From: Sulfurimonas lithotrophica
GTDB taxonomy: Bacteria > Campylobacterota > Campylobacteria > Campylobacterales > Sulfurimonadaceae
Direction of reading: 5' to 3'
Assembly: GCF_009258225.1 (NCBI RefSeq)
Contig: NZ_CP043617.1
Location: forward strand, 62,001-126,000
Length of the DNA stretch: 64,000 nucleotides
Program-made: the position numbers and the translations under genes
The notes under the pieces: generated by a model
The model's input: the letters and a program-made list of their open reading frames with translations, nothing else
Database searches by the model: none
What the model was told of the DNA's origin: nothing
Shown: one piece after another, positions 1-64,000 of the stretch
Numbering within the stretch: position 1 is the stretch's first letter
Layout: the number at the start of each line of letters is the position of its first letter

Positions 1-2
1 GA

Positions 3-827
3 AGCCCCGGAAGCGGGAAAAGTATGATAGCCCAGAGATTAAGATATATATTGCCGCCCCTTAATAAAAGTGAGATATTAGATATTGCAAAATTAGAGAG
101 TTTAGATGATAAAGAACCAAGCTTTAAACCGCTTCGTAATTTTTGCTCACCTCATCATACATCGACATCCGCATCTATCTTTGGAGGAGGCTCTTATAAA
201 TCTCGTATAGGGGAGGTTGGTTTGGCTAACGGAGGCATACTGTTTTTCGATGAATTGCCACACTTTTCAAAAAGTGTTTTGGAAGCTTTGCGTGAACCAA
301 TGCAAGATGGAAAAATAAAAATCTCTCGTGTTAATTCAAAAGTAATATATCCTGCAGATTTTTTGTTTATCGGAGCAATGAATCCGTGTCCTTGCGGAAA
401 TTTACTCGATGAGTCTAAAGAGTGCAGATGCAATGAGATGGAAATACAGCGTTATAAAAACAGATTGTCCGAGCCTTTTTTAGACAGGATAGATTTAAAT
501 GTAGTAATGTCTCAGATCAATGCAGATGACAAAGCAAGTATGAGTTCTCGTCAGATGCATCAGAGGGTTATAGATGTTCATCATATTATAAAAAAACGTG
601 GGCAGAAAAACTTTAATGCCAAACTATCTGATCAAGAAGTAGATAGGTACTGTGTATTAGATGTAGATGCTAAAGATACTTTGGATATGGCTATAAACAG
701 ATTTGCACTCTCTTTTAGAAGTATAAAAAAAATACAAAAAGTTGCACGTACTATTGCCGATATCGATGCAAGTGAAATAATCAATAAAAAACATATATTG
801 GAAGCTTTGAGTTATAGAAAAAGATAG
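3..827 (+). CDS. comM: ComM/YifB-family Mg-chelatase-like AAA+ ATPase, 5' truncated
   Basis: The reading frame is open from the left edge, so the N-terminal Lon-like domain lies outside the window. The first visible residues form the Walker A motif SPGSGKS, followed by a Walker B stretch (GGILFFDELP) and the family hallmark MNPCPCGN with more cysteines just after it, then the C-terminal Mg-chelatase domain. ComM family proteins are hexameric helicases that promote branch migration during natural transformation. The first ATG at position 24 is internal to Walker A and is not the true start. The next gene begins 13 bases downstream. Identification of the family is firm; the transformation role is inferred from the family. 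Confidence 0.9.
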   Translation, partial: SPGSGKSMIAQRLRYILPPLNKSEILDIAKLESLDDKEPSFKPLRNFCSPHHTSTSASIFGGGSYKSRIGEVGLANGGILFFDELPHFSKSVLEALREPMQDGKIKISRVNSKVIYPADFLFIGAMNPCPCGNLLDESKECRCNEMEIQRYKNRLSEPFLDRIDLNVVMSQINADDKASMSSRQMHQRVIDVHHIIKKRGQKNFNAKLSDQEVDRYCVLDVDAKDTLDMAINRFALSFRSIKKIQKVARTIADIDASEIINKKHILEALSYRKR

Positions 828-840
828 AGTATAATTTTAT

Positions 841-1257
841 ATGTCTATATTTCAAAAAACTATAAAATTGCATCCTAGACCAAAAGGTTTTCATCTTATA
901 ACGAGAGAGATTGAAGATGCTCTATTATCATTCCCAGATATAAATCATGGGATATTAAATATTTTTTTAAAACATACATCTGCATCACTTAGTATAAATG
1001 AAAATGCAGACCCGACTGTACGCGCTGATATGGAAGAGTACTTTAGTGATATGATTGACGATAAACCATACTATATGCATACATATGAGGGTGAAGACGA
1101 TATGCCCGCACATATAAAAAGCTCTATTTTAGGAAATTCACTAAACATACCGATAACAAATGCAGAAATGAACTTGGGAGCTTGGCAAGGTATATATTTG
1201 GGAGAACATCGTGATAATGCACAAAGCCGCAAATTAGTTTTGACTATGCAGTACTAA
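841..1257 (+). CDS. yjbQ: YjbQ/UPF0047 family protein
   Basis: A 138-residue protein of the full length usual for the UPF0047/YjbQ family. The conserved core is visible: a hydrophobic strand leading to HTSASLSINENAD, then a DMPAHIKSS segment and the C-terminal LGAWQGIYLGEHR block carrying conserved histidine and arginine. Members have been described as secondary thiamine-phosphate synthases with weak activity, but their physiological role is unsettled. It follows comM by 13 bases and precedes a HAD phosphatase by one base, so the three are probably co-transcribed. Confidence 0.9.
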   Translation: MSIFQKTIKLHPRPKGFHLITREIEDALLSFPDINHGILNIFLKHTSASLSINENADPTVRADMEEYFSDMIDDKPYYMHTYEGEDDMPAHIKSSILGNSLNIPITNAEMNLGAWQGIYLGEHRDNAQSRKLVLTMQY

Positions 1258-1258
1258 T

Positions 1259-1912
1259 ATGAAAAAGTATATATTATTTGATAATGACGGAGTACTAATT
1301 GAAACTGAGATGTGGTACTTTGAAGCTAGTAAACGAGCTTTAAAAGAGTTCTTTGATTTAGAGCTTACATTTCATAGGTATATGGATATTATGGCTAAAG
1401 GTAAGAGGGCTTGGGTTATAGCTGAAGAAGCAGGTATAAGTGAAGAAAAAATAGTTATTGCCAGAGAACAAAGAGACAGATACTATCAAGAGTATATAAA
1501 AACAAAAGATATAACTATTGATGGTGTAATTGAAACTCTAAAGTGCTTGAATAGAGATTATAAAATGGGAATAGTCACTACTTCAAGAAGGGTTGATTTT
1601 GAACTTGCTCACAAGGGGCGAGGGATTGTTGATTATATGGAGTTTGTTTTATGTGTAGAGGATTATCCAAATTCAAAACCGCATCCGGACCCGTATCTTA
1701 AGGGCTTAGAACTCTTTAGTGCATCTAGGGATGAGTGTATAATTATCGAAGATTCAAAAAGAGGGTTAAGTTCTGCTGTAAATGCAGGAATAGAGTGCAT
1801 AATAGTTCATAATGAGTTTACTAAAACACACGATTTCTCAGCTGCTACATATAGAGTAAAAAAGATTACTCAGTTACCTGAACTTTTAAACTCTATACAT
1901 TGTAATAAGTAG
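1259..1912 (+). CDS. HAD-superfamily hydrolase (phosphatase/phosphomutase-like)
   Basis: A 217-residue haloacid dehalogenase-like protein. Motif I is FDNDGVL near residue 7 (nucleophile Asp8, acid Asp10), motif II is the TTS at about residue 105, motif III is the lysine in SKPHPDPY, and motif IV is IEDSKRG. The helical cap between motifs I and II places it in subfamily I with beta-phosphoglucomutase and phosphoglycolate phosphatase-like enzymes; the substrate cannot be read from the sequence. It starts one base after yjbQ. Its last 20 bases overlap the 3' end of the convergent metH gene, so the two transcripts would be complementary there. Confidence 0.85.
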   Translation: MKKYILFDNDGVLIETEMWYFEASKRALKEFFDLELTFHRYMDIMAKGKRAWVIAEEAGISEEKIVIAREQRDRYYQEYIKTKDITIDGVIETLKCLNRDYKMGIVTTSRRVDFELAHKGRGIVDYMEFVLCVEDYPNSKPHPDPYLKGLELFSASRDECIIIEDSKRGLSSAVNAGIECIIVHNEFTKTHDFSAATYRVKKITQLPELLNSIHCNK

Positions 1913-4900
1913 CATTAGGGTGGTAAACCACCAATGCAGAAGTTGACTGCTCAGGATGAATCTGAAAAGTCTCACTAAGTTCTATTCCAAACTCTTCTGG
2001 TTTTAACAAGTCAAACAGAGGACGGTTAAGCTCCAAATCCGGACAAGCCGCATAACCGAAGCTGTAACGGCTACCTTGATATTTATTCATCTGAACATCT
2101 GCTAAAGTTGAACCTTCGCCTTCTGAGATTCCAAGATCAAGTCTAATTTGTTTGTGTGCTATTTCAGCAAGTGCTTCTGCAAGCTCAACTCCCAAACCGT
2201 GAAACTGATAGTACTCGGTATATTTACCCTCTTCATAAATGCCTTTTTCTATCTCACTGAGTTTTGCACCTGCACTTACACAAGTAAGAGCTATAACGTC
2301 GTGTCTGTCTGAGTGAAAAAAGTCACTTAAAGCGCGGTGAGGCTGTTTGCTTTGACGTGGAAATGTAAACTCTTTTATAGCCCTTCCCATTACATGTTCA
2401 AGATGCTCAGTGTTTACTTCGCTCTCGGAGTTATAACCTTCGCTCTCATCAAAGATTAAAAGTGTGTTGTCATCGCTTCTGCAAGGCCAGTAACCGTAAA
2501 GTATGGTAGGCTCAAATAGACGTTCTTCTAAAAACTGTTTTTTTAGCTTTTCGTATGCAGGCCAAACTACTTCATCGAGTTGTTTCTCATAATCCTCTTT
2601 ACTCATTCCTTTAGAACTGTAACCCCAGCGAGATTTAAAAAGTAGCTTATGGTTAATCCACTCAAAAGCCATCTCAATCTGAGCATCCGTAAGTCTTATT
2701 TCACGTCTTCCCCAAAAAGGAGGTGTCGGAACTTTAACATCACGCGAAGGCATTTTCAACTCTTTAAACGGCGGAATTACAATCTCTTTTTTCTCTTTTA
2801 CTGTTTTATCTTCACTATCCTTACCGTGAAGGTCGGTGTCAAAATTTCCAGCTTCGATTCTGCTCATGGCAGTTACACCGTCAAACGCATCTTTACAGTA
2901 AAATATCGGACCGTCATAAAAAGGACGGCAAAATTCATCTATAAAACTTCTAGTTAAAGCGGCTCCGCCTAAAAGAATCGGTATATCAATCCCTTGTGCT
3001 TTTAGAGCTTCAAGATTTTCTTTCATAACCTGAGTCGATTTAACAAGTAATCCGCTCATACCAAAAGCAGATATATGACCATCTTTGGCTGCTTGAATAA
3101 AATCATCAAGCTCTACCTTAATTCCTAGGTTATTCACTTTAAAGCCGTTATTTGTAAGTATGATATCTACAAGATTTTTTCCAACATCATGAACATCACC
3201 CTTTACAGTTCCGAGTGCCAAAGTGGTATCTACAGCTTTTTCAACTTTTGGCAGATGCGGGTTTAAATAATCAACCGTAGCTTTCATAGTCTCTGCAGAT
3301 TGAAGTACGAATGGCAGCTGCATCTGACCTGAACCAAACAGTTCCCCGATGACCTTCATAGCATCTATTAGAATTTCATTTACGATTTTTTCAGGTGAAA
3401 TGGTATGACGTACCTCTTCAACGAGAGGAATCATTCTCTCTTTATCACCGTCCATCAAAAGTTTGGCGATTTTTTCTTCATCACTCATAGCAAGATACTC
3501 TTCATCTTTGGTCTCTGTATCTACGGCTTCTTTAGATGAAAAGTGTTCTATAAACTCAAAAAGAGCATTTTCTGTTTTATTGAAGATAAGGTTATTACAT
3601 ACGTCTTGATCTTCCTGAGAAATTTTATTTATAGGGATAATATGTTTAACATTTATAATAACACTTGTGAGGCCCGCTTCGACACAGTGGTGTAAAAACA
3701 TAGAGTTAAGATAAGGTCTTGCATCTTTATCAAGTCCGAAAGAGATGTTCGAGAGTCCTAAAACAGCTCCGACTTCGGGATGCTTAAGACGTAGCTGTCT
3801 TATTGCTTCAATGGTATTTATACCCGCATCCAGATACTCTTCATCACCGCTTCCAAGAGTAAAAGTAAGTACATCAAAGATTAGGTCTTCTTTTTTAAGC
3901 CCATGTCTATTTGTTGCTAAATCTATTATTCTATCGGCAACTTCTAGTTTATGCTCAACTGTTTTTGCCATACCGATTTCATCTATAGTCAGACATACTA
4001 AACTGGTACCGAATTTTTTAGCTAGCTGACAAATCTCATCTAACTTCTCTTCTCCGTCTTCAAGATTAACCGAGTTTATAATAGGTTTACCGCCGATATT
4101 TTTTAGAGCAGTCTCAAGACCTTTTACCTGAGTAGAGTCCGGCATAAGAGGAAGTGAGATTTTTTGGTTATACATACTCATAACCGCATTCATATCTTTA
4201 GTCTCGTCACGTCCTGCAAAGCCTACGTTTACGTCTATAACATGTGCACCTGCACGAACCTGCTGTTGAGCTACACTTAAAGTGCCTTCATAATCTTCAT
4301 CTAAAAGAAGTTCACGAAAGGCTTTTGAACCTGTTGCGTTTGAACGCTCACCCATAAGAAGCGGTGCAGGTTCTTGCATTAGCGGAGTTGAATGGAAAAG
4401 TGAAGCTACAGACGTAGGATGACTTCCTCTTGGCTCCTTTGGTTTTATAGCTGATACTTTATCAACAAGCGCACGTATGTGTTGAGGTGTAGTACCACAG
4501 CATCCGCCTAAAAAACTAACTCCGTTAAAGTCCAAAAATTTCTCTTGTTGAGTCGCAAATTCATCAGGACCCATTGGGTAGTAAGTATAACCTCCGCGAT
4601 TTTGAGGAAGTCCGGCATTTGCATGTACAGATATCGGTTTATGCCAAAGCTCGCTTAGAGTTTTTACGTGTTTTAAAACCTGTTCCGGTCCAGTCCCACA
4701 GTTAAACCCGAGACTTAAAATATCAAACGGCTCTAGTATAGTCGCAATGGTAGTTGCATCCGTACCTATAAGCATCGTACCGCTAAGCTCAATTGTCGTA
4801 CTAACCATAATTGGAATATTTTTATCTCTGCTTTTGTTTGCAGCCTCGCAAGCATGAAGTGCCGCTTTTATCTGAAGCGGGTCTTGTGCAGTTTCGAGTA

Positions 4901-5381
4901 AGAAAATATCAACCCCACCGTCAATAAGTGCTTCACAAAAAACCGTATAACCCTCAAACATCTCATCATATGTTATGTGACCGAGCGATGGCAGTTTAGT
5001 TCCCGGACCTATAGAGCCTAAACAAAAGCGTGGATGTTCAGGTGTGCTAAATTTTTTACATTCAGCTTTAACTAGTTCCGCTCCGGCTTTGGTCAACTCA
5101 TATGCACGCTCACTAATGCCGTACTCATCTAACACCCAAGAAAATGAACCGAATGTATTTGTAGTTATTAAATCAGCACCCGCCGTTAGGTATGCATGAA
5201 AAATCTCTTGCATAATTTGGGGGCATGTAACATTTAATAGCTCGTTACACCCTTCATTTCCTTCCCATGCCTCTTTAGGGATTTTATCTTCACGCTGTTG
5301 AAGCTGAGTACCCATAGCACCGTCAATAATAAGAGGACGTTTTTTTATCGTTTGTAAAATATATTTTTTTGTATCTATCAT
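1893..5381 (-). CDS. metH: Cobalamin-dependent methionine synthase
   Basis: A 1162-residue protein with the complete MetH domain order. The N-terminal homocysteine-binding barrel carries zinc cysteines in the GFNCGTG and GGCCGTTP segments. Next come the pterin (methyltetrahydrofolate)-binding domain starting around residue 340, the helical cap and the cobalamin-binding domain with the axial-histidine motif DVHDVGKN at about residue 725, and a C-terminal SAM-dependent reactivation domain. It transfers the methyl group of methyltetrahydrofolate to homocysteine through enzyme-bound B12 in the cytoplasm. The need for B12 fits the cob/btu cluster at the other end of the window. No cobalamin riboswitch is apparent in the 160-base leader it shares with the divergent lipoprotein gene. 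Confidence 0.97.
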   Translation of the reverse strand: MIDTKKYILQTIKKRPLIIDGAMGTQLQQREDKIPKEAWEGNEGCNELLNVTCPQIMQEIFHAYLTAGADLITTNTFGSFSWVLDEYGISERAYELTKAGAELVKAECKKFSTPEHPRFCLGSIGPGTKLPSLGHITYDEMFEGYTVFCEALIDGGVDIFLLETAQDPLQIKAALHACEAANKSRDKNIPIMVSTTIELSGTMLIGTDATTIATILEPFDILSLGFNCGTGPEQVLKHVKTLSELWHKPISVHANAGLPQNRGGYTYYPMGPDEFATQQEKFLDFNGVSFLGGCCGTTPQHIRALVDKVSAIKPKEPRGSHPTSVASLFHSTPLMQEPAPLLMGERSNATGSKAFRELLLDEDYEGTLSVAQQQVRAGAHVIDVNVGFAGRDETKDMNAVMSMYNQKISLPLMPDSTQVKGLETALKNIGGKPIINSVNLEDGEEKLDEICQLAKKFGTSLVCLTIDEIGMAKTVEHKLEVADRIIDLATNRHGLKKEDLIFDVLTFTLGSGDEEYLDAGINTIEAIRQLRLKHPEVGAVLGLSNISFGLDKDARPYLNSMFLHHCVEAGLTSVIINVKHIIPINKISQEDQDVCNNLIFNKTENALFEFIEHFSSKEAVDTETKDEEYLAMSDEEKIAKLLMDGDKERMIPLVEEVRHTISPEKIVNEILIDAMKVIGELFGSGQMQLPFVLQSAETMKATVDYLNPHLPKVEKAVDTTLALGTVKGDVHDVGKNLVDIILTNNGFKVNNLGIKVELDDFIQAAKDGHISAFGMSGLLVKSTQVMKENLEALKAQGIDIPILLGGAALTRSFIDEFCRPFYDGPIFYCKDAFDGVTAMSRIEAGNFDTDLHGKDSEDKTVKEKKEIVIPPFKELKMPSRDVKVPTPPFWGRREIRLTDAQIEMAFEWINHKLLFKSRWGYSSKGMSKEDYEKQLDEVVWPAYEKLKKQFLEERLFEPTILYGYWPCRSDDNTLLIFDESEGYNSESEVNTEHLEHVMGRAIKEFTFPRQSKQPHRALSDFFHSDRHDVIALTCVSAGAKLSEIEKGIYEEGKYTEYYQFHGLGVELAEALAEIAHKQIRLDLGISEGEGSTLADVQMNKYQGSRYSFGYAACPDLELNRPLFDLLKPEEFGIELSETFQIHPEQSTSALVVYHPNATYYNV

Positions 5382-5508
5382 ATGATTTAATCTTTATTAA
5401 AATTCTCTCTTATTTTATCCAAAGGGAGCATAAAAAATACTTTTACATTTTTTTAGATTTTAATACCTTAAGTTATATTTATGAAAATTACATAATAAAT
5501 TTTTATGC

Positions 5509-5514
5509 TATAAT
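5509..5514 (+). promoter_or_regulatory. Probable -10 box of the lipoprotein/TraF-like operon
   Basis: A perfect TATAAT preceded by GC lies 27 bases before the start codon at 5542, with an AAGGA ribosome site between them. No clear -35 is visible, which is common in Campylobacterota sigma-70 promoters that rely on an extended -10 and upstream AT periodicity. Confidence 0.5.
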
Positions 5515-5541
5515 CTTGGAGTATATTATAAAAAGGAATAT

Positions 5542-6180
5542 GTGATGTTGAAAAAAATATTTTCTATATCATTACTTACTTCTGCACTTATATTTAGCGG
5601 ATGTGGTAGTGCCGACAGTGAAGGTGAAACAAGATTGGAAACACAAGATGCCATTGATACCGGTAATTATGCCGTTGCTATAGCAGCTCTTGAAGCAAAA
5701 TTAGTAAAAACAGATGAAGATTATTTACAGTTAGCTTCCGCATATATGGGGCAAGCCGGATTCAGTTTTACCGAGTTAATTTCTATTATGAATCAAAGTA
5801 CAAGCGGTAATACTGAAGCATTTGCAAGTTTTTTTGAAAGTGTAAAAGATAATTCAAAAACTCAAAGCTTGGAATATTTAGATGATGCTATTGATTCGTA
5901 TTCTGCTATAAGCGATCAAACCGATGATGTAAAATTATATTTAGGGTTAGCCTACATTACAAAAGCAACAGTCGTCGTTGGTTCGTTAAATAATGTAGCA
6001 GATGTAAATGCTTCTACAGCTGCACTTTTAAGTGACGGTATAGATGCCGTGGAGGCTGCTGCACCGACTGAAGTAGAAGATGATGTTATAGAGTTTAGAA
6101 ATGAAATAGATACAAGTGTTGATGGTGTAATATCTGAGAGTGAATTAGAAACATATTTAACAAATGAAGGATTGATATAA
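5542..6180 (+). CDS. Outer-membrane lipoprotein, TPR-like with an EF-hand-like motif
   Basis: A 212-residue protein of unknown function. It begins with a signal peptide ending in a lipobox (IFSGCG, lipidated Cys at about residue 21). The middle resembles degenerate helical TPR-type repeats, with alanine-rich helices and YLQLASAYMG and LYLGLAYI segments. Near the C terminus DTSVDGVISESEL matches the calcium-binding EF-hand loop spacing. Its stop codon overlaps the start of the next gene (TAATG), which encodes a predicted outer-membrane barrel, so the two probably act together at the outer membrane. The calcium-binding suggestion rests on the short motif only. Confidence 0.7.
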   Translation: MMLKKIFSISLLTSALIFSGCGSADSEGETRLETQDAIDTGNYAVAIAALEAKLVKTDEDYLQLASAYMGQAGFSFTELISIMNQSTSGNTEAFASFFESVKDNSKTQSLEYLDDAIDSYSAISDQTDDVKLYLGLAYITKATVVVGSLNNVADVNASTAALLSDGIDAVEAAAPTEVEDDVIEFRNEIDTSVDGVISESELETYLTNEGLI

Positions 6181-7367
6181 TGAAAAAAATAATCTCTTTA
6201 GCACTTCTAGGTGCTACAACCTCTTTGTTTGCATTATATGCCGAACATGCAAGTTTATATAAAGATCCGCGTATAATGGGTATGGGTGGAGCAAATGTAG
6301 CGGTTGGCGGTTACTCGACTTCAGTTTTTTCAAATCCTGCAGGTTTGACAAATATAAAAAAAGAACACGGTTATGTAGTTGATTTGTTAAGTTTGGGAGC
6401 CTCTTTTAGTTCCGACGGGATGGATTTTATAGATGATGTAAACGATGTAGAAACAAGCGATATAAATCCAAATGCTACAACGGATATGATTAATGTATTA
6501 AGAAAATATTCGGGAGAGAATTTTCATGTACGTGCAGACAACTATACGGCTATATCTAAAAATTCCGATGCTTTTGCATGGAGTGTAGGTATTTTGGCCG
6601 CAACGGAATCTAACTTTATGGCTCATCCAAACGGTGGAAGTCAAGGGTTGCTATCAACAAGTACACGTGTTTACGGCGGTGTTGTTTTAGGTGCTGCTAA
6701 ACCTTATGATTTAAGTATAGGTCGTTTGGATGTCGGTATGAGTGTAAAATATATTAAGTTAGAGTCATATGAAGGTTCTTTAAGCGTAAACGATTTAATA
6801 GGTAATGAAGATGTAGATGACTTAATCGAGAGAAAATATAAAAAAGAAAATTCCGGAGTCGGTGTTGATATAGGTGTGACTTACCGTCCATTTGTTGATA
6901 GTTTTTGGAATCCTAGTTTTGGTTTAAGTGTTTTAAATATAGGTTCAATGGATATGGATGATTATTATGGTGGTCAACCTATGACTGTAAATATCGGTGC
7001 AGCGGTATCTCCAAAAATAGATATTTTTGATAAATTAGTTATAGCCGTTGATTATGTTGATTTACTAGATGAAAATAAACTTCGTTTATATGATTTAAGT
7101 AATGATACGGTTGTTACATATAAAGATTACGATGAAAGTGATTTTGAAAAAAGACTACGTTTAGGCGTTAGTTTAGGACTTATAGATACAACGTTTTTAT
7201 CTACAACGTTAAATGTCGGGTTATACCAAGGTGCATATACGGCAGGTATTGATTTTCATATAGCCGTAGTAAGACTTAACTTTGCTACATATGAGGAACA
7301 AGTCGGTACGGGAGATATTGATATATCTGATAGAAGATATATGGGACAATTGGCTATCTCTTGGTAA
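6180..7367 (+). CDS. TraF-like (TraF_2) predicted outer-membrane beta-barrel protein
   Basis: A 395-residue exported protein with a signal peptide (about residues 1-18). It opens with the DPRIMGMGGANVAVGG and SNPAGLTN motifs seen in FadL/PorV-like and TraF_2 barrel proteins. The rest alternates short hydrophobic strands with turns and ends in an aromatic residue (final SW), as expected for a BAM substrate. Despite the family name there is no conjugation system nearby; databases apply the name loosely. It is translationally coupled to the preceding lipoprotein and followed by a strong hairpin. A role in outer-membrane transport or assembly is inference. Confidence 0.7.
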   Translation: MKKIISLALLGATTSLFALYAEHASLYKDPRIMGMGGANVAVGGYSTSVFSNPAGLTNIKKEHGYVVDLLSLGASFSSDGMDFIDDVNDVETSDINPNATTDMINVLRKYSGENFHVRADNYTAISKNSDAFAWSVGILAATESNFMAHPNGGSQGLLSTSTRVYGGVVLGAAKPYDLSIGRLDVGMSVKYIKLESYEGSLSVNDLIGNEDVDDLIERKYKKENSGVGVDIGVTYRPFVDSFWNPSFGLSVLNIGSMDMDDYYGGQPMTVNIGAAVSPKIDIFDKLVIAVDYVDLLDENKLRLYDLSNDTVVTYKDYDESDFEKRLRLGVSLGLIDTTFLSTTLNVGLYQGAYTAGIDFHIAVVRLNFATYEEQVGTGDIDISDRRYMGQLAISW

Positions 7368-7370
7368 AAT

Positions 7371-7403
7371 AAATATGGATTATGATTAGTATAATCCATA
7401 TTT
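7371..7403 (+). terminator. Hairpin after the TraF-like gene
   Basis: A perfect 13-base inverted repeat (7371-7383 with 7391-7403) and a 7-base loop lie four bases after the stop codon. The following sequence is AT-rich but has no continuous T run, so it may be a terminator or an mRNA 3' stabiliser. Confidence 0.6.
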
Positions 7404-7465
7404 ATAATAATTGTTTTATATTTATTTGGTTATAATTCTGACAATATTCAAAATAGGGATAAACT

Positions 7466-8884
7466 ATGGAAAATCAGAATATAGAAAAAGCTTCTCCTTG
7501 GAGGATTAAAAGATACTATTTTTATATATTTATAACAATAGTAGCTTTAGTTCTTCCATGGATAAAAGTTAATGGAAACCACTTTTTTCTACTTAGTTTC
7601 GATAAACTAAAATTACATCTTGCTTTTGTACAGTTTGATATGCAAGAACTTTATCTTATGCCGTTTATTTTAATGCTTTTATTCTTAGGAATATTCGGTA
7701 TGACGGTTATGGGTGGACGTGTATTTTGTGGATGGGCATGTCCTCAGACAATCTTTCGTGTAATTTATCGTGATTTAATAGAAACAAAACTCCTCGGACT
7801 TCGTAAACGCATCAAAAACAAGCAACAAGAACCTGATATGTCAAAACCGGAAAACAAGGTTAAAAAAGTTATAGCTATACTTATTTGGACTTTTTTAGCA
7901 TTTGTAGCTGCAGCCGATTTTATGTGGTATTTCGTTCCGCCGGAAGATTTTATAGCATATATGGCAAATCCTTCCGAACACATGGTACTTGTAGGCGGTA
8001 TGCTTATAATTGTAGTGTTTTTAGTATATGACATTGTTAGACTTAAAGAGGATTTTTGTATATATGTGTGTCCATATAGCCGTGTTCAATCTGTTTTATA
8101 TGACGATCATACGGTTATGGCAATATATGATCCGCATCGCGGAGGTGATATATACGACCAAGATCACAACAGACTTCCTTCTTCATCGCAAAAAGAGATT
8201 CAAGAGCGTCAAGAGTATGCTGAATGTACGGCATGTGAAAGCTGTGTTACCGTATGTCCTACGCATATAGATATCCGTAAGGGGCTTCAACTTGAATGTA
8301 TAAACTGTTTGGAATGTGTAGATGCATGTACAACGGTTATGGGTAAACTCGGAAAAGAATCACTGGTAAGATGGTCAAGTGACTATGAAGTAATAGATCA
8401 AAAAGGAAAAACTAAACTTTTCCGCACAAAAATTATTGCATATATTGTTTTACTTATAGGTGTTATGATAGCGCTTGGTATTATGAGTACTAAAAAAGAA
8501 CATATGCTTTTAAATGTAAATAAAGAAAACCGTCTTTATTCTATTAAAAAAATAGATGATAAATACAGAGTAGATAATGCGTATGAGTTTTTACTTCAAA
8601 ATACAAAATCAGAGAAGATGAAATTTTATTTTGAAATTATACCTCCAAAAGGGATGGAAGGTAAAATTATTATCGCTAAACCAAGTAAGCCGTTTACGGT
8701 TGTACCAGGTGTTAAAAAGAAAAAAATCGTAGTACTTAGAACTACTGAAAGACTAGTAGATAACGATAGAGCAGATACGGTTATCCCTATAACAATCAGA
8801 GCATTTGCACTTGGACATGAGGATAAAATTGTCGTCTTTAGAAACTCTACATTTACTTACCCTAGAAGTGATTTGCTGAAATAA
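7466..8884 (+). CDS. ccoG: Cytochrome c oxidase accessory protein CcoG
   Basis: A 472-residue membrane iron-sulfur protein. An N-terminal transmembrane helix is followed by more membrane segments, including a GWACPQ cysteine motif at about residue 92. Two ferredoxin-like motifs then follow: CTACESCVTVCP at about residues 254-264 and CINCLECVDAC about 20 residues later. A further helix leads into a C-terminal Ig-like domain (IG-type FixG domain). CcoG helps deliver reduced copper during cbb3 oxidase assembly. No ccoNOQP genes are in the window, so it is a stand-alone copy here. A TATAAT sits at 7431-7436 and an AGGGAT ribosome site just before the ATG. Confidence 0.92.
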   Translation: MENQNIEKASPWRIKRYYFYIFITIVALVLPWIKVNGNHFFLLSFDKLKLHLAFVQFDMQELYLMPFILMLLFLGIFGMTVMGGRVFCGWACPQTIFRVIYRDLIETKLLGLRKRIKNKQQEPDMSKPENKVKKVIAILIWTFLAFVAAADFMWYFVPPEDFIAYMANPSEHMVLVGGMLIIVVFLVYDIVRLKEDFCIYVCPYSRVQSVLYDDHTVMAIYDPHRGGDIYDQDHNRLPSSSQKEIQERQEYAECTACESCVTVCPTHIDIRKGLQLECINCLECVDACTTVMGKLGKESLVRWSSDYEVIDQKGKTKLFRTKIIAYIVLLIGVMIALGIMSTKKEHMLLNVNKENRLYSIKKIDDKYRVDNAYEFLLQNTKSEKMKFYFEIIPPKGMEGKIIIAKPSKPFTVVPGVKKKKIVVLRTTERLVDNDRADTVIPITIRAFALGHEDKIVVFRNSTFTYPRSDLLK

Positions 8885-8911
8885 ATCACACTCTCTTTTA
8901 TAAGTAGAACT

Positions 8912-8933
8912 AATCCAAGGTAAACCTTGGGTT
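8912..8933 (+). terminator. Hairpin between ccoG and the YeiH-family gene
   Basis: A 9-base stem with one G-T pair (8912-8920 with 8925-8933) and a TAAA loop. There is no T tract on the plus side. A TATAAT at 8949-8954 just downstream probably starts the next transcript. Confidence 0.5.
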
Positions 8934-8981
8934 AATGTAAACTTATTGTATAATTCAAAAAAAACTTATACAGGAAAATAA

Positions 8982-10046
8982 ATGGCTTTTTCAAAAGAAA
9001 ATAGACAAGGCACGATTTCTGGAATCATATTTGTTGCTATATTTGCAGCAGCAGCAACTATGATTGCAGACATATCAGCCGTAAAATCATTAGGTATATC
9101 TCCACTGGTTATAGGTATAGTTATGGGTATATTTTATGCAAATACCCTGCATAATAAAATTCCTTCTGAATGGGGTACGGGTATTACATTTTCAGGTAAA
9201 AAAATACTTCGTTTTGCCATAGTTTTTTATGGATTTCGTATCACGTTTCAGCAGATTGCAGATGTCGGTATGAGTGGTTTTATGGTTTCGCTTATTATGC
9301 TTAGTACGACATTTATCTTAGGCTCTTATTTAGGTTATAAAATATTTAAAATGGAAAAAGATACTGCGATGCTTACGGCAAGTGGTGCATCGGTCTGTGG
9401 TGCAGCAGCTGTTTTGGCAACTGAACCTGTTTTAAAAGCAGAGGGTCATAAAACTGCTATTGCAGTTTCAATGGTTGTACTTTTTGGTACTATCTCTATG
9501 TTTTTATATCCTGTATTGTACGCATCTATAATTGAGCCTGCAACCGGTTTTTTACATATGAGTCCTCAAGAATTCGGTATCTACGTAGGTGGAACAATTC
9601 ATGAAGTTGCACAAGTTGTTGCAGTCCCTGCATCTGTAGTCGGTGCACCTGCCGAGATGGCAAATTCTGCCGTTATCGTTAAGATGACAAGGGTAATTAT
9701 GATAGCTCCGATGCTTATTATCCTTGGTATTTATCTTTCATACTCAGCTAAGAAAAGTGGTGGAGAGGCTGCAAAAGTTGGACTTGTTATCCCATGGTTT
9801 GCTGTTTACTTTATTGGTATGGCTGGATTTAACTCACTGCAAATTGTTCCGCAAAATATAGTTGACGTAATAAATGAGATAGATACTTTTTTACTTACAA
9901 TGGCAATGACCGCTTTAGGTATGGGTACTATATTTGCAAAATTTAAAGGTTTGGGTTTAGCACCGCTTTATACTGCCGGAGCAATGTTTGCTTGGTTAGT
10001 TGCTGGCGGATTTATAATCACTAAACTGGTTGTTGCATTTTTTTAA
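8982..10046 (+). CDS. YeiH/UPF0324 family membrane transporter (putative sulfate exporter)
   Basis: A 354-residue polytopic protein with about ten hydrophobic helices. It has the family's conserved segments: SPLVIGIVMGIFYAN near residue 45, the TASGASVCGAAAV loop at about residue 140, and the GGTIHEVAQVVA motif around residue 205. The family is annotated as putative sulfate exporters or tripartite-like permeases but is poorly characterised. In a sulfur oxidiser, export of sulfur oxyanions would be plausible, but the location next to ccoG proves nothing. It has its own promoter-like box and a good AGGAAA ribosome site. Confidence 0.85.
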   Translation: MAFSKENRQGTISGIIFVAIFAAAATMIADISAVKSLGISPLVIGIVMGIFYANTLHNKIPSEWGTGITFSGKKILRFAIVFYGFRITFQQIADVGMSGFMVSLIMLSTTFILGSYLGYKIFKMEKDTAMLTASGASVCGAAAVLATEPVLKAEGHKTAIAVSMVVLFGTISMFLYPVLYASIIEPATGFLHMSPQEFGIYVGGTIHEVAQVVAVPASVVGAPAEMANSAVIVKMTRVIMIAPMLIILGIYLSYSAKKSGGEAAKVGLVIPWFAVYFIGMAGFNSLQIVPQNIVDVINEIDTFLLTMAMTALGMGTIFAKFKGLGLAPLYTAGAMFAWLVAGGFIITKLVVAFF

Positions 10047-10152
10047 CAATTTAAGGAGCCTACATTTGGAAAATGTAGAGCCCGTAAAATTGTAATAAAC
10101 TAAAAAAATGTACATTAAATTAAAATGTCGTAGTTGTTTTTTAACAATTTAA
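10039..10152. repeat. 16-base direct repeat and hairpin in the gap after the YeiH-family gene
   Basis: TTTTTTAACAATTTAA occurs at 10039-10054 (spanning the stop codon) and again at 10137-10152. Between them lies a hairpin (10060-10067 with 10071-10078, 8-base stem, 3-base loop). The rest of this 224-base gap shows no gene; a TATAAT at 10234-10239 probably serves the next operon. The repeat could mark an old duplication or deletion junction. Confidence 0.45.
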
Positions 10153-10270
10153 AATTTTGGCATCTTTAAGAGTTTCATTAATATAGACGATACTTATATC
10201 GCTGGTTTAATAAAACTCTATAAAATAAAACTATATAATCAAAACAGAAAACTATATAGGAAGCAAAAAG

Positions 10271-10738
10271 ATGTCATATTTACCGAATACTTTAAACTCT
10301 TTTTGGCTATGGAAAGAGGTTTCAAAAAAACTAGGTGTCAGTAATCCGGCATATAAATACTGGAGGGATACACCAAATATTAAATTAAATAATAAATACG
10401 TTTTTGTAAAAAAAGACACCCTTCCAAAAAAGCATCAATATATAGAACCTATTTTAACTGATCTGTCGGGACATCTTCCTATTAAATTTGCATCTGACCA
10501 GTTGCATGTAAATGAGCATATATTTTCTTATGAGAAAATGAAGTTGCATCGCGAATTTGAATATAAATTTGTTGAAGACGTAAAATTTGTGAATATAAAA
10601 AAATTTTTTAGAGAAAACGGAATATATATTCCAAAAAACTCCATTGTGCAACTAGGTAAGTTAAAAGATTTGGATTTAGCCGCATCAAGTGCATTTTACA
10701 GATTAAAAGATGATTACGGGGTAGTAATTTACGAATGA
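10271..10738 (+). CDS. Hypothetical protein, possible helix-turn-helix N terminus
   Basis: I do not recognise this 155-residue soluble protein. The first 50 residues (a helix, then KEVSKKLGVSNPAYKYWRD) look like the recognition part of a MerR- or excisionase-like DNA-binding fold in which a lookup helix is followed by a wing, but no domain can be assigned with confidence. There is no signal peptide or membrane segment. It overlaps the start of the LapB-like gene by 4 bases (ATGA), so the two are translationally coupled. Confidence 0.6.
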   Translation: MSYLPNTLNSFWLWKEVSKKLGVSNPAYKYWRDTPNIKLNNKYVFVKKDTLPKKHQYIEPILTDLSGHLPIKFASDQLHVNEHIFSYEKMKLHREFEYKFVEDVKFVNIKKFFRENGIYIPKNSIVQLGKLKDLDLAASSAFYRLKDDYGVVIYE

Positions 10739-11781
10739 ATAGTTTTTTTATAGAGTTTCGTGACCCACTCTTTGGCATCATAGTCTTTTTTGTTTTAGTA
10801 TTTTTGATTACTATATCCTCATACTGGTGGGCAAAATATAAAAATAAAGAACATACAAAATCATTAGATAATTTTTTAAATGATTTTAAAACCATACCCT
10901 CTTCAAAAGATATTGAACTGCTTGTGTCTAAAGGGGAAATGAGTGAAAAGTCCTGGTTACTTTTAGCGGCACTTTATTCAAAAAACGGTGATTTTGAAAA
11001 AAGTATAGAGATATATTCCGAACTCTTAAAAGTGACGGATAAAACAAACGTAAGAGAGATAATGTATCTCCTTGGACGGACATATTTTAAAGCAGGTTTT
11101 TTGGAGCGTTCAAAAAAAGTTTTTTTAACAATACTAAAAGATAATCCACGTTCGCCAAACGTACTACATAACTTACTTTTAGTATATGAATATATGAAAG
11201 ATTACGACAGTGCATTAGAGGTATTGGAACCTTTGGATGAGCTAAAAAGTGATATCGAGCTGGATGCGCAGTATTTAAAAGCTATTAAAATCATCCATTC
11301 GACTAAAATGGATAATGATGAAAAAGCAAAAGAACTTCTTAAAATAAACAAAAAAAACGGAAATCTTACATATATGATATTTGAGTATCTATTCAGAAAT
11401 AACCCGCCGTTGGCATGGAAAAATTTAGACAGTTCAAAAAGTGAAATTCTAACCGACATATTTTGGAACCTGCAAAGAAAAGATTTGGATTTTGATATAA
11501 TTTCAAACAACGGATATCTAAGAGAGCTCTATAGTGCAAGAGGGGATATTTCAGATGTAACAAAAAGCAATGTATTTGAGTTTGACGTATTAATTAACTT
11601 AGGTAAAAAAAGCAGTGCTACACTGAGCTTTGAATATATTTGCGATAATTGTAAGCATATTTTTCCTTTTGCATTTAACAGATGTTCAAATTGTCACTCT
11701 ATCGATACAATAAATATTGAAATATCTTTGGTAAAAAATTTTAATAGGGACTTTTGTGAAGAAAATAACTCTTTTCAGTGA
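10735..11781 (+). CDS. LapB/YciM-like TPR protein with rubredoxin-type zinc ribbon
   Basis: A 348-residue protein with one N-terminal transmembrane helix (about residues 9-28). An array of TPR-like helix pairs follows (for example WLLLAALYSKNGDFEKSIEIY and the YLLGRTYFKAGFLERSKKVF region). The C terminus carries YICDNC and CSNCHSIDTI: two CxxC pairs about 14 residues apart. This layout is that of LapB (YciM), which controls LPS synthesis by regulating LpxC turnover through FtsH. The sequence is divergent, so the LPS role is inference. It immediately precedes rnhA, whose GTG start lies 26 bases inside its 3' end. Confidence 0.65.
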   Translation: MNSFFIEFRDPLFGIIVFFVLVFLITISSYWWAKYKNKEHTKSLDNFLNDFKTIPSSKDIELLVSKGEMSEKSWLLLAALYSKNGDFEKSIEIYSELLKVTDKTNVREIMYLLGRTYFKAGFLERSKKVFLTILKDNPRSPNVLHNLLLVYEYMKDYDSALEVLEPLDELKSDIELDAQYLKAIKIIHSTKMDNDEKAKELLKINKKNGNLTYMIFEYLFRNNPPLAWKNLDSSKSEILTDIFWNLQRKDLDFDIISNNGYLRELYSARGDISDVTKSNVFEFDVLINLGKKSSATLSFEYICDNCKHIFPFAFNRCSNCHSIDTINIEISLVKNFNRDFCEENNSFQ

Positions 11782-12193
11782 CGGAAGTGCATTAGGTAAT
11801 CCCGGTCCCGGCGGATATGGCGTAGTACTAAGATACGCAGGCAAAGAAAAAGAACTAAGTGGCGGCGAAGCCCATACGACAAATAATAGAATGGAATTGC
11901 TTGGTGCCATAGAAGGACTTCGTGCTTTAAAAGAACCTTGTGACGTAGAGATAATATCCGACTCGTCTTATGTTGTAAAAGGTATAAATGAATGGTTGTC
12001 CGGATGGATAAAAAAAGATTTTAAAAAAGTTAAAAATATTGATTTATGGAAAGAGTATATTGAAGTCTCAAAGCCTCATAAAATAAGTGCACTATGGGTT
12101 CGCGGACATAACGGACATGATGAAAACGAACGTTGTGATAAACTAGCACGAGATGAAGCCGAGAGGCAAAAAGAATTACTGGAGAATAGTTAA
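11756..12193 (+). CDS. rnhA: Ribonuclease HI
   Basis: A 145-residue RNase HI with all acidic catalytic positions visible: [14 protein letters not shown] at the N terminus, the glutamate in NNRMELLGA, the aspartate in ISDSSYV, and the C-terminal [14 protein letters not shown] loop. It removes RNA from RNA-DNA hybrids. The start is GTG at 11756, preceded by TAGGGA, and lies within the 3' end of the TPR gene. Its stop codon overlaps the rnc start by one base (TAATG). Confidence 0.96.
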
Positions 12194-12873
12194 TGTCAAA
12201 TGATATTAAGAGCCTCGAGAAGGCCTTGGGTTACAGTTTTAAAACTCCAAAGCTCATTACCGAAGCACTGACGCATAAAAGTTATAAACAGCCCTACGAT
12301 AATGAGCGTTTAGAATTTTTAGGAGATGCAGTATTGGATTTGGTTGTGGGTGAATATCTGTATAAAAAATTTCCAACTTCGGATGAAGGAAAATTATCTA
12401 AAATAAGAGCTTCATTAGTAAATGAAGACGGGTTTAATAAATTAGCAAAGTATTTGAATTTAGGCGATTATATATATTTATCAAATGCCGAAGAAAAAAA
12501 TGGAGGCAGAAAAAAGGCATCTTTGCTTTCAAATGCATTTGAAGCTGTTATGGGGGCCATATATTTAGAAGTGGGTTTAGAAAAAGTTCGTGATGTTGCA
12601 CTTGACTTGATAGAAAAAAACTACGAGACGATATCTCTTGATGAGTTATTTAAAGATTTTAAAACATCTTTGCAAGAGATAACACAGGCAAGATTTGGAA
12701 TTATTCCGGAGTATGATGTTATAGCATCCAGAGGCCCTGATCATAAAAAAGAGTTTGAAGTAGCAGTCGTAATAAATAATAAAGAATATGCAAGAGCTGT
12801 CGGAAAAAGTAAAAAGATAGCACAACAAGAGGCCGCAAAAGTTGCGGTTAGTATGTTAAAGAAGGAAAAGTAG
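12193..12873 (+). CDS. rnc: Ribonuclease III
   Basis: A 226-residue RNase III with the signature [12 protein letters not shown] near residue 40, the second acidic cluster in the [13 protein letters not shown] segment around residue 120, and a C-terminal double-stranded RNA-binding domain (from about residue 155, ending in the [14 protein letters not shown] helix). It processes rRNA precursors and double-stranded RNA. It sits in a rnhA-rnc-aroC block with single-base overlaps on both sides, an order also known from Helicobacter pylori. Confidence 0.97.
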
Positions 12874-13946
12874 TGAATAGTTTTGGCCAGAAGTTAAGGT
12901 TTTCAACATTCGGTGAATCTCACGGTGTTGCACTTGGTTGTATTTTAGACGGAGTACCGGCAGGACTTAAGATAGATGAAAAGTTTATTCAATCTGAACT
13001 TGACCGTAGAAAACCCGGAAAAAGCGAGTTTGAAACAGCAAGAAAAGAGGCTGACAAAGTCGAGATACTAAGTGGTGTATTTGAGGGTTTAAGTACGGGT
13101 ACGCCTATAGCTATGGTTATCTATAATACAAATCAAAAATCTAAGGACTACTCAAACATAAAAGATATTTTTCGTCCAGGTCATGCGGATTTTACATACT
13201 TTCACAAATACGGTTTACGCGATTACCGCGGCGGAGGCAGAAGTTCAGCCCGTGAAACGGCAGCACGTGTTGCAGCGGGTGCTATAGCAAAACTTATGAT
13301 AAAAGAGCTAGGTATTGAAGTAAAAAGCGGAATTTGTGAAATTGACGGTATTAAGTCCAAAAACTTAAACTACGAAGCTGCAAAAAAAAGTATTATATTT
13401 GCTTTGGATGCAGAGATGGAAGATGCTCAAAAAGAAGCGATTTTAAATGCTAAAAATGAGCATGACTCAGTCGGTGGTGTATCACGTGTAAAAATTAGCG
13501 GCGTACCCGTAGGTCTTGGACAGCCGCTTTATTATAAACTTGATGGAGTTTTGGCAGATGCCATGATGGGGATAAATGCAGTCAAAGCGGTCGAGATAGG
13601 AGATGGCATACTCTCATCATCGGCTAAAGGCTCGGATAATAATGACGAGATTCGCTCAAACGGCTTTGAGTCCAATCATGCAGGCGGAATACTCGGAGGT
13701 ATCAGTAACGGTGACGATATAATTTTAAATGTGCATTTTAAGCCGACCCCTTCTATATTTAAAGAACAGCATACCGTAAATACAAAAAACGAGGAATTAG
13801 ACTTTTCGCTAAAAGGAAGGCATGACCCATGTGTAGCCATAAGAGGGACAATAGTATGTGAAGCTATGGCTGCTTTAGTTATAGCGGATATGTGTTTGCT
13901 AAATATGGGATCAAATATGGACGGTATTTTAAAATACTATAAGTAA
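12873..13946 (+). CDS. aroC: Chorismate synthase
   Basis: A 357-residue chorismate synthase converting EPSP to chorismate in the last common step of aromatic amino acid synthesis, with reduced FMN as cofactor. Conserved blocks include GESHGVALGC near the N terminus, the RPGHADFTY and YRGGGRSSARETAARVAAG segments around residues 105-135, and RHDPC near residue 315. The start is GTG (TAGTG overlap with rnc). A small gene follows in the same frame 9 bases after the stop. Confidence 0.97.
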   Translation: MNSFGQKLRFSTFGESHGVALGCILDGVPAGLKIDEKFIQSELDRRKPGKSEFETARKEADKVEILSGVFEGLSTGTPIAMVIYNTNQKSKDYSNIKDIFRPGHADFTYFHKYGLRDYRGGGRSSARETAARVAAGAIAKLMIKELGIEVKSGICEIDGIKSKNLNYEAAKKSIIFALDAEMEDAQKEAILNAKNEHDSVGGVSRVKISGVPVGLGQPLYYKLDGVLADAMMGINAVKAVEIGDGILSSSAKGSDNNDEIRSNGFESNHAGGILGGISNGDDIILNVHFKPTPSIFKEQHTVNTKNEELDFSLKGRHDPCVAIRGTIVCEAMAALVIADMCLLNMGSNMDGILKYYK

Positions 13947-13955
13947 GGAATAGTT

Positions 13956-14087
13956 TTGAATAAAGAAGATATAAAAAAACAACTTCAAAAAGATATAGAG
14001 ATTTATATAAAAGATGCCTCAAATATAGAACCGTATATAAAAAGTATGAATTCTTTAAATAAATGGCTAGACGAGATAAAAAAATAA
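13956..14087 (+). CDS. Small ORF, candidate antitoxin (43 residues)
   Basis: A short frame starting at TTG (13956) with a well-placed AAGGA six bases upstream. The peptide is lysine-rich and helical, with a KDIEIYIKDASNIEPYI core, a conserved-looking tryptophan (NKWLDEIKK) and no recognisable domain. Its TAA overlaps the ATG of the following RelE/ParE-like gene (TAATG), the coupling expected of an antitoxin-toxin pair. Because aroC ends in the same frame only 9 bases earlier, I considered read-through, but the ribosome site supports a real start. Assignment as antitoxin is from position only. Confidence 0.5.
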   Translation: MNKEDIKKQLQKDIEIYIKDASNIEPYIKSMNSLNKWLDEIKK

Positions 14088-14362
14088 TGAAGATTTTGTG
14101 TACCGAAACTTTTGAGAAACAATTAAAACATATATTAAAACCTATGGCTAACCAAAATTTTGAAGATACAAAAAAGTTTAAAACGTATCTCGATACAATT
14201 TTGATAAATATACCTACAAAAGCTGCAAAATATAAAAAATCTGTTTACTATGATAATGAGAATGTAAAAGATGTAGAATATGAACAATATACCATAGTTT
14301 TCTATATAGACGAGCTAAATAATAGCTATGTGATTTTAGGAATATTTGATAAAAATAACTAG
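14087..14362 (+). CDS. RelE/ParE-superfamily toxin-like protein
   Basis: A 91-residue protein; I start it at the ATG at 14087 (MKILCTETFEKQL), which overlaps the stop of the small upstream gene, rather than the upstream in-frame ATG at 14063. The pattern (N-terminal strand, TETFEKQLKHIL helix, a long helix, then the VYYDNENVKDVEYEQYTIVFYID strands and a final VILGIFDKN strand) matches the RelE/ParE fold, whose members are mRNA endonucleases or gyrase poisons. Catalytic residues are not conserved well enough to say which. It is the last gene of the rnhA-rnc-aroC transcript. Confidence 0.55.
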   Translation: MKILCTETFEKQLKHILKPMANQNFEDTKKFKTYLDTILINIPTKAAKYKKSVYYDNENVKDVEYEQYTIVFYIDELNNSYVILGIFDKNN

Positions 14363-14625
14363 TACGAACCCCTTTGTATAAGCCTAAATAATAAGCTGTA
14401 TTATTGTGTGTAATATAATAAGTTATTATCTAAATTACTCTCACTTATACCATGTTTTTTGTGTCAATTAGTAACAAGATATATCACATTTATATCACTG
14501 TATCACAAAAAAAACACATTTTGCAAAATAAATAATGATACAATGACAGAGTTTAATTTCACTATATTAATAAAATAATAACTGAAATTCAAAGATATTA
14601 AAATTATAAATACGAAGGAGAAAGT

Positions 14626-15942
14626 ATGGATAATAAGAAATCTGAAAAAGACTTAGAAGCATCTAGCAGAAGAGATTTTTTTAAAAAAACTGCCATAATG
14701 TCAGCAGTAGCTCTTAGCGGAACAAGTCTCGCAGCATCAGAAGACGATCATGCTATTATGCACCACCCTAAATGGGGTCAAACATGGGGTGATCCGATAA
14801 CGAAAAATCTTTACGGTGTACCGTCAAAGTATGAGCATAATGTAACTAGAAGATATACAAAACTATTAGCTTCCGGTAACTATAGAGCATCTATCGCAGT
14901 TACACCGATTCATGAATCAGAAGGTATTATCACACCAAACGGTCTTTTCTTTTCACGTGCTCACGGTGGTGTAGCACATATAGATCCAAATGAATTTCGT
15001 TTAATGATTCACGGTTTAGTTGAAAAACCGATAGTGTTGACATTAGATCAACTGAAACGTTATCCAAGCGTTACGCGTACTCACTTTATCGAGTGTCCTG
15101 CAAACGGCGGACAAGAGTGGCGTGCTCCGCAGTTTAATTCTCTACAATTTTCCAAAGGTTTTATGAGCTGTGCACAGTGGACAGGTGTGTATATAAAAAC
15201 AATTTTAAAAGACTTAGGTCTTAAACCTGAAGCTCAGTGGATGCTTGCAGAAGGTAGCGATAACTCTGAAATGGGTCGTACTGTTCCTTTAGACAAAGTT
15301 CTTGATGATGCAATGATTGTTTGGGGTCAAAACGGCGAGGCACTTCGTCCTGAACAAGGTTATCCTGTTCGTCTTCTTCTTCCGGGTTGGGAAGGAAATT
15401 TATGTGTGAAATGGCTTAAACGTTTAGAATTCTCAGACGAGCCTTGGTATGCTAAAGAAGAGACTTCAAGATATACGGCTCTTAAGCCAAGCGGAAAAGC
15501 TATACAACATTTTTATGCAAACGAAGTTAATTCAACGGTAGTTAAACCGTCTCCTGAAAAACCATGGACAGATCTTAAAGAAGGCGATGTGGTAGAAATT
15601 GAAGGTCTTGCATGGTCTGGAATGGGCACTATTACACGTGTTGATTTATCATTTGACGGTGGTAACAACTATGTAGAAGCTAAACTAAAAGGTCTTGTCC
15701 TTCCAAAATGTTGGACTCGTTGGTCTTACCTATATACAATACCTAAAGGTTTCAAACATACTAACGGTAAACAACTATTACTTACATCTCGTGCAATGGA
15801 TGATGCAGGTTATATTCAACCGACCGTTCAGCAAGAAGTTGATATGATGGGTGTTGAGTCAATTTACCATAGAAACGGTATAGAAACTTGGGAAGTAAAT
15901 GAAAAAGGAGAGGTAAACCATGTTCAAATTAGAAAAGTCTAA
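14626..15942 (+). CDS. soxC: Sulfur dehydrogenase molybdenum subunit SoxC
   Basis: A 438-residue sulfite-oxidase-family molybdoprotein. The N terminus has a Tat signal (SRRDFFKK followed by a hydrophobic stretch), as needed for export of a folded Mo protein. The cofactor-binding cysteine is in HFIECPANGG (Cys157), followed by the dimerisation domain in the C-terminal third. With the cytochrome SoxD it oxidises the SoxY-bound sulfane sulfur in the periplasm, allowing complete oxidation of thiosulfate to sulfate. It starts with an AAGGAG ribosome site and overlaps soxD by 23 bases. The 263-base upstream gap contains no gene; a TACAAT at 14539-14544 is a weak promoter candidate. Confidence 0.95.
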   Translation: MDNKKSEKDLEASSRRDFFKKTAIMSAVALSGTSLAASEDDHAIMHHPKWGQTWGDPITKNLYGVPSKYEHNVTRRYTKLLASGNYRASIAVTPIHESEGIITPNGLFFSRAHGGVAHIDPNEFRLMIHGLVEKPIVLTLDQLKRYPSVTRTHFIECPANGGQEWRAPQFNSLQFSKGFMSCAQWTGVYIKTILKDLGLKPEAQWMLAEGSDNSEMGRTVPLDKVLDDAMIVWGQNGEALRPEQGYPVRLLLPGWEGNLCVKWLKRLEFSDEPWYAKEETSRYTALKPSGKAIQHFYANEVNSTVVKPSPEKPWTDLKEGDVVEIEGLAWSGMGTITRVDLSFDGGNNYVEAKLKGLVLPKCWTRWSYLYTIPKGFKHTNGKQLLLTSRAMDDAGYIQPTVQQEVDMMGVESIYHRNGIETWEVNEKGEVNHVQIRKV

Positions 15943-17056
15943 ATTATTAATCTCTGCTTCAGCAGTTAGTTTAGCTGCTTTGTTCGCAGCAGGATGTATG
16001 GGTAATGCTGCACCGGGTAATGCAAACGTTGCTACTGCGGCTGATATTGCCGGTGGTGTTATCTATCCAATAGAAAATGGAAAAACAGGACCATATGCGG
16101 TAAATGAAAAAGCATTGGCAAACAGTGTTTATCAAGGTCGTGTACCGACTGCAAATGAGTTAAAAGCTTGGGATAAAGATATTCAGGCAGGTGGTAAAGG
16201 TTTACCTGAAGGTGAGGGTTCTGTCGAAGAGGGCGAAGAACTTTATGAAGCTCAATGTGTAATGTGTCACGGAGATTTCGGTTCAGGCGGTGGCGGATAT
16301 CCGGCATTATCAAAAGGTAATGCTTATGCTGGTCAAAAAACTTTAACAAATAATAGATGGAAAGACCCTGAAGCTGACGGTCCTTCACGTTTCTTCGGTT
16401 CATACTGGCCAGAAGCTAGTACAATGTGGTGGTATATTAAAGATGGTATGCCTCATCCAAAATCTAAAACTCTAACAAATGACGAAACATATGCACTAAC
16501 TGCATATATGTTACTGATTAACGAGTTAAAAGTTGATGGTGAAGTAGTTGATGAGGAATTTGTTTTAAATAAAGAAAACTTTTCTAAAATCGAAATGCCT
16601 AATAAAGACGGTTTTGAACCAAATATAGAAGGTCCAAAAGCATTAGAAGATGTCCGTGCATATTATGCAAATCCTAAAAATTTTGGAGCTATAAAACTTC
16701 AAAAAGGTGAAGAACCTTGTATGACAAATTGTCAGCAAACTGATAATATTGTTCGTATTGCTAATGGCGGTATAGATGATTTTCATCCTCCAATGTCGGT
16801 TGAGAGATCTTTGCCAAAGGTTGAAAAAAAGGAAATTGATCCTAAAAAAGTATATGCTACAAACTGTGCAATGTGTCACGACAGTTATTTAGCACCTGGG
16901 TCTGGCGAATGGTCGGCTTTCACAGGAAAAGGTATGAAAAAAGTTCTTGCAAACGCAATTAAGGGTACATCAGGCGGTATGCCTGCTCGTGGTGGAACTA
17001 CACTTAATGATGCAGATATGAAAATTATGGTAGACTATATAGTCACAGGAAAATAA
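15920..17056 (+). CDS. soxD: Diheme cytochrome c subunit SoxD (predicted lipoprotein)
   Basis: A 378-residue periplasmic cytochrome with two heme c motifs, CVMCH at residues 113-117 and CAMCH at 316-320, each in a cytochrome c fold, with an extra CxxxC pair at 267-271. The signal peptide ends in FAAGC, a convincing lipobox (Cys26), so the protein is probably membrane-anchored. It is the electron acceptor of SoxC in the sulfur dehydrogenase step. Its start lies inside soxC behind an AAGGAG ribosome site, consistent with coupled synthesis of the SoxCD complex. Confidence 0.93.
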   Translation: MFKLEKSKLLISASAVSLAALFAAGCMGNAAPGNANVATAADIAGGVIYPIENGKTGPYAVNEKALANSVYQGRVPTANELKAWDKDIQAGGKGLPEGEGSVEEGEELYEAQCVMCHGDFGSGGGGYPALSKGNAYAGQKTLTNNRWKDPEADGPSRFFGSYWPEASTMWWYIKDGMPHPKSKTLTNDETYALTAYMLLINELKVDGEVVDEEFVLNKENFSKIEMPNKDGFEPNIEGPKALEDVRAYYANPKNFGAIKLQKGEEPCMTNCQQTDNIVRIANGGIDDFHPPMSVERSLPKVEKKEIDPKKVYATNCAMCHDSYLAPGSGEWSAFTGKGMKKVLANAIKGTSGGMPARGGTTLNDADMKIMVDYIVTGK

Positions 17057-17074
17057 AGAGAAGGATGATATATT

Positions 17075-17527
17075 ATGGATAGAAGAAATTTTTTAAGTTT
17101 TACACTAGGTTCATTAGCATTAGCAGCAATTCCTGCTAGTGTTAAAGCTGAGGATTATAGAAAGTTAAAACCGTCTGTATGGACTGCTCATACAGTTGAA
17201 GATGCTATTAAGAACCTATACGGTACTTTAGATATGACAATGAAAGGGGTTAAGTTAAAAACTCCTGATGTTGCTGCAAACGGTGGTGCAATCCCTGTTG
17301 ATTTTTCAACTAAGATTCCTGCTAAAACAGTGTCTGTATTTCAAGATGCAAACCCTGAGTCTGCTGTTATAGTATATGACGTAAATCCTTATGATATGAC
17401 TGATTACTCAATCAAAATCAAAATGGGTAAACCTGGAACTATTACCGTAGTTGTAGAGGGTCAAGACGGTAAGCTTTACGCTGCTAAAAAATCTTTAGAC
17501 GTTGCAAAAGGTGGATGTGAAGGTTAA
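17075..17527 (+). CDS. soxY: Sulfur carrier subunit SoxY
   Basis: A 150-residue SoxY with a Tat-type signal (RRNFLSF at the N terminus, cleavage near KAED). SoxYZ carries pathway intermediates on a C-terminal cysteine in a swinging arm. The expected ending is GGCGG; here it is GGCEG, with a glutamate directly after the carrier cysteine. The gene lies 18 bases after soxD and 47 before soxZ. Being next to soxCD, this is the SoxYZ copy of the second Sox cluster typical of Sulfurimonas; soxXAB are not in the window. Confidence 0.94.
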   Translation: MDRRNFLSFTLGSLALAAIPASVKAEDYRKLKPSVWTAHTVEDAIKNLYGTLDMTMKGVKLKTPDVAANGGAIPVDFSTKIPAKTVSVFQDANPESAVIVYDVNPYDMTDYSIKIKMGKPGTITVVVEGQDGKLYAAKKSLDVAKGGCEG

Positions 17528-17574
17528 TCCCTAACATCTCTTTTGAAAAATAACTGATAATATAAAGGAAAACT

Positions 17575-17883
17575 ATGAGAGTAAAAGCAAAATTAAAAAA
17601 AGGCGTAATCAAAGTTAAGTGTATGGCTAAACACGGAATGATTACATATAATCAAGCTGAGAAAAAAACCGGTAATAGAGATGATGCTAATTTTATCACT
17701 CACATGAGCGGTACAATTAACGGTAAAACTGTTATTGATATGTCAACTAGTCAGTTTTTATCTAAAAATCCTATTTTTAAATTCAAAATCAAAGGTGATG
17801 AATTTAAAGAAGGTGATACATTAAAGATGAGTTGGGTTGACCGTAAGGGTAAAACAGGTAAGGGTAAAGGTAAAATCAAGTAA
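17575..17883 (+). CDS. soxZ: SoxYZ complex subunit SoxZ
   Basis: A 102-residue SoxZ of normal length, without a signal peptide; SoxZ travels with the Tat-exported SoxY. The all-beta pattern is clear: basic N-terminal strand VKAKLKKGVIKVKCMAKHGM, the FITHMSGTINGKTVIDM region, and the C-terminal MSWVDRKGKTGKG strand. It binds SoxY and helps position the carrier arm. A good AAGGAAA ribosome site precedes the ATG. Confidence 0.94.
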   Translation: MRVKAKLKKGVIKVKCMAKHGMITYNQAEKKTGNRDDANFITHMSGTINGKTVIDMSTSQFLSKNPIFKFKIKGDEFKEGDTLKMSWVDRKGKTGKGKGKIK

Positions 17884-17920
17884 TTTACTTTTATCATGCA
17901 ATAACAATAAGGAAAATACA

Positions 17921-17989
17921 ATGAATGTTTTTATTAAAATTTTTCTTATTGTTTACTGCCACAAGAGTCTCTATTTTCAAGAGACATAA
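17921..17989 (+). CDS. Very short ORF downstream of soxZ (22 residues), doubtful
   Basis: ATG at 17921 follows a strong AAGGAAAA ribosome site and encodes a hydrophobic 22-residue peptide with a single cysteine and histidine. Its 3' end contains a 6-base hairpin (17967-17972 with 17980-17985). It may be a small membrane peptide, a degraded gene start or a chance frame. The rest of the gap up to 18150 shows no other feature. Confidence 0.25.
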   Translation: MNVFIKIFLIVYCHKSLYFQET

Positions 17990-18150
17990 ATCACAATAAA
18001 CTTTTATTTAACATATCTATATTTCGATAAATTGTAGTAAATATATGAAGCTATATTTATCAGTAGATAGTGTTTTTAAGATATTTAAGTTTATTAATAC
18101 TAAGTTATATTTGAATAAATATAACTTTAAATAAGGTTAGAGGAAGCTAG

Positions 18151-18585
18151 ATGACAGAGGGAAACATACTAGAGCTGTTTATATCTGTAAAGGGTCAAGA
18201 CAATAGAAAAAGTAAAAGACTCATTACTTTAGACGAAAAAGGTGTATATGAAGACAAGTTCTATGGAAAAAACGTCCAAAGATCAGTTTTAATTACATCT
18301 GTTTCAAGTTATGAACTTGCTCTAAAAAATGGGATAAATGCTCCATATAGCTCATTAGGCGAAAATATTTTAATAGATATAAATCCATATCATTTAACTC
18401 CGGGCGATAAAATTGAAATTGGAGAAGTTATACTGGAAATAACTCATAACTGTACAATATGCAACAGCCTTTCAAAAGTTGATAGTGCTTTACCTAAACT
18501 GCTTGAAAACGATAGAGGCATTTTTGCCAAAACTATAAAAAGCGGTAATATAAAAATAGGCGATAAGGTTAAATTTTTAAAATAG
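18151..18585 (+). CDS. MOSC-domain protein
   Basis: A 144-residue stand-alone MOSC domain (the fold shared with the C terminus of molybdenum cofactor sulfurases). The conserved cysteine region HNCTICNSLSKVDSALP lies around residues 103-119 and is followed by the GIFAKTIKSGNIKIGDKV ending typical of the family. MOSC proteins bind molybdopterin or carry sulfur for Mo enzymes. Its position just after sox molybdoenzyme genes suggests a role in maturing SoxC or another Mo enzyme, which is inference. Confidence 0.8.
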   Translation: MTEGNILELFISVKGQDNRKSKRLITLDEKGVYEDKFYGKNVQRSVLITSVSSYELALKNGINAPYSSLGENILIDINPYHLTPGDKIEIGEVILEITHNCTICNSLSKVDSALPKLLENDRGIFAKTIKSGNIKIGDKVKFLK

Positions 18586-18636
18586 TTTTATAAAAAAAAA
18601 TTATTTTAATTTAAATTTTGATATTAAAATAAATTA

Positions 18637-18655
18637 TTGTAATATAATATTACAA
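18637..18655 (+). promoter_or_regulatory. Palindromic operator candidate over a -10 box
   Basis: A perfect 9-base inverted repeat with one central base (TTGTAATAT, A, ATATTACAA) that contains the TATAAT at 18643-18648, 24 bases ahead of the ATG at 18672. Its size and symmetry suit a dimeric repressor such as a Fur/PerR or Rrf2-type regulator; the regulator is unknown. Confidence 0.5.
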
Positions 18656-18671
18656 AAATAAAAGGAAACAT

Positions 18672-19610
18672 ATGAAGTTGAATAAAATACTTTCGGTAGT
18701 TGCTATCTTTTTTGCAATTACGTCTTCTGCATTTGCTAGTGCTCCTCAGAGCGTACAAGTTTTTTCATCTAAAAACTCAGACGGTAAGATTACACCAAAA
18801 ACAATAGGTGCCGCATTTGAAGCGAATGGTCTTAAAATGGGTGGAAACAATAATATGAACACACCGTTTGAGTTGAGATTTAAAAAAACTTACTATAAAA
18901 CTTATCATTTAGCGATGTTTCGTAATAACGAACTAAGTATAAAGCTTGTAAGAAAATATCCTCATTTTGGTAGATTAGTTCCTTTAACTATGTCTATTTG
19001 GTCTGAAGGTGATACAATGAACGTATCTACTTTAACATTGGAAGGGATTGCCAGAACAGCAAAATTACCTGCAACCGATCCTGACTTAATAGCATATTCA
19101 AAGATGATTGAAAAAGCTTTAAAAGCTGCTATGCCAAATGGAAAGTTTAAAAAATTAAATCATAAAGTACTAGATCCAAAAGCTACATACGAGATTAACT
19201 TCACGTCAGAATTGGATGAAGATGCAGACGGTGATGAGTGGCGTGATAATTTTGAGATGGAGTTTGAAGGTGAGATGGAACCTATCGGATTTTTATTTCC
19301 AAACTATACAAATATGAATGAAGAGTTATTTGAAGAAGCAGGTATAGATGATTTTGATTTTTATATCACTTATTCAATTTGTAAATTTGACGTAATATTC
19401 CCTGTATCTAAGGAAACGCCTGAAGCCGGTGCGTATGCTCCGTGTTCTATGTATGCATACAAGAAAAAAGGTGAAAATATGGTTCATATAGGTTATTTAG
19501 GTGTTGATAACTGGATTAAAACTTTAGATATTAAAGATGAGCACGCTAAAAAGCAACTTTATGATGCTCAAGGTATGATTAACAATATCTTATCTGAATT
19601 AACTGAATAG
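18672..19610 (+). CDS. Exported DUF302-like protein
   Basis: A 312-residue protein with a signal peptide (cleavage after about residue 22, SAFAS). Residues 30-145 have the look of a DUF302 domain: an AAFEANGLKMGG helix, a FRNNELSIKLVRKYPHFG segment, then a strand and the ARTAKLPATDPDLIAYSKMIEKAL helix. The C-terminal half is acidic and unknown, with cysteines in SICKFDV and YAPCSMYA. The gene stands alone behind a promoter with a palindrome and ends at a shared bidirectional terminator. Function unknown; proximity to sox genes is suggestive only. Confidence 0.6.
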   Translation: MKLNKILSVVAIFFAITSSAFASAPQSVQVFSSKNSDGKITPKTIGAAFEANGLKMGGNNNMNTPFELRFKKTYYKTYHLAMFRNNELSIKLVRKYPHFGRLVPLTMSIWSEGDTMNVSTLTLEGIARTAKLPATDPDLIAYSKMIEKALKAAMPNGKFKKLNHKVLDPKATYEINFTSELDEDADGDEWRDNFEMEFEGEMEPIGFLFPNYTNMNEELFEEAGIDDFDFYITYSICKFDVIFPVSKETPEAGAYAPCSMYAYKKKGENMVHIGYLGVDNWIKTLDIKDEHAKKQLYDAQGMINNILSELTE

Positions 19611-19625
19611 TAAATGGATATATAA

Positions 19626-19657
19626 AAAAGAGGTAAACGAAAATGTTTACTTCTTTT
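19626..19657. terminator. Bidirectional terminator
   Basis: A 13-base stem (19626-19638 with 19645-19657, one G-T pair, 6-base loop) lies between convergent genes. The plus-strand side ends in TTTT and the minus-strand side in a T-rich run, so it can stop transcription from both directions. It extends into the last codons of the minus-strand gene. Confidence 0.75.
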
Positions 19658-20702
19658 CCATAGCATTTTTAGCACTTTTTAGTGCATTTCCCAAAGCTTC
19701 TTTAGCTATACCCCAAGCCTGTATCCCCATTTGTTTAGCCTCTTTTGCTTTATTGCTTTTAAGAGCTGTATCTGCTTTTTCAACGGCTGTTTTTGTAAAG
19801 TTGGATACTTTTTCTCTAATTACGCCTGCCGTTTCTTTAGATATAACTACTAACTCTTCTAAATCGAGATGCATCTTTTGATTTAACTCGACAAGTATTT
19901 GTCTTATTTCAGGAGATGATTCGTTAGCTTGAGTTTGAATTACTTGCATAAAAAGAGTATCTGTTTGATTTAAATCCTCCATTATGTTATCGTAGTCCTC
20001 TATAAGTATATGTTTTGCTTCTAAAGGCATATATGCTACGCGACGTTTAAATCTCTCAATGGAGTGTAAAAGACCGCTTCTCATACCTTTTAGAGTCGGG
20101 CTTAAAATATTTAGGGCATTATTCGGACTAGCCTCAGCTATATCTATGACTGAGCTAAGGATTGTAGCTAAAATTTTTCTGGTACGGATAGTGCTGAGTG
20201 AGCCTTCTTTTATAGCTTGATAAGTTATTTCTTTTATAACTTCTTGTATATTTTCACTTGCTTCAGAATCTTTTGAACGCTCTATAGATGTAATTACAGC
20301 TGACTCGACCGTTTGACTTAATATATCAAAAATATCTATTGATTGTAGTTTTACTTGGTGTAGTTTTGACAAGGTATCTGCATCTGTTGGATCGATTTTA
20401 GATTCAATTGCTTCAAACACTGCATATTTAATATTTTGCAAATCTTGTCTTTTTTTATGAAGTTTAGATTCTATAGCCTCTTTTTGAGAAATCAATTCCT
20501 CTAGTTCATCATGAACTTTTTCACATTCTAAATCTAAGACCGTATTAGATAGAGCTTTCATCTCATGCAGGTTTAAAGCAGTTAAATCTACATGTAGAGT
20601 ATTTTGAGTTTCATCAATAGCATGGGTAACTCTTTTATCAATTGAGCGGTACCTGTGGTTGTACAACTTTTTTATATCGGTTATAATCTTGTCTAAATCC
20701 AT
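19647..20702 (-). CDS. Helical coiled-coil protein of unknown function
   Basis: A 351-residue protein made almost entirely of amphipathic helices, without signal peptide or transmembrane segment. A coiled coil is likely around residues 75-110 (ELEELISQKEAIESKLHKK). The C-terminal 50 residues are lysine- and alanine-rich and resemble DNA- or membrane-binding helices. I do not recognise a family. It is the last gene of the minus-strand leuC-mobA-moaC-DUF493 string, 16 bases after DUF493. Confidence 0.6.
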   Translation of the reverse strand: MDLDKIITDIKKLYNHRYRSIDKRVTHAIDETQNTLHVDLTALNLHEMKALSNTVLDLECEKVHDELEELISQKEAIESKLHKKRQDLQNIKYAVFEAIESKIDPTDADTLSKLHQVKLQSIDIFDILSQTVESAVITSIERSKDSEASENIQEVIKEITYQAIKEGSLSTIRTRKILATILSSVIDIAEASPNNALNILSPTLKGMRSGLLHSIERFKRRVAYMPLEAKHILIEDYDNIMEDLNQTDTLFMQVIQTQANESSPEIRQILVELNQKMHLDLEELVVISKETAGVIREKVSNFTKTAVEKADTALKSNKAKEAKQMGIQAWGIAKEALGNALKSAKNAMEKK

Positions 20703-20718
20703 CTTCTCATCCTTAATT

Positions 20719-20985
20719 TTAAAGTACCATTTTTATATGTTGATGTGCTTTTAGAGCTTCATATATAAAGTTTCTGTCATCCTCATTATGAACTAAAAGT
20801 TCTAAATTCATACTTACGTATTTACCTGTTTTGCTCTCATTGGAGTGTTCAAGTTTATGTTCACGTTCAAGTATTACGTCATGTATAGCTTTTTGAATCT
20901 GCTCTTTTGAGAGAGATATAAGTTTATATTTCCAGTTTACAGGATAATCAAGTTCGAGTTTTTCTTTACTATCGTTTATAATCAC
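20719..20985 (-). CDS. DUF493/YbeD-family (HP0495-like) protein
   Basis: I start this gene at GTG 20985, not at the ATG 36 bases upstream, because a perfect GGGAGGA ribosome site sits eight bases before the GTG and the resulting 88-residue product matches the usual length of the HP0495/YbeD family. The small ferredoxin-like fold is visible ([13 protein letters not shown] strand, [21 protein letters not shown] loop, [11 protein letters not shown] strand). Function is unknown; structures suggest an ACT-like regulatory fold. It overlaps moaC by 17 bases. Confidence 0.8.
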
Positions 20986-21439
20986 CGCTTTTTCCTCCCG
21001 ACTTTTCTTCAAGTTGAACATTACGTATAACCATCCCCTTATCTATCGCTTTTACCATATCGTATATTGTTAAAAGACCGATGCTAGTTCCTGTTAGTGC
21101 TTCCATCTCTACACCTGTCTGACCTGTGAGTTTTGCGGTAACCGTGAGTTTAAAGCCGGGTAGTTCAGGTAGTTCTTCTACATCACAATTGATACCGCTC
21201 AGGTTTAAAGGATGGCACATAGGTATTAAGTCACTTGTTTTTTTTGTCCCCATGATTGCCGCAATTACAGCAGTTTGTAAAACGGGTCCTTTTTTGGTTT
21301 TTTCACTTACAATAGCATCGTATGCATCTTGACTCATCTCTATTATTCCGCTAGCTACTGCAACTCTGGTAGTTTGATTTTTGTCTGATACGTCAACCAT
21401 TTTTGGTCTTTGGTTTTCATCTAGGTGGGTAAGATTCAT
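20969..21439 (-). CDS. moaC: Cyclic pyranopterin monophosphate synthase MoaC
   Basis: A 156-residue MoaC. Conserved blocks are [18 protein letters not shown] at the N terminus, the [13 protein letters not shown] histidine motif near residue 75, and the [28 protein letters not shown] region near the C terminus with catalytic lysine and aspartate. It converts the MoaA product into cyclic pyranopterin monophosphate, the precursor of molybdenum cofactor. The gene sits between mobA and a DUF493 gene; SoxC, encoded about 5 kb away, is a plausible consumer. Confidence 0.96.
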
Positions 21440-21483
21440 TTTATCCCTTATTTTAATTCATTATTTTATTATTATATCTATAA

Positions 21484-22077
21484 TTAAATAACGGTATTAT
21501 GAATTAATTTGAGGGCTTGCTCGTACTCTTTAGGATTATTAAGATTTAAAAAAGTTTTATCATTTTTAAAATATACAAAGTTTGTTTTGGAATTTTTTAG
21601 TAAAAAGCCCAGTTTATGATTATCCTCTTTAAGCATCTGTATAAATTCTGGATGCATACTTTTATGGTAGATGCCGCACATTGGTTGCATCCCTTTATCT
21701 GTTTTTGCTATCGTTGCATCTGCATCTGCATCTGCAGTGTCTGCATCTAGTAGTTTATTAATCACATCCGCATCTACAAAAGGCGTATCGACACTTATAG
21801 CAAAAAATCTTTCACATTGTAATTTTTCGTAAACAGCAATAAAGCCTGCCGTGGGAGCAAAAACATTATCTGTTTTTACATCCTCTATAAAATCAGCACT
21901 AAAGTTGAACTTGTCTTTTGTTTTACAAGAGATATATACGTTTTTAAAAAGTTTTGAGAGTTTGTTTAATTGAAACTCGGTGAGTGTATTGAAGTCGCCA
22001 AAAGGAAGAAGAGCTTTGTCCTCTCCCATACGGCTTGATTTGCCACCTGCAAAGATGACACATGGTATGTCAAACAT
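21484..22077 (-). CDS. mobA: Molybdenum cofactor guanylyltransferase MobA
   Basis: A 197-residue nucleotidyltransferase with the N-terminal [19 protein letters not shown] signature (GTP binding) and the [11 protein letters not shown] metal-binding motif around residue 98. MobA attaches GMP to Mo-molybdopterin for DMSO-reductase-family enzymes such as nitrate reductase or formate dehydrogenase; SoxC-type enzymes do not need this step. An in-frame run of aspartate-alanine codons (about 21715-21750) forms a short hexanucleotide repeat. Its ATG overlaps the leuC stop by one base. Confidence 0.93.
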
Positions 22078-23336
22078 TATCTAGGGTCTGTAATATAACC
22101 CGTTATAGCCGATGCTGCGGCTACTGCAGAATTTGCTAAGTAAACTTTTGAACTGCGTGAACCCATACGTCCTACAAAGTTACGGTTAGTCGTTGCAATA
22201 GCTACTTCATTGTCACCTAAAATCCCCATATATCCGCCAAGACAAGCACCACATGTAGGATTTGAAACTACACCGCCTGCATCTACGATAATATCGATAT
22301 ATCCACGTTTTGTAGCTTCGCGTAAAATCTTTTGAGTCCCCGGTGTAACGATAAGTCTAACGTCTTCATGAACTTTTTTACCCTCTAGTATCTCAGATGC
22401 CACTTTTAAATCTTCTAAACGGCCGTTTGTACAAGAACCGATAAATGCCTGATCGACTTTGATTTTGTCCTCTACCGCTTTATTAACAGGATGACCGTTT
22501 GATGGCAAGAACGGATATGCTATAACAGGATCAAGGTTAGCTACGTCTATCTCTAAAATTTGAACATAGTTGGCATCATCATCAGAGTAGTGGATTTTAG
22601 GCTCACGAGCTAAATCTTTATCTGCTAAAAATGCTTTAGTTGTATCATCATAAGCAACTATACCGTTTTTTGCACCCGCTTCGATAGCCATGTTACACAT
22701 AGCAAATCTGTCATCCATGCTTAAGTGCTCAATCGTACTACCTACAAACTCTAAAGTTCTATAAAGTGCACCATCAACACCGATCATACGGATAACTTCC
22801 AAAATTATATCTTTCCCCGTAGTATATTTGCCAGGTTTACCGCTTAATACTACTTTGATTGATTCAGGAACTTTGAACCAGTTTCCGCCTGTTATCATAG
22901 CAAAAGCCAAATCGGTTGAACCCATGCCCGTAGAGAATGCTCCAAGTGCACCGTGAGTACAAGTGTGTGAATCTGCACCGATAATAACGTCACCCGGAAC
23001 TACAAGACCTTTTTCAGGTAAAAGAGCGTGTTCGATTCCCATGTCTTTTTCATCAAAAAAGTTTTTTAGTTTATGCTTTTTAGCAAAGTCACGGCTGATT
23101 CTTGCTTGGTTTGCAGAAGCTATATCTTTTGCAGGGATAAAGTGGTCAAGTACGATTGAAAAACCATCAGGGTTTGCAAGTTTTGTTGCACCGTTATCCT
23201 CAAATGCTTTAATAGATATAGGTGTTGTAATATCGTTTCCGATAACCATGTCGATCGGTGAACGTACTATTTCACCTGCAAAAACAGCTTTGCCTACATG
23301 CTCGGAAAATATTTTTTCAGTTATAGTTTGACCCAT
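22077..23336 (-). CDS. leuC: 3-isopropylmalate dehydratase large subunit
   Basis: An aconitase-family enzyme of leucine biosynthesis. The start is taken at ATG 23336 ([10 protein letters not shown]), which has AAGGAA six bases upstream; an in-frame ATG 48 bases earlier has no ribosome site. This gives 419 residues, the size of the shorter archaeal/Campylobacterota type. Landmarks are [20 protein letters not shown] and the iron-sulfur cysteines in [10 protein letters not shown]. The small subunit leuD is not in the window. The leader contains a hairpin-rich element that may affect expression. Confidence 0.94.
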
Positions 23337-23350
23337 AGTCATTTCCTTAA

Positions 23351-23473
23351 TTTTACTTCGTAAAATGAAGGGAACCTCCTCCATTTTTTAGCACGGGAAA
23401 GGAAATAATTCCTTTTCCTACGTTAACACTAGGTTCTCTTCGGCAGAGAGCCCAACGCACAAGTGCGTTTTTT
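23351..23473. repeat. Hairpin-rich element in the leuC leader (possible dispersed repeat or structured RNA)
   Basis: Four consecutive hairpins lie between leuC and the next gene: 23351-23356 with 23360-23365; 23396-23404 with 23409-23418; 23432-23439 with 23445-23452; 23454-23460 with 23463-23469 followed by TTTT. The third pairs better as plus-strand RNA (U-G) than as minus-strand RNA (C-A mismatch), and the last looks like a plus-strand intrinsic terminator. On the minus strand a frame stays open from before 23460 to a stop at 23353-23355, with a GTG at 23460 but no ribosome site. The compact, structured, partly coding-like sequence is typical of a dispersed repeat. Confidence 0.5.
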
Positions 23474-23498
23474 AAAGTTTTATAAAAAGTTTGTGGAA

Positions 23499-23996
23499 TT
23501 ATACCATTTCATACTTAAGAGCTTTTTTTGTAAACTCACTTGAACAAAAAAAGATAGCTACAAAAATAGGGTTTATTGATACAAAATCATCTTCAAGTTT
23601 GTCGAAAATTTTAAAATTAAATCCGTCTCCGTCATTTGCAGAAACGGTAAATTCCAGAGGTGCAAGTGTTTTTACCATATTTAATATCTTTTTGCTTTTT
23701 TTAGAGTTATCTTCTTCTAAAATATTGAAGTTATAACCCTCATTGCTTTTATGGGAACGTATTATTTCTTCTAAAACGTCAAACTTATCTTTGAAAACAA
23801 CTTTGTTCCATTCAATTTTTGCCTCTTTTGAGATAACTTTTTTTTCTGCAAGTATTAGTGCATTTGGTCTATTTTGCTTAATAGCTTCGATTAAATTAAG
23901 TAAAAAATTTACACCGCCTACATTTTGAGAGGCTTTTTTCATAAAAAGATGAATAAAAGCTTTCGTATCTTCGTCATGTTTGTTAAAATTACACAT
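23499..23996 (-). CDS. Hypothetical protein (165 residues)
   Basis: The start is set at ATG 23996 because AGGAAA lies five bases upstream; the frame is open further upstream without such a site. The protein is soluble, begins with MCNFNKHDEDTKAF, is mixed alpha/beta and lacks recognisable motifs, signal peptide or metal-binding pattern. It is transcribed towards leuC and divergently from nifS. I cannot assign a function. Confidence 0.55.
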   Translation of the reverse strand: MCNFNKHDEDTKAFIHLFMKKASQNVGGVNFLLNLIEAIKQNRPNALILAEKKVISKEAKIEWNKVVFKDKFDVLEEIIRSHKSNEGYNFNILEEDNSKKSKKILNMVKTLAPLEFTVSANDGDGFNFKIFDKLEDDFVSINPIFVAIFFCSSEFTKKALKYEMV

Positions 23997-24195
23997 TATG
24001 TTTCCTAAGTTTGTAAAAATATTATAAATATCGTATTTATAAGGCATTTTACAAGTATTAGGCATAAAGCTTTATAAAAGTAAGTTTAAACGATTTGGCA
24101 AATCAGTTTGGTTTAAGCATATCATAATGACAAAAGCATTATCATATCAAAATCAAAAAAGGACAAAAATAGTCTGAATTAAAAAAATAAGGTAA

Positions 24196-25413
<1,218 letters not shown>

Positions 25414-25440
25414 AATAAATAAAGAATTAAAGGAAAAAAA

Positions 25441-26415
25441 ATGGCAAAAGCAGATTTATTCGGTGACTCACTTTGGGATGCATATTCTAACAAAGTAACG
25501 ACACTGATGAATAATCCCCAGCATCAGGGTGAAATTTTTCAAGAAGATGTAGATAAACGTGGCAACAAACTTATTGTTGCAGATTTCGGTGCGGAGAGTT
25601 GTGGAGATGCAGTAAGACTTTACTGGGAAGTTGATCCAAAAACAGATACGATTATAGATTCTAAATTTAAATCTTTCGGCTGTGGTACGGCTATCGCTTC
25701 AAGTGACGTTATGACTCAGCTTTGTATAGGCAAAACTGTTCAAGAAGCCGTTAAAATTACAAATATCGACGTTGAGATGGCTCTACGTGACGATCCGGAT
25801 ACTCCGGCAGTTCCGCCTCAAAAGATGCACTGTTCGGTAATGGCATATGATGTTATTAAAAAAGCTGCAGGTATGTACCTAGGTGTAGATAGCGAGAGTT
25901 TTGAAGAGGAAATCATTGTTTGTGAATGTGCAAGGGTTTCACTTAAAACGGTTCAAGAAGTTATCCGTTTAAATGACTTAACTACGGTTGAGCAGATAAC
26001 CGACTATACAAAAGCGGGCGGTTTTTGTAAAAGCTGTATTAAACCAGGTGGACATGAAGCAAGAGAGTACTATCTTGTAGATATTTTAGCAGACGTAAGG
26101 CGTGAAATGGATGAAGAAAAAATGAAAGCAGCTGCCGATGCAGGTGCTAAGGGTGATTTTGAAACAATGACTTTGGTGCAACAGATTAAAGCCATAGATG
26201 CAGTTATAGATGAATCTGTTCGTCAGTACCTTGTAATGGACGGCGGAAATATGGAAGTAATCGATATCAAAACAAATGATGAAAATATCGATGTATATAT
26301 TCGTTATCTTGGTGCTTGTAACGGTTGTGCAAGTTCGACTACGGGTACATTGTATGCGATAGAATCAACTCTAAAAGAAAAACTAAGTAAAAAAGTAAGA
26401 GTACTTCCAATTTAA
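25441..26415 (+). CDS. nifU: Fe-S cluster assembly scaffold NifU
   Basis: A 324-residue three-domain NifU. The IscU-like N-terminal domain has scaffold cysteines Cys54, Cys81 and Cys131. The central Bfd-like [2Fe-2S] domain has Cys161, Cys163, Cys196 and Cys199. The C-terminal NifU domain has the cluster-binding CNGC at 293-296. It assembles Fe-S clusters from sulfur supplied by NifS and delivers them to apoproteins. All ligands are intact. A CitE-like gene starts two bases after its stop. Confidence 0.95.
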   Translation: MAKADLFGDSLWDAYSNKVTTLMNNPQHQGEIFQEDVDKRGNKLIVADFGAESCGDAVRLYWEVDPKTDTIIDSKFKSFGCGTAIASSDVMTQLCIGKTVQEAVKITNIDVEMALRDDPDTPAVPPQKMHCSVMAYDVIKKAAGMYLGVDSESFEEEIIVCECARVSLKTVQEVIRLNDLTTVEQITDYTKAGGFCKSCIKPGGHEAREYYLVDILADVRREMDEEKMKAAADAGAKGDFETMTLVQQIKAIDAVIDESVRQYLVMDGGNMEVIDIKTNDENIDVYIRYLGACNGCASSTTGTLYAIESTLKEKLSKKVRVLPI

Positions 26416-26417
26416 TC

Positions 26418-27287
26418 ATGATTGATTATATAGACCTTGGTGCAACACTGTTTGTACCAAGTACTCATAAAAATCTCCCCCAAATTTTAAAACGCGAAAA
26501 ATACCCAAATTTAAAAAGTATAGTTATAGATGCAGAAGATGGCATCAATGATGATGAGCTTGAAGATGCAAAGAATATTATAAATAATATACTAAAAAAC
26601 TACCAAAAAACAAATCTTTTAGTTTTTATCCGTCCAAGAGATACAAAAGACTTAAAAGAGTTTTTAACATACACAAATATAGATAAAATAGATGGTTTTA
26701 TCCTTCCAAAATTTTCATTAGATAATGCAGACGCTTATTTAGAACTTCTAAGTAAGAGTAAACACTCATTTATGCCTTCTATTGAAGGAAGTGAGTTATT
26801 TGATACGGATGCACTAAAAGAATTGAGAGAGAAGATATCAAACTATAAAGAGCGTGTAATACTTGTACGTTTTGGTTTGGAAGATATGTTAAGACAATTA
26901 AGTATGAAAAGATCTTGTGAGTACAGCATCTTTGATTATACCGTATGTGCATCCGTATTAGGAAATTTTTTAGCGGTTTTTAAAAGCTCGGGTTTTGCAG
27001 TAAGTGGCGGAGTTTATCCGTGTTTTGAAAATAAAAAGAGCTTTATAAAAGATGTAAAAAGAGATTTAAAAGAGGGGCTTTTTTCTAAAACAATAATCCA
27101 TCCCTCACAAATCAATTTAGTTCATGATATTTATAAAGTATCTGAGTTAGAACTACAAGATGCAAAAAAGATATTGGATGAACACAGAGCAGTTATAAAT
27201 TTGGATGGAAAAATGGGTGAAGTAAAAACCATGAGCCCTTATTCAAAAGAGATTATAAAAAGGGCTGAGGTTTTCGGGGTTAAATAA
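26418..27287 (+). CDS. HpcH/HpaI-family CitE-like lyase
   Basis: A 289-residue protein of the aldolase/citrate lyase beta-subunit family. The TIM-barrel landmarks are visible: TLFVPSTHKNL at the N terminus, the metal-site IDAEDGI near residue 38, the FIRPRD strand around residue 73, the IEGSELF segment and VRFGLEDM. Family members cleave citryl-CoA, malyl-CoA or related thioesters. No citrate lyase alpha or gamma subunits are nearby, so it is a stand-alone CitE-like enzyme of unknown substrate. It is adjacent to nifU and probably co-transcribed. Confidence 0.8.
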   Translation: MIDYIDLGATLFVPSTHKNLPQILKREKYPNLKSIVIDAEDGINDDELEDAKNIINNILKNYQKTNLLVFIRPRDTKDLKEFLTYTNIDKIDGFILPKFSLDNADAYLELLSKSKHSFMPSIEGSELFDTDALKELREKISNYKERVILVRFGLEDMLRQLSMKRSCEYSIFDYTVCASVLGNFLAVFKSSGFAVSGGVYPCFENKKSFIKDVKRDLKEGLFSKTIIHPSQINLVHDIYKVSELELQDAKKILDEHRAVINLDGKMGEVKTMSPYSKEIIKRAEVFGVK

Positions 27288-27292
27288 TTAAA

Positions 27293-29248
27293 TTATTCTC
27301 TACCTACCGTTTCTTCATAATAAACGACACTAAGGTTTGTTCCGTCTATTTTTGCTATACCTTGGTAAAGATTGTTCCCATCTAAAGTTTCATAAAAAAC
27401 ATGTCCATAATATACATTATCGACTACATACTCATCAAAATTGTATAATTCAGTATAGTTTCTAGCTTCAAGAGGGAAAACAAAATTAAGTTTATTAAAT
27501 GATAGATTGCCATTTTCTGCTACACTCACTTTAAACATCTCATCATTATATGTGCCGTTGTCTTGCAGTTCAGCTTTTAAATATGTCTCATTATTCATAT
27601 TAAAAAACTCTAAACCTGCATGGTTAGAACTTAAAGAGCCAACTTCAGAAATATTTGTTTCACTGATGCTGTATATAGTAAAATCGTCATTATAATATAC
27701 AGTGCCGTTTATATTTTTAAATGAATTAGAGCCTATACTTATATTATTTGTATTTGGAACATCTGTAACGGTATCGCCATTGCTAATAGAAATACCGTAA
27801 GAACCTGCTTGATTACCTGTTTTGTAGATAACTTTATTTTCATCAAATTTTGTAATGCTGTTAAAGCTGTTGTAAGATGTTACTAAGTTGGTTCCATTCT
27901 CAGTTCCGTCACTTACCCAAAGTTCATTTGAATATTGAAAAAATAGTTTATTTCCAAGCATAAGAGCATCCAAAATCCACATTTCGGTTCCCTGTTGTGT
28001 AACTTCTTTAATTATTTGTGTCCCTTCGCTTGTTCCGTCTGTTATCCATAAGGCATTGTTTGTCGGACCGTCTTGAATACTAAAATATACTTTTGTTTTA
28101 TCTTCGATTTGAAAAAATCTATAAGGGTGAGAATTTCCATCAGGATTAATATTTTTAAGTAGTTTCGTACCATCCACAGTACCGTCACTAACCCATAACT
28201 CATAGTCGTTATCTACACCGGTTAAGCTATCAGCTTTAAAAATTACTTTTGAACCGACTTGAGTCATATTGGATATATAGTCCAGAGTAGTAAGCTTAGA
28301 TGTCCCTTCTTGAGTTCCGTCACTTATCCATAAGCTTTTACCAAGTTCTGTTTTAGAACCAACATTGCCGACAGAGCCTAAAAGGAAGATTGTATCTTCG
28401 ACTAATAAAAGTTCATTAGGTGTAAAAACTGTATCATCAGTCGTTTCAAAATTAATCATTGTCGTATTAATACCATCGGTTGATACTAAATACGTGGCTT
28501 CCGTTTGTGCATCTTCAACAAGCATAAAGTGTTGGTTAGCGGTCTTTATTTGATCAGAAGGATCGGAAACCATACAATAATCTTCTAAAAATCTAGTTTG
28601 GGAAGTTTTTGTTAAAAGATAGATTTCATTACAATTGTCAGTATTTCTTACAGATATAAAAGCCGGATTTACTGGAGGTTCAGGTGGTGTGATATCTAAA
28701 GTTGCCAAAGAATCTCGCATATGCTGTTCAGCTTGGTCCTCATCTACTAAAGAGTTTATACCATCTAGCAATCTTGGAACTATACGATCAAACCTTAAGC
28801 TTGTAAAATCTAAACTGTCTCCTAAAGATTCGATATGTACAGGGTTGGGAGTAATACCGTTAGATAGGTCACCGTCATCATCTATCGTTTGGAGAAGTTG
28901 AGCAAGGTTTAGTGCCGCATCGTGATTATTTTCAAATAGGGTATAAGGTGTTATAACATCACCGCTATTTATTTCAACGCTAACACCTAAAGGGATGTTG
29001 CCGAGCTTGAATGAAACACTGTCGTTTATGTCACATGTAAATTTACCGTCTTGATCTGTAATACCGAGTGTACCGGATGGAGAACATTCATAATTTAAAC
29101 CGGATACAGCCGCATCAATGAAATGCCCAGAAACGCTTGTAGAGTTTTCTGTGGGTATGTATGAATTTGAGCTACTTCCACCTCCACAAGCTACAAATAC
29201 AAACGAAGCTAAAGCCAATCCTAATAATCTACATATTTTAATATACAT
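27293..29248 (-). CDS. ELWxxDGT-repeat lipoprotein
   Basis: The start is placed at ATG 29248, giving a 651-residue lipoprotein with signal peptide and lipobox VFVACG followed by GGSSS. After a short Ig-like N-terminal region (about residues 40-190), the body carries beta-propeller-like repeats with the ELWxxDGT motif: LWISDGTQEGT, ELWVSDGTVDGT, LWITDGTSEGT and ELWVSDGTENGT. Such repeats occur in surface proteins of diverse bacteria with no settled function. It is the last gene of a minus-strand string 78 bases downstream of the LapD-like gene, so surface attachment is conceivable but unproven. Confidence 0.75.
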   Translation of the reverse strand: MYIKICRLLGLALASFVFVACGGGSSSNSYIPTENSTSVSGHFIDAAVSGLNYECSPSGTLGITDQDGKFTCDINDSVSFKLGNIPLGVSVEINSGDVITPYTLFENNHDAALNLAQLLQTIDDDGDLSNGITPNPVHIESLGDSLDFTSLRFDRIVPRLLDGINSLVDEDQAEQHMRDSLATLDITPPEPPVNPAFISVRNTDNCNEIYLLTKTSQTRFLEDYCMVSDPSDQIKTANQHFMLVEDAQTEATYLVSTDGINTTMINFETTDDTVFTPNELLLVEDTIFLLGSVGNVGSKTELGKSLWISDGTQEGTSKLTTLDYISNMTQVGSKVIFKADSLTGVDNDYELWVSDGTVDGTKLLKNINPDGNSHPYRFFQIEDKTKVYFSIQDGPTNNALWITDGTSEGTQIIKEVTQQGTEMWILDALMLGNKLFFQYSNELWVSDGTENGTNLVTSYNSFNSITKFDENKVIYKTGNQAGSYGISISNGDTVTDVPNTNNISIGSNSFKNINGTVYYNDDFTIYSISETNISEVGSLSSNHAGLEFFNMNNETYLKAELQDNGTYNDEMFKVSVAENGNLSFNKLNFVFPLEARNYTELYNFDEYVVDNVYYGHVFYETLDGNNLYQGIAKIDGTNLSVVYYEETVGRE

Positions 29249-29326
29249 GCTAAACCCTTTTTTAGTTAAGTACGCTAATTTTAACAAAATTAAATATTAT
29301 TTTTACTTAAAAATCGGTTTGTGTAT

Positions 29327-31240
29327 TTATAGTATCTCCGTAACACGACCCTGTACTATATATATGTCTTTTTTCTTTAACTCTTCCAACGTTTCCATAT
29401 TCATAGCACCGGTAGCAATTAATGAGATTCCTACAGAATCGGTAATAAGTCTTAAAGCCGATAAACTTTGCTCACTTTGGTTTAAATAATAATCTACCTC
29501 ACCTTTTATATAAGCAGGACGCAGGTCTTGTAAATATTTATAGTCGTGGCTTTCACCGATAAATTCAAATACGGCCATTTCAAAACCGTATTTTTCAAAC
29601 AGCTCTTTATACTGTGCAATAGTTTCCGACTCTTGAGATATAAGTTTATCAGGCATTTCAAATATCAGTTTAAAAGGTAGTTTGGATGCATGAGATTCAA
29701 ACAGTTTTAGCATATGAAGATAAGTTTCTTTTGAATCTAAATAGTCATATGGAAGTCTAAGTGAACAAGTTGAATCTTTTAGTCTCATATCAGGCTGTAT
29801 AAATATCATTTCAAGTATTTTATTATAAATATCATGACCGTATCCGGCTTGATTTGCAGGCGCCATAAACTGACCAAAAGAGTAGGTCTGAGAATCAACA
29901 CTCATAGATATACTAAGGGCATTATGGACATCTTTTTTTGTTCTTGTATCAACTGCTTTGTAGGACAAAAATTCAAATCCGTTTCTCTCAATTGCTTTAT
30001 TTATAATTTCACGCCATGCATCCCTACCCATAACCTCTGTAGCACTCTGTGCATGGTCAAGATGAATTTTACTGTCGCTAAATTTGGCTTGTGCCAATGC
30101 ATTATCGGATAAAGATAAGAGTTTAGCTATATTTTGTGTATAGTTGTATTCATATAGACCTATAGAGACAAACGTTACATCGGTTTCAAGACCTTTTTTT
30201 TCTATAGCTTCATTTATAGAGTCTCTTATAGCTTGAGCTAAATCCGTAGCTTCTTCATCATTGCAATCAGGTAGTAAAATAGAAAATTCCGTACCGTTCA
30301 TACGTGCAACTATCGAATTAAAATAATTGCCGGCAAAAGAATTAAATATTTCGGCAATTTCGCAAAAAAGTCCGTCCACATCCCTGTGACCGATTTTTTC
30401 ATTGGCTTCAATTACACCGGAGACTGCTACCATCATAAGTATGCCGCCCTTTGAAGAAGCATCTATTTTTAAATATGAAGGTAACTTGTCAATAAGATAT
30501 TTTCTGTTTTTAAGTTTTGTATCGGGGTCTATATACTCCAATTCTTTTTGGCGTTTTAGCTCCTCATTACCTTTGTCAAACATCACTTTGACTTTTTGAA
30601 CCATGGTATTCATTCCGACCACTACGTCTTTAAACTCTTTTGTATTTGGTATGTTTGTCTGAGTAATAAACTCGTTTCTAGCTACGGCTTCGGCTTGAAG
30701 CTGAACTTGTTTTAGAGGTTTTAAAACGGCATGAATAAGCAGATACAATACGACTAAAGCAATTATAGTAAGAATAGAAAAAGATATTATAAGATTTTTG
30801 AGTATAGAGTATAGTTGTGAATATGCATAAGATATATCGCTTTGAACATTTAAAATCCCTATCGGGCTCCAGCCGGCAGATACATTGGCACTAGCAATTG
30901 GTGCTTTTATATTTACAAGATTTATGAACCAGTCGGGTGCATTGATATTTTGAATATCGGCTTTTCTGCTATATACGGTCTTACCATCTATATCCTCTAA
31001 AGAGATAAACTGATAGTTACCGCTGTCGAAGTTTGCATTTATCATAGTTGACATCATAGTGATGTCGCCGTTTGCACTGCCAAGAGACAAGCTTAAAGAG
31101 CTAGCGGTGTTTTTTGCATCTTCAAACAATCTCTTTTGTACACCGTCGTTTGCACTTTGAAAATTTAGGATTAAAACGGTTGATAAAATGATAATTAAAA
31201 ATATTGAGAGCATTATTGCTATTTGTTTGAAGAGTGTCAT
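29327..31240 (-). CDS. LapD-like degenerate GGDEF-EAL c-di-GMP receptor
   Basis: A 637-residue inner-membrane protein: transmembrane helix (about 7-27), periplasmic LapD/MoxY-type domain (to about 150) with a GW motif, second helix (about 150-171), HAMP, then degenerate GGDEF and EAL domains. The GGDEF motif reads NGTEF (315-319), the EAL motif is replaced (FEFLSYKAV) and the catalytic DDFG loop is missing. It is therefore a predicted receptor, not an enzyme. In the known Lap system LapD binds c-di-GMP inside the cell and sequesters the protease LapG in the periplasm; a LapG-like gene is found at 37099. Good match in architecture; partner pairing is inference. Confidence 0.8.
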   Translation of the reverse strand: MTLFKQIAIMLSIFLIIILSTVLILNFQSANDGVQKRLFEDAKNTASSLSLSLGSANGDITMMSTMINANFDSGNYQFISLEDIDGKTVYSRKADIQNINAPDWFINLVNIKAPIASANVSAGWSPIGILNVQSDISYAYSQLYSILKNLIISFSILTIIALVVLYLLIHAVLKPLKQVQLQAEAVARNEFITQTNIPNTKEFKDVVVGMNTMVQKVKVMFDKGNEELKRQKELEYIDPDTKLKNRKYLIDKLPSYLKIDASSKGGILMMVAVSGVIEANEKIGHRDVDGLFCEIAEIFNSFAGNYFNSIVARMNGTEFSILLPDCNDEEATDLAQAIRDSINEAIEKKGLETDVTFVSIGLYEYNYTQNIAKLLSLSDNALAQAKFSDSKIHLDHAQSATEVMGRDAWREIINKAIERNGFEFLSYKAVDTRTKKDVHNALSISMSVDSQTYSFGQFMAPANQAGYGHDIYNKILEMIFIQPDMRLKDSTCSLRLPYDYLDSKETYLHMLKLFESHASKLPFKLIFEMPDKLISQESETIAQYKELFEKYGFEMAVFEFIGESHDYKYLQDLRPAYIKGEVDYYLNQSEQSLSALRLITDSVGISLIATGAMNMETLEELKKKDIYIVQGRVTEIL

Positions 31241-31315
31241 AAGTCAAAGCCTCTTGGTTTTTTAATGTATTGTGCTCATTTTATCAATATATTGCTTAAT
31301 AGTGTTTGATAATGT

Positions 31316-31852
31316 TTATTTATTAAATACCGCAACACCGTTTATTTCAACATTTTCATCTACACACATAGTAAATCCAAGTAAACAAGGCATCTCTATA
31401 CCGTAATCTTCAACGTTAATTTTTGACTTCGCATCTATACTCAAAATCATATCGTCTTGTGTTATCGTAGCGTTAAAGTCAAGTGCTTTTTTAACCCCGT
31501 GCAGGTCAAGTTCACCTTTTAAAATATATACGCTTGGAGCTTTTGTATCTTCAACGCTTTGTATAGTGTATATACTTTTTGTAAATTTTTCAACTTCTAA
31601 AGTTTCAAGCATATTTTCATCTCTATCGGCATTTTGGCTTTTAAACAGAGCCATCTCCACGGATATAGTACCTTTTAGTGTAGTTATATCATCTCCATCA
31701 ATAGAAAGATTTGTTAGTAGATTGTCGTTTTTAGGATCAATCTTGCTATCACCCAATACACTTGTTAGTCCCATAACAGAACCGCTTTGTAGTTTAAGTT
31801 CACCTGCAAACAGAGATAGAACCAAAATTATAGATAAAACTAAGAACTTCAT
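31316..31852 (-). CDS. YceI-like periplasmic protein
   Basis: A 178-residue exported protein (signal peptide to about residue 16) with the lipocalin-like pattern of the YceI family: alternating strands, ITTLKGTISVEMALFKSQNADRDENML and GELDLHGVKKALDFNATI, where the latter matches the family's typical 'L.lhGvtkpl' segment. YceI proteins bind isoprenoid or other amphiphilic ligands. Two cysteines (MPCLLGFTMC) near the C terminus might form a disulfide. It lies between the LapD-like gene and the end of the oxidase-like operon. Confidence 0.7.
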   Translation of the reverse strand: MKFLVLSIILVLSLFAGELKLQSGSVMGLTSVLGDSKIDPKNDNLLTNLSIDGDDITTLKGTISVEMALFKSQNADRDENMLETLEVEKFTKSIYTIQSVEDTKAPSVYILKGELDLHGVKKALDFNATITQDDMILSIDAKSKINVEDYGIEMPCLLGFTMCVDENVEINGVAVFNK

Positions 31853-31888
31853 GATACTTCCTTTAAATAAGATTTTATTATTATAGCA

Positions 31889-32794
31889 CTAATGCAGTAA
31901 CTTTGATAACGCCAGTGCTAAACCTGTTCCTGATGCCGCCCACCCTACAAACACCATCACAAAAGATAGGTCTTTTAGACTTGTAAGTTTTGTAAGAGAG
32001 GTAAATACTATTACATTATAGTAAGAGATTACAAAAGGGTAAATAATAGCCAAAGCAAAAGGTAGCTCAAGATAAGAGAGCACATAGCTGAGAACAAAAA
32101 GAACAAATATAAAAAAGTGTTGTTGTTTTTGTTTTGCTTTTATGAAATACGCACTTATCAAACCAAGTAGATGAAAAAAGATAATCGTATATGTATAATT
32201 ATCCCAAATATTTATTCCTTCATGTCTTGAGAGGGTTTCAAATAGATTAGAATCTAGAAATATCCATAGTACAAAAGGGATAAAAGTTATAATATTATAA
32301 TCCGTGCGTTCTATCTTTTGTACTTTAAAATCTTTAAGAGTTAGAGCCGAAAGAAAAACTATAGCTGAGAAAAAAATAGCCATATAAATCCTATCCGATG
32401 CTACGGAAGTGAAATTATAAGTTCCTACAGTATATGCAATTGCCAGTGCAAAAAAAAGGGAGCGTTGTTGATGTTGTTTAAATAGATATATCCCAAGCGG
32501 TGCCATCATGCCTATAGCAAGACCTAGTATAAATAATCCTAAGGGACTATAAGAAGGGTATAAAAACGACATGAAAAGTTGAATACTTAATGCCAAAATT
32601 ATTTTATGTATCGGATTATTAAGTTTTCCCCAGTTAAACCCTGCTAAGATTGTACCGCTGACTCCGCCTATAAAAAGCGGAGAGAGAACCAATATATCTG
32701 AGTTAAAATGTTCAGCTATACCGGTTTGTACAATCAGAAGATAAAAACTTAGCTCAAAGCCAAGAAGCAGTGTAAGGGCTAAAGAGTTTATCAT
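31889..32794 (-). CDS. Polytopic membrane protein (MFS-like), unknown
   Basis: A 301-residue protein with nine or ten hydrophobic helices. The first 100 residues (LALTLLLGFELSFYLLIVQ and the GGVSGTILAG turn) resemble the start of a major facilitator, but the usual length of about 400 and the MFS loop signatures are missing. Its start overlaps the stop of the oxidase-like subunit by 4 bases, so it is probably a partner or accessory subunit of that protein. I cannot assign a substrate. Confidence 0.55.
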   Translation of the reverse strand: MINSLALTLLLGFELSFYLLIVQTGIAEHFNSDILVLSPLFIGGVSGTILAGFNWGKLNNPIHKIILALSIQLFMSFLYPSYSPLGLFILGLAIGMMAPLGIYLFKQHQQRSLFFALAIAYTVGTYNFTSVASDRIYMAIFFSAIVFLSALTLKDFKVQKIERTDYNIITFIPFVLWIFLDSNLFETLSRHEGINIWDNYTYTIIFFHLLGLISAYFIKAKQKQQHFFIFVLFVLSYVLSYLELPFALAIIYPFVISYYNVIVFTSLTKLTSLKDLSFVMVFVGWAASGTGLALALSKLLH

Positions 32795-34335
32795 CTATTT
32801 CTTATCCATAAAAGATATATAAGTGCATAGGAGATATCGTAAAATCCAACCAGCAAAGCGAGTGCATCCAAGCTAGAAACATAAAATAGAGAGAAAAACA
32901 TTGTCCCCGTGATTACACGTGCATACGAGGTCATCTCAGCCAAAAAGTGTGAATGTTTTGAGATTCCTATCAGATGCAATAAACCTACAAAACCCATAAA
33001 TCCAAATACCAAGTAATAATGCGGCGAAAAGTTAAATCCTAAAAAGTCAAAAAGCTGCGGTGCAAAAAGTATAAGTATAATCGCACCAAGACCATCGGAT
33101 GCAAAACCGTTGAGGTGATAAAGTTCTAAAAGAGAAGGTTTTTTGATGCAAAGTGCTTTGTATATATAGTATAAAATAACTCCAAGTGCCAAAAGCCCGC
33201 CAAGTAATCTCAGCCACCAAAATATCTCTATATTTGCGTCTAAAAATCCGGCTTGTACAAAACCTGAAATAGTAAGAGGAAAAAAGATTAAAGCTATAAC
33301 GTAACTCCAAGCGTGTATAAGTTTTTTAGGCAGTTTATAAAAATAACTAAGGATGCTAAGAGACATAAAAAATATTCCAAGCCCTATAGCTACGTGAGCG
33401 TGAGCTACTACTAAATCGTTTCTGTGAAACGGCCATCTGATTTCCGGAATAAAAAGGATGTTCCCTTGAATCATTACAAATAAAAATGCCCATATAGATA
33501 TGATGAGGTAGGGGTGTGACTTTAAACTAAGTTTTGCATCTTTATACCAAATGTAAAGAACAGGTGCGTAAAAAAATGTCAGCCACTGAAAAAACCACTC
33601 TTGGCTGTAAGAAAGCTCTCCGATAAAGATGCGATGAGATACAGAAGCTATATATCCTACAAGAGGTATAATCCAAAGTATATTCAGTCTTGGTTTTATC
33701 TCTTCTTTTGCATAAAGTTTTATCATAAGATAAAAAAGCGGAATAAGCGTAAAACTCATCCCTAAAGTGTTATCACCGTGTGGACCTGTTATAGTAGATT
33801 CAACCTGACCTATTACCGGATTCATTAAAATAATCAGTGCAATCGGTGCAGAGAAAAGTACCGTTTTAGATACTTTTACCCAAACAGGCTGGACTTTATA
33901 TTGTTTTATAGTTTTAAAAATCGCAATTATGTAAAAAATACCGCTAGATGCAAGTATAAAGTTAAGTTCATACGCAAAATCATAAAAAGCAAGTCCACGT
34001 TGAGCACCTAAAAGTATAGAGATCCCAGCCATAAATAAAAACAGATGCCATAGAAAGAAGTAGTTTTTTAAATACTTTGCAGCATCGCTCAGATTTAAGT
34101 TATCTTTTGCAAAAAGTGCAAAAGGCAAGAGAGACAGAGCAAGCATTATCGGACCATACAGCATAAGTGTAATATGCAGACTTCTTGTCGTAACAGGGTT
34201 TAGAAGTGTATTTGAAAAAAGTGAAAATCCAAGAAGTTGTGCAGCATATATAGCACCGACTAAAATAGATATAAAAAATATCCAAGTCCAAGTCGGCAGT
34301 GTTTTTTGTATAAGTGTGTTAAAGTTTTCCATCAA
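32791..34335 (-). CDS. Divergent heme-copper oxidase/NO reductase-like catalytic subunit
   Basis: A 514-residue protein with 12 to 14 hydrophobic helices. Heme-ligand-like histidines are at His54 (RSLHITLMLYGP, helix 2) and the HAH pair His312/His314 (NDLVVAHAHVAIG). The active-site helix has GPHGDNT (His186, Asp188) instead of the HPEVY of oxidases, and His234 and His304 are further candidates. The absence of the oxidase Tyr-His motif argues for the NO-reductase side; gNOR enzymes described for epsilonproteobacteria have a two-histidine, one-aspartate metal site, which could fit. No cytochrome c subunit is adjacent. Superfamily is likely; NO reduction is inference. Confidence 0.65.
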   Translation of the reverse strand: MMENFNTLIQKTLPTWTWIFFISILVGAIYAAQLLGFSLFSNTLLNPVTTRSLHITLMLYGPIMLALSLLPFALFAKDNLNLSDAAKYLKNYFFLWHLFLFMAGISILLGAQRGLAFYDFAYELNFILASSGIFYIIAIFKTIKQYKVQPVWVKVSKTVLFSAPIALIILMNPVIGQVESTITGPHGDNTLGMSFTLIPLFYLMIKLYAKEEIKPRLNILWIIPLVGYIASVSHRIFIGELSYSQEWFFQWLTFFYAPVLYIWYKDAKLSLKSHPYLIISIWAFLFVMIQGNILFIPEIRWPFHRNDLVVAHAHVAIGLGIFFMSLSILSYFYKLPKKLIHAWSYVIALIFFPLTISGFVQAGFLDANIEIFWWLRLLGGLLALGVILYYIYKALCIKKPSLLELYHLNGFASDGLGAIILILFAPQLFDFLGFNFSPHYYLVFGFMGFVGLLHLIGISKHSHFLAEMTSYARVITGTMFFSLFYVSSLDALALLVGFYDISYALIYLLWIRNR

Positions 34336-34948
34336 TCATCTTTATGGTTCTTGTTGCATAATTTTTTATAGCCAAGTCGTGAGAGGCTACTACAACGGTG
34401 GTACCTGCATCTGAAGCCGTTTTTAATAGCTCATATACCAGTGTTGAATTTTTAGAATCCAAACTACCTGTCGGCTCATCTGCAAATATAATTTTAGGTT
34501 TGTTTATAAGTGATCGGGCGAGTGCTACGCGTTGGCGTTGACCGCCTGATATCTCATTTGGATATCTTTTTGCCAAATCAAGTATTCCTAACTTTTCTAA
34601 AAGTTCATTTATATCTTTTTTATGCTTCTCTTTTGCAGCCAAAGCTATATTTTCATAAACGTTTAAATAGTTTATTAAAAAGTGAAATTGAAAAACAAAA
34701 CCGACATTTTCCTGTCTGAAATTATCTATATTTTTGATTTCCTTTACATTTACTTTATCTATTAAAAGCTCCCCTTTACTGGGTTTTAAAAGGGTTGAGA
34801 GGATTGATAAAAGTGTAGATTTTCCACTCCCGCTCTCACCTGATAAAAATAAAAATTCTCCCGCAGATATATTTAGAGAAATATTATGCAGCACTTGTTC
34901 ACCCTCGACATAGAAGTGGGATATATTTTTTAACTCTATCATGCACAT
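34319..34948 (-). CDS. MacB/LolD-type ABC transporter ATPase
   Basis: A 209-residue ATPase with Walker A GESGSGKST near residue 39, signature ISGGQRQRVALARSL near residue 134, Walker B IIFADEPTGSLD and the H-loop in VVASHD. Closely resembles MacB and LolD ATPases, which work with FtsX-fold permeases on periplasmic substrates or lipoproteins. The permease gene overlaps by 10 bases upstream and the oxidase-like gene by 17 bases downstream, placing the pair inside the NO-reductase-like operon. The NosF/NosY-type role in metal-enzyme maturation is an alternative thought without direct evidence. Confidence 0.9.
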   Translation of the reverse strand: MCMIELKNISHFYVEGEQVLHNISLNISAGEFLFLSGESGSGKSTLLSILSTLLKPSKGELLIDKVNVKEIKNIDNFRQENVGFVFQFHFLINYLNVYENIALAAKEKHKKDINELLEKLGILDLAKRYPNEISGGQRQRVALARSLINKPKIIFADEPTGSLDSKNSTLVYELLKTASDAGTTVVVASHDLAIKNYATRTIKMIDGKL

Positions 34949-36012
34949 CCTTGGTTTATCAGGATAATCGGGTCTGTTTTTGAGGCTATATAAGCAGGGA
35001 GAATTGAGCCTACTATAGCCATTGAGATTGTAGATACAAATACATAAAATGCAGTCTGCTTATCTATAGAACCGTTAACGTAGCCTTGAAGCATCTCTAT
35101 ATGTGGAATCAACTCTAAAACGGATATGCTCAAAATTAGGGCAAAACTATATGCAGCTATGCTCATAATTACACTCTCAAAAAAAAGATTTTTAATAATA
35201 AAAAATCTGCTTTTTCCAAGTGCACGCATAATTCCAAATTCCTCTTTACGTGAGTTTACAATCATACTCATAACAGATGCGATACCCATAAGACCCATAA
35301 TGTAAGCGAGTGATGAGATAACCAAAGATGAGTTTTCTATAATCTTAAACTGATTATATTCATCAACAAAACTCTGTGTTGTTTTAACATCTATATCTTC
35401 ACTCATTTTTGAAATTTGAGTTTTTAAGCTCTCTGTCTTATTTGGATTTTTTGAAGATACGAGTATAAAAGAGGCCGAACGGTTAAAAAGCTTCCCTGCA
35501 TCTTCTATATTCATAACTACGCCGCCCTCTTCAAACCCTATCTCACTTGAAAATTTACCCGAAATTTTGAAATGTTTATTTGCTATTTTGACGTCTTTGG
35601 TAAAAATCTGTTTGGCAATATTTTGACCTAAAATAACCTCGCCGTGTTTTGGATAATTACCTTCGTCAAGTTTGTAATGTTTTAGATGATTTTTGCTTAC
35701 ACCGTATATACCGGCTATGGGGAGTTTTCCAACCGGAGAAGCCCCTACTATGACGGCGTAACTCGATTTTGCAGCATCCAAAGCATCTATTTTTTTCCGC
35801 AGATTTATATCTACATTGGAAAAAAACGTATCGGCTATACCTTTTTGGGTTATGATGATATCTCCATCGGTCTTTATCATATTTGAGTACATTGCGATAA
35901 CGCCCTGAGAGATTGAAGAGATTAAAAAAATAGCACTTACGGCTATAGTTATCGATAAAAAAATCAAGAGACTTTTAAACTTGTTTTTGCTTAAAGCTCT
36001 TAATGCTATCAA
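34939..36012 (-). CDS. FtsX/MacB-type ABC permease
   Basis: A 357-residue permease with the MacB fold: N-terminal helix (about 12-32), a periplasmic MacB core domain (about 40-225), and three C-terminal helices with the conserved RKEEFGIMRALGKSRFFIIKN loop. The GIMRALG loop contacts the ATPase. Such exporters act mechanically on the periplasmic side and do not carry substrate through the membrane. Operon position (ATGA overlap with the upstream gene, 10-base overlap with the ATPase) ties it to the periplasmic protein, the DUF3313 lipoprotein and the oxidase-like subunit. Confidence 0.88.
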   Translation of the reverse strand: MIALRALSKNKFKSLLIFLSITIAVSAIFLISSISQGVIAMYSNMIKTDGDIIITQKGIADTFFSNVDINLRKKIDALDAAKSSYAVIVGASPVGKLPIAGIYGVSKNHLKHYKLDEGNYPKHGEVILGQNIAKQIFTKDVKIANKHFKISGKFSSEIGFEEGGVVMNIEDAGKLFNRSASFILVSSKNPNKTESLKTQISKMSEDIDVKTTQSFVDEYNQFKIIENSSLVISSLAYIMGLMGIASVMSMIVNSRKEEFGIMRALGKSRFFIIKNLFFESVIMSIAAYSFALILSISVLELIPHIEMLQGYVNGSIDKQTAFYVFVSTISMAIVGSILPAYIASKTDPIILINQGCA

Positions 36013-36476
36013 TCAAATACCTTTTTTAATTCTTCTTGAGTTGATATATATGAGATACTTTTTACTTTTTTATCTTCAAATCTTACAACACTTATTTTTT
36101 CATCTTTTTTTGGAACTGCATTTTGAAATTTTTCATTATAATGTAAATAGATAAGATGCTTGTATTTTCTAAGTTTAGGAAGTGCAAACATATTTGTAAC
36201 CACTGTAGGCATCTTGTTTATATCTGCAATAAATATAGCTTTTTTCTTTTGCAGAAAATATTTGTTTTTTGTTGCAAGATACTCGTTAACAAGTGCTCCC
36301 GTGTCTTTATCAAAGGCGATAAGCAGAGTTTTTGTATTTAGCGGTATTTTCATTTTACGTGACTTTGGCGTTTCATACTCAAAGTTGTTCAGCATCTGGA
36401 TATCCGAGCCTATCTTTAGGTTTTGTGCATATATAGATGCAAAAGTAATTACTAGAAGTAAAAATATCTTTTTCAT
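36009..36476 (-). CDS. Periplasmic protein, possibly thioredoxin-like fold without CxxC
   Basis: A 155-residue exported protein (signal peptide to about residue 17). The order of strands and helices (TKTLLIAFDKDTGALVNEYL, then KKKAIFIADINKMPTVV and a C-terminal ISVVRFEDKKV strand) resembles a thioredoxin-like fold of the YtfJ kind but has no redox cysteines. Function unknown. It shares an ATGA overlap with the permease and a single-base overlap with the DUF3313 lipoprotein gene, so it belongs to the same operon. Confidence 0.55.
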   Translation of the reverse strand: MKKIFLLLVITFASIYAQNLKIGSDIQMLNNFEYETPKSRKMKIPLNTKTLLIAFDKDTGALVNEYLATKNKYFLQKKKAIFIADINKMPTVVTNMFALPKLRKYKHLIYLHYNEKFQNAVPKKDEKISVVRFEDKKVKSISYISTQEELKKVFD

Positions 36477-37099
36477 TATTTATCTCCCGCGTTTAGTTCA
36501 GATGCGACACTCTCTACCCAAGCATCTATAGAGTCTTTTAAATCATCTATACTCAGATAATCACCGTTTAACGATATAGCTACGTTTTTTACCAAATTTA
36601 ATGATTTTACAACTGTTTTGTTATTGTTTAGTAAACGGTACTCACCGACTAGACGGACAGATTCATCAAGGTATGCATTAAGAGATACTACCGTAATACC
36701 CAAAGCCAAGGGCGAGAGTTGATTCCATTCTTTGTCGTCAAAATGAACTTCCGATGCAGACAGTGCACTTTGCATAACTAAGCTGTCTTTTGTTTTTGTA
36801 TCGGTATTTTTAAATTTTAGCGCCTCTTTTAATCTTGCCGTAGCATATTTTGATATCTCGGCATACAGTTTTTTTTGCACGTCTGTTTGTTCGTTTATAT
36901 CTATAGAAGGTATTACCGTAACATCTTCAATATAGATATTTTTTCTTAGCTCCTTTGCATCGCTTACAAGGACATTACTTGTTTTTAAGTCATCATAACT
37001 TTTAAAAAAGCCCGAGTTTTGAGGTGCTTGCATCTTTGAAGCACAACCGCTTAGCATAGTCAATGTTATCAAAGTTGATATTAAGAGAGTTTGTTTCAT
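36476..37099 (-). CDS. DUF3313-like lipoprotein
   Basis: A 207-residue lipoprotein: signal peptide and lipobox MLSGCAS (Cys19), then NSGFFKSYDDLKTSNV, which resembles the 'SGFL.dYs.L' start of DUF3313 proteins, and a C-terminal DAWVESVASELN helix also seen in that family. The role of DUF3313 proteins is unknown; they sit on the outer or inner membrane facing the periplasm. Coupled by one base on both sides to the LapG-like and periplasmic genes. Confidence 0.6.
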   Translation of the reverse strand: MKQTLLISTLITLTMLSGCASKMQAPQNSGFFKSYDDLKTSNVLVSDAKELRKNIYIEDVTVIPSIDINEQTDVQKKLYAEISKYATARLKEALKFKNTDTKTKDSLVMQSALSASEVHFDDKEWNQLSPLALGITVVSLNAYLDESVRLVGEYRLLNNNKTVVKSLNLVKNVAISLNGDYLSIDDLKDSIDAWVESVASELNAGDK

Positions 37100-37737
37100 T
37101 AGATTTTCCTTTTCTTGATGTTTATTTGAAGTTCATCCCATTTTTTGTGAGATTTATTTTGTTTGAGTTTTTTGCCTGTACCGCTTTTTGAAGCTTTATA
37201 TAAAGAATCCCCGTTAAAGTTGTAAATAGGAATCAAATCTTTTCTTTTTGAAGCAGGAAATATACGGCGATTGTAATTATCAAGAACCAAGGGCTCACTT
37301 TTTGGTGTTTTAAAGTATGTTAGAACCATATGCGGTGCTTTGAACTTTGTAGAACGGACATAAGTAAAAAAAAGTTTTTTGGTATCGACTCCAAGATATT
37401 TTAATGCAAAATATTTTGCTATAACGTAGTCTTCGCAATCACCTTTGTCCTTACCCAAAAATTCATATGGAGTAGCCCAATAATCCTTTTTTTTATAAAC
37501 TTTTATATCGGAGGAGTATTTAACACCGTTATAAAACTCGTTTACGGTTTTGAGTTTCTCCATGTCGGAGGAATCGGCTACGCTGTCCAAAGTTTTTTGC
37601 TGATAAAAGAATCTTTTTTTTGCAAACATTTTATACTTTTTTCCAATTCTATCAAGAGTTGGCTTATCTACATAAGGCTCTTTTGCATTAATGCTTGAAA
37701 ATAATAAAAATATTAGAAAGATACTTTTAAAAATCAT
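37099..37737 (-). CDS. LapG-type transglutaminase-like cysteine protease
   Basis: A 212-residue exported protein (signal peptide to about residue 18) of the bacterial transglutaminase-like cysteine protease family. The catalytic triad is visible: Cys101 in GKDKGDCEDYV, His136 in APHMVLTY and Asp153 in VLDNYN. LapG cleaves large surface adhesins near their N terminus and is held inactive by LapD when c-di-GMP is high. A LapD-like receptor gene lies 6 kb downstream on the same strand. No giant adhesin gene is in the window. It is the first gene of a tightly overlapped seven-gene operon that contains the oxidase-like subunit. Confidence 0.82.
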   Translation of the reverse strand: MIFKSIFLIFLLFSSINAKEPYVDKPTLDRIGKKYKMFAKKRFFYQQKTLDSVADSSDMEKLKTVNEFYNGVKYSSDIKVYKKKDYWATPYEFLGKDKGDCEDYVIAKYFALKYLGVDTKKLFFTYVRSTKFKAPHMVLTYFKTPKSEPLVLDNYNRRIFPASKRKDLIPIYNFNGDSLYKASKSGTGKKLKQNKSHKKWDELQINIKKRKI

Positions 37738-37753
37738 ACTAAATTATAGCAGA

Positions 37754-39259
37754 TTAATGTTGTCTTTTATTGAACCCTGATGTGCCTTTTTTTGCTTCTA
37801 TATTAAAACCCTCGGCATACTCTTTTAGGTAGTATGGGACGGAACGGCCTTTTAGTTTCATCATATCTTTTAGCATTAACTTTGAAATCACTTCTGCTTC
37901 GAGTTTTTTTACTTCTTTAAGATATGTGAACATAAGTTCACCCAGTCTTAAAAGCGATATCTTATATGTTGAATCCGTTTGTGAGTATATCCATGCAGAA
38001 AATTTATAAAAATTCTCAAATACGCTACCGTTTTGCCAAATAAGTTTAACGGAGTTTTTGAAATTTCCGCTGTTATATGTCAAATCCCAAAATCTGGCAA
38101 AACGTTTCATTATTTGAATATCTTTAAAACTAAGCAGGTCATTTTTTAATATATCGTAAGGAGGATAGTCGCTATATACCATACCGAAATCTATGTCATG
38201 TCTGTTTATATATGTACCGGAGAGTTTTTTAAGTATGCCGATTTGAATCTCGCATGAACTAAGTCTGACAAGCTCATCCAAGTTTTTGCCAAAACTCTCT
38301 AATGATTCACCCGGAAGTCCTACTATCAAGTCAAGATGGATATGTGCAGATGTGTCTTTTTCTAAAAATTCTATGTTTTGTTTGATTTTATCAAGTTTGA
38401 GGTTTCTTGATATATTGTTTGCAACATCCAAGTTAAGTGTCTGGATGCCTATTTCAAGCTGTAGTGCTCCGTGTGGAAATTTTTGTATTTTTTCCTTTAA
38501 AGATGCAGGAAAATGATCGGGTATTACTTCAAAGTGCGCAAAATACGGCGGCTCTTTTTCTAAAAAGAAATCTAAGATTATGTTTGCTGTTTTGATGTTT
38601 ATGTTAAAAGTTCTATCGACAAATTTAAAAGCTCTTGCACCCCTGTTCCAAAGTTTTTGAAACTCATCAAGTGTTTGTTCGATATTAAAAGTTCTTACTC
38701 TCTCATCCATTGACGATAAACAAAACTCACACTCAAAAGGACAACCGCGGGATATTTCAACATAGATATATCTGTTTTTTATATCATCATCGCTGTAAAA
38801 CTCATATGGAAGTTTTAACTCTTTTAGATTTGGCATAGTTTGTTTTATGATTTGTGTTTTTTGTTTGGTTTTTTTTGAGATTTTTATCTCTTTGCACAGC
38901 TGGTAAAAGGCTAAATCCCCTTCGCCTTGTATTATATAATCTGCATCTGAATAATCAACTCTAAAAGGCTCATGTGAAACCTCCGGACCACCTAAAACTA
39001 CAGTAGTTTCGGGAGAGACTTTTTTAAGTATATGTATAAGCTCTCTAATCTGGGATGCATTCCATATATACGTACCTAAACCTATGATGTCAGGGTTTTC
39101 GTTTAAAAGTTTTTCCGCAACGCTTTGGAGAGAATCATTTATGTTAAATTCCAAAATTTTTGCATTTGTTTGAAACTCGTTAAGGTTTGCGTATATATAA
39201 CGCAATGCCAAAGACGAATGCGTATATCTTGAATTTAGCGTCGATAAAACAATTTTCAT
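37754..39259 (-). CDS. B12-binding radical SAM protein (DUF4080 type)
   Basis: A 501-residue enzyme with an N-terminal cobalamin-binding-like Rossmann domain (about 1-140, including IIGLGTYIWN and VVLGGPEVSHEP), then a radical SAM domain with the cluster motif CPFECEFC around residue 178, and the C-terminal DUF4080 region. The usual DxHxxG B12 motif is absent, as in many of these proteins, so B12 binding is base-off or lost. Substrate unknown. Located 16 bases upstream of the LapG-like gene and 5 bases after the GGDEF-EAL gene, on the same strand. Confidence 0.85.
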   Translation of the reverse strand: MKIVLSTLNSRYTHSSLALRYIYANLNEFQTNAKILEFNINDSLQSVAEKLLNENPDIIGLGTYIWNASQIRELIHILKKVSPETTVVLGGPEVSHEPFRVDYSDADYIIQGEGDLAFYQLCKEIKISKKTKQKTQIIKQTMPNLKELKLPYEFYSDDDIKNRYIYVEISRGCPFECEFCLSSMDERVRTFNIEQTLDEFQKLWNRGARAFKFVDRTFNINIKTANIILDFFLEKEPPYFAHFEVIPDHFPASLKEKIQKFPHGALQLEIGIQTLNLDVANNISRNLKLDKIKQNIEFLEKDTSAHIHLDLIVGLPGESLESFGKNLDELVRLSSCEIQIGILKKLSGTYINRHDIDFGMVYSDYPPYDILKNDLLSFKDIQIMKRFARFWDLTYNSGNFKNSVKLIWQNGSVFENFYKFSAWIYSQTDSTYKISLLRLGELMFTYLKEVKKLEAEVISKLMLKDMMKLKGRSVPYYLKEYAEGFNIEAKKGTSGFNKRQH

Positions 39260-39264
39260 TTAAT

Positions 39265-41706
39265 TTATAATCCATAATACTTATTTAGTTCAATTTTAAT
39301 TTTTTCATGCAACTTCATAATCTTTTGAAAGTAGATATTTTTATCTATCTCTTTGTTATTAACTACTTCATTGGCTAAAGCATGTATTTTTCCATGTAAA
39401 TCATCGATATTTTTAACGGATTCACTTGAAAAATATTTTTTTGCATCGTTTTTTAACCATTTTGCAAAACTGCATTTGTGTTTGTCTAATTCCGGATATA
39501 CATTGTTTACAGGGTCATCTAAATATTTTTTTAAATTTTTTATCCATTGTTTGTGTTCTACCGTAGCATATAAAGCCGAGTTGTCGTGAAAAAACTTTTT
39601 GGAATTTTCTTCCCAGTCTTTGTACCCTTTATATGACTTTAACCACTCTATAACTTCATTTGATGGCATAGGTTTAGATAAAACATAACCTTGTGCATTA
39701 TAACAGCCCAGTTGTATCAAAGTGTTTCCATGCTCAATACTCTCTACACCTTCGGCTATTACGTCACATCCAAATGCTTCTGCAAGACCGAGTGTAGCTT
39801 CAAGTATGGAAAGACTTGCTCTGTCTTCTAACATATCCATTACAAAGCTTTTATCTATTTTTAGGGTATTTATACTTAAGTCTTTAAGGTAACTAAGTGT
39901 AGAGTAACCCGTACCAAAATCATCCAAAGCTATTTTAAAGCCAAGTTTTTGAAAGGTTTTAATCATTCTTTGTGCTTGCAAAATATCATCAAAAGCATGA
40001 GTTTCCAGTATCTCAAACTCTATTTCGCTTGGAGATATATTTGGGTATTTTTCCAAAAGAGATTTTAAAAGGTTAAATGTTTTTATCTCTTTAAACTCAT
40101 GCGCGCTTATATTTATGCTTAGTGAAAAATCATAACCTGCTTCTTTCCATTTGGAGAACTGATTAAAAGCCGAAGTTACAACCCATTCACCTAAAGATAA
40201 CATAAGTTCTTTTTCCGTATTTATTTGAGGTAAAAACTGATCTGGATAAAGCATCCCTCTTTGCGGATGCTCCCACCTTAATAAAGTTTCAAATCCTATG
40301 ATTTTGTTTGTTCTCATATCTGCTTTTGGTTGGTAGTGTAAAACAAAGTGATTTTGTTTTAAAGACTGTTCAAAATCTTGAATAATATGCAGATGCTCTT
40401 TGATTGATGAATCAATATCTAAGTTGAATATATGATATTGGTTTTTCCCGAGTTTTTTTGCATCGTACATAGCCTGTGCAGCTTGACGCAGTAAAGCTTC
40501 AGGGCCTATCTCATTTTGTTGTGGATAAAAAGTAACCCCTATGCTTGAGGTTATAGTAGATATTTGCGAAGCATCTTTAGGGTTTGGGATATTTTGTTTT
40601 AAAACCTCTAAAAAACGATTTAAATGAAGCATAATATTTTTTGTATTATCTAAATTTGCCAAGGCTACTACAAATTCGTCTCCGCCGAGCCTTGCAACAA
40701 AATCTTCTTTATTAAGAAGAGTTTTTATTTTTTGCGATATTTTAATCAGGACTAAATCTCCTGCTTCATGTCCGTGTTTGTCATTTATATCTTTAAATCC
40801 GTCTAAATCTATATACAATAAAGCAAGATGTGTATTATCTTCCTTTGTTTTGTATAAAAGTTTTTGAATAAGTTCGTTAAATAAAAATCTATTGGGCAGA
40901 TCCGTTAACATATCATGTTTAGCCGTATAATCGAGCTCTTTATTATGTTGCTCGATTTTAAGTCTCGATTTTTTTATAGCATCTAACATAAAGTTAATTG
41001 TTTTTGCCAAAGAGGATATCTCTTTTGGTCCGCTAAAGTCGATTCTGTTTATAGGTATTCCGTCATTATCTTGTATTGAAAGGGTGTATGAAATATTTGA
41101 TATCGGCTTGATTATAAAATAGTATATGCTTAAGTAAAGCAAAAAAGTTAAGATAAATGTAATTAAAATAAAATCAAAAATAGAATCTTTAATAAGTCGG
41201 TTTAACTTATTCTCAAGATTTTTACCTGAAATATAAATGCTAATAGAACCTATTTCTTCGCCTTTTGATGAGAGTACTTTTTTGCTTTGAAAAAAAAGTG
41301 CTTTTGTTGTAAGCTTTTTATGTTGTTTGTTTGATGGATCGAAATCTACTATTTTTCCGGAACTTAGTTTTATTTTACCGCTTATATAAGCATCGCTACT
41401 AAGTATTTTTCCCATATTATAATCTTTGACTATGATGGCAAGGTGTTGACTCAGTTTCATCTCATTATTTAAAAGCTTGTCATATTCGTTAACGGCATAC
41501 GATTCGATAAAGGTTGCAATATTTTTTTCCAAGACATCTATTGTTTTTATCGAGTCTGTTCTCATTTTTAATACGGTATCGGTTTTAATAGTGTTGTAAG
41601 TGGAACTTGTATGTAGGGCTAAAACTACCAATACCGTAAAAGTGATAGTTAGGGCTAGCGTAAAATACAGGGATGGTTTATATTTTAGTTTTAACATTTT
41701 TTTCAC
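39265..41706 (-). CDS. GGDEF-EAL protein with C-terminal CZB domain
   Basis: An 813-residue membrane protein: helix (about 13-32), periplasmic region, second helix (about 178-198), HAMP-like segment, intact GGDEF (ARLGGDEFVV, about residue 340), EAL domain (GFETLLRW, DDFGTGYS and AEGVE motifs present, so phosphodiesterase activity is possible), then a CZB zinc-binding domain over the last 110 residues with HKCSFAKW and an HxxxH pair (HGKIHALA). CZB domains sense zinc or hypochlorite. Its start overlaps the stop of a periplasmic binding protein gene by 4 bases, suggesting the binding protein feeds the sensor. Confidence 0.92.
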   Translation of the reverse strand: MKKMLKLKYKPSLYFTLALTITFTVLVVLALHTSSTYNTIKTDTVLKMRTDSIKTIDVLEKNIATFIESYAVNEYDKLLNNEMKLSQHLAIIVKDYNMGKILSSDAYISGKIKLSSGKIVDFDPSNKQHKKLTTKALFFQSKKVLSSKGEEIGSISIYISGKNLENKLNRLIKDSIFDFILITFILTFLLYLSIYYFIIKPISNISYTLSIQDNDGIPINRIDFSGPKEISSLAKTINFMLDAIKKSRLKIEQHNKELDYTAKHDMLTDLPNRFLFNELIQKLLYKTKEDNTHLALLYIDLDGFKDINDKHGHEAGDLVLIKISQKIKTLLNKEDFVARLGGDEFVVALANLDNTKNIMLHLNRFLEVLKQNIPNPKDASQISTITSSIGVTFYPQQNEIGPEALLRQAAQAMYDAKKLGKNQYHIFNLDIDSSIKEHLHIIQDFEQSLKQNHFVLHYQPKADMRTNKIIGFETLLRWEHPQRGMLYPDQFLPQINTEKELMLSLGEWVVTSAFNQFSKWKEAGYDFSLSINISAHEFKEIKTFNLLKSLLEKYPNISPSEIEFEILETHAFDDILQAQRMIKTFQKLGFKIALDDFGTGYSTLSYLKDLSINTLKIDKSFVMDMLEDRASLSILEATLGLAEAFGCDVIAEGVESIEHGNTLIQLGCYNAQGYVLSKPMPSNEVIEWLKSYKGYKDWEENSKKFFHDNSALYATVEHKQWIKNLKKYLDDPVNNVYPELDKHKCSFAKWLKNDAKKYFSSESVKNIDDLHGKIHALANEVVNNKEIDKNIYFQKIMKLHEKIKIELNKYYGL

Positions 41707-42686
41707 TTATTTTGTTTTAGTCCCAGAACGTTTCTTTTTATCAGAGAAATATTTTCTTGCATATTCTCAGCCGATATTGCCAAAACGGGAACTTGCTGAT
41801 TGAGTTCTACTTTTAAACCCTTCAGATGCGAGTCTAAACTTAAAACCGCTTTTTCACCTATAAGAAAAGGTTGTTGCATCGCTGCCGCTGTCAATATACC
41901 TTTTGGTATTAAATCCATAAAACTAGGTTCGGCATCAAAACATATAAGTAGTATTTTATCTTTTTTTCCGCTTTTTATTACGGCATCTAATGCAGCTTGG
42001 TATTTGTCTGAACCTTGTAGCCAGATTGCCCGTAGTTTAGGGTCATTTTTTATAAGTTTTATAGAAAAGTCATATGTCTCGGCATATGAAAAATCTACTT
42101 GTTGGTATAGATTTGAACTTTGTATTTTATGTTGGCTTAAAGCTTTCATAAAACCTGCCGTTCGTTCCTTGCCGTTATCTCTGCTTTGAGGAATGGCTAT
42201 AATACCAACACTGCCTTTTTGCCAATTACGTTTATACATCTCTTTGGCAAGTATTTTTCCTATTTTATATGCACCGTCTTTATTGTTTGAAGATATATAT
42301 GAAATATATTTTCCACCTTGCGTTCCTATATCTGCAATTACGACAGGGATATGAGCATTTTGTGCCAGTTTTAAAACAGTAACCGCAGCAGAAGAGTTAG
42401 TAGGAGAGAGTATGATACCGTTTACTTTTGTTTTTATTGCATTTACCGTATTCTCAAGCTCTTTTTTTGCACTGTTATCCGCACTGTATATATCTATTTC
42501 GTATCCTAGTTCATTTGATTTTGAACTTATACCTTTTGACATAATATTCCAAAACGGTATATTCATATCCGAAACAAGATAAGCTATTTTTTTATTAGAG
42601 GCATCAATATCCAATGCGTATATATGAGTGTTTGAGAAAAAAACTATTGCGAGCGTAAAATACGTTAAAAATCTGTAAATAAACAT
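41703..42686 (-). CDS. Periplasmic sugar-binding-like (Peripla_BP_4/TorT-type) protein
   Basis: A 327-residue exported protein (signal peptide to about residue 24) of the type I periplasmic binding protein fold (IAYLVSDMNIPFWNIMSKGI start, GIILSPTN strand, ISSNNKDGAYKIGKILAKEM and WLQGSDKYQAALDAV). TorT-like proteins act as periplasmic sensors. The coupled downstream gene is a membrane GGDEF-EAL-CZB protein with a periplasmic domain, so a ligand-dependent control of c-di-GMP is likely. No ABC permease is adjacent, arguing against a transport role. Ligand unknown. Confidence 0.85.
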   Translation of the reverse strand: MFIYRFLTYFTLAIVFFSNTHIYALDIDASNKKIAYLVSDMNIPFWNIMSKGISSKSNELGYEIDIYSADNSAKKELENTVNAIKTKVNGIILSPTNSSAAVTVLKLAQNAHIPVVIADIGTQGGKYISYISSNNKDGAYKIGKILAKEMYKRNWQKGSVGIIAIPQSRDNGKERTAGFMKALSQHKIQSSNLYQQVDFSYAETYDFSIKLIKNDPKLRAIWLQGSDKYQAALDAVIKSGKKDKILLICFDAEPSFMDLIPKGILTAAAMQQPFLIGEKAVLSLDSHLKGLKVELNQQVPVLAISAENMQENISLIKRNVLGLKQNK

Positions 42687-42735
42687 ATAATATTATAGTG
42701 AAATTAGTTTGAAGTTTCAATGTAGATTAAATAAA

Positions 42736-42829
42736 CTTCAGCCAAGCAGATAAAAAAGGGGAAAAACTCAGCTGAAGCCAAAATAATGATAAATATTATT
42801 TTGTTCTCGTTTATGTAAAAAAGGGGAAA
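42736..42829. repeat. Inverted repeats and duplicated motif in the 231-base gap
   Basis: The gap between the chemoreceptor gene and the binding protein gene holds no coding region. It contains a perfect 9-base hairpin (42779-42787 with 42795-42803), a 7-base inverted repeat (42736-42742 with 42771-42777) and two copies of an A-run followed by GGGGAAA (about 42752-42766 and 42817-42829), which read TTTCCCCTTTTTTA on the minus strand. It may terminate the upstream gene or regulate the binding-protein mRNA. Confidence 0.4.
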
Positions 42830-42917
42830 CATAATTGAGATAAAAAAATTGTACTGTAAAAAAGTAAACAAATAATTAAATAAAACTTAAACCGATTTGG
42901 TTATCACAAAAATGTAA

Positions 42918-44351
42918 TTATTTTCTATATTCCAGTAACATTTCATCCAATAAATTGTATAACTTACTTGAATTATTTTCTAAATTTAAAAAATAATCGA
43001 CTATTTTTTTAGGATTGTCATATTTTAATACCTTGCCATCTTCAATAAACTCTTTTACCTTTATAGCCGCGTTATGGACTTCACTATGAGGTTTATCTAA
43101 ATCTTTAAATGTTTTTAGATGACCAAAACGCTCTTTACCCTCACTTAAATACCATTTACCCATTCTACAATTTTGGTGATCACTTACCTTATATGATTTA
43201 TTTTGTTCAAGCGTTGCCGAATATGCATTTGATTTAAACAAGATATGGTCAACTTTTACGAGTGTAGTATATAGTCTGTTCTGGATATCTACAGCTACAT
43301 CGGAAGAACTTTGTGCGTGTTGGTTTAATTCGCTAAATGTTCCCTCGAAATTTCCTATAAGTTCCGAAGAACTTTGTGCAATGTCGGAAATATTATCTGA
43401 ATTTGAACGCATTTCATTTGCCTCTTGTTGAAGAGTAGATATATTCATTTCTATCTCGCTGGTAGCTTTTTGTGTACGTTCAGCAAGTTTACGAACTTCA
43501 TCGGCAACAACGGCAAATCCACGACCGTGTTCACCCGCACGAGCAGCTTCAATAGCGGCATTTAGTGCAAGAAGGTTTGTCTGATCGGCAATGTCTTTAA
43601 TAAGTCCTACAACCTCTGATATTTCCCTGCTTCTACCCTCTAAAGATATAATAGCTTCGTGAGAAGATGATATAAGCTCAACCAAATTACTTAATCTATG
43701 GGTCATGTCTATTACGCTGTTTAAACTTTCTTGAGATTTATTAGCCGTATTGTCCGAGAGTGAAACGATTTTACTGGATTCACCTTGTGCCTGAATCAAA
43801 TCTTTTTGTATAATATTTAAACCAGAAGCAATACCACCGCCTAGGGTGCTTAATTGTTCAGATAGTTCACCTCTTAATTTAGTTTCATATCCTGCTGCAA
43901 TAGAATCGATAGCTTCGGTTAGGTGTCGGGCAGTAGATCTAAACGCACCGTGAAGTCCGGATGAGTAATTTTTTCTATATGTTTTCCCCACGGATGCATT
44001 TTGTATAGTTGTTTCTGTATCTCGCATAAAAGCTTCAAGTTGGTCTAATACATCGTTAACATCCCAGGCAAAATTTGAAAATTCCGAATTGTCGTTAGGT
44101 ATGTTTGTAATACGATTTTCAAGTTTTCCAAGTGCCGCTGCTTTTAGTACTACGGAAGCTTCTTTACAAATATGCAGGTTATAATCTTGATGTTTTCGAT
44201 GAGGAATAAACATTGATATTATAATTATAACTACACTCAAAGCTGCCAAAATAAAATCAGAAACGATAAATGCATAAACGGTTACGGCGATTAAGCCTGT
44301 AAATAATACAAGATAGTTCTTATCCTTGAAGAGAGATGACAAGTTCATCAT
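42918..44351 (-). CDS. Chemoreceptor with CZB domain (CetA-like)
   Basis: The start is chosen at ATG 44351, with AAGGAG six bases upstream. This 477-residue protein has two adjacent N-terminal membrane helices with no periplasmic domain, a HAMP-like region, the conserved chemotaxis signalling hairpin ([20 protein letters not shown]) and a C-terminal CZB domain with HQNCRMGKW and HSEVH. It lacks its own PAS domain; the PAS gene directly upstream overlaps by 32 bases, as in Campylobacter CetA/CetB energy taxis pairs. CZB domains in chemoreceptors sense zinc or hypochlorite. Confident for chemoreceptor; the CetA assignment is by analogy. Confidence 0.88.
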
Positions 44352-44805
44352 ACGATACTCCTTTTTCAAATAACAAATTTTCTAAAATTTTTTCCGAAGC
44401 TTCCATTCCGCCCGTTTTTTCAGCTTCAATCATTTTTTCGTATATCGGTTCAATAATTTTTATTGCTTGGGGGTTTGGTCTTCTTCTAACGGAGTAATAT
44501 CCTATAATATTTTCGTTTTCATCTAATGAAGCGGTTATGTTTGCATAGACCCAGTAACCGTTTGAATTTTTTGTTTTGTTTAAAACAAAAGCAAAAATTT
44601 CCTCTTTTTTTTCAATTCTGTCCCAAAGCAACTTGAATACGATTTTTGGCATTTTGGGATGTCTTATAATACTGTGGGGTTTTCCAAGAAGTTCGGCTTC
44701 TGTGTATTCTGCCATGTCCATAAAAATTTTATTGACATAAGTAATTTTACCCTTTTTATCTGTTTTTGAGACTATAAAGTCTTCATCTTTCATCTCTTTT
44801 ATCAC
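44320..44805 (-). CDS. Aer/CetB-like PAS sensor protein
   Basis: A 161-residue cytoplasmic protein that is a single PAS domain of the Aer kind ([18 protein letters not shown], then the conserved [17 protein letters not shown] segment and the [10 protein letters not shown] strand) with a C-terminal helix. Aer and CetB PAS domains bind FAD and report redox state to a chemoreceptor. The CZB chemoreceptor gene starts within its 3' end, so the two form a split receptor. FAD binding is expected from the family and cannot be verified from this sequence alone. Confidence 0.82.
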
Positions 44806-44907
44806 AATTTACCCTTTTTTATAATCACTAATATTGTTATTAACACAATATATTATCATATTTTTTTTAATAATCAAATGATGTATATTACTTAGATATA
44901 ATTCCGT

Positions 44908-46011
44908 ATGCAAATACTCTTATCCTTATTTTATTTTTTTTATTTTGCACTTATAGGCGTATATATTATTTTTATGCCGAAGGTATTAAATATAAGCGGT
45001 TACAGTGCAAGTGAAATCGGTATTATTTTTGCAGCGGCTCCGCTTGTACGTTTTGTTGTACCTTTTTTGTTTATACGCGGTTTAAAACTCGATACAAGAA
45101 GCTTTAATACGGCTCTTATTATTTTACTTGCTTCTGCTGTATCTTTTTATTTTGCATTAGATAGTTTTTACAAACTTTTGTTTTCAAACATAGGTATAGG
45201 AATCGGACTTAGTTTGGTACTGCCTTATGTTGAATTGATATCTTTAAATATACTGGGTAAAGAGCGTTACGGAAAAATAAGGCTATTTGGCTCAATCGGT
45301 TTTATAAGTGTGGCACTTGTCTTGGTAAAGTATCTATCAAATCCTTCAACGGCACTTACCTACCTGTTGATTTTAACTTTTTTTACCGTTATCAGCTCAT
45401 TTATTATTGTTCGCGGTCAAAAAGATACTTTAAACAAAACTAGCAAAGAAATTAACGATATAAATATCTTAAAAGATTGGAGGTTATGGGTTGGTCTTAC
45501 CCTGATGCAGGTTGGTTTCGGACCTTTTTACAACTTTTTTACCATCTATGAAACCGATGCGGGCGTGAGTTTGGATATGACTATATATTTGTGGAGTTTT
45601 GGCGTAATCGTTGAGGTATTTATGCTTTTTTTTCAAGCTAGATTTTTAAGAAAAAATCTGCTTTTAGTATTGCAAATCACAACATTGGCAACGGCTTTTA
45701 GATGGTTTTTGGTTTTTTTATTTCCGCAGAATTTAACTGTTTTATTTTTCTCGCAATCGATTCACGCACTTAGCTTTGCACTTTTTCACTCTGCTGCCAT
45801 ATCTTATCTTTTTGCACTATATAGACACAAATCTTTGGCACAACAGATGTTCTCGGGTATAACTTACGGATTCGGTGCATTTTTAGGGGCTTTATACAGC
45901 GGTTATATATATGAATATCTACCGACTTACCTGTTTTTGAGTGCAGCACTTATAGCGTTTTTAGCGAGTATGAGTTTGTATTTTTGGGAGAAAAAAGTAA
46001 AAGTTAGTTGA
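44908..46011 (+). CDS. MFS transporter (MFS_1-like, HcaT/LacY-type)
   Basis: A 367-residue membrane protein with about 12 hydrophobic helices. The start (YFALIGVYIIFMPKVLNISGYSASEIG) and the LVRFVVPFLF segment fit the MFS_1-like group with HcaT. The YGKIRLFGSIGF loop between the halves is the family's typical motif. Substrate unknown. It ends 8 bases inside the 3' end of the convergent DUF309 gene. Confidence 0.8.
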   Translation: MQILLSLFYFFYFALIGVYIIFMPKVLNISGYSASEIGIIFAAAPLVRFVVPFLFIRGLKLDTRSFNTALIILLASAVSFYFALDSFYKLLFSNIGIGIGLSLVLPYVELISLNILGKERYGKIRLFGSIGFISVALVLVKYLSNPSTALTYLLILTFFTVISSFIIVRGQKDTLNKTSKEINDINILKDWRLWVGLTLMQVGFGPFYNFFTIYETDAGVSLDMTIYLWSFGVIVEVFMLFFQARFLRKNLLLVLQITTLATAFRWFLVFLFPQNLTVLFFSQSIHALSFALFHSAAISYLFALYRHKSLAQQMFSGITYGFGAFLGALYSGYIYEYLPTYLFLSAALIAFLASMSLYFWEKKVKVS

Positions 46012-46321
46012 AATCTTTTTTTGACTTTTCAATCTCCAAAGAGATTAGATAATAGATATTTTGTTGTTTCGAGTTTAATTTAAAAAGCAATTGTCTGTAT
46101 TTCAAATAAGTTTTCCATGGAGTTTTGCTTTGGTTTTTTCTACCTCTTTTAATCAGTTCAAACGATACCGCCGCATTTATAAAACCTTTTAAAAGTTTTA
46201 TCTCGTTTGAATTTTTAAACCTGTTTGGATACCAGATTTTTTCCAAAACTTCATGAGCATTATAAAAATCTTTTTGTTTTAGAGAGTTTACAAACTCATC
46301 AAAATCTTTAATCGTTATCAT
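46004..46321 (-). CDS. DUF309 protein
   Basis: A 105-residue helical protein with the DUF309 signature: FYNAHEVLEKIWYP near residue 20 and LLKGFINAAVSF around residue 43. The family is widespread in bacteria and archaea and has no known function; the AHEVLE segment suggests a buried metal or nucleic acid site. It overlaps the upstream rhodanese-like gene by 14 bases. Confidence 0.8.
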   Translation of the reverse strand: MITIKDFDEFVNSLKQKDFYNAHEVLEKIWYPNRFKNSNEIKLLKGFINAAVSFELIKRGRKNQSKTPWKTYLKYRQLLFKLNSKQQNIYYLISLEIEKSKKDFN

Positions 46322-46625
46322 CGATTAGCATCATGTTTTTTCTCCAGTAACCCCTGCCGCCTTTAAGTGAGATGCAGTGATGCTGAGGAAATTTTTCTTT
46401 ATATTCGTTTAGTCTGTCTAACGTGGCTTTTCCGCTGTCGCAATAAAATACAAAAACACTTCCCTCAGGGTATTTTGCCAGCTCATAAGGGTTGTAAACT
46501 ACAGAAGCTGCTTTATCGATAGGAGAGAGTATGGTATCAACAAGTATTACCTCTATACCTTCTTTTTCCAGCTTTTTTTTATTTTCTAAAAATTCTTTTT
46601 GCGTCCATTCATCAGGATAGCTCAT
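46308..46625 (-). CDS. Rhodanese-like sulfurtransferase
   Basis: A 105-residue single rhodanese domain. The candidate active-site loop is YCDSGKAT with Cys62, preceded by the VFVFY strand and followed by KGGRGYW. Earlier residues EVILVDTILSPIDKAASVVYNPYELA match the 'DvR.p.e...hipgA' region but are degenerate. It may carry persulfide sulfur in a sulfur-oxidising cell. It is the first gene of a two-gene operon with DUF309 and is divergent from the helicase gene. Confidence 0.7.
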   Translation of the reverse strand: MSYPDEWTQKEFLENKKKLEKEGIEVILVDTILSPIDKAASVVYNPYELAKYPEGSVFVFYCDSGKATLDRLNEYKEKFPQHHCISLKGGRGYWRKNMMLIDDND

Positions 46626-46666
46626 TATAAGCCTTTTATTTTATAATCTTAGGATAGAATTATACT

Positions 46667-49459
46667 ATGTCTAAGAAAAATAAGAAAAATACTAAAATTA
46701 ACCAAAGAATTAAAAAATATTTTGATGATGACCCCTTTGACGTGGGGATTGAAAGAGTCGAGAGTGAAGTACTTAGTGAGTTGTTTCATTATCTTGGCAT
46801 CTATGAGGTTGCACACTCAAAAGAGTTACTTGTAAAAACAGCCAGAATGGTTTGGAGTGAAGCCGATAGTTCAATAAGAAAACTTATTTTGGAATTTTTT
46901 GCAAACAACAAAAAAATATACGTCTCAAACAAACCAAAAGAACCGGAAGAAACAACGCTTGAAAAAATAGATGAACTCTTACAAGAATATACTCTTACAA
47001 ATGATGAGGTAACTCAGATTTACGGCGAATTTGCATCACAAAAAGCAAAAAAAATAACTGCCGATAAAATCTATTCAAAACTGCAATATATACGTCATGA
47101 ACAAAAAATGATGAAACTTCAAAAAGCGGTTGATGGGATTTTTGATATTGATGATTCTTTAGAGTTTAACGCAGATATACACTACGTGTTGTTAGGGCAA
47201 AGTTTTCATAAAATTCATACTATAAATACAAAAAAATATGAATACAAGCATCTGCAGGAAACGGATATAGAGGAGCTTGTAAAAGAGATAAAAGCCGATA
47301 AAGAGAGTGCAAAACAAAGTTTTCAAAAAAGAATAGATGAGTTTATAAGCTCTATTCCTAGCCCACATACTATTTTAAGCGATAAAGAGATTGTCTCATC
47401 TCTTCGTTCATCTCCTCCAAAAGCCAAACAAAAATATCCTCTGATTAAAGAAGATATCTTAAACGAGTTAATCTCAAAGCATCTTAGTCTGATATCTTTA
47501 GATGTCCATAACGAAGAGTTGATGCTTGGGGTTGAAGAGTATATAAATCTGCCTTATTCAGAGGAAAGATTTAAATACAAGCTTGATTTGCATATAGAGA
47601 TAAACTCGTTTTTAGAGTCCGTTTGGAGGGATGAAGAGTTAGATTTTGACGATGTATTGCATGAGGCAAAAACCGAGCATGAAAAACATTTTTTAGAGGA
47701 GCTTGCATATCTGGTAAACGAGTGTAAAAAAATATCAAGCACGTTAAAATTAAGTGATGCAGACTTATATAACAAAATATATGAACATTTGCTTGATATA
47801 CTGCCTACGTCTTTGATTATAACTCCAAAAATTTCCAGAAAAGTTCAAAAACGTTTTATCTACTCTATTCAGGGAGAGATTATAAAAGCTCAAAAGCATG
47901 CACTTTTAGCGCAAACTATACGAGATTTTAAAAATCTTTTTCCACTTGCACGCTCCATAAAAAGAAAACTAATTCTTCATATAGGACCTACAAACAGCGG
48001 TAAGACATATCAGGCGATGCAGAGTCTAAAAGAAGCGGATACGGGATACTACCTTGCACCCCTTAGACTTTTGGCACTGGAGGGATATGAGGGTTTAAAA
48101 GATGACGGGGTAGATGTGTCTTTGATAACAGGAGAGGAGCAAATAATAGATGCAGATGCTACACATATAAGCTCAACCATAGAGATGCTTAATTTTGAAG
48201 TAGATGTAGATGTGTGTGTAATCGATGAAGTTCAAATGATAGGCGATAGTGAGCGTGGCTGGGCTTGGGCAAATGCTATTATCGGAGCTCCTGCAAACGA
48301 AATAATTATGACTGGCTCACCAAATTCCAAAGAAGCTGTTATTGCACTTGCGGAATATCTTGGAGAAGAGCTTGAGATTATAGAGTTTGAGCGTAAAAAT
48401 CCTCTAAAACTTTTACCGACGGCTACAAATGCAGACGATGTACAAAAAGGGAGTGCTATTATCGCTTTTTCAAGAAAAGACGTACTTCGATTAAAACAAA
48501 ATTTTTCCAAGCAGTTTGATGTAAGTGTAGTTTACGGAAATCTATCGCCCGAAGTAAGACGTGAAGAGGCAAGACGCTTTCGCGAGGGTGAGACAGATCT
48601 TCTTATAGCTACAGATGCAATAGCAATGGGGCTTAATTTACCGATAAAAACTCTTTTATTTTCAAAAGCAGTAAAGTTTGACGGAAATAACGACAGGGAA
48701 TTAACCGCAAGTGAGATTCATCAAATCTCGGGTCGTGCGGGAAGATACGGACTCAATGAAGAGGGATATGTAGGGGCTTTATACAGTGATGTTTTAAAAA
48801 TCATCCATAAAAATTTCTACAAAGAAGCAAAAAAAATAGAGATTCCTTTTAAAGTTATGGCAAATCTCGGGCATATTCAACTTGTTGCAAGTATATTAGA
48901 AGAGAAATCTTTGTATGAGATACTAAAGTTTTTTGTAAAAAATATGGAGTTTAACGGTCCTTTTATAGCTTCTAATCTTGAAGATATGCTCGAAGCTTCA
49001 AAAATAACGGATGAATATGACCTCGATATTGCTACGAAGTATCATCTCTCATGTGCACCTATTACCCTAAAATCGCCGTATATAGTATCGGTTTTTGAAA
49101 GTTATATAAGAAAAATAGAACAAAAACACTCGATTGATTACATACCTCCTCAGCTTATCGGAAAATATGCCAAAACTACGCAAGATTTGCTTTTAGCAGA
49201 AGATATGGTTAAGGAGATTTCACTTTATCTATGGCTTTCATATAGGTTTGGAGATTATTTTTTAGATCAGGAAAAAGCGAGACGCTATCGTGCTACTTTA
49301 AATAAATATATTGAGAACTCTCTGCATCAAAGCGGGTTTGTGCAGTCATGTAAAATGTGCGGGGCGACGCTGCCTCCAAATACAAAATACAATATTTGTA
49401 ACTCTTGTTATAAGAAAAATTACGGTATTAAAAACCGTAAGCGTAACAGAAGGTATTAA
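46667..49459 (+). CDS. SUV3-like superfamily II RNA helicase with C-terminal zinc ribbon
   Basis: A 930-residue protein with a long, unrecognised helical N-terminal region (about 1-430), then an SF2 helicase core that matches mitochondrial SUV3 and bacterial homologues: Walker A HIGPTNSGKTY (residues 440-447), DEVQ box in CVIDEVQMIGDSERGW (520-523), and motif VI-like HQISGRAGRYG. A SUV3-type C-terminal region follows, and the last 40 residues form a zinc ribbon (Cys895, Cys898, Cys911, Cys914) with a basic tail. SUV3 unwinds RNA or RNA-DNA for the degradosome; here the partner is unknown. Ends at a hairpin shared with the convergent chemoreceptor gene. Confidence 0.85.
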   Translation: MSKKNKKNTKINQRIKKYFDDDPFDVGIERVESEVLSELFHYLGIYEVAHSKELLVKTARMVWSEADSSIRKLILEFFANNKKIYVSNKPKEPEETTLEKIDELLQEYTLTNDEVTQIYGEFASQKAKKITADKIYSKLQYIRHEQKMMKLQKAVDGIFDIDDSLEFNADIHYVLLGQSFHKIHTINTKKYEYKHLQETDIEELVKEIKADKESAKQSFQKRIDEFISSIPSPHTILSDKEIVSSLRSSPPKAKQKYPLIKEDILNELISKHLSLISLDVHNEELMLGVEEYINLPYSEERFKYKLDLHIEINSFLESVWRDEELDFDDVLHEAKTEHEKHFLEELAYLVNECKKISSTLKLSDADLYNKIYEHLLDILPTSLIITPKISRKVQKRFIYSIQGEIIKAQKHALLAQTIRDFKNLFPLARSIKRKLILHIGPTNSGKTYQAMQSLKEADTGYYLAPLRLLALEGYEGLKDDGVDVSLITGEEQIIDADATHISSTIEMLNFEVDVDVCVIDEVQMIGDSERGWAWANAIIGAPANEIIMTGSPNSKEAVIALAEYLGEELEIIEFERKNPLKLLPTATNADDVQKGSAIIAFSRKDVLRLKQNFSKQFDVSVVYGNLSPEVRREEARRFREGETDLLIATDAIAMGLNLPIKTLLFSKAVKFDGNNDRELTASEIHQISGRAGRYGLNEEGYVGALYSDVLKIIHKNFYKEAKKIEIPFKVMANLGHIQLVASILEEKSLYEILKFFVKNMEFNGPFIASNLEDMLEASKITDEYDLDIATKYHLSCAPITLKSPYIVSVFESYIRKIEQKHSIDYIPPQLIGKYAKTTQDLLLAEDMVKEISLYLWLSYRFGDYFLDQEKARRYRATLNKYIENSLHQSGFVQSCKMCGATLPPNTKYNICNSCYKKNYGIKNRKRNRRY

Positions 49460-49471
49460 AAACTTCTGTTA
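49444..49471. terminator. Hairpin between the convergent helicase and chemoreceptor genes
   Basis: A 9-base stem (49444-49452 with 49463-49471) with a 10-base loop that includes the helicase stop codon and touches the last codon of the chemoreceptor gene. Followed by TTTT within AACTTTTAAAC. A short bidirectional terminator is likely. Confidence 0.55.
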
Positions 49472-51058
49472 ACTTTTAAACTGGTTGATAGTAGAATCAA
49501 GCTCGGTAGCTATCTCAACTAAGATTTTTAGCTGGCTTTCGATATCTGCGGTACTTGTATTATTTGAGCTTGACAATGCTTCAATATCGTTAATGTCTTT
49601 TATAATTTCTTTTACGTTATTTGACATTTTTTTAGAGTTCTCTGCAGATTGACAAGCTATTTTATTTGATTCTGCAATAGCATCAGAGGTGCTGTCTATT
49701 TTTTCTTCAACTTCATGTGAAATCTCGGATAAGTTTTCTATTTTGTTGGCATTAGTTTGCATCTTGTCGCTTACGTCGTTTATGGATTGAACAATCGTAC
49801 TTACGTTCATATCAATTTCACTTAAACTTTTTGTAGTACGTTCTGCCAGCTTACGAACTTCATCTGCAACAACCGCAAATCCGCGACCGTGCTCACCTGC
49901 ACGTGCAGCTTCAATAGCAGCATTTAGAGCAAGAAGATTTGTTTGTTCTGCTATATCTTTTATAACGTTTAGAACTTCTTTTACACTGTCTGCATCGCTT
50001 CTTAGACCTACAAGTTCTTGTGATAATTCATTTTCCGATTCAACAAAAGTATCAACCTCGTTTGAGAGTGAACTTAGCGAATCTTTTGCGGTATTTAGTT
50101 GAATTTGTGTTTGTGCAACGTTTTCCTGAGTCTCTTCAACAGCTTGGATATTTTCGTGAAGAAGGTCTTCAATAGATTTGGTTTTTACAATGGTTTTTTC
50201 TATTATCTCGCTTTCTTTTTCAGTGGTAGCTTTGATAACGCGACTTGAGTCTTCTATTCTGAGAGATATTTGATAGTTTTTTTCGCCGAGTGTTTTTACT
50301 TCATTTACGGTAGTTTGAATCATCTCTATGAAGTTGTTCATCTCTTTTGCGGTATTACCGAACTCATCATCGTTTTTATGATGAACTCTTTGAGTTAAAT
50401 CTTTTTCACCGCTAACAAGGTCTGCTACCCTTTGTGTCAGTTTTTTAAGAGGTATAAATATCTCTTTTGCAAAGAAAACCGAAGCTCCTACGGCAAAGAT
50501 TAAGCCAACGATTATCATTGTCACGATAAGGGTTATATTTGTGCTGCTAATATTTTCATCGTTTTCATCAAGTGAAATTACTAAATCCATAGCACCTAGT
50601 ACATAACCTTCTTTTGCATTATAGTGACAACTTAAACATCTTTCTTCTGCAATCATCGGTTTAATCATTCTAATAGTGTGATGATTATTTTCTTCCGTTT
50701 CGATAAGTTTGGTGTTTTTATTTTCTAAAACTTCGCGTATAAGTGCATCTTTAGTATATGGAGTGTTTGGAGAATATACTTCGTGTACGGCTTTTGATTT
50801 ATGAACTTCCAAGTGTTCTATACCTTCTATCTCTTGAGAAGCTTTTAGTGCCTGCTGTACTACACCCGGATCACCCATCATCATACTCGTGGTCATAGTT
50901 TGAAATATAGATTTGCTAAGCATCGACAAAGATTTTCTTGACGTGTTATTTGATATATCTTGAAGTGTGCTTGATAGATAAGAACTTATACCGATAAGTC
51001 CAAGTATACTTAAAAGAGACAATGAAAAAATAACTTTAGATTTAATAGTTTTAAGCAT
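49469..51058 (-). CDS. Chemoreceptor with periplasmic heme c-binding motif
   Basis: The start is set at ATG 51058 with AAGGAT upstream. This 529-residue receptor has a transmembrane helix (about 8-28), a periplasmic domain of roughly 140 residues that contains CLSCH (Cys141, Cys144, His145), a second helix, HAMP, and the conserved signalling hairpin with [20 protein letters not shown]. The CxxCH motif inside a PAS-like periplasmic fold is the pattern of heme c sensor proteins in Geobacter and Desulfovibrio, which respond to redox or gas ligands. Covalent heme binding is predicted but not provable here. Confidence 0.88.
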
Positions 51059-51149
51059 GATTTTAATCCTTCGTGTAATCATTAGAATATAATACAATAC
51101 AATTGGACTTATTATAAGACTTGTTGTCTTTGAAGTATATTAAATTATG

Positions 51150-51716
51150 TTAGCTAAGTATAACTTTATTGCTCTTTTGTACAAAATAGAGTGTTTTTTT
51201 ATCGCCATAGTTTATCTTTTCACAAAAAGCATTTTCTAATGTTATATTATCGTATAGACTTAAAAAGGTTTTTATAACCCCGCTGTGGGTAACTATAAGA
51301 ATATTTTCATATTTTAAATTCGGTAAAAATTCAAAAAAAAATTCATCTATTCTTTTTGTAAAATCTTCTATGCTCTCGCCGCCTAATGCAGATATCCATT
51401 GCTCAAAACTCTCATATGTGATATTTTTGCTATCACAAATCTCATCGTAGGTTTTCCCTTCATCTTCACCCCAAGACTTTTCTCTTAGCCTATCTGTATA
51501 GATTATATTTTCAAGATTGGAAAAATATTTTAGGCTCTCTTTTGCACGGATAAGATCTGAGCAAAATACTGCATCGTAGTTTTCGTTTTTTAACTCATGT
51601 GAAAGTTTTTTGGCTTGAATGTAACCGTTTTTTGAAAGTCCTATATCTATATGACCGTTATAGCGTCCCAGATATTTTTCCTCTACTTCACAGTGGCGAA
51701 CAAGTGTTAATCTCAT
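51150..51716 (-). CDS. cobC: Alpha-ribazole phosphatase-like histidine phosphatase
   Basis: A 188-residue histidine phosphatase with the LVRHCEV phosphohistidine motif (His8) and a second histidine in THSGVIK near residue 140. In cobalamin operons this family dephosphorylates alpha-ribazole 5'-phosphate or adenosylcobalamin phosphate. It is the last gene of the minus-strand cob string and overlaps the cobS stop by 4 bases, which supports the cobC assignment over a generic phosphoglycerate mutase. Confidence 0.85.
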   Translation of the reverse strand: MRLTLVRHCEVEEKYLGRYNGHIDIGLSKNGYIQAKKLSHELKNENYDAVFCSDLIRAKESLKYFSNLENIIYTDRLREKSWGEDEGKTYDEICDSKNITYESFEQWISALGGESIEDFTKRIDEFFFEFLPNLKYENILIVTHSGVIKTFLSLYDNITLENAFCEKINYGDKKTLYFVQKSNKVILS

Positions 51717-52432
51717 ATAAGTCCAAATACGACTATGTTTAAGAGAATCAATTCGCTTACTTCAATAGTAAAACCGTAAATATCCCCGCTAAGTCCGCCA
51801 TAGCGTTTTACAAAAAACTTAGAGACTATAACAAGAGTTAGCAATGAGATTAAGACTAATTTCCAAGATAAAAGTATTGCCAACAAAATGGTAAACAAAG
51901 CTGCAAATATAAGCTGTGTTTTACTAAATTCATCCTTTGCAAGTTTTGCCATACCGCCACCTATATAAGGAAAAAAGTATATAGCCAAAACAGCGTTAAA
52001 ACGTGAGAGCAAAAGTATGAAAGGCAAAAGGTAAAATGATTCCAGAAGCATAAATGTAGATGCTTTTAAAATTAAAAATACAGCTGTGATTATCATGCCC
52101 ATTGCACCGATATGCGGGTCACTCATAACTTCAAGGGCTTTCTCTTTTTTAACGTACAAACCATCTATGGTATCTGCAAAACCGTCCAGATGCAAAGCCC
52201 CCGTAAAAAGAACAAGCAGGGCGAATATAATAATGTTTAGATGTGTAGATGCTACAAAAGGCTCAAGCAAAGAATGAATACCAAAAAGGGTAAAACCTAA
52301 AATCAAACCAACCAGTGGGAAAAACATGACGGCATAACCGTTGATGCCTTTAAAAAAATCATGCATTTTAAAAAAAGGCAGGGTTGTGAGCATTGAGACC
52401 GAGAGTGCGAAACCTTTTAGTATTTTTTTCAT
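51713..52432 (-). CDS. cobS: Adenosylcobinamide-GDP ribazoletransferase (cobalamin synthase)
   Basis: A 239-residue membrane protein with six or so hydrophobic helices and the CobS signature HLDGFADTIDGL around residue 82, followed by ALEVMSDPHIGAMG. It joins GDP-activated cobinamide to alpha-ribazole on the inner membrane. It overlaps cobU by 4 bases upstream and cobC downstream, so the final steps of cobalamin assembly are encoded by one transcript. Confidence 0.95.
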   Translation of the reverse strand: MKKILKGFALSVSMLTTLPFFKMHDFFKGINGYAVMFFPLVGLILGFTLFGIHSLLEPFVASTHLNIIIFALLVLFTGALHLDGFADTIDGLYVKKEKALEVMSDPHIGAMGMIITAVFLILKASTFMLLESFYLLPFILLLSRFNAVLAIYFFPYIGGGMAKLAKDEFSKTQLIFAALFTILLAILLSWKLVLISLLTLVIVSKFFVKRYGGLSGDIYGFTIEVSELILLNIVVFGLI

Positions 52433-52923
52433 TTTATCTTTGTACTTATTCCAGCGACCGTATGAAACACTTTATCACACTTCGCGGCTATCTTTTGAGA
52501 AATAATTCCGCTTAAGTCTATAAACTCACGAGCTAGTTTATTATCGGGGATTATTCCACCTCCGACGTCGTTTAAAACAAACACTATGGAGTTTTCAAGT
52601 TCTAAAAGTGTTTCTATCTCTGCGTATATCTCTTTGTGGGGTTTGTTGTGAAAAAGCATATTGTTTATCCACATACTTATACACTCTATGACAACAATAT
52701 CATCACACTTTGATACGGTTTTTGAGAGTTCTAAAGACTCTTCTACGGTTATGAACCTATCTTCTCTTTGTTTTTTGTGAAGCTCTATCCTTTGTGCTAT
52801 CTCTGCATCTATAAACTCGGTAGTGGCGAGGTAGTATGGTTTTGTTTTGGCGTGCATGAGTGTAAACTCTTCAGCATTTTTGCTTTTACCGCTTTTGATT
52901 CCACCTATAAAAAGAGCCTTCAT
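52429..52923 (-). CDS. cobU: Adenosylcobinamide kinase / guanylyltransferase
   Basis: A 164-residue CobU with the P-loop GGIKSGKSKNAE at the N terminus, followed by IAQRIELHKKQRE with the conserved HkxxR(e) motif and the C-terminal DVGGGIIP segment. It phosphorylates adenosylcobinamide and then transfers GMP to it. It starts 4 bases after cobT ends and overlaps cobS. Confidence 0.93.
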   Translation of the reverse strand: MKALFIGGIKSGKSKNAEEFTLMHAKTKPYYLATTEFIDAEIAQRIELHKKQREDRFITVEESLELSKTVSKCDDIVVIECISMWINNMLFHNKPHKEIYAEIETLLELENSIVFVLNDVGGGIIPDNKLAREFIDLSGIISQKIAAKCDKVFHTVAGISTKIK

Positions 52924-52927
52924 ATAT

Positions 52928-53986
52928 CTACATCATCCCATACATTATAAGCTGGGTTGCATCTACAACACTTTTGTTCGTCTGTCCATTTGCATTTGCG
53001 TAAGCTAGTGCCGCACCTGCACCCACACCCTCTTTTGCTTCACCCTCATCATACTTTTTAAGTACGGGTATTTCTGCATCTGAGAATGAGAGCTCGGTAT
53101 ATACAGCATGTGGAGTGTAGCTTAAAAAACCTAGAAGTTTTTTGATGTCTGAGTTTGCATCGTTTACAACCCAAGCCGTAGTAGCAAGTGTAAGGTTTTC
53201 TGAGTTTAAGCGCATCAAAACATCCTCGCGAAGTTTGTCGGCTATAAGCAGACATGCCGCCATCTGTGTACCGCCGCCTAAAACTACGTGAAATCTTTTC
53301 GTAGCTTCAAGTAAAAATCCGGCACAGAATATAAGCATATTGTCACTTACAATTCCAAGCTTTTCAAAGTTGGGCATATCTGCATCTACAAGTGATAAAG
53401 CCTCATCTATGGTCTTTTGTCTTATGTCCTTTGGTACATCTTTAAAGCTTGATGAGAAACAGCCCTTTGCATCGTAGCCTAAAGCAAGCACGGATGCCGC
53501 GGCGGTCGTAGTTCCGCTTGGTGTGCTCTCACCCAAAATAAGGTAGTTTCCTTTTAACTCATAACTTTTTCCATAAGCCATACCCTTGGCAAATACCTCT
53601 TTTGCATCTATATTTGCACCTTTGTTTATAGCATCTGAGGGCTCAATGCCAAACTGATGCAAGATGGTGTTTTGAGGTTTGATATCAAGTCCCAAGTCAA
53701 GTATCTCAATAGTCTCATATGCATCCAAATTATGAGCCGCACGAGTTATGAGTGCAGGTGTAGGCACACCGCTAGGTGTCTCTGCGATTTCTGGCATAGA
53801 GTATAGTTTTTCATTTACTATAAACTCTGCATCGAGTGTAGGGGTATATGGGATTTTTCCTGGAATTCCAGCTTGTGTGATGCCTTCTATCTCGCAGGTT
53901 TTTGTAACTGATGCTGCAAGTAAGAAGTCGGCTTTTCCTCTTGGGAGTGAATCTAATTTATCTGTTAAAATATTTTTTGTTTGCAA
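52928..53986 (-). CDS. cobT: CobT-type phosphoribosyltransferase (UPF0284/archaeal-like)
   Basis: A 352-residue protein starting with TTG at 53986. The FLLAASVTKTCEIEGITQAGIPG start, TPSGVPTPALITRAA, and GESTPSGTTTAAASVLALGYDAKG (the glycine-rich region typical of CobT) place it in the UPF0284 nicotinate-nucleotide phosphoribosyltransferase family rather than the classical CobT. It makes alpha-ribazole phosphate, or activates a different lower base. Two bases separate its start from the cobQ stop. Confidence 0.87.
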   Translation of the reverse strand: MQTKNILTDKLDSLPRGKADFLLAASVTKTCEIEGITQAGIPGKIPYTPTLDAEFIVNEKLYSMPEIAETPSGVPTPALITRAAHNLDAYETIEILDLGLDIKPQNTILHQFGIEPSDAINKGANIDAKEVFAKGMAYGKSYELKGNYLILGESTPSGTTTAAASVLALGYDAKGCFSSSFKDVPKDIRQKTIDEALSLVDADMPNFEKLGIVSDNMLIFCAGFLLEATKRFHVVLGGGTQMAACLLIADKLREDVLMRLNSENLTLATTAWVVNDANSDIKKLLGFLSYTPHAVYTELSFSDAEIPVLKKYDEGEAKEGVGAGAALAYANANGQTNKSVVDATQLIMYGMM

Positions 53987-53987
53987 T

Positions 53988-55370
53988 TTAATGTAGCCTT
54001 TCTAAAATGTAATTTATATCTATATGTTTATCTATATGCGAAGTAAAATCTTCTATGCTTTTTCTCTTGTATCTTTTAAAATTGTACCCTTTATATTTTG
54101 GGTTGATTTTGTTAAAAATCTTGTACCTTATCTCGTCATTGTCAAAAAGACCATGGATAAATGTACCGTAACAGCTTTTCTTTTGTTTGTATATATCTTT
54201 GCATACACCGTTGTGTATCTCGTAACCCTTTATTTTTATATCAAAAATTTTATACTTTGATTTTTTAACGATTTTTTTCTTTTTAAACTCTACCGAGCCT
54301 TTAAAAATTCCAAGCCCTTTTGTCATAACTTTGTTTGTTTCAACAGCTTCATAATCAAATATATACTGGGACATCATCTCGTATCCGCCGCAGATGCCGA
54401 TAACGGTCGTTTTAGTGTTTTTGATGTACTTGGCAAAGCCTTTTTTTCTAAGATAAATCAAGTCATCTACAACTCTTTTGCTTCCGGGTAAAATGATGGC
54501 ATCGCAAGATGGAAGTTCGTTCACGTTTTGGATAAACACTAGTTCTATCTCTGCATCTGCCACAAGCGGCTCAAAATCGGTAAAGTTGGAGATATGCGGA
54601 AGTTTTATAACTCCCACTTTTAGTTTGGCTTTTTTGGTATCTTGCACATAACCCATTATGGACTGGCTGTCTTCAAAACCGAGATTAAAACTTTTGTACG
54701 GGACTACTCCCAATACTTTTAGTCCAAAATCTTTTTCTATGATTTTTATACCTTCATCGAAAAGTGAGGCATCTCCTCGAAACTTGTTGATAATAACGCC
54801 TATGACATTTTTACGAAGCTTCTTTGGCAGAAGATTATACACGCCCCAGATAGATGCAAATACTCCGCCGCGTTCAATATCCGCCACTAAAATAATTTTA
54901 GTGTTAAATTCGTCTGCAATGTAGATGTTTGATAAATCTTTTTCCATAAGGTTCAGTTCCACCGGACTCCCCGCACCCTCGGCTACGATGCACTCATACT
55001 TTTGGCTCAAGTTCTCAAAAGCTTTTTTTGCAACTGGTTTTAGGGTGTTAATATCTTTGTAGTAAGAGAGTACGTCTTTTTCTCCGACACTCTTACCGTT
55101 GATAATCAGATGCGCAGAGTTGTATGAGCCAGACTTTAAAAGTATGGGATTTATGTCGGGCGTGGTTTTTATGCCAATGGCTTCAGCTGCAAAATACTGA
55201 GGGATGGCAACTTCACCGCCTGCATCCGTAACCTGAGAGTTGTTTGAGACGTTTTGTGCTTTAAATGGTGCAACTGAGATGCCACGCTCATGGAGCAGGT
55301 ATGTTATGGCAAAAGATAGAGTTGATTTGCCAGCGTCCGAGCTTGTTCCAAATATGCTTAGGTGGTTCAT
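53988..55370 (-). CDS. cobQ: Cobyric acid synthase
   Basis: A 460-residue glutamine amidotransferase. The N-terminal dethiobiotin synthetase-like ATPase (GTSSDAGKSTLSFA, FKAQNVSNNS, EGAGSPVELN) is joined to a C-terminal class I glutaminase with the nucleophile cysteine in VIGICGGYEMM and the histidine in TFIHGLFDN. It amidates adenosylcobyrinic acid a,c-diamide at four positions. Its ATG overlaps the stop of the rhuM gene (ATGA), so this vitamin gene is translationally coupled to a probable defence gene. Confidence 0.95.
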   Translation of the reverse strand: MNHLSIFGTSSDAGKSTLSFAITYLLHERGISVAPFKAQNVSNNSQVTDAGGEVAIPQYFAAEAIGIKTTPDINPILLKSGSYNSAHLIINGKSVGEKDVLSYYKDINTLKPVAKKAFENLSQKYECIVAEGAGSPVELNLMEKDLSNIYIADEFNTKIILVADIERGGVFASIWGVYNLLPKKLRKNVIGVIINKFRGDASLFDEGIKIIEKDFGLKVLGVVPYKSFNLGFEDSQSIMGYVQDTKKAKLKVGVIKLPHISNFTDFEPLVADAEIELVFIQNVNELPSCDAIILPGSKRVVDDLIYLRKKGFAKYIKNTKTTVIGICGGYEMMSQYIFDYEAVETNKVMTKGLGIFKGSVEFKKKKIVKKSKYKIFDIKIKGYEIHNGVCKDIYKQKKSCYGTFIHGLFDNDEIRYKIFNKINPKYKGYNFKRYKRKSIEDFTSHIDKHIDINYILERLH

Positions 55371-56356
55371 TTTTTCTTTAACTTCTTTGCTGTACTTTCA
55401 ATAGTTTTTATAAAGTCTGTTTCAACTTTTGATAGTTCATTTTTGGTTTTTTCTCTATATTTTTCATACTCTAAACCAGCTTTATCTAATGCTTGTTTAT
55501 GAGAGATATTTCCTTTGTCTTTTAGGATTTTAAAATCTGATAACTGTAGAAAATCATCAAGCTTTTTAATCCAGTCCTGCATATACATCTGTTTTCTATT
55601 TTTTGCTTGAAGTTCCGCAAATTCTAAATACATATTCACAATTCTGTTAAGTATCTCCAGCTCTTCTTTATTTAAATAATTTTTAGCAATGCTAGCTTCA
55701 TTTTTTGTCGGTTTGCCTCCGCTAAATGAGGTCATACCCATATGAGATTTATTAGCATCTGCTCTTTTATAGATAATTTCAGCTGCAGTATTTCCATGAG
55801 CTGCCCAGTGCATTTTGTTTTGTATAGTTTGAAAGAAAAGTATCGAAGTTTCTGACTTTGGGTCATAGTCGATACTTGTAGCATAAATATCTAAAACTTT
55901 TCTCCAAAAAACTTTTTCACTGCTTCTTATATCTCGGATGCGGGCTAAAAGTTCGTCAAAATAGTCGTTTTGTGCTTGTTTTAGTCTCTCATCGTCCATC
56001 ACAAAACCTTTGATGATGTATTCTTTTAATCTTGCAGTAGCCCATTGGCGAAACTTTGTTCCTTGAGGCGATTTTACTCTGTATCCTACTGAGATGATTA
56101 CATCGAGGTTATAAAAATTTGTGTCATAATTTTTTCCATCACTTGCAGTTGTTCGGTAATTCCGAACAACTTGATTTTCTACAAGTTCCCCATCTTCAAA
56201 TATATTTTTAATATGTTCACTTATAGTAGATTTTGATTTTTGAAACAGTTCGCAAAGTTGAGCTTGGGTCAGCCAAACTGTTTCATCTTCTAAGCGGGTT
56301 TGAATTTTGGTTTGTCCGTCTTCACTTTGGTATATAAGTATGTTTGAGTTTGTCAT
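55367..56356 (-). CDS. rhuM: RhuM-family protein
   Basis: A 329-residue RhuM family protein. The N-terminal ILIYQSEDGQTKIQTRLEDETVWL, an HTH-like segment (AQLCELFQKSKSTISEHI), and the VRNYRTTASDGKNYDTNFYNLDVIISVGYRV region are the conserved core, followed by the KFRQWATARLKEYI helix. RhuM was named for a Salmonella pathogenicity island gene; homologues are common in mobile and defence loci and the biochemical activity is not established. It overlaps the HNH gene by 4 bases upstream and cobQ by 4 bases downstream, the last gene of the three-gene accessory module. Confidence 0.9.
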   Translation of the reverse strand: MTNSNILIYQSEDGQTKIQTRLEDETVWLTQAQLCELFQKSKSTISEHIKNIFEDGELVENQVVRNYRTTASDGKNYDTNFYNLDVIISVGYRVKSPQGTKFRQWATARLKEYIIKGFVMDDERLKQAQNDYFDELLARIRDIRSSEKVFWRKVLDIYATSIDYDPKSETSILFFQTIQNKMHWAAHGNTAAEIIYKRADANKSHMGMTSFSGGKPTKNEASIAKNYLNKEELEILNRIVNMYLEFAELQAKNRKQMYMQDWIKKLDDFLQLSDFKILKDKGNISHKQALDKAGLEYEKYREKTKNELSKVETDFIKTIESTAKKLKKK

Positions 56357-57207
56357 ATTAGTTTTAACTCCTCTGAGATGTCTTTTATTAGTTTACTTAA
56401 CGGGCGTTTGTTTATATCTTCATCTGTAATATATCCGCAAGTGATAAGACGAAGTAAATCTTCTTTGTTTTTAAATAAAGTTCCTTCATAGCGGTTGAAA
56501 AGTTCATCTATATAGCTTTCGTTATAAATAGCTGATTTTTGTATAAGTTCGACTACCATATCACGATGATGTTCATAAAATTCATCAAGTTTAAATGTTT
56601 TTTTGGAGTTAAGTGCTTTTTTGTCTGTTGTAAATAATCTTATCTTTATGCTTTCATGGTTATGTAAAAAATCAGCATTTAAAGGTTTAAAACAAAATTT
56701 TGTTTTTTGGTGGAAAGATTCAAGGTAAGGATGGATATGTGAATTGATTGAAAACTCTTCTCTTCCTTTAAGTGTTGAATTGCAAATATGACATGATGGA
56801 ATAAGGTTATAGAATGATAATGCTAAGATAGGATATTTCTCTTTTGAATAAAAATGATCGAACTCAGGACGTGATATTTCTTTATCATTAATGACTGTAA
56901 ATGTATAGTTCCTATTACAGTATGGGCATACATTGATATTTAATTTTTTTGCCAATATATATCCATGATATTCTATTTTATCTTTTGTTATAAAATTACT
57001 ATATTCAGTTTTAATGTAATTAAACTCTTCTTTTTTTGTACTAGATAATGTATCAAACCATTTAGCAATCTCATGAAGTTTTTCTGGAGAAGCTTCAAGT
57101 ATCTCTTTTATAGTATATTTTGATATAGATGGCAGAGGCTCTATTTTTTTTGTTAACTCTTTTACATGTTTATTTAGTGCTTTTGTATTTAAAGGTAGCT
57201 TAGTCAT
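56353..57207 (-). CDS. PtuB-like HNH nuclease (Septu-type)
   Basis: A 284-residue protein with an HNH fold: Cys94 and Cys97 (VCPYCNRNY), the catalytic pair Asp117-His118 (EFDHFYSK), Asn134 (SFYNLIP) and Cys139/Cys142 (SCHICNSTLKG). The wording FDHFYSKEKYPILALSFYNLIPSC is characteristic of PtuB of Septu systems and of the HNH of some retrons. The N-terminal 80 residues are helical. It pairs with the ATPase encoded directly upstream (8-base overlap). Cleavage of nucleic acids during phage attack is the expected role. Confidence 0.85.
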   Translation of the reverse strand: MTKLPLNTKALNKHVKELTKKIEPLPSISKYTIKEILEASPEKLHEIAKWFDTLSSTKKEEFNYIKTEYSNFITKDKIEYHGYILAKKLNINVCPYCNRNYTFTVINDKEISRPEFDHFYSKEKYPILALSFYNLIPSCHICNSTLKGREEFSINSHIHPYLESFHQKTKFCFKPLNADFLHNHESIKIRLFTTDKKALNSKKTFKLDEFYEHHRDMVVELIQKSAIYNESYIDELFNRYEGTLFKNKEDLLRLITCGYITDEDINKRPLSKLIKDISEELKLI

Positions 57208-58690
57208 TTTGTTTTTTCTCTAGTTCTTCTATACGTTGTTTTAATAAATCTATTTCATCTATTTTTGAAAGTCGTTTGCTATCTAATATTTTTTGAAGCT
57301 GTCGTTTTAGTATTGGCTCACCAATAATATTAATATATTTTTGAGCATCTTCATTAGATTTAATTTTTTCACTTTCTACACCATCATTTAGAAAGTTAAT
57401 TACATCATTAATTTTACTTTTTGCAAACTCCCCCATAAGACCGTCTTGCATAAAAAAACCATGAGATAAAAGGGTATGTATATTTGCTCCAAAAGTTTCT
57501 ATATCAATATCAACTTGTTTGCCTTCTTTTAAAAAGATTACATTTTCTTTTGGTAAATCTGATAGTATAAATGGTGAGTGAGTTGATAAAATTAAACTTG
57601 TTTGAATATTTGAAAGTGCTAATTGAATCATGGTAATCAATTCATTGAGTAGTTTTCTTTGAAATAAAGGATGAAAGGCAGTTTCTATTTCATCTACAAA
57701 AATATTAAAGTTTTTTTCTGAATTTTTATAATAATGACGCATGATAATACCAAAGTATGAAATAAGTAGTTTTTGACCTGTACTTAGTTTTCCAAAACTT
57801 ATATCTTTAGTTTCATCAAAAATTTCTATTTCGATATAAATTGTTAATGGATCTAAAATAATTAAATCATCTTCAAGTATTGATTCTATTTGATATGTAT
57901 TTCCTATTAAGTTTTCAGATAAGATATCTTTTAATTCATTATAATCTTGTGCACTAAGTTGAATATTTTTAAAGCTTTGGTTTTGCAAGTTCTGCAAATT
58001 GTCATTTTGAACCTTTTCACCCATTGACCGATATCTTAAGATTGTGAAATGATTGAATTTTGGTAATTTTAATTTATCAATAATGGCTTGTCCATTTGGT
58101 AATTTGGATAAATAATAATAAAAAAATAAAGTGTTTAATTTCATATTAGCGTCAAAAGATACAGGTTCTATTTTACCAAATGCTCCCGGACCACTACTTT
58201 CATAATTTCTGGAAGGTTCAAGTGCAAAATATTGATGATATTCTCCTTTAACATTCCATATGTCTCGTTGTCCTGGTGCAAAATCAATTACTAAGTTAAA
58301 TGTCTCTATATTATTATGTTCATCTTCAAAAACTTCTACATCAGTAATAATATTGAACTTTAAGTTAGATTCTAAATACAGTTTTTCATTGTCATGATAA
58401 ATATAAATAAATTTTGATTTATCGAATTCTTTATATGTGTTTTTTAAAATAAAATCAATTACACTACTTTTTCCTGCTCCATTCTCTCCAACAATAGTAG
58501 TTATATTTATACTTTCTGGAAATATACTTACATAATTATCATTCTCTTCTATTTCTAGTTCACAGTTGTCTTTTAATTTATTTGCATCATCATATTCATC
58601 ATGAAAAGTACACTTAAATCTAGGCGAAAAATTAAACCCTTGTTGGTGTATATTTTTATAGTCCTCAACCCACAGATAAACCAGCTCCAT
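57200..58690 (-). CDS. PtuA-like AAA/ABC-type ATPase (Septu-type)
   Basis: A 496-residue ATPase of the SMC/ABC-like AAA class. Walker A VGENGAGKSS (residues 68-75), signature LSTGQK (302-307), Walker B NIFVDEIETAFHP (329-341) and the H-loop LSTHSPF (His371). The TFGANIHTLLSHGFF segment near residue 400 is typical of Septu and retron-associated ATPases. In PtuAB systems the ATPase assembles with PtuB and controls its nuclease. The module is more AT-rich than the flanking cob genes. It starts 12 bases after the phosphoesterase gene. Confidence 0.85.
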   Translation of the reverse strand: MELVYLWVEDYKNIHQQGFNFSPRFKCTFHDEYDDANKLKDNCELEIEENDNYVSIFPESINITTIVGENGAGKSSVIDFILKNTYKEFDKSKFIYIYHDNEKLYLESNLKFNIITDVEVFEDEHNNIETFNLVIDFAPGQRDIWNVKGEYHQYFALEPSRNYESSGPGAFGKIEPVSFDANMKLNTLFFYYYLSKLPNGQAIIDKLKLPKFNHFTILRYRSMGEKVQNDNLQNLQNQSFKNIQLSAQDYNELKDILSENLIGNTYQIESILEDDLIILDPLTIYIEIEIFDETKDISFGKLSTGQKLLISYFGIIMRHYYKNSEKNFNIFVDEIETAFHPLFQRKLLNELITMIQLALSNIQTSLILSTHSPFILSDLPKENVIFLKEGKQVDIDIETFGANIHTLLSHGFFMQDGLMGEFAKSKINDVINFLNDGVESEKIKSNEDAQKYINIIGEPILKRQLQKILDSKRLSKIDEIDLLKQRIEELEKKQND

Positions 58691-58701
58691 ATTTTCCCTT
58701 A

Positions 58702-59550
58702 TTATGATGTGTAGATTATCTTCTCGTTGATGTTGCTGCCAAGTATCTCAACATATCTCATAGGGTACATATTTATATCTAGTGGACGCTCAAATGCACG
58801 GGTTACTATAACTTTTGTTTGGTTGATTCTTGTAACTGAGTCTATGTGTTTGTGACCTGATAGAGTCAAGATAAGGTTAGGGTATTTAAAAAGTCTTTTT
58901 TGAACTTCCTCAGTATTTCCAAGTACATGTTTTTTAATATCTTCCTTATCCGTGCCTTTCCAGTAGTTTGTATATGGGTGGTGGTTTAATATAATTGTAG
59001 GTTTGCCGCTTTTTAGCGTTTTTTCTGCAAACTCAAGAGTTTCTTTAGTATAAAGACCGTTATAGTGATGTTCCACCGAACTGTCAAGTCCCAAAATTTG
59101 ATACCCCTTGGTTTTTACAAGCCAATCCCTGCCATTTTTATAAAGTTTTTCATTTTGCAAAAAGATATTATCAAAGTCTTTTGATAGTACGCTTTTTAGG
59201 CTTGAAGTAGGTGATGATTCTTTATTTCCGCGTACAATGTAGTAAGGACAGTGAAGTTTCTCAACTATAAACTTGAACATGACTGCATCTTTGTTGTCTT
59301 TTATGTTATTGTTGTAGTTATCACCTCCGAACAAAACAAAATCCAAATCTTTGTATTCACGGTTTATAAATTCAACCATCAACTCCATAGCTTCAATGGA
59401 GCTAATATCCATAAAATCCATATGTGTGTCGGTAGCATGTATAAATTTTAGAGTATTGACATCTTGTGCTTTAAGCCCGGTTGGAATAATCGCAGATGCA
59501 CCAAGAGCCAAAGAGCCTTGTATAAAACTTCTTCTTGATATATTTGACAT
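58702..59550 (-). CDS. Tat-exported metallophosphoesterase
   Basis: A 282-residue calcineurin-like phosphoesterase. The N terminus has a twin-arginine signal (SRRSFIQG plus hydrophobic stretch). Metal-binding motifs are HATDTHMD, FGGDNYNN, RGNKE, NHHPYTN and SGHKHIDS. Exported phosphoesterases of this type act on nucleotides or phosphate esters; next to a corrinoid uptake operon it might trim nucleotide loops or phosphorylated corrinoids, which is inference. The Tat signal suggests it loads metals before export. Confidence 0.85.
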   Translation of the reverse strand: MSNISRRSFIQGSLALGASAIIPTGLKAQDVNTLKFIHATDTHMDFMDISSIEAMELMVEFINREYKDLDFVLFGGDNYNNNIKDNKDAVMFKFIVEKLHCPYYIVRGNKESSPTSSLKSVLSKDFDNIFLQNEKLYKNGRDWLVKTKGYQILGLDSSVEHHYNGLYTKETLEFAEKTLKSGKPTIILNHHPYTNYWKGTDKEDIKKHVLGNTEEVQKRLFKYPNLILTLSGHKHIDSVTRINQTKVIVTRAFERPLDINMYPMRYVEILGSNINEKIIYTS

Positions 59551-59559
59551 TTTAAACCT

Positions 59560-60009
59560 TTATTTTTTTGTTTTAATTATACCCATAAGGTTGCAATCTT
59601 TCATAATCTTTTTCCAATCAACATCAAACTTGTCTTCTATATACTTTTTGATGTGTGGTACGTCACAGCCTGAGCAGTTTTGATGCATAGCATCTCCATA
59701 GGTACTAAGCTCGCCTTTTTTAGAATCTATTGAGCAGTAACTGTACTTTGTTTTATTCTCTATCTTTTCAATCCCCTTATCGTCAAAACGAAAATTCGGG
59801 CAGGCACAAAGGTAGCAGTTTAGTTCTTCTATGTCGTGGCATTTTTTATTTTCGGCATAAAGAGGACAGAAGTCTTTTTCCATCTCTACCATATTTTCAA
59901 ACTCAAAGTACTCTATTATCTGCTCTTTGCTAAAGCCTTTAGAGAGTAGTTTATCCACTATCTTTTTATGTTTTTGTGCATGTTCTTCAAACCAAGATGC
60001 ATAACTCAT
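59560..60009 (-). CDS. Cysteine-rich small-domain protein of cobalamin clusters
   Basis: A 149-residue soluble protein with a dense cysteine cluster (FCPLYAENKKCHD, CYLCACPNF and NCSGCDVP), matching the Cys-rich small domain found near or fused to cobalamin genes. It probably binds zinc or an iron-sulfur cluster; no known catalytic activity. Its start overlaps btuC by 4 bases and the phosphoesterase follows 9 bases later. The association with the B12 operon is consistent with the family's usual context. Confidence 0.75.
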   Translation of the reverse strand: MSYASWFEEHAQKHKKIVDKLLSKGFSKEQIIEYFEFENMVEMEKDFCPLYAENKKCHDIEELNCYLCACPNFRFDDKGIEKIENKTKYSYCSIDSKKGELSTYGDAMHQNCSGCDVPHIKKYIEDKFDVDWKKIMKDCNLMGIIKTKK

Positions 60010-60977
60010 TTTGAACTCCTGCTGATGATGAGGTAGATGAAAAACGGTCCGCCTATAAGTGCCGTGACTATTCCTATTGGCAGTTCGCTTTGTGTCTGGA
60101 TGACCCTTGTGATGGTATCACACATCACTAAAAAAAGTCCGCCAAAAACAGCCGTTTTAATGATGCGTTTTTTTATCGTAGTAGGGTAGAGTTTTGTAAC
60201 TATGTGCGGTACTACAAGTCCTATAAAACCGATAGGTCCGCTGATGCTTACCAAAAATCCAATACTAAAAGACGATACTACAAGAAGTAAAAGCGTGATT
60301 TTTTTAGTATCAAGCCCTTTTAGTTGAGAACTCTCATCACTTACGTTTAAAAGTTCCAACTCATATCTGTAGATATAGATGCACCCAACAAGCACAAAAG
60401 ATATAAATGCAAAAAGCATGGGATTCTGCCAGCCTATTATGGAGAGACTCCCCATGGTAAAGCGAAGTAGCATATCATTTTGTATAGTGTCGCCCAGATA
60501 AAACACTATCATCAAAGATGAAGTGTAAAAAAGTGAGAGTGCAATCCCTAGCAGTAAAAGGCTCTCTTGATGGCTGTTTTTTAAAAATCGCGAGAGATAA
60601 AGCAGTAAAAACACAGTAAATATTGCCCCCGCAAAACCAAATATACTAATACTGCTTATACCAAAAACAATCCCTATCAAACCGAGTTTTATAGCTATTC
60701 CCGCACCCAAAACCGCACCGCTTGAGATGCCCAGAGTATATGGTGTCATAAGCGGGTTTCTAAAAAGTGTTTGAAACAAAAGTCCGCTAAGGCTCAAGAT
60801 GACACCTGCAAAAAATGCAAAAAACAATCTCGGCAAACGAAGGTTGTAAAATATGTCGCTGTGTAGAGTAGAGCCTTTAAAAACCTCGTTTATATCAAGT
60901 GTTACAGCACCGAAAAACGGAGATAGTAAAAATATAGAGACTAAAATAGTCCATAATATAAATCTAGTCATATTCAT
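60006..60977 (-). CDS. btuC: Cobalamin/iron-type ABC permease (BtuC-like)
   Basis: A 323-residue FecCD/BtuC permease with about ten helices. Conserved features include RLPRLFFAFFAGVILSLSGLLFQTLFRNPL, TLGISSGAVLG, the GxxxG-rich gate helix and the C-terminal GPIGFIGLVVPHIV loop that contacts the ATPase. With BtuD and BtuF it imports corrinoids across the inner membrane; since the downstream genes are cob genes, corrinoid is a better call than iron siderophore. Confidence 0.88.
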   Translation of the reverse strand: MNMTRFILWTILVSIFLLSPFFGAVTLDINEVFKGSTLHSDIFYNLRLPRLFFAFFAGVILSLSGLLFQTLFRNPLMTPYTLGISSGAVLGAGIAIKLGLIGIVFGISSISIFGFAGAIFTVFLLLYLSRFLKNSHQESLLLLGIALSLFYTSSLMIVFYLGDTIQNDMLLRFTMGSLSIIGWQNPMLFAFISFVLVGCIYIYRYELELLNVSDESSQLKGLDTKKITLLLLVVSSFSIGFLVSISGPIGFIGLVVPHIVTKLYPTTIKKRIIKTAVFGGLFLVMCDTITRVIQTQSELPIGIVTALIGGPFFIYLIISRSSK

Positions 60978-61653
60978 TTACCATCTCTTTAAAGTCTATC
61001 TCTTTGTTATGGAGTTTGACAGATGCATTCTTTATAAAAGCCACATCGATGCCAAGGGAAGATGCAAACTCCAAATCGTGTGTGATGACCAAGATATTAT
61101 GCGAATTTTTTAGCTCCCTTATATGTGAAGCTATAAGCATAGTGTTTCTTGGGTCAAGATTGGCTGTCGGCTCGTCAAATATTATGGTTTTGCTTTGTTG
61201 GGTAAGAGCCTGAGCTATTTGTATAAGTTGCTGTTCACCCGAACTTAGTGACTTTACGGAGTGTTTTTTCAGATGTGAAAGCTTTAAAAATTCTAGATTT
61301 TTTTCTACAAGCAATCTGTCCTCTTTTGTATAGTCAAAAAAGCTTCTCTTATGTGCAAAACGACCAAGTAGTACAAACTCTTCTACACTTATGAACTCAT
61401 CTGCAATTTCGAGTTTTGTCGGTATATAGACAACTTTTTTTGCAAGCTCTTTTTGCTCGTAAGTTTCGGTATTTTTTCCATCGAGCAAGATGTTTCCCTC
61501 ATACTTTACAAGTTTGCAGACTGATTTTACAAGAGTGCTTTTACCGCTTCCGTTTGAGCCTAAAATAACAAGGTGGTCTTTTATTTTTAGGTTTATGTTT
61601 TTTAAAATCTCTCTGTTGTTAAAAGAACATGAAAAGTTGGAAAACTCAATCAT
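60964..61653 (-). CDS. btuD: Cobalamin-type ABC transporter ATPase (BtuD-like)
   Basis: A 229-residue ATPase: Walker A LGSNGSGKST, signature LSSGEQQLIQIAQAL, Walker B TIIFDEPTANLDP and H-loop VITHDL. It powers corrinoid import by the BtuC permease. It overlaps the btuC start by 14 bases and the btuF stop by 8. Confidence 0.88.
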   Translation of the reverse strand: MIEFSNFSCSFNNREILKNINLKIKDHLVILGSNGSGKSTLVKSVCKLVKYEGNILLDGKNTETYEQKELAKKVVYIPTKLEIADEFISVEEFVLLGRFAHKRSFFDYTKEDRLLVEKNLEFLKLSHLKKHSVKSLSSGEQQLIQIAQALTQQSKTIIFDEPTANLDPRNTMLIASHIRELKNSHNILVITHDLEFASSLGIDVAFIKNASVKLHNKEIDFKEMVNEYD

Positions 61654-62455
61654 TCATAACTCCGCAAAGTCTTTTAATAGTGAGTGCGACCCTGTGTGAG
61701 GGTATATGCAGATAATTGTCGTTTACTATATGTATATCGTTGTTTTTTGAAGCGGTAGTCGGGATTTTTTTCCAAGCAGAGAGTGCTTTTTTTACATCTA
61801 CATTTCCTTCGGTTGCTAGTGAATGTAAAATGATAATCTGATCCGGATTTACGGCTATGATGTTCTCATAAGAGAGAACGGGCTGAGAGAGGTAAGTCTC
61901 TTTATATGCGTTTGTATTTCCGCACTCATTTATGATGTCTTCAAAGAAAATATCGTGCCCTGCTATGTAGTTCCCGCTTCTTAAATCCTCACGTAACCCG
62001 TAAACTATCATCACACTGTGAGGTTTTTTTGCTTTTGGAGCGTTTTTTAGTGCATCGTCTATGTTTTTTACAAGTTTTTTTGACTCTTTAGCATCTAAAG
62101 CCTTACCCAAAATATCTATGGACTCTTTGATTCTCTCTAGTCTTTTAAGATTTAGTTTTAATGTTTTTATATTAAAGATTTTTAGTTTGTCTAAGATGCC
62201 CTCGTTGTAATTTTGCCCCACTACAAGTGTAGGTTTAAGCTCCAAAATTTTTTCTATGTTTGGATTCTCATAACTTCCTACAACGGGGAGTTTTTGAGCC
62301 TCTTTAGGGTAGAGTGAATATGCACTCACACCTACGAGTTCGTTACCTTTTCCAAGTGCATATAAAATCTCGGTAATAGAAGGGCTAAGAGAGATTATTC
62401 TCTCATTTGCCCACAGGTTTAGTATGAAAAAAAATGTCAAAATCAAGATTTTCAT
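61646..62455 (-). CDS. btuF: Corrinoid-binding periplasmic protein (BtuF-like)
   Basis: A 269-residue exported protein (signal peptide to about residue 16) with the class III binding protein fold: RIISLSPSITEILYALGKGNELVGVSAYSLYPKEA start and the long linker helix around residue 100. It hands corrinoids or siderophores from the outer-membrane receptor to BtuC. The receptor gene is 13 bases upstream and of the TonB-dependent type, completing a full uptake system. Confidence 0.88.
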   Translation of the reverse strand: MKILILTFFFILNLWANERIISLSPSITEILYALGKGNELVGVSAYSLYPKEAQKLPVVGSYENPNIEKILELKPTLVVGQNYNEGILDKLKIFNIKTLKLNLKRLERIKESIDILGKALDAKESKKLVKNIDDALKNAPKAKKPHSVMIVYGLREDLRSGNYIAGHDIFFEDIINECGNTNAYKETYLSQPVLSYENIIAVNPDQIIILHSLATEGNVDVKKALSAWKKIPTTASKNNDIHIVNDNYLHIPSHRVALTIKRLCGVMND

Positions 62456-62468
62456 ACTGTTTTATCCT

Positions 62469-64000
62469 TTAGTATTTTGCATTTAATCCGCAGTAATAAC
62501 TGCGTCCCGCAGTCGCATAGCCGTCAGCTTCTTGGTAATATCTGTCACTAATATTATCAACTTTTAGATAAAAGTCTAGATATTTGCTAAGAGTGTATCC
62601 AGCAGTAAAATTTGCCAGAGTGTATTTACCTGTTTGTTTACCCTGCTCATTTGCCTGGTCGTATCTCTCACCTACATAGTTAGCATAAAGTCCTAGATGC
62701 AGACTCTCATACGGGTAGTAATCTAAAGAAGCATTTGCAGTGTATTTAGGGCGTCTGATAAGTCTTTGTCCGTCTTTATTTTTTGCATTTAGGTATGTAG
62801 CGTTTGAGTTAAAAATAAGATTCTCTCCAAGGTTTTGCTTGTATGCTAACTCAAGCCCTTTAAAGGTACTTTCTCCGTCCAGGTTTTTGTAAATCGCAGG
62901 ATTTCCACCCCAGCCGTCTGGGTCATACCACTCTATTAAGTCTTTTATTTTTTGGTAAAAGTAAGTAAGCTCAAGACCTTTGTATCCAAGTGAAATATCA
63001 AAAGTTTTAGAGTTTTCAGGATTTAAGTCAGGGTTAACCATACCCCACGGGTTAAGTTCTTGGACAATGTTAGGGGTGTTATAACCAGTTCCAAAGTTTG
63101 AACTTAGATAAACATCTTTTTTGAAGTTGTACTTTAGTCCTAGTTTTCCCGTAGCTTTGTTGTCAAAGTTGTTGTATCTGTCGTATCTTATGCTTTGAGA
63201 AAGTATAAGACTCTCAAACTTGTTTGAGTTTGTAAGGTAGATGTAGTTGTTTTTGTTTTCTTTTTGCGTTTTAGAGTTGTCTGTCATAATATAATCAACA
63301 TCATCACTACTTGCACCAAGCCCAAAAAGTAAAAAACTATCTTTCATATATTTGTAGTTATCACTCAGTTCAATGTTTTGAATCTCGCCGTTAAATACTT
63401 TTACGTATTCAGTCCCCCACATTGCTACCGTACCTATCTCGTCTCTCTCAAACTTTGAGTTTTCATATTTGAGTTCTAGGTTGTGGTTGTCAATTTTTTG
63501 AAAATACGAAGCAGAGTAAAGCAGGTTTTTAATATCACTTCTTAGGGTATTGTCGTTTGGGTCACCGAAACTGTCATAATCTTTTAGTGCATCTACGCTT
63601 GTTACATTTAATTTAATAGCTGCATCGTTTGTTATGTTGTACTTTGCATTGAAGTTGATAGTTGTGTTTTCATATGGGTCGTCTTCATAGTTATCTACAT
63701 TTTCACCGTTTGGAGCTTGTACGCTGAATGAATCGCTTGTAATTCTGTTTGCACTTAGTTTTAACTCTAAGTCATCGTTTTTATACGAAGCGGTAGCACC
63801 GTACTTTTTAGTTTTAAAACTGCCGTATTCGATGTTTGCTCTTAAGTGTGTGCCTTTTTGTGCAGATTTTGTTATGATGTTTATAACACCCGCACTTGCA
63901 TCAGCGCCCCAGATGCCGCTTTGCGCACCTTTTATAATCTCTATTCTTTCAATATCGCTTGCCATAAGGTGAGACAAGCTAGCACCTGACGTGCTTGAAG
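62469..64000 (-). CDS. btuB: TonB-dependent outer-membrane receptor (BtuB-like), 5' truncated by the window
   Basis: The reading frame is open to the right edge of the window; signal peptide, TonB box and the first part of the plug lie outside, and the TTG near 63977 is internal. Visible are the plug segment IERIEIIKGAQSGIWGADASAGVINIITK (ending the plug), then about 22 strands of barrel, and a C-terminal YYCGLNAKY. BtuB-like by context with btuFCD; the barrel is of the general cobalamin/siderophore receptor class. A cobalamin riboswitch, if present, would lie beyond this window. Confidence 0.88.
   Translation of the reverse strand, partial: SSTSGASLSHLMASDIERIEIIKGAQSGIWGADASAGVINIITKSAQKGTHLRANIEYGSFKTKKYGATASYKNDDLELKLSANRITSDSFSVQAPNGENVDNYEDDPYENTTINFNAKYNITNDAAIKLNVTSVDALKDYDSFGDPNDNTLRSDIKNLLYSASYFQKIDNHNLELKYENSKFERDEIGTVAMWGTEYVKVFNGEIQNIELSDNYKYMKDSFLLFGLGASSDDVDYIMTDNSKTQKENKNNYIYLTNSNKFESLILSQSIRYDRYNNFDNKATGKLGLKYNFKKDVYLSSNFGTGYNTPNIVQELNPWGMVNPDLNPENSKTFDISLGYKGLELTYFYQKIKDLIEWYDPDGWGGNPAIYKNLDGESTFKGLELAYKQNLGENLIFNSNATYLNAKNKDGQRLIRRPKYTANASLDYYPYESLHLGLYANYVGERYDQANEQGKQTGKYTLANFTAGYTLSKYLDFYLKVDNISDRYYQEADGYATAGRSYYCGLNAKY

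Follow-up and report, generated by a model that had tools for sequence, protein, structure and literature searches.

A conserved Campylobacterota envelope cassette with an oxidase-like protein lies between lapG and lapD in Sulfurimonas lithotrophica

Introduction

In the heme-copper oxidase superfamily, helix II supplies the low-spin heme His and helix X an HxH pair, and catalytic members add three CuB/FeB ligands, a helix-VI His or variant together with a helix-VII His-His pair, forming a copper or iron site that such enzymes need for O2 or NO reduction. The gNOR group (norGH) keeps the helix-VII pair and a subunit II gene, and its FeB ligand is listed as D (PMC8756737). The ligands of periplasmic YceI lipocalins are ubiquinone-8 or octaprenyl lipids, and a genetically linked cytochrome b561 has been proposed to return the bound quinone to its reduced state (PMC9113575). 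Type VII ABC systems supply partners in the periplasm with hydrophobic molecules that they extract (PMC12646458).

The locus described here lies in a 64,000-nucleotide stretch (the window) of Sulfurimonas lithotrophica NZ_CP043617.1 (GCF_009258225.1) and touches on each of these systems. Like LolCDE-LolA and YbbAP-TesA, it combines an FtsX-fold permease, an FtsE/LolD-type ATPase and a lipid-handling partner in the periplasm, but that partner is a YceI lipocalin, there are extra membrane proteins, and neither LolA nor TesA is encoded in the cassette. Like LcoA-BcnA of Burkholderia (cytochrome b561 and a YceI lipocalin), it places the gene for a predicted multi-heme membrane protein near a YceI gene. 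Here, however, the heme protein belongs to another superfamily, an ABC transporter and a 10-TM protein are added, and the cassette holds no b561, the genome's two PF01292 genes lying far away; the resemblance to LcoA-BcnA would be functional only.

Results

Seven ORFs on the minus strand occupy positions 31889-37737, as had been reported in an earlier note on this DNA, and adjacent genes overlap by 1-17 bases. In transcript order the overlaps are 1 base (lapG/DUF3313), 1 (DUF3313/periplasmic protein), 4 (periplasmic protein/FtsX permease), 10 (permease/ATPase), 17 (ATPase/oxidase-like) and 4 (oxidase-like/membrane protein). Homologues of all the ORFs occur elsewhere in the same conserved order, which puts the arrangement far beyond chance. 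The description of a seven-gene operon holds for the overlapping genes but not for the end of the transcription unit at 31889: yceI starts 36 bases after the membrane-protein gene and lapD another 75 bases on (Table 1). Upstream, a radical-SAM gene ends 16 bases ahead of lapG. Co-transcription from lapG to lapD is probable in the window lineage.

Table 1. Genes at the lapG-lapD locus, in transcript order (window positions, NZ_CP043617.1).
Feature	Position	Strand	Evidence
B12-binding/radical SAM protein (DUF4080), native lapG neighbour, outside cassette	37754..39259	-	Pfam; adjoins lapG in empty-site genomes
LapG periplasmic cysteine protease	37099..37737	-	NCBIfam LapG E 2.9e-52; PDB 4u65 E 1.5e-40
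DUF3313 lipoprotein, lipobox SGCA, moves with cassette in Sulfurimonas	36476..37099	-	Pfam; orthologue DUF3313 E 2e-11
Predicted periplasmic protein, 155 aa, cassette member	36009..36476	-	N-terminal signal-like helix; conserved family A5
FtsX/MacB-type permease, 4 TM and periplasmic core domain (Type VII ABC)	34939..36012	-	MacB_PCD 1e-14, FtsX 1e-13 (Pfam); PDB; hydropathy
ABC ATPase, FtsE/LolD/MacB type	34319..34948	-	Pfam, NCBIfam
Heme-copper-oxidase-superfamily protein without helix-VII CuB/FeB ligands	32791..34335	-	Alignments, profiles
~10-TM membrane protein, no known family, co-occurs with ABC genes	31889..32794	-	
YceI-type periplasmic lipocalin, last cassette gene	31316..31852	-	Pfam YceI 5.7e-17; conserved position
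LapD c-di-GMP receptor (LapD_MoxY_N-HAMP-GGDEF-EAL), native lapG partner	29327..31240	-	Pfam, NCBIfam; adjoins lapG in empty-site genomes

The seven overlapping genes are parts of two unrelated things, a common lapG/lapD adhesin-control pair and an envelope cassette between its two members. As in the LapD-LapG adhesin-release system, both genes are present with their defining domains, except that a seven-gene cassette parts them. The identification of LapG is borne out by a Peptidase C93 domain with Cys-His-Asp, the regions of these motifs aligning with PDB 4u65, and LapD carries its full set of Pfam domains; both score under the strict NCBIfam equivalog cut-offs (for LapG, 177 against 320 bits). 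Six other Sulfurimonas genomes have the radical-SAM gene, lapG and lapD directly adjacent with no cassette there, and two of these empty sites share flanking genes on both sides. In the window and a sister genome (G213), exactly this junction between lapG and lapD is taken up by the cassette, and only in these genomes was LapG found to adjoin it; LapD does so also in L004. In G088 the cassette and the lapGD pair are far apart, and nearly all other cassettes are without lapG. In the window lineage, an envelope cassette conserved in Campylobacterota has come to lie between the two genes. LapG does not form one functional unit with the cassette genes, and LapG and LapD would act separately in adhesin release.

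The cassette runs from the periplasmic protein through the FtsX permease, ATPase, oxidase-like protein and 10-TM protein to the YceI lipocalin, with the DUF3313 lipoprotein as an extra member in Sulfurimonas. The linkage of the ABC and oxidase-like genes, on which the earlier note had proposed a neighbourhood survey, is found in relatives: the gene order is kept in 34 of 34 intact loci across five Campylobacterota families (f1, f4, f7, f10 and f11). Within the class sample the 10-TM protein (33/296) and the oxidase-like protein (34/298) occur in the same genomes, and a search of a plasmid collection for homologues found none. In other families, linked genes encode an LpxG/YaeI-like phosphoesterase and a two-component system of the heavy-metal/HprR type. 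The cassette has no recurrent gene for a subunit II, a cytochrome c or a cupredoxin, and its recurrent neighbours include no recognised MacA adaptor or TolC; YceI is the sole adaptor or chaperone of known function in it. We regard this conserved envelope gene set as undescribed, and its heme-copper family may bear a name in the NOR survey of Murali et al. (PNAS 2024).

The FtsX-type assignment of the ABC pair is supported by the Pfam domains of the permease, whose profile matches MacB-like, LolF and LolE chains in the PDB; with four TM helices, a periplasmic core and a LolD/FtsE-like ATPase, the pair is of Type VII (MacB/FtsX). The DUF3313 match of the window protein itself is weak (E 0.009), that of the orthologue clear. 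YceI has the PF04264 domain and a signal peptide (Pfam, hydropathy). Profile and family searches of the PDB and Pfam gave nothing for the 10-TM protein, and the 155-aa protein likewise has no Pfam or PDB match; a thioredoxin-like fold for the latter is unsupported, since its AlphaFold2 model (pLDDT 48) gave no fold match.

The oxidase-like protein was earlier read as a relative of heme-copper oxidases and NO reductases with unusual ligands, and alignments and profiles uphold this. The window protein matches Pfam COX1 only below cut-off (E 0.001), but 29 of the 31 family members have the domain, with a best E of 6e-12. The heme ligands H54, H312 and H314 are invariant in all full-length relatives and align with those of CcoN, NorB and gNOR, which puts the low-spin heme His in helix II and the HxH pair in helix X. 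Asp188 falls, as had been suspected, at the helix-VI CuB/FeB ligand position in place of His. His234, proposed as a further ligand, did not hold up: only 6 of 35 relatives have His there, the position being Y, I, T, H or W. Helix VII has no conserved His in alignments with CcoN, NorB and gNOR, and its His-His pair is absent. As judged from alignment, the protein keeps the heme-ligand framework of the superfamily and does not keep the three-ligand metal-B site. Ligand positions were judged in this way because the AlphaFold2 model, built from only the window protein and the relatives L003 and L004, is poor (pLDDT 53).

Its nearest relative is CcoN of cbb3 (C-family) oxidases. In hhalign comparisons CcoN scored best (E 2.6e-5 local, 8e-7 global), followed by NorB (9e-4) and gNOR (0.016, from a profile of only two sequences); a PDB profile search matched 6xkw (E 5e-4), and the top six Foldseek matches of the low-confidence model are all CcoN chains. 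The two proteins share the helix-II/VI/X framework and three heme His residues, but besides the ligand changes above, identity in structural alignments is only 14-18% and the CcoO and CcoP partners are lacking.

We further note that the oxidase-like gene is cleanly deleted, with the rest of the cassette intact, in at least three genomes. G006, G007 and G190 have lost it and keep YceI intact; the pairing of YceI with the heme protein is therefore not obligatory. G098 lacks the oxidase-like gene through deletion and has two stops in yceI, with the ABC genes still open.

Discussion

We tentatively suggest, at somewhat less than even confidence, that the Type VII ABC transporter provides the YceI lipocalin with an isoprenoid or other lipophile extracted from the inner membrane, with the predicted di-heme protein as an optional redox partner. 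ATP-driven mechanotransmission would pull a hydrophobic molecule (an isoprenoid, a quinone or a damaged lipid) out of the inner membrane's outer leaflet and pass it to YceI, as lipoproteins pass from LolCDE to LolA. With electrons from menaquinol, the di-heme protein would maintain the cargo, or the quinone bound to YceI, in the reduced state, a role like that proposed for the cytochrome b561 LcoA beside YceI lipocalins; since the oxidase-like gene is repeatedly lost, this step would be accessory. A bolder form, to which we give a rather low probability, is that an oxidase relative without its catalytic metal has been reused as an electron conduit or redox gate for ABC-driven transfer of quinone or isoprenoid to the lipocalin, which would make this a Type VII ABC system of a new kind, one of its subunits being derived from an oxidase. 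His186 and Asp188 may also form an unprecedented metal site with a chemistry other than NO reduction.

The earlier note had suggested a NOR relative. An NO reductase of gNOR or cNOR type is unsupported because the helix-VII His-His pair is gone and His234 is so rarely conserved, and the missing pair, in alignments covering CcoN, NorB and gNOR, leaves an eNOR-type enzyme unsupported as well. A gNOR-like enzyme with unusual FeB ligands, assembled or protected by the ABC and other genes, would draw on superfamily membership, on Asp188 at the position where gNOR also has Asp, and on one Sulfurimonas clade in which the cassette lies ~8-12 kb from a nir-nor cluster, where a denitrification role would fit. 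We nevertheless consider it quite improbable: gNORs of two Campylobacterota genomes (L126 and L127) retain the helix-VII pair, gNOR is the weakest by profile of the three families compared, the cassette offers neither the subunit II of gNOR nor the cytochrome c of cNOR, real NorCB is encoded elsewhere in the genome (L002), the cassette is not associated with NirS (28/62 vs 81/166, p=0.66), and the gene is cleanly lost where other cassette genes are kept. Even less probable, and largely refuted already, is a single regulated adhesion-respiration module of LapG with the oxidase and ABC genes. Gene overlap and the probable lapG-to-lapD co-transcription favour such a module, but the adjacent lapG-lapD pairs without cassette (two with identical flanks), the distant cassette in G088 and the restriction of the LapG-cassette contact to two genomes all speak against it.

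The ABC pair might be a MacB-like efflux or lipoprotein-release system with the oxidase-like protein as a passenger, a view in keeping with the permease's profile matches, the dispensability of the oxidase-like gene and the adjoining DUF3313 lipoprotein in Sulfurimonas; we think it unlikely, though a real contender, as the conserved link to YceI and the 10-TM protein in five families is atypical of MacAB and LolCDE, and MacA and TolC are not among the recurrent neighbours recognised. A cassette for the handling of heme or copper is more doubtful; in that view the ABC pair would be an HrtBA-like heme exporter or an aid to cbb3 maturation, and the oxidase-like protein a heme-binding chaperone or sensor. 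HrtBA is likewise an FtsX-type ABC, CcoN is the closest relative, and in families f7 and f10 the cassette has a response regulator (TIGR01387, 4e-75) and a kinase (TIGR01386, 2e-71) of heavy-metal type next to it. However, 114 of 121 class-sample genomes have a COX1 match, nearly all with CcoN-like score, against ~11% (34/298) with the cassette; HrtB is absent among PDB matches of the permease with E<1; and YceI is a lipid carrier, not known as a heme carrier.

Genome annotation counts heme-copper family proteins as oxidases or NO reductases, and a family widespread in Campylobacterota, with the heme ligands but no B-metal site, would wrongly add to the tally of respiratory or denitrification potential. 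Should the cassette move or protect quinones, a single system would join ATP-driven lipid extraction to a lipocalin and an electron carrier of oxidase origin, and the cassette offers a testable set of partner genes, natural gene-loss strains included. As a minor observation on the gene model, the oxidase-like gene probably starts one codon after its annotated TTG; the ATG at 34332 gives 513 aa, the length of most Sulfurimonas relatives.

The cassette lies between lapG and lapD

Within the Campylobacterota, the window belongs to a Sulfurimonas-like genome whose nearest named records are Sulfurimonas sp. and Sulfurimonadaceae. All seven minus-strand ORFs that the earlier note had read as one overlapping operon are confirmed, with successive overlaps of 1, 1, 4, 10, 17 and 4 bases, and the unit extends further through yceI and lapD. 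The identification of a LapG-like protease holds (NCBIfam LapG, E 2.9e-52; PDB 4u65, E 1.5e-40), as does that of an FtsX permease with an ABC ATPase: the permease has FtsX/MacB_PCD domains and four hydrophobic segments (Pfam, hydropathy), among PDB chains its profile picks out MacB-like, LolF and LolE proteins, and its partner is of the FtsE/LolD type. LapD combines LapD_MoxY_N (E 3e-31), GGDEF and EAL domains (Pfam). The cassette YceI (Pfam, E 5.7e-17) is a divergent member; the same genome has a second, canonical YceI (E 1e-45). Neither the 155-aa predicted periplasmic protein nor the 301-aa membrane protein, for which a visual reading of hydropathy and alignment gives about 10 TM segments, matched a known family in Pfam or the PDB; all other cassette parts fall in known superfamilies.

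Coordinates of the cassette and associated features
Feature	Position	Strand	Remark
664-aa predicted lipoprotein	27293-29287		immediately 3' of lapD; no Pfam match
LapD	29327-31240	minus	gap of 75 bases to YceI
YceI	31316-31852	minus	gap of 36 bases to the seven-gene run
Seven-gene run	31889-37737	minus	
Radical-SAM gene	37754-39259	minus	16 bases upstream of lapG
Peripla_BP_4 substrate-binding protein and GGDEF-EAL protein	39265-42686		overlapping genes; C-terminal CZB zinc-binding domain on the latter
MCP with CZB domain	42918-44369		follows the preceding pair
Canonical YceI (L171)	G000:C1:1581827-1582312		elsewhere in the window genome
Decaying cassette of G098	L072:7195-8891		

Homologues of the oxidase-like protein occur in 63 of 228 family genomes and 34 of 298 class genomes. 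A neighbourhood survey upheld the ABC-oxidase linkage in relatives, with the FtsX and ATPase genes adjoining the oxidase-like gene in all 34 fetched loci where the latter is intact. The 10-TM protein and YceI are also present in these loci, save a few rearranged cases; one cassette has no YceI nearby (L063), another has four inserted genes (L081), and some loci of families f4 and f11 are ordered 10-TM-YceI-FtsX-ATPase-oxidase. The DUF3313 lipoprotein accompanies several Sulfurimonas cassettes. Genes linked to the cassette in other loci encode an LpxG/YaeI-like phosphoesterase, seen in 20 loci, and a two-component pair of the heavy-metal/HprR-like type.

The combination of LapG with a respiratory-type subunit is not supported by this comparison: lapG/lapD and the cassette are two units, not one. 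LapG and LapD lie near the oxidase-like gene only in the window genome and its sister G213, with LapD also in locus L004. The radical-SAM gene, lapG and lapD occur together in six other loci (L148, L151, L152, L153, L154 and L155; in L152 one opposite-strand gene separates the first two), and the outer flanking genes in L148 and L154 match those of the window. In this lineage, unlike others, the cassette therefore occupies the exact lapG-lapD junction. Genome G088 carries lapGD at 0.05 Mb, far from its cassette at 2.62 Mb. Since the window and G213 cassettes are sister to the remaining Sulfurimonas cassettes in the tree, relocation within the lineage is more likely than foreign origin. The cassettes of two other genus-mates (G164 and G122) cluster with family f7, a grouping that suggests transfer.

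A CcoN-like protein with altered metal ligands

COX1 is matched by 29 of 31 members of the oxidase-like family. The closest profile is CcoN (hhalign E 2.6e-5 local, 8e-7 global), followed by NorB (9e-4) and gNOR (0.016, from a profile of only two sequences). CcoN 6xkw gave the sole meaningful E-value in the PDB (hmmsearch, 5e-4), and the top six Foldseek hits of a low-confidence model (pLDDT 53) are all CcoN chains. In the joint alignment, RSxH54 aligns with the helix-II heme His and VVAHAH with the helix-X His pair. GPHGD188N aligns with CcoN WWYGHN; Asp188 therefore replaces the helix-VI CuB/FeB His. The helix-VII His-His is absent. The refuting condition set by the earlier note, an alignment that places the named residues away from the heme/FeB site, thus applies to His234 but not to Asp188. 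His186, also a candidate ligand in that note, is invariant. His234 is not supported as a ligand: of 35 sequences, 6 have H at this position, 12 have Y, 9 have I, 7 have T and 1 has W. In contrast, gNORs of the same phylum (L126 and L127, from two f8 genomes) retain the helix-VII pair alongside a helix-VI Asp, in two-gene units of about 192 aa and 542-553 aa that include a subunit II gene. In the literature searched, with the main NOR survey outside that search, we found no description of the gene combination or of a metal-B-less oxidase family.

The 10-TM profile matches 68 of 228 family genomes. Three genomes (G006, G007 and G190) retain the cassette without the oxidase-like gene, a remnant of its start being visible in G006 and G007. 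The G098 cassette is decaying: an internal in-frame deletion leaves 86 aa of the oxidase-like protein and yceI has two stop codons, with ATPase, FtsX and 10-TM genes open. Contig-edge or fragment cases (G161, G073) were kept apart from these clear losses. Because the ABC and 10-TM genes are kept in all four genomes, the oxidase-like protein is accessory to an ABC/10-TM/YceI core.

Possible function and relation to denitrification

Type VII ABC systems perform periplasmic work or lipophile extraction, their function being set by partners (PMC12646458). YceI lipocalins have ubiquinone-8 or octaprenyl compounds as ligands, and the gene for a cytochrome b561 often accompanies theirs; this cytochrome has been proposed to re-reduce YceI-bound quinone and thereby quench lipid peroxyl radicals (PMC9113575). 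These roles and ligands, along with the linked phosphoesterase and two-component genes, suggest that the ABC pair may deliver an isoprenoid or another lipophile to YceI; the presumed di-heme oxidase-like protein would be an optional menaquinol-linked reductant. Gene content, order, ligand pattern and losses are observed directly for the cassette; heme binding, cargo, direction and electron flow are inferred.

In the window genome itself, NorCB is encoded next to a homologue of cd1-type nitrite reductase (L002), and CcoNO is also present (L001). Co-occurrence of the cassette with NirS is not beyond chance (28/62 versus 81/166; Fisher p 0.66). In one Sulfurimonas clade (G105, G198 and G091; loci L156-L158), the cassette and the nirS/nir-nor cluster are about 8-12 kb apart on opposite strands, with one to four genes between.
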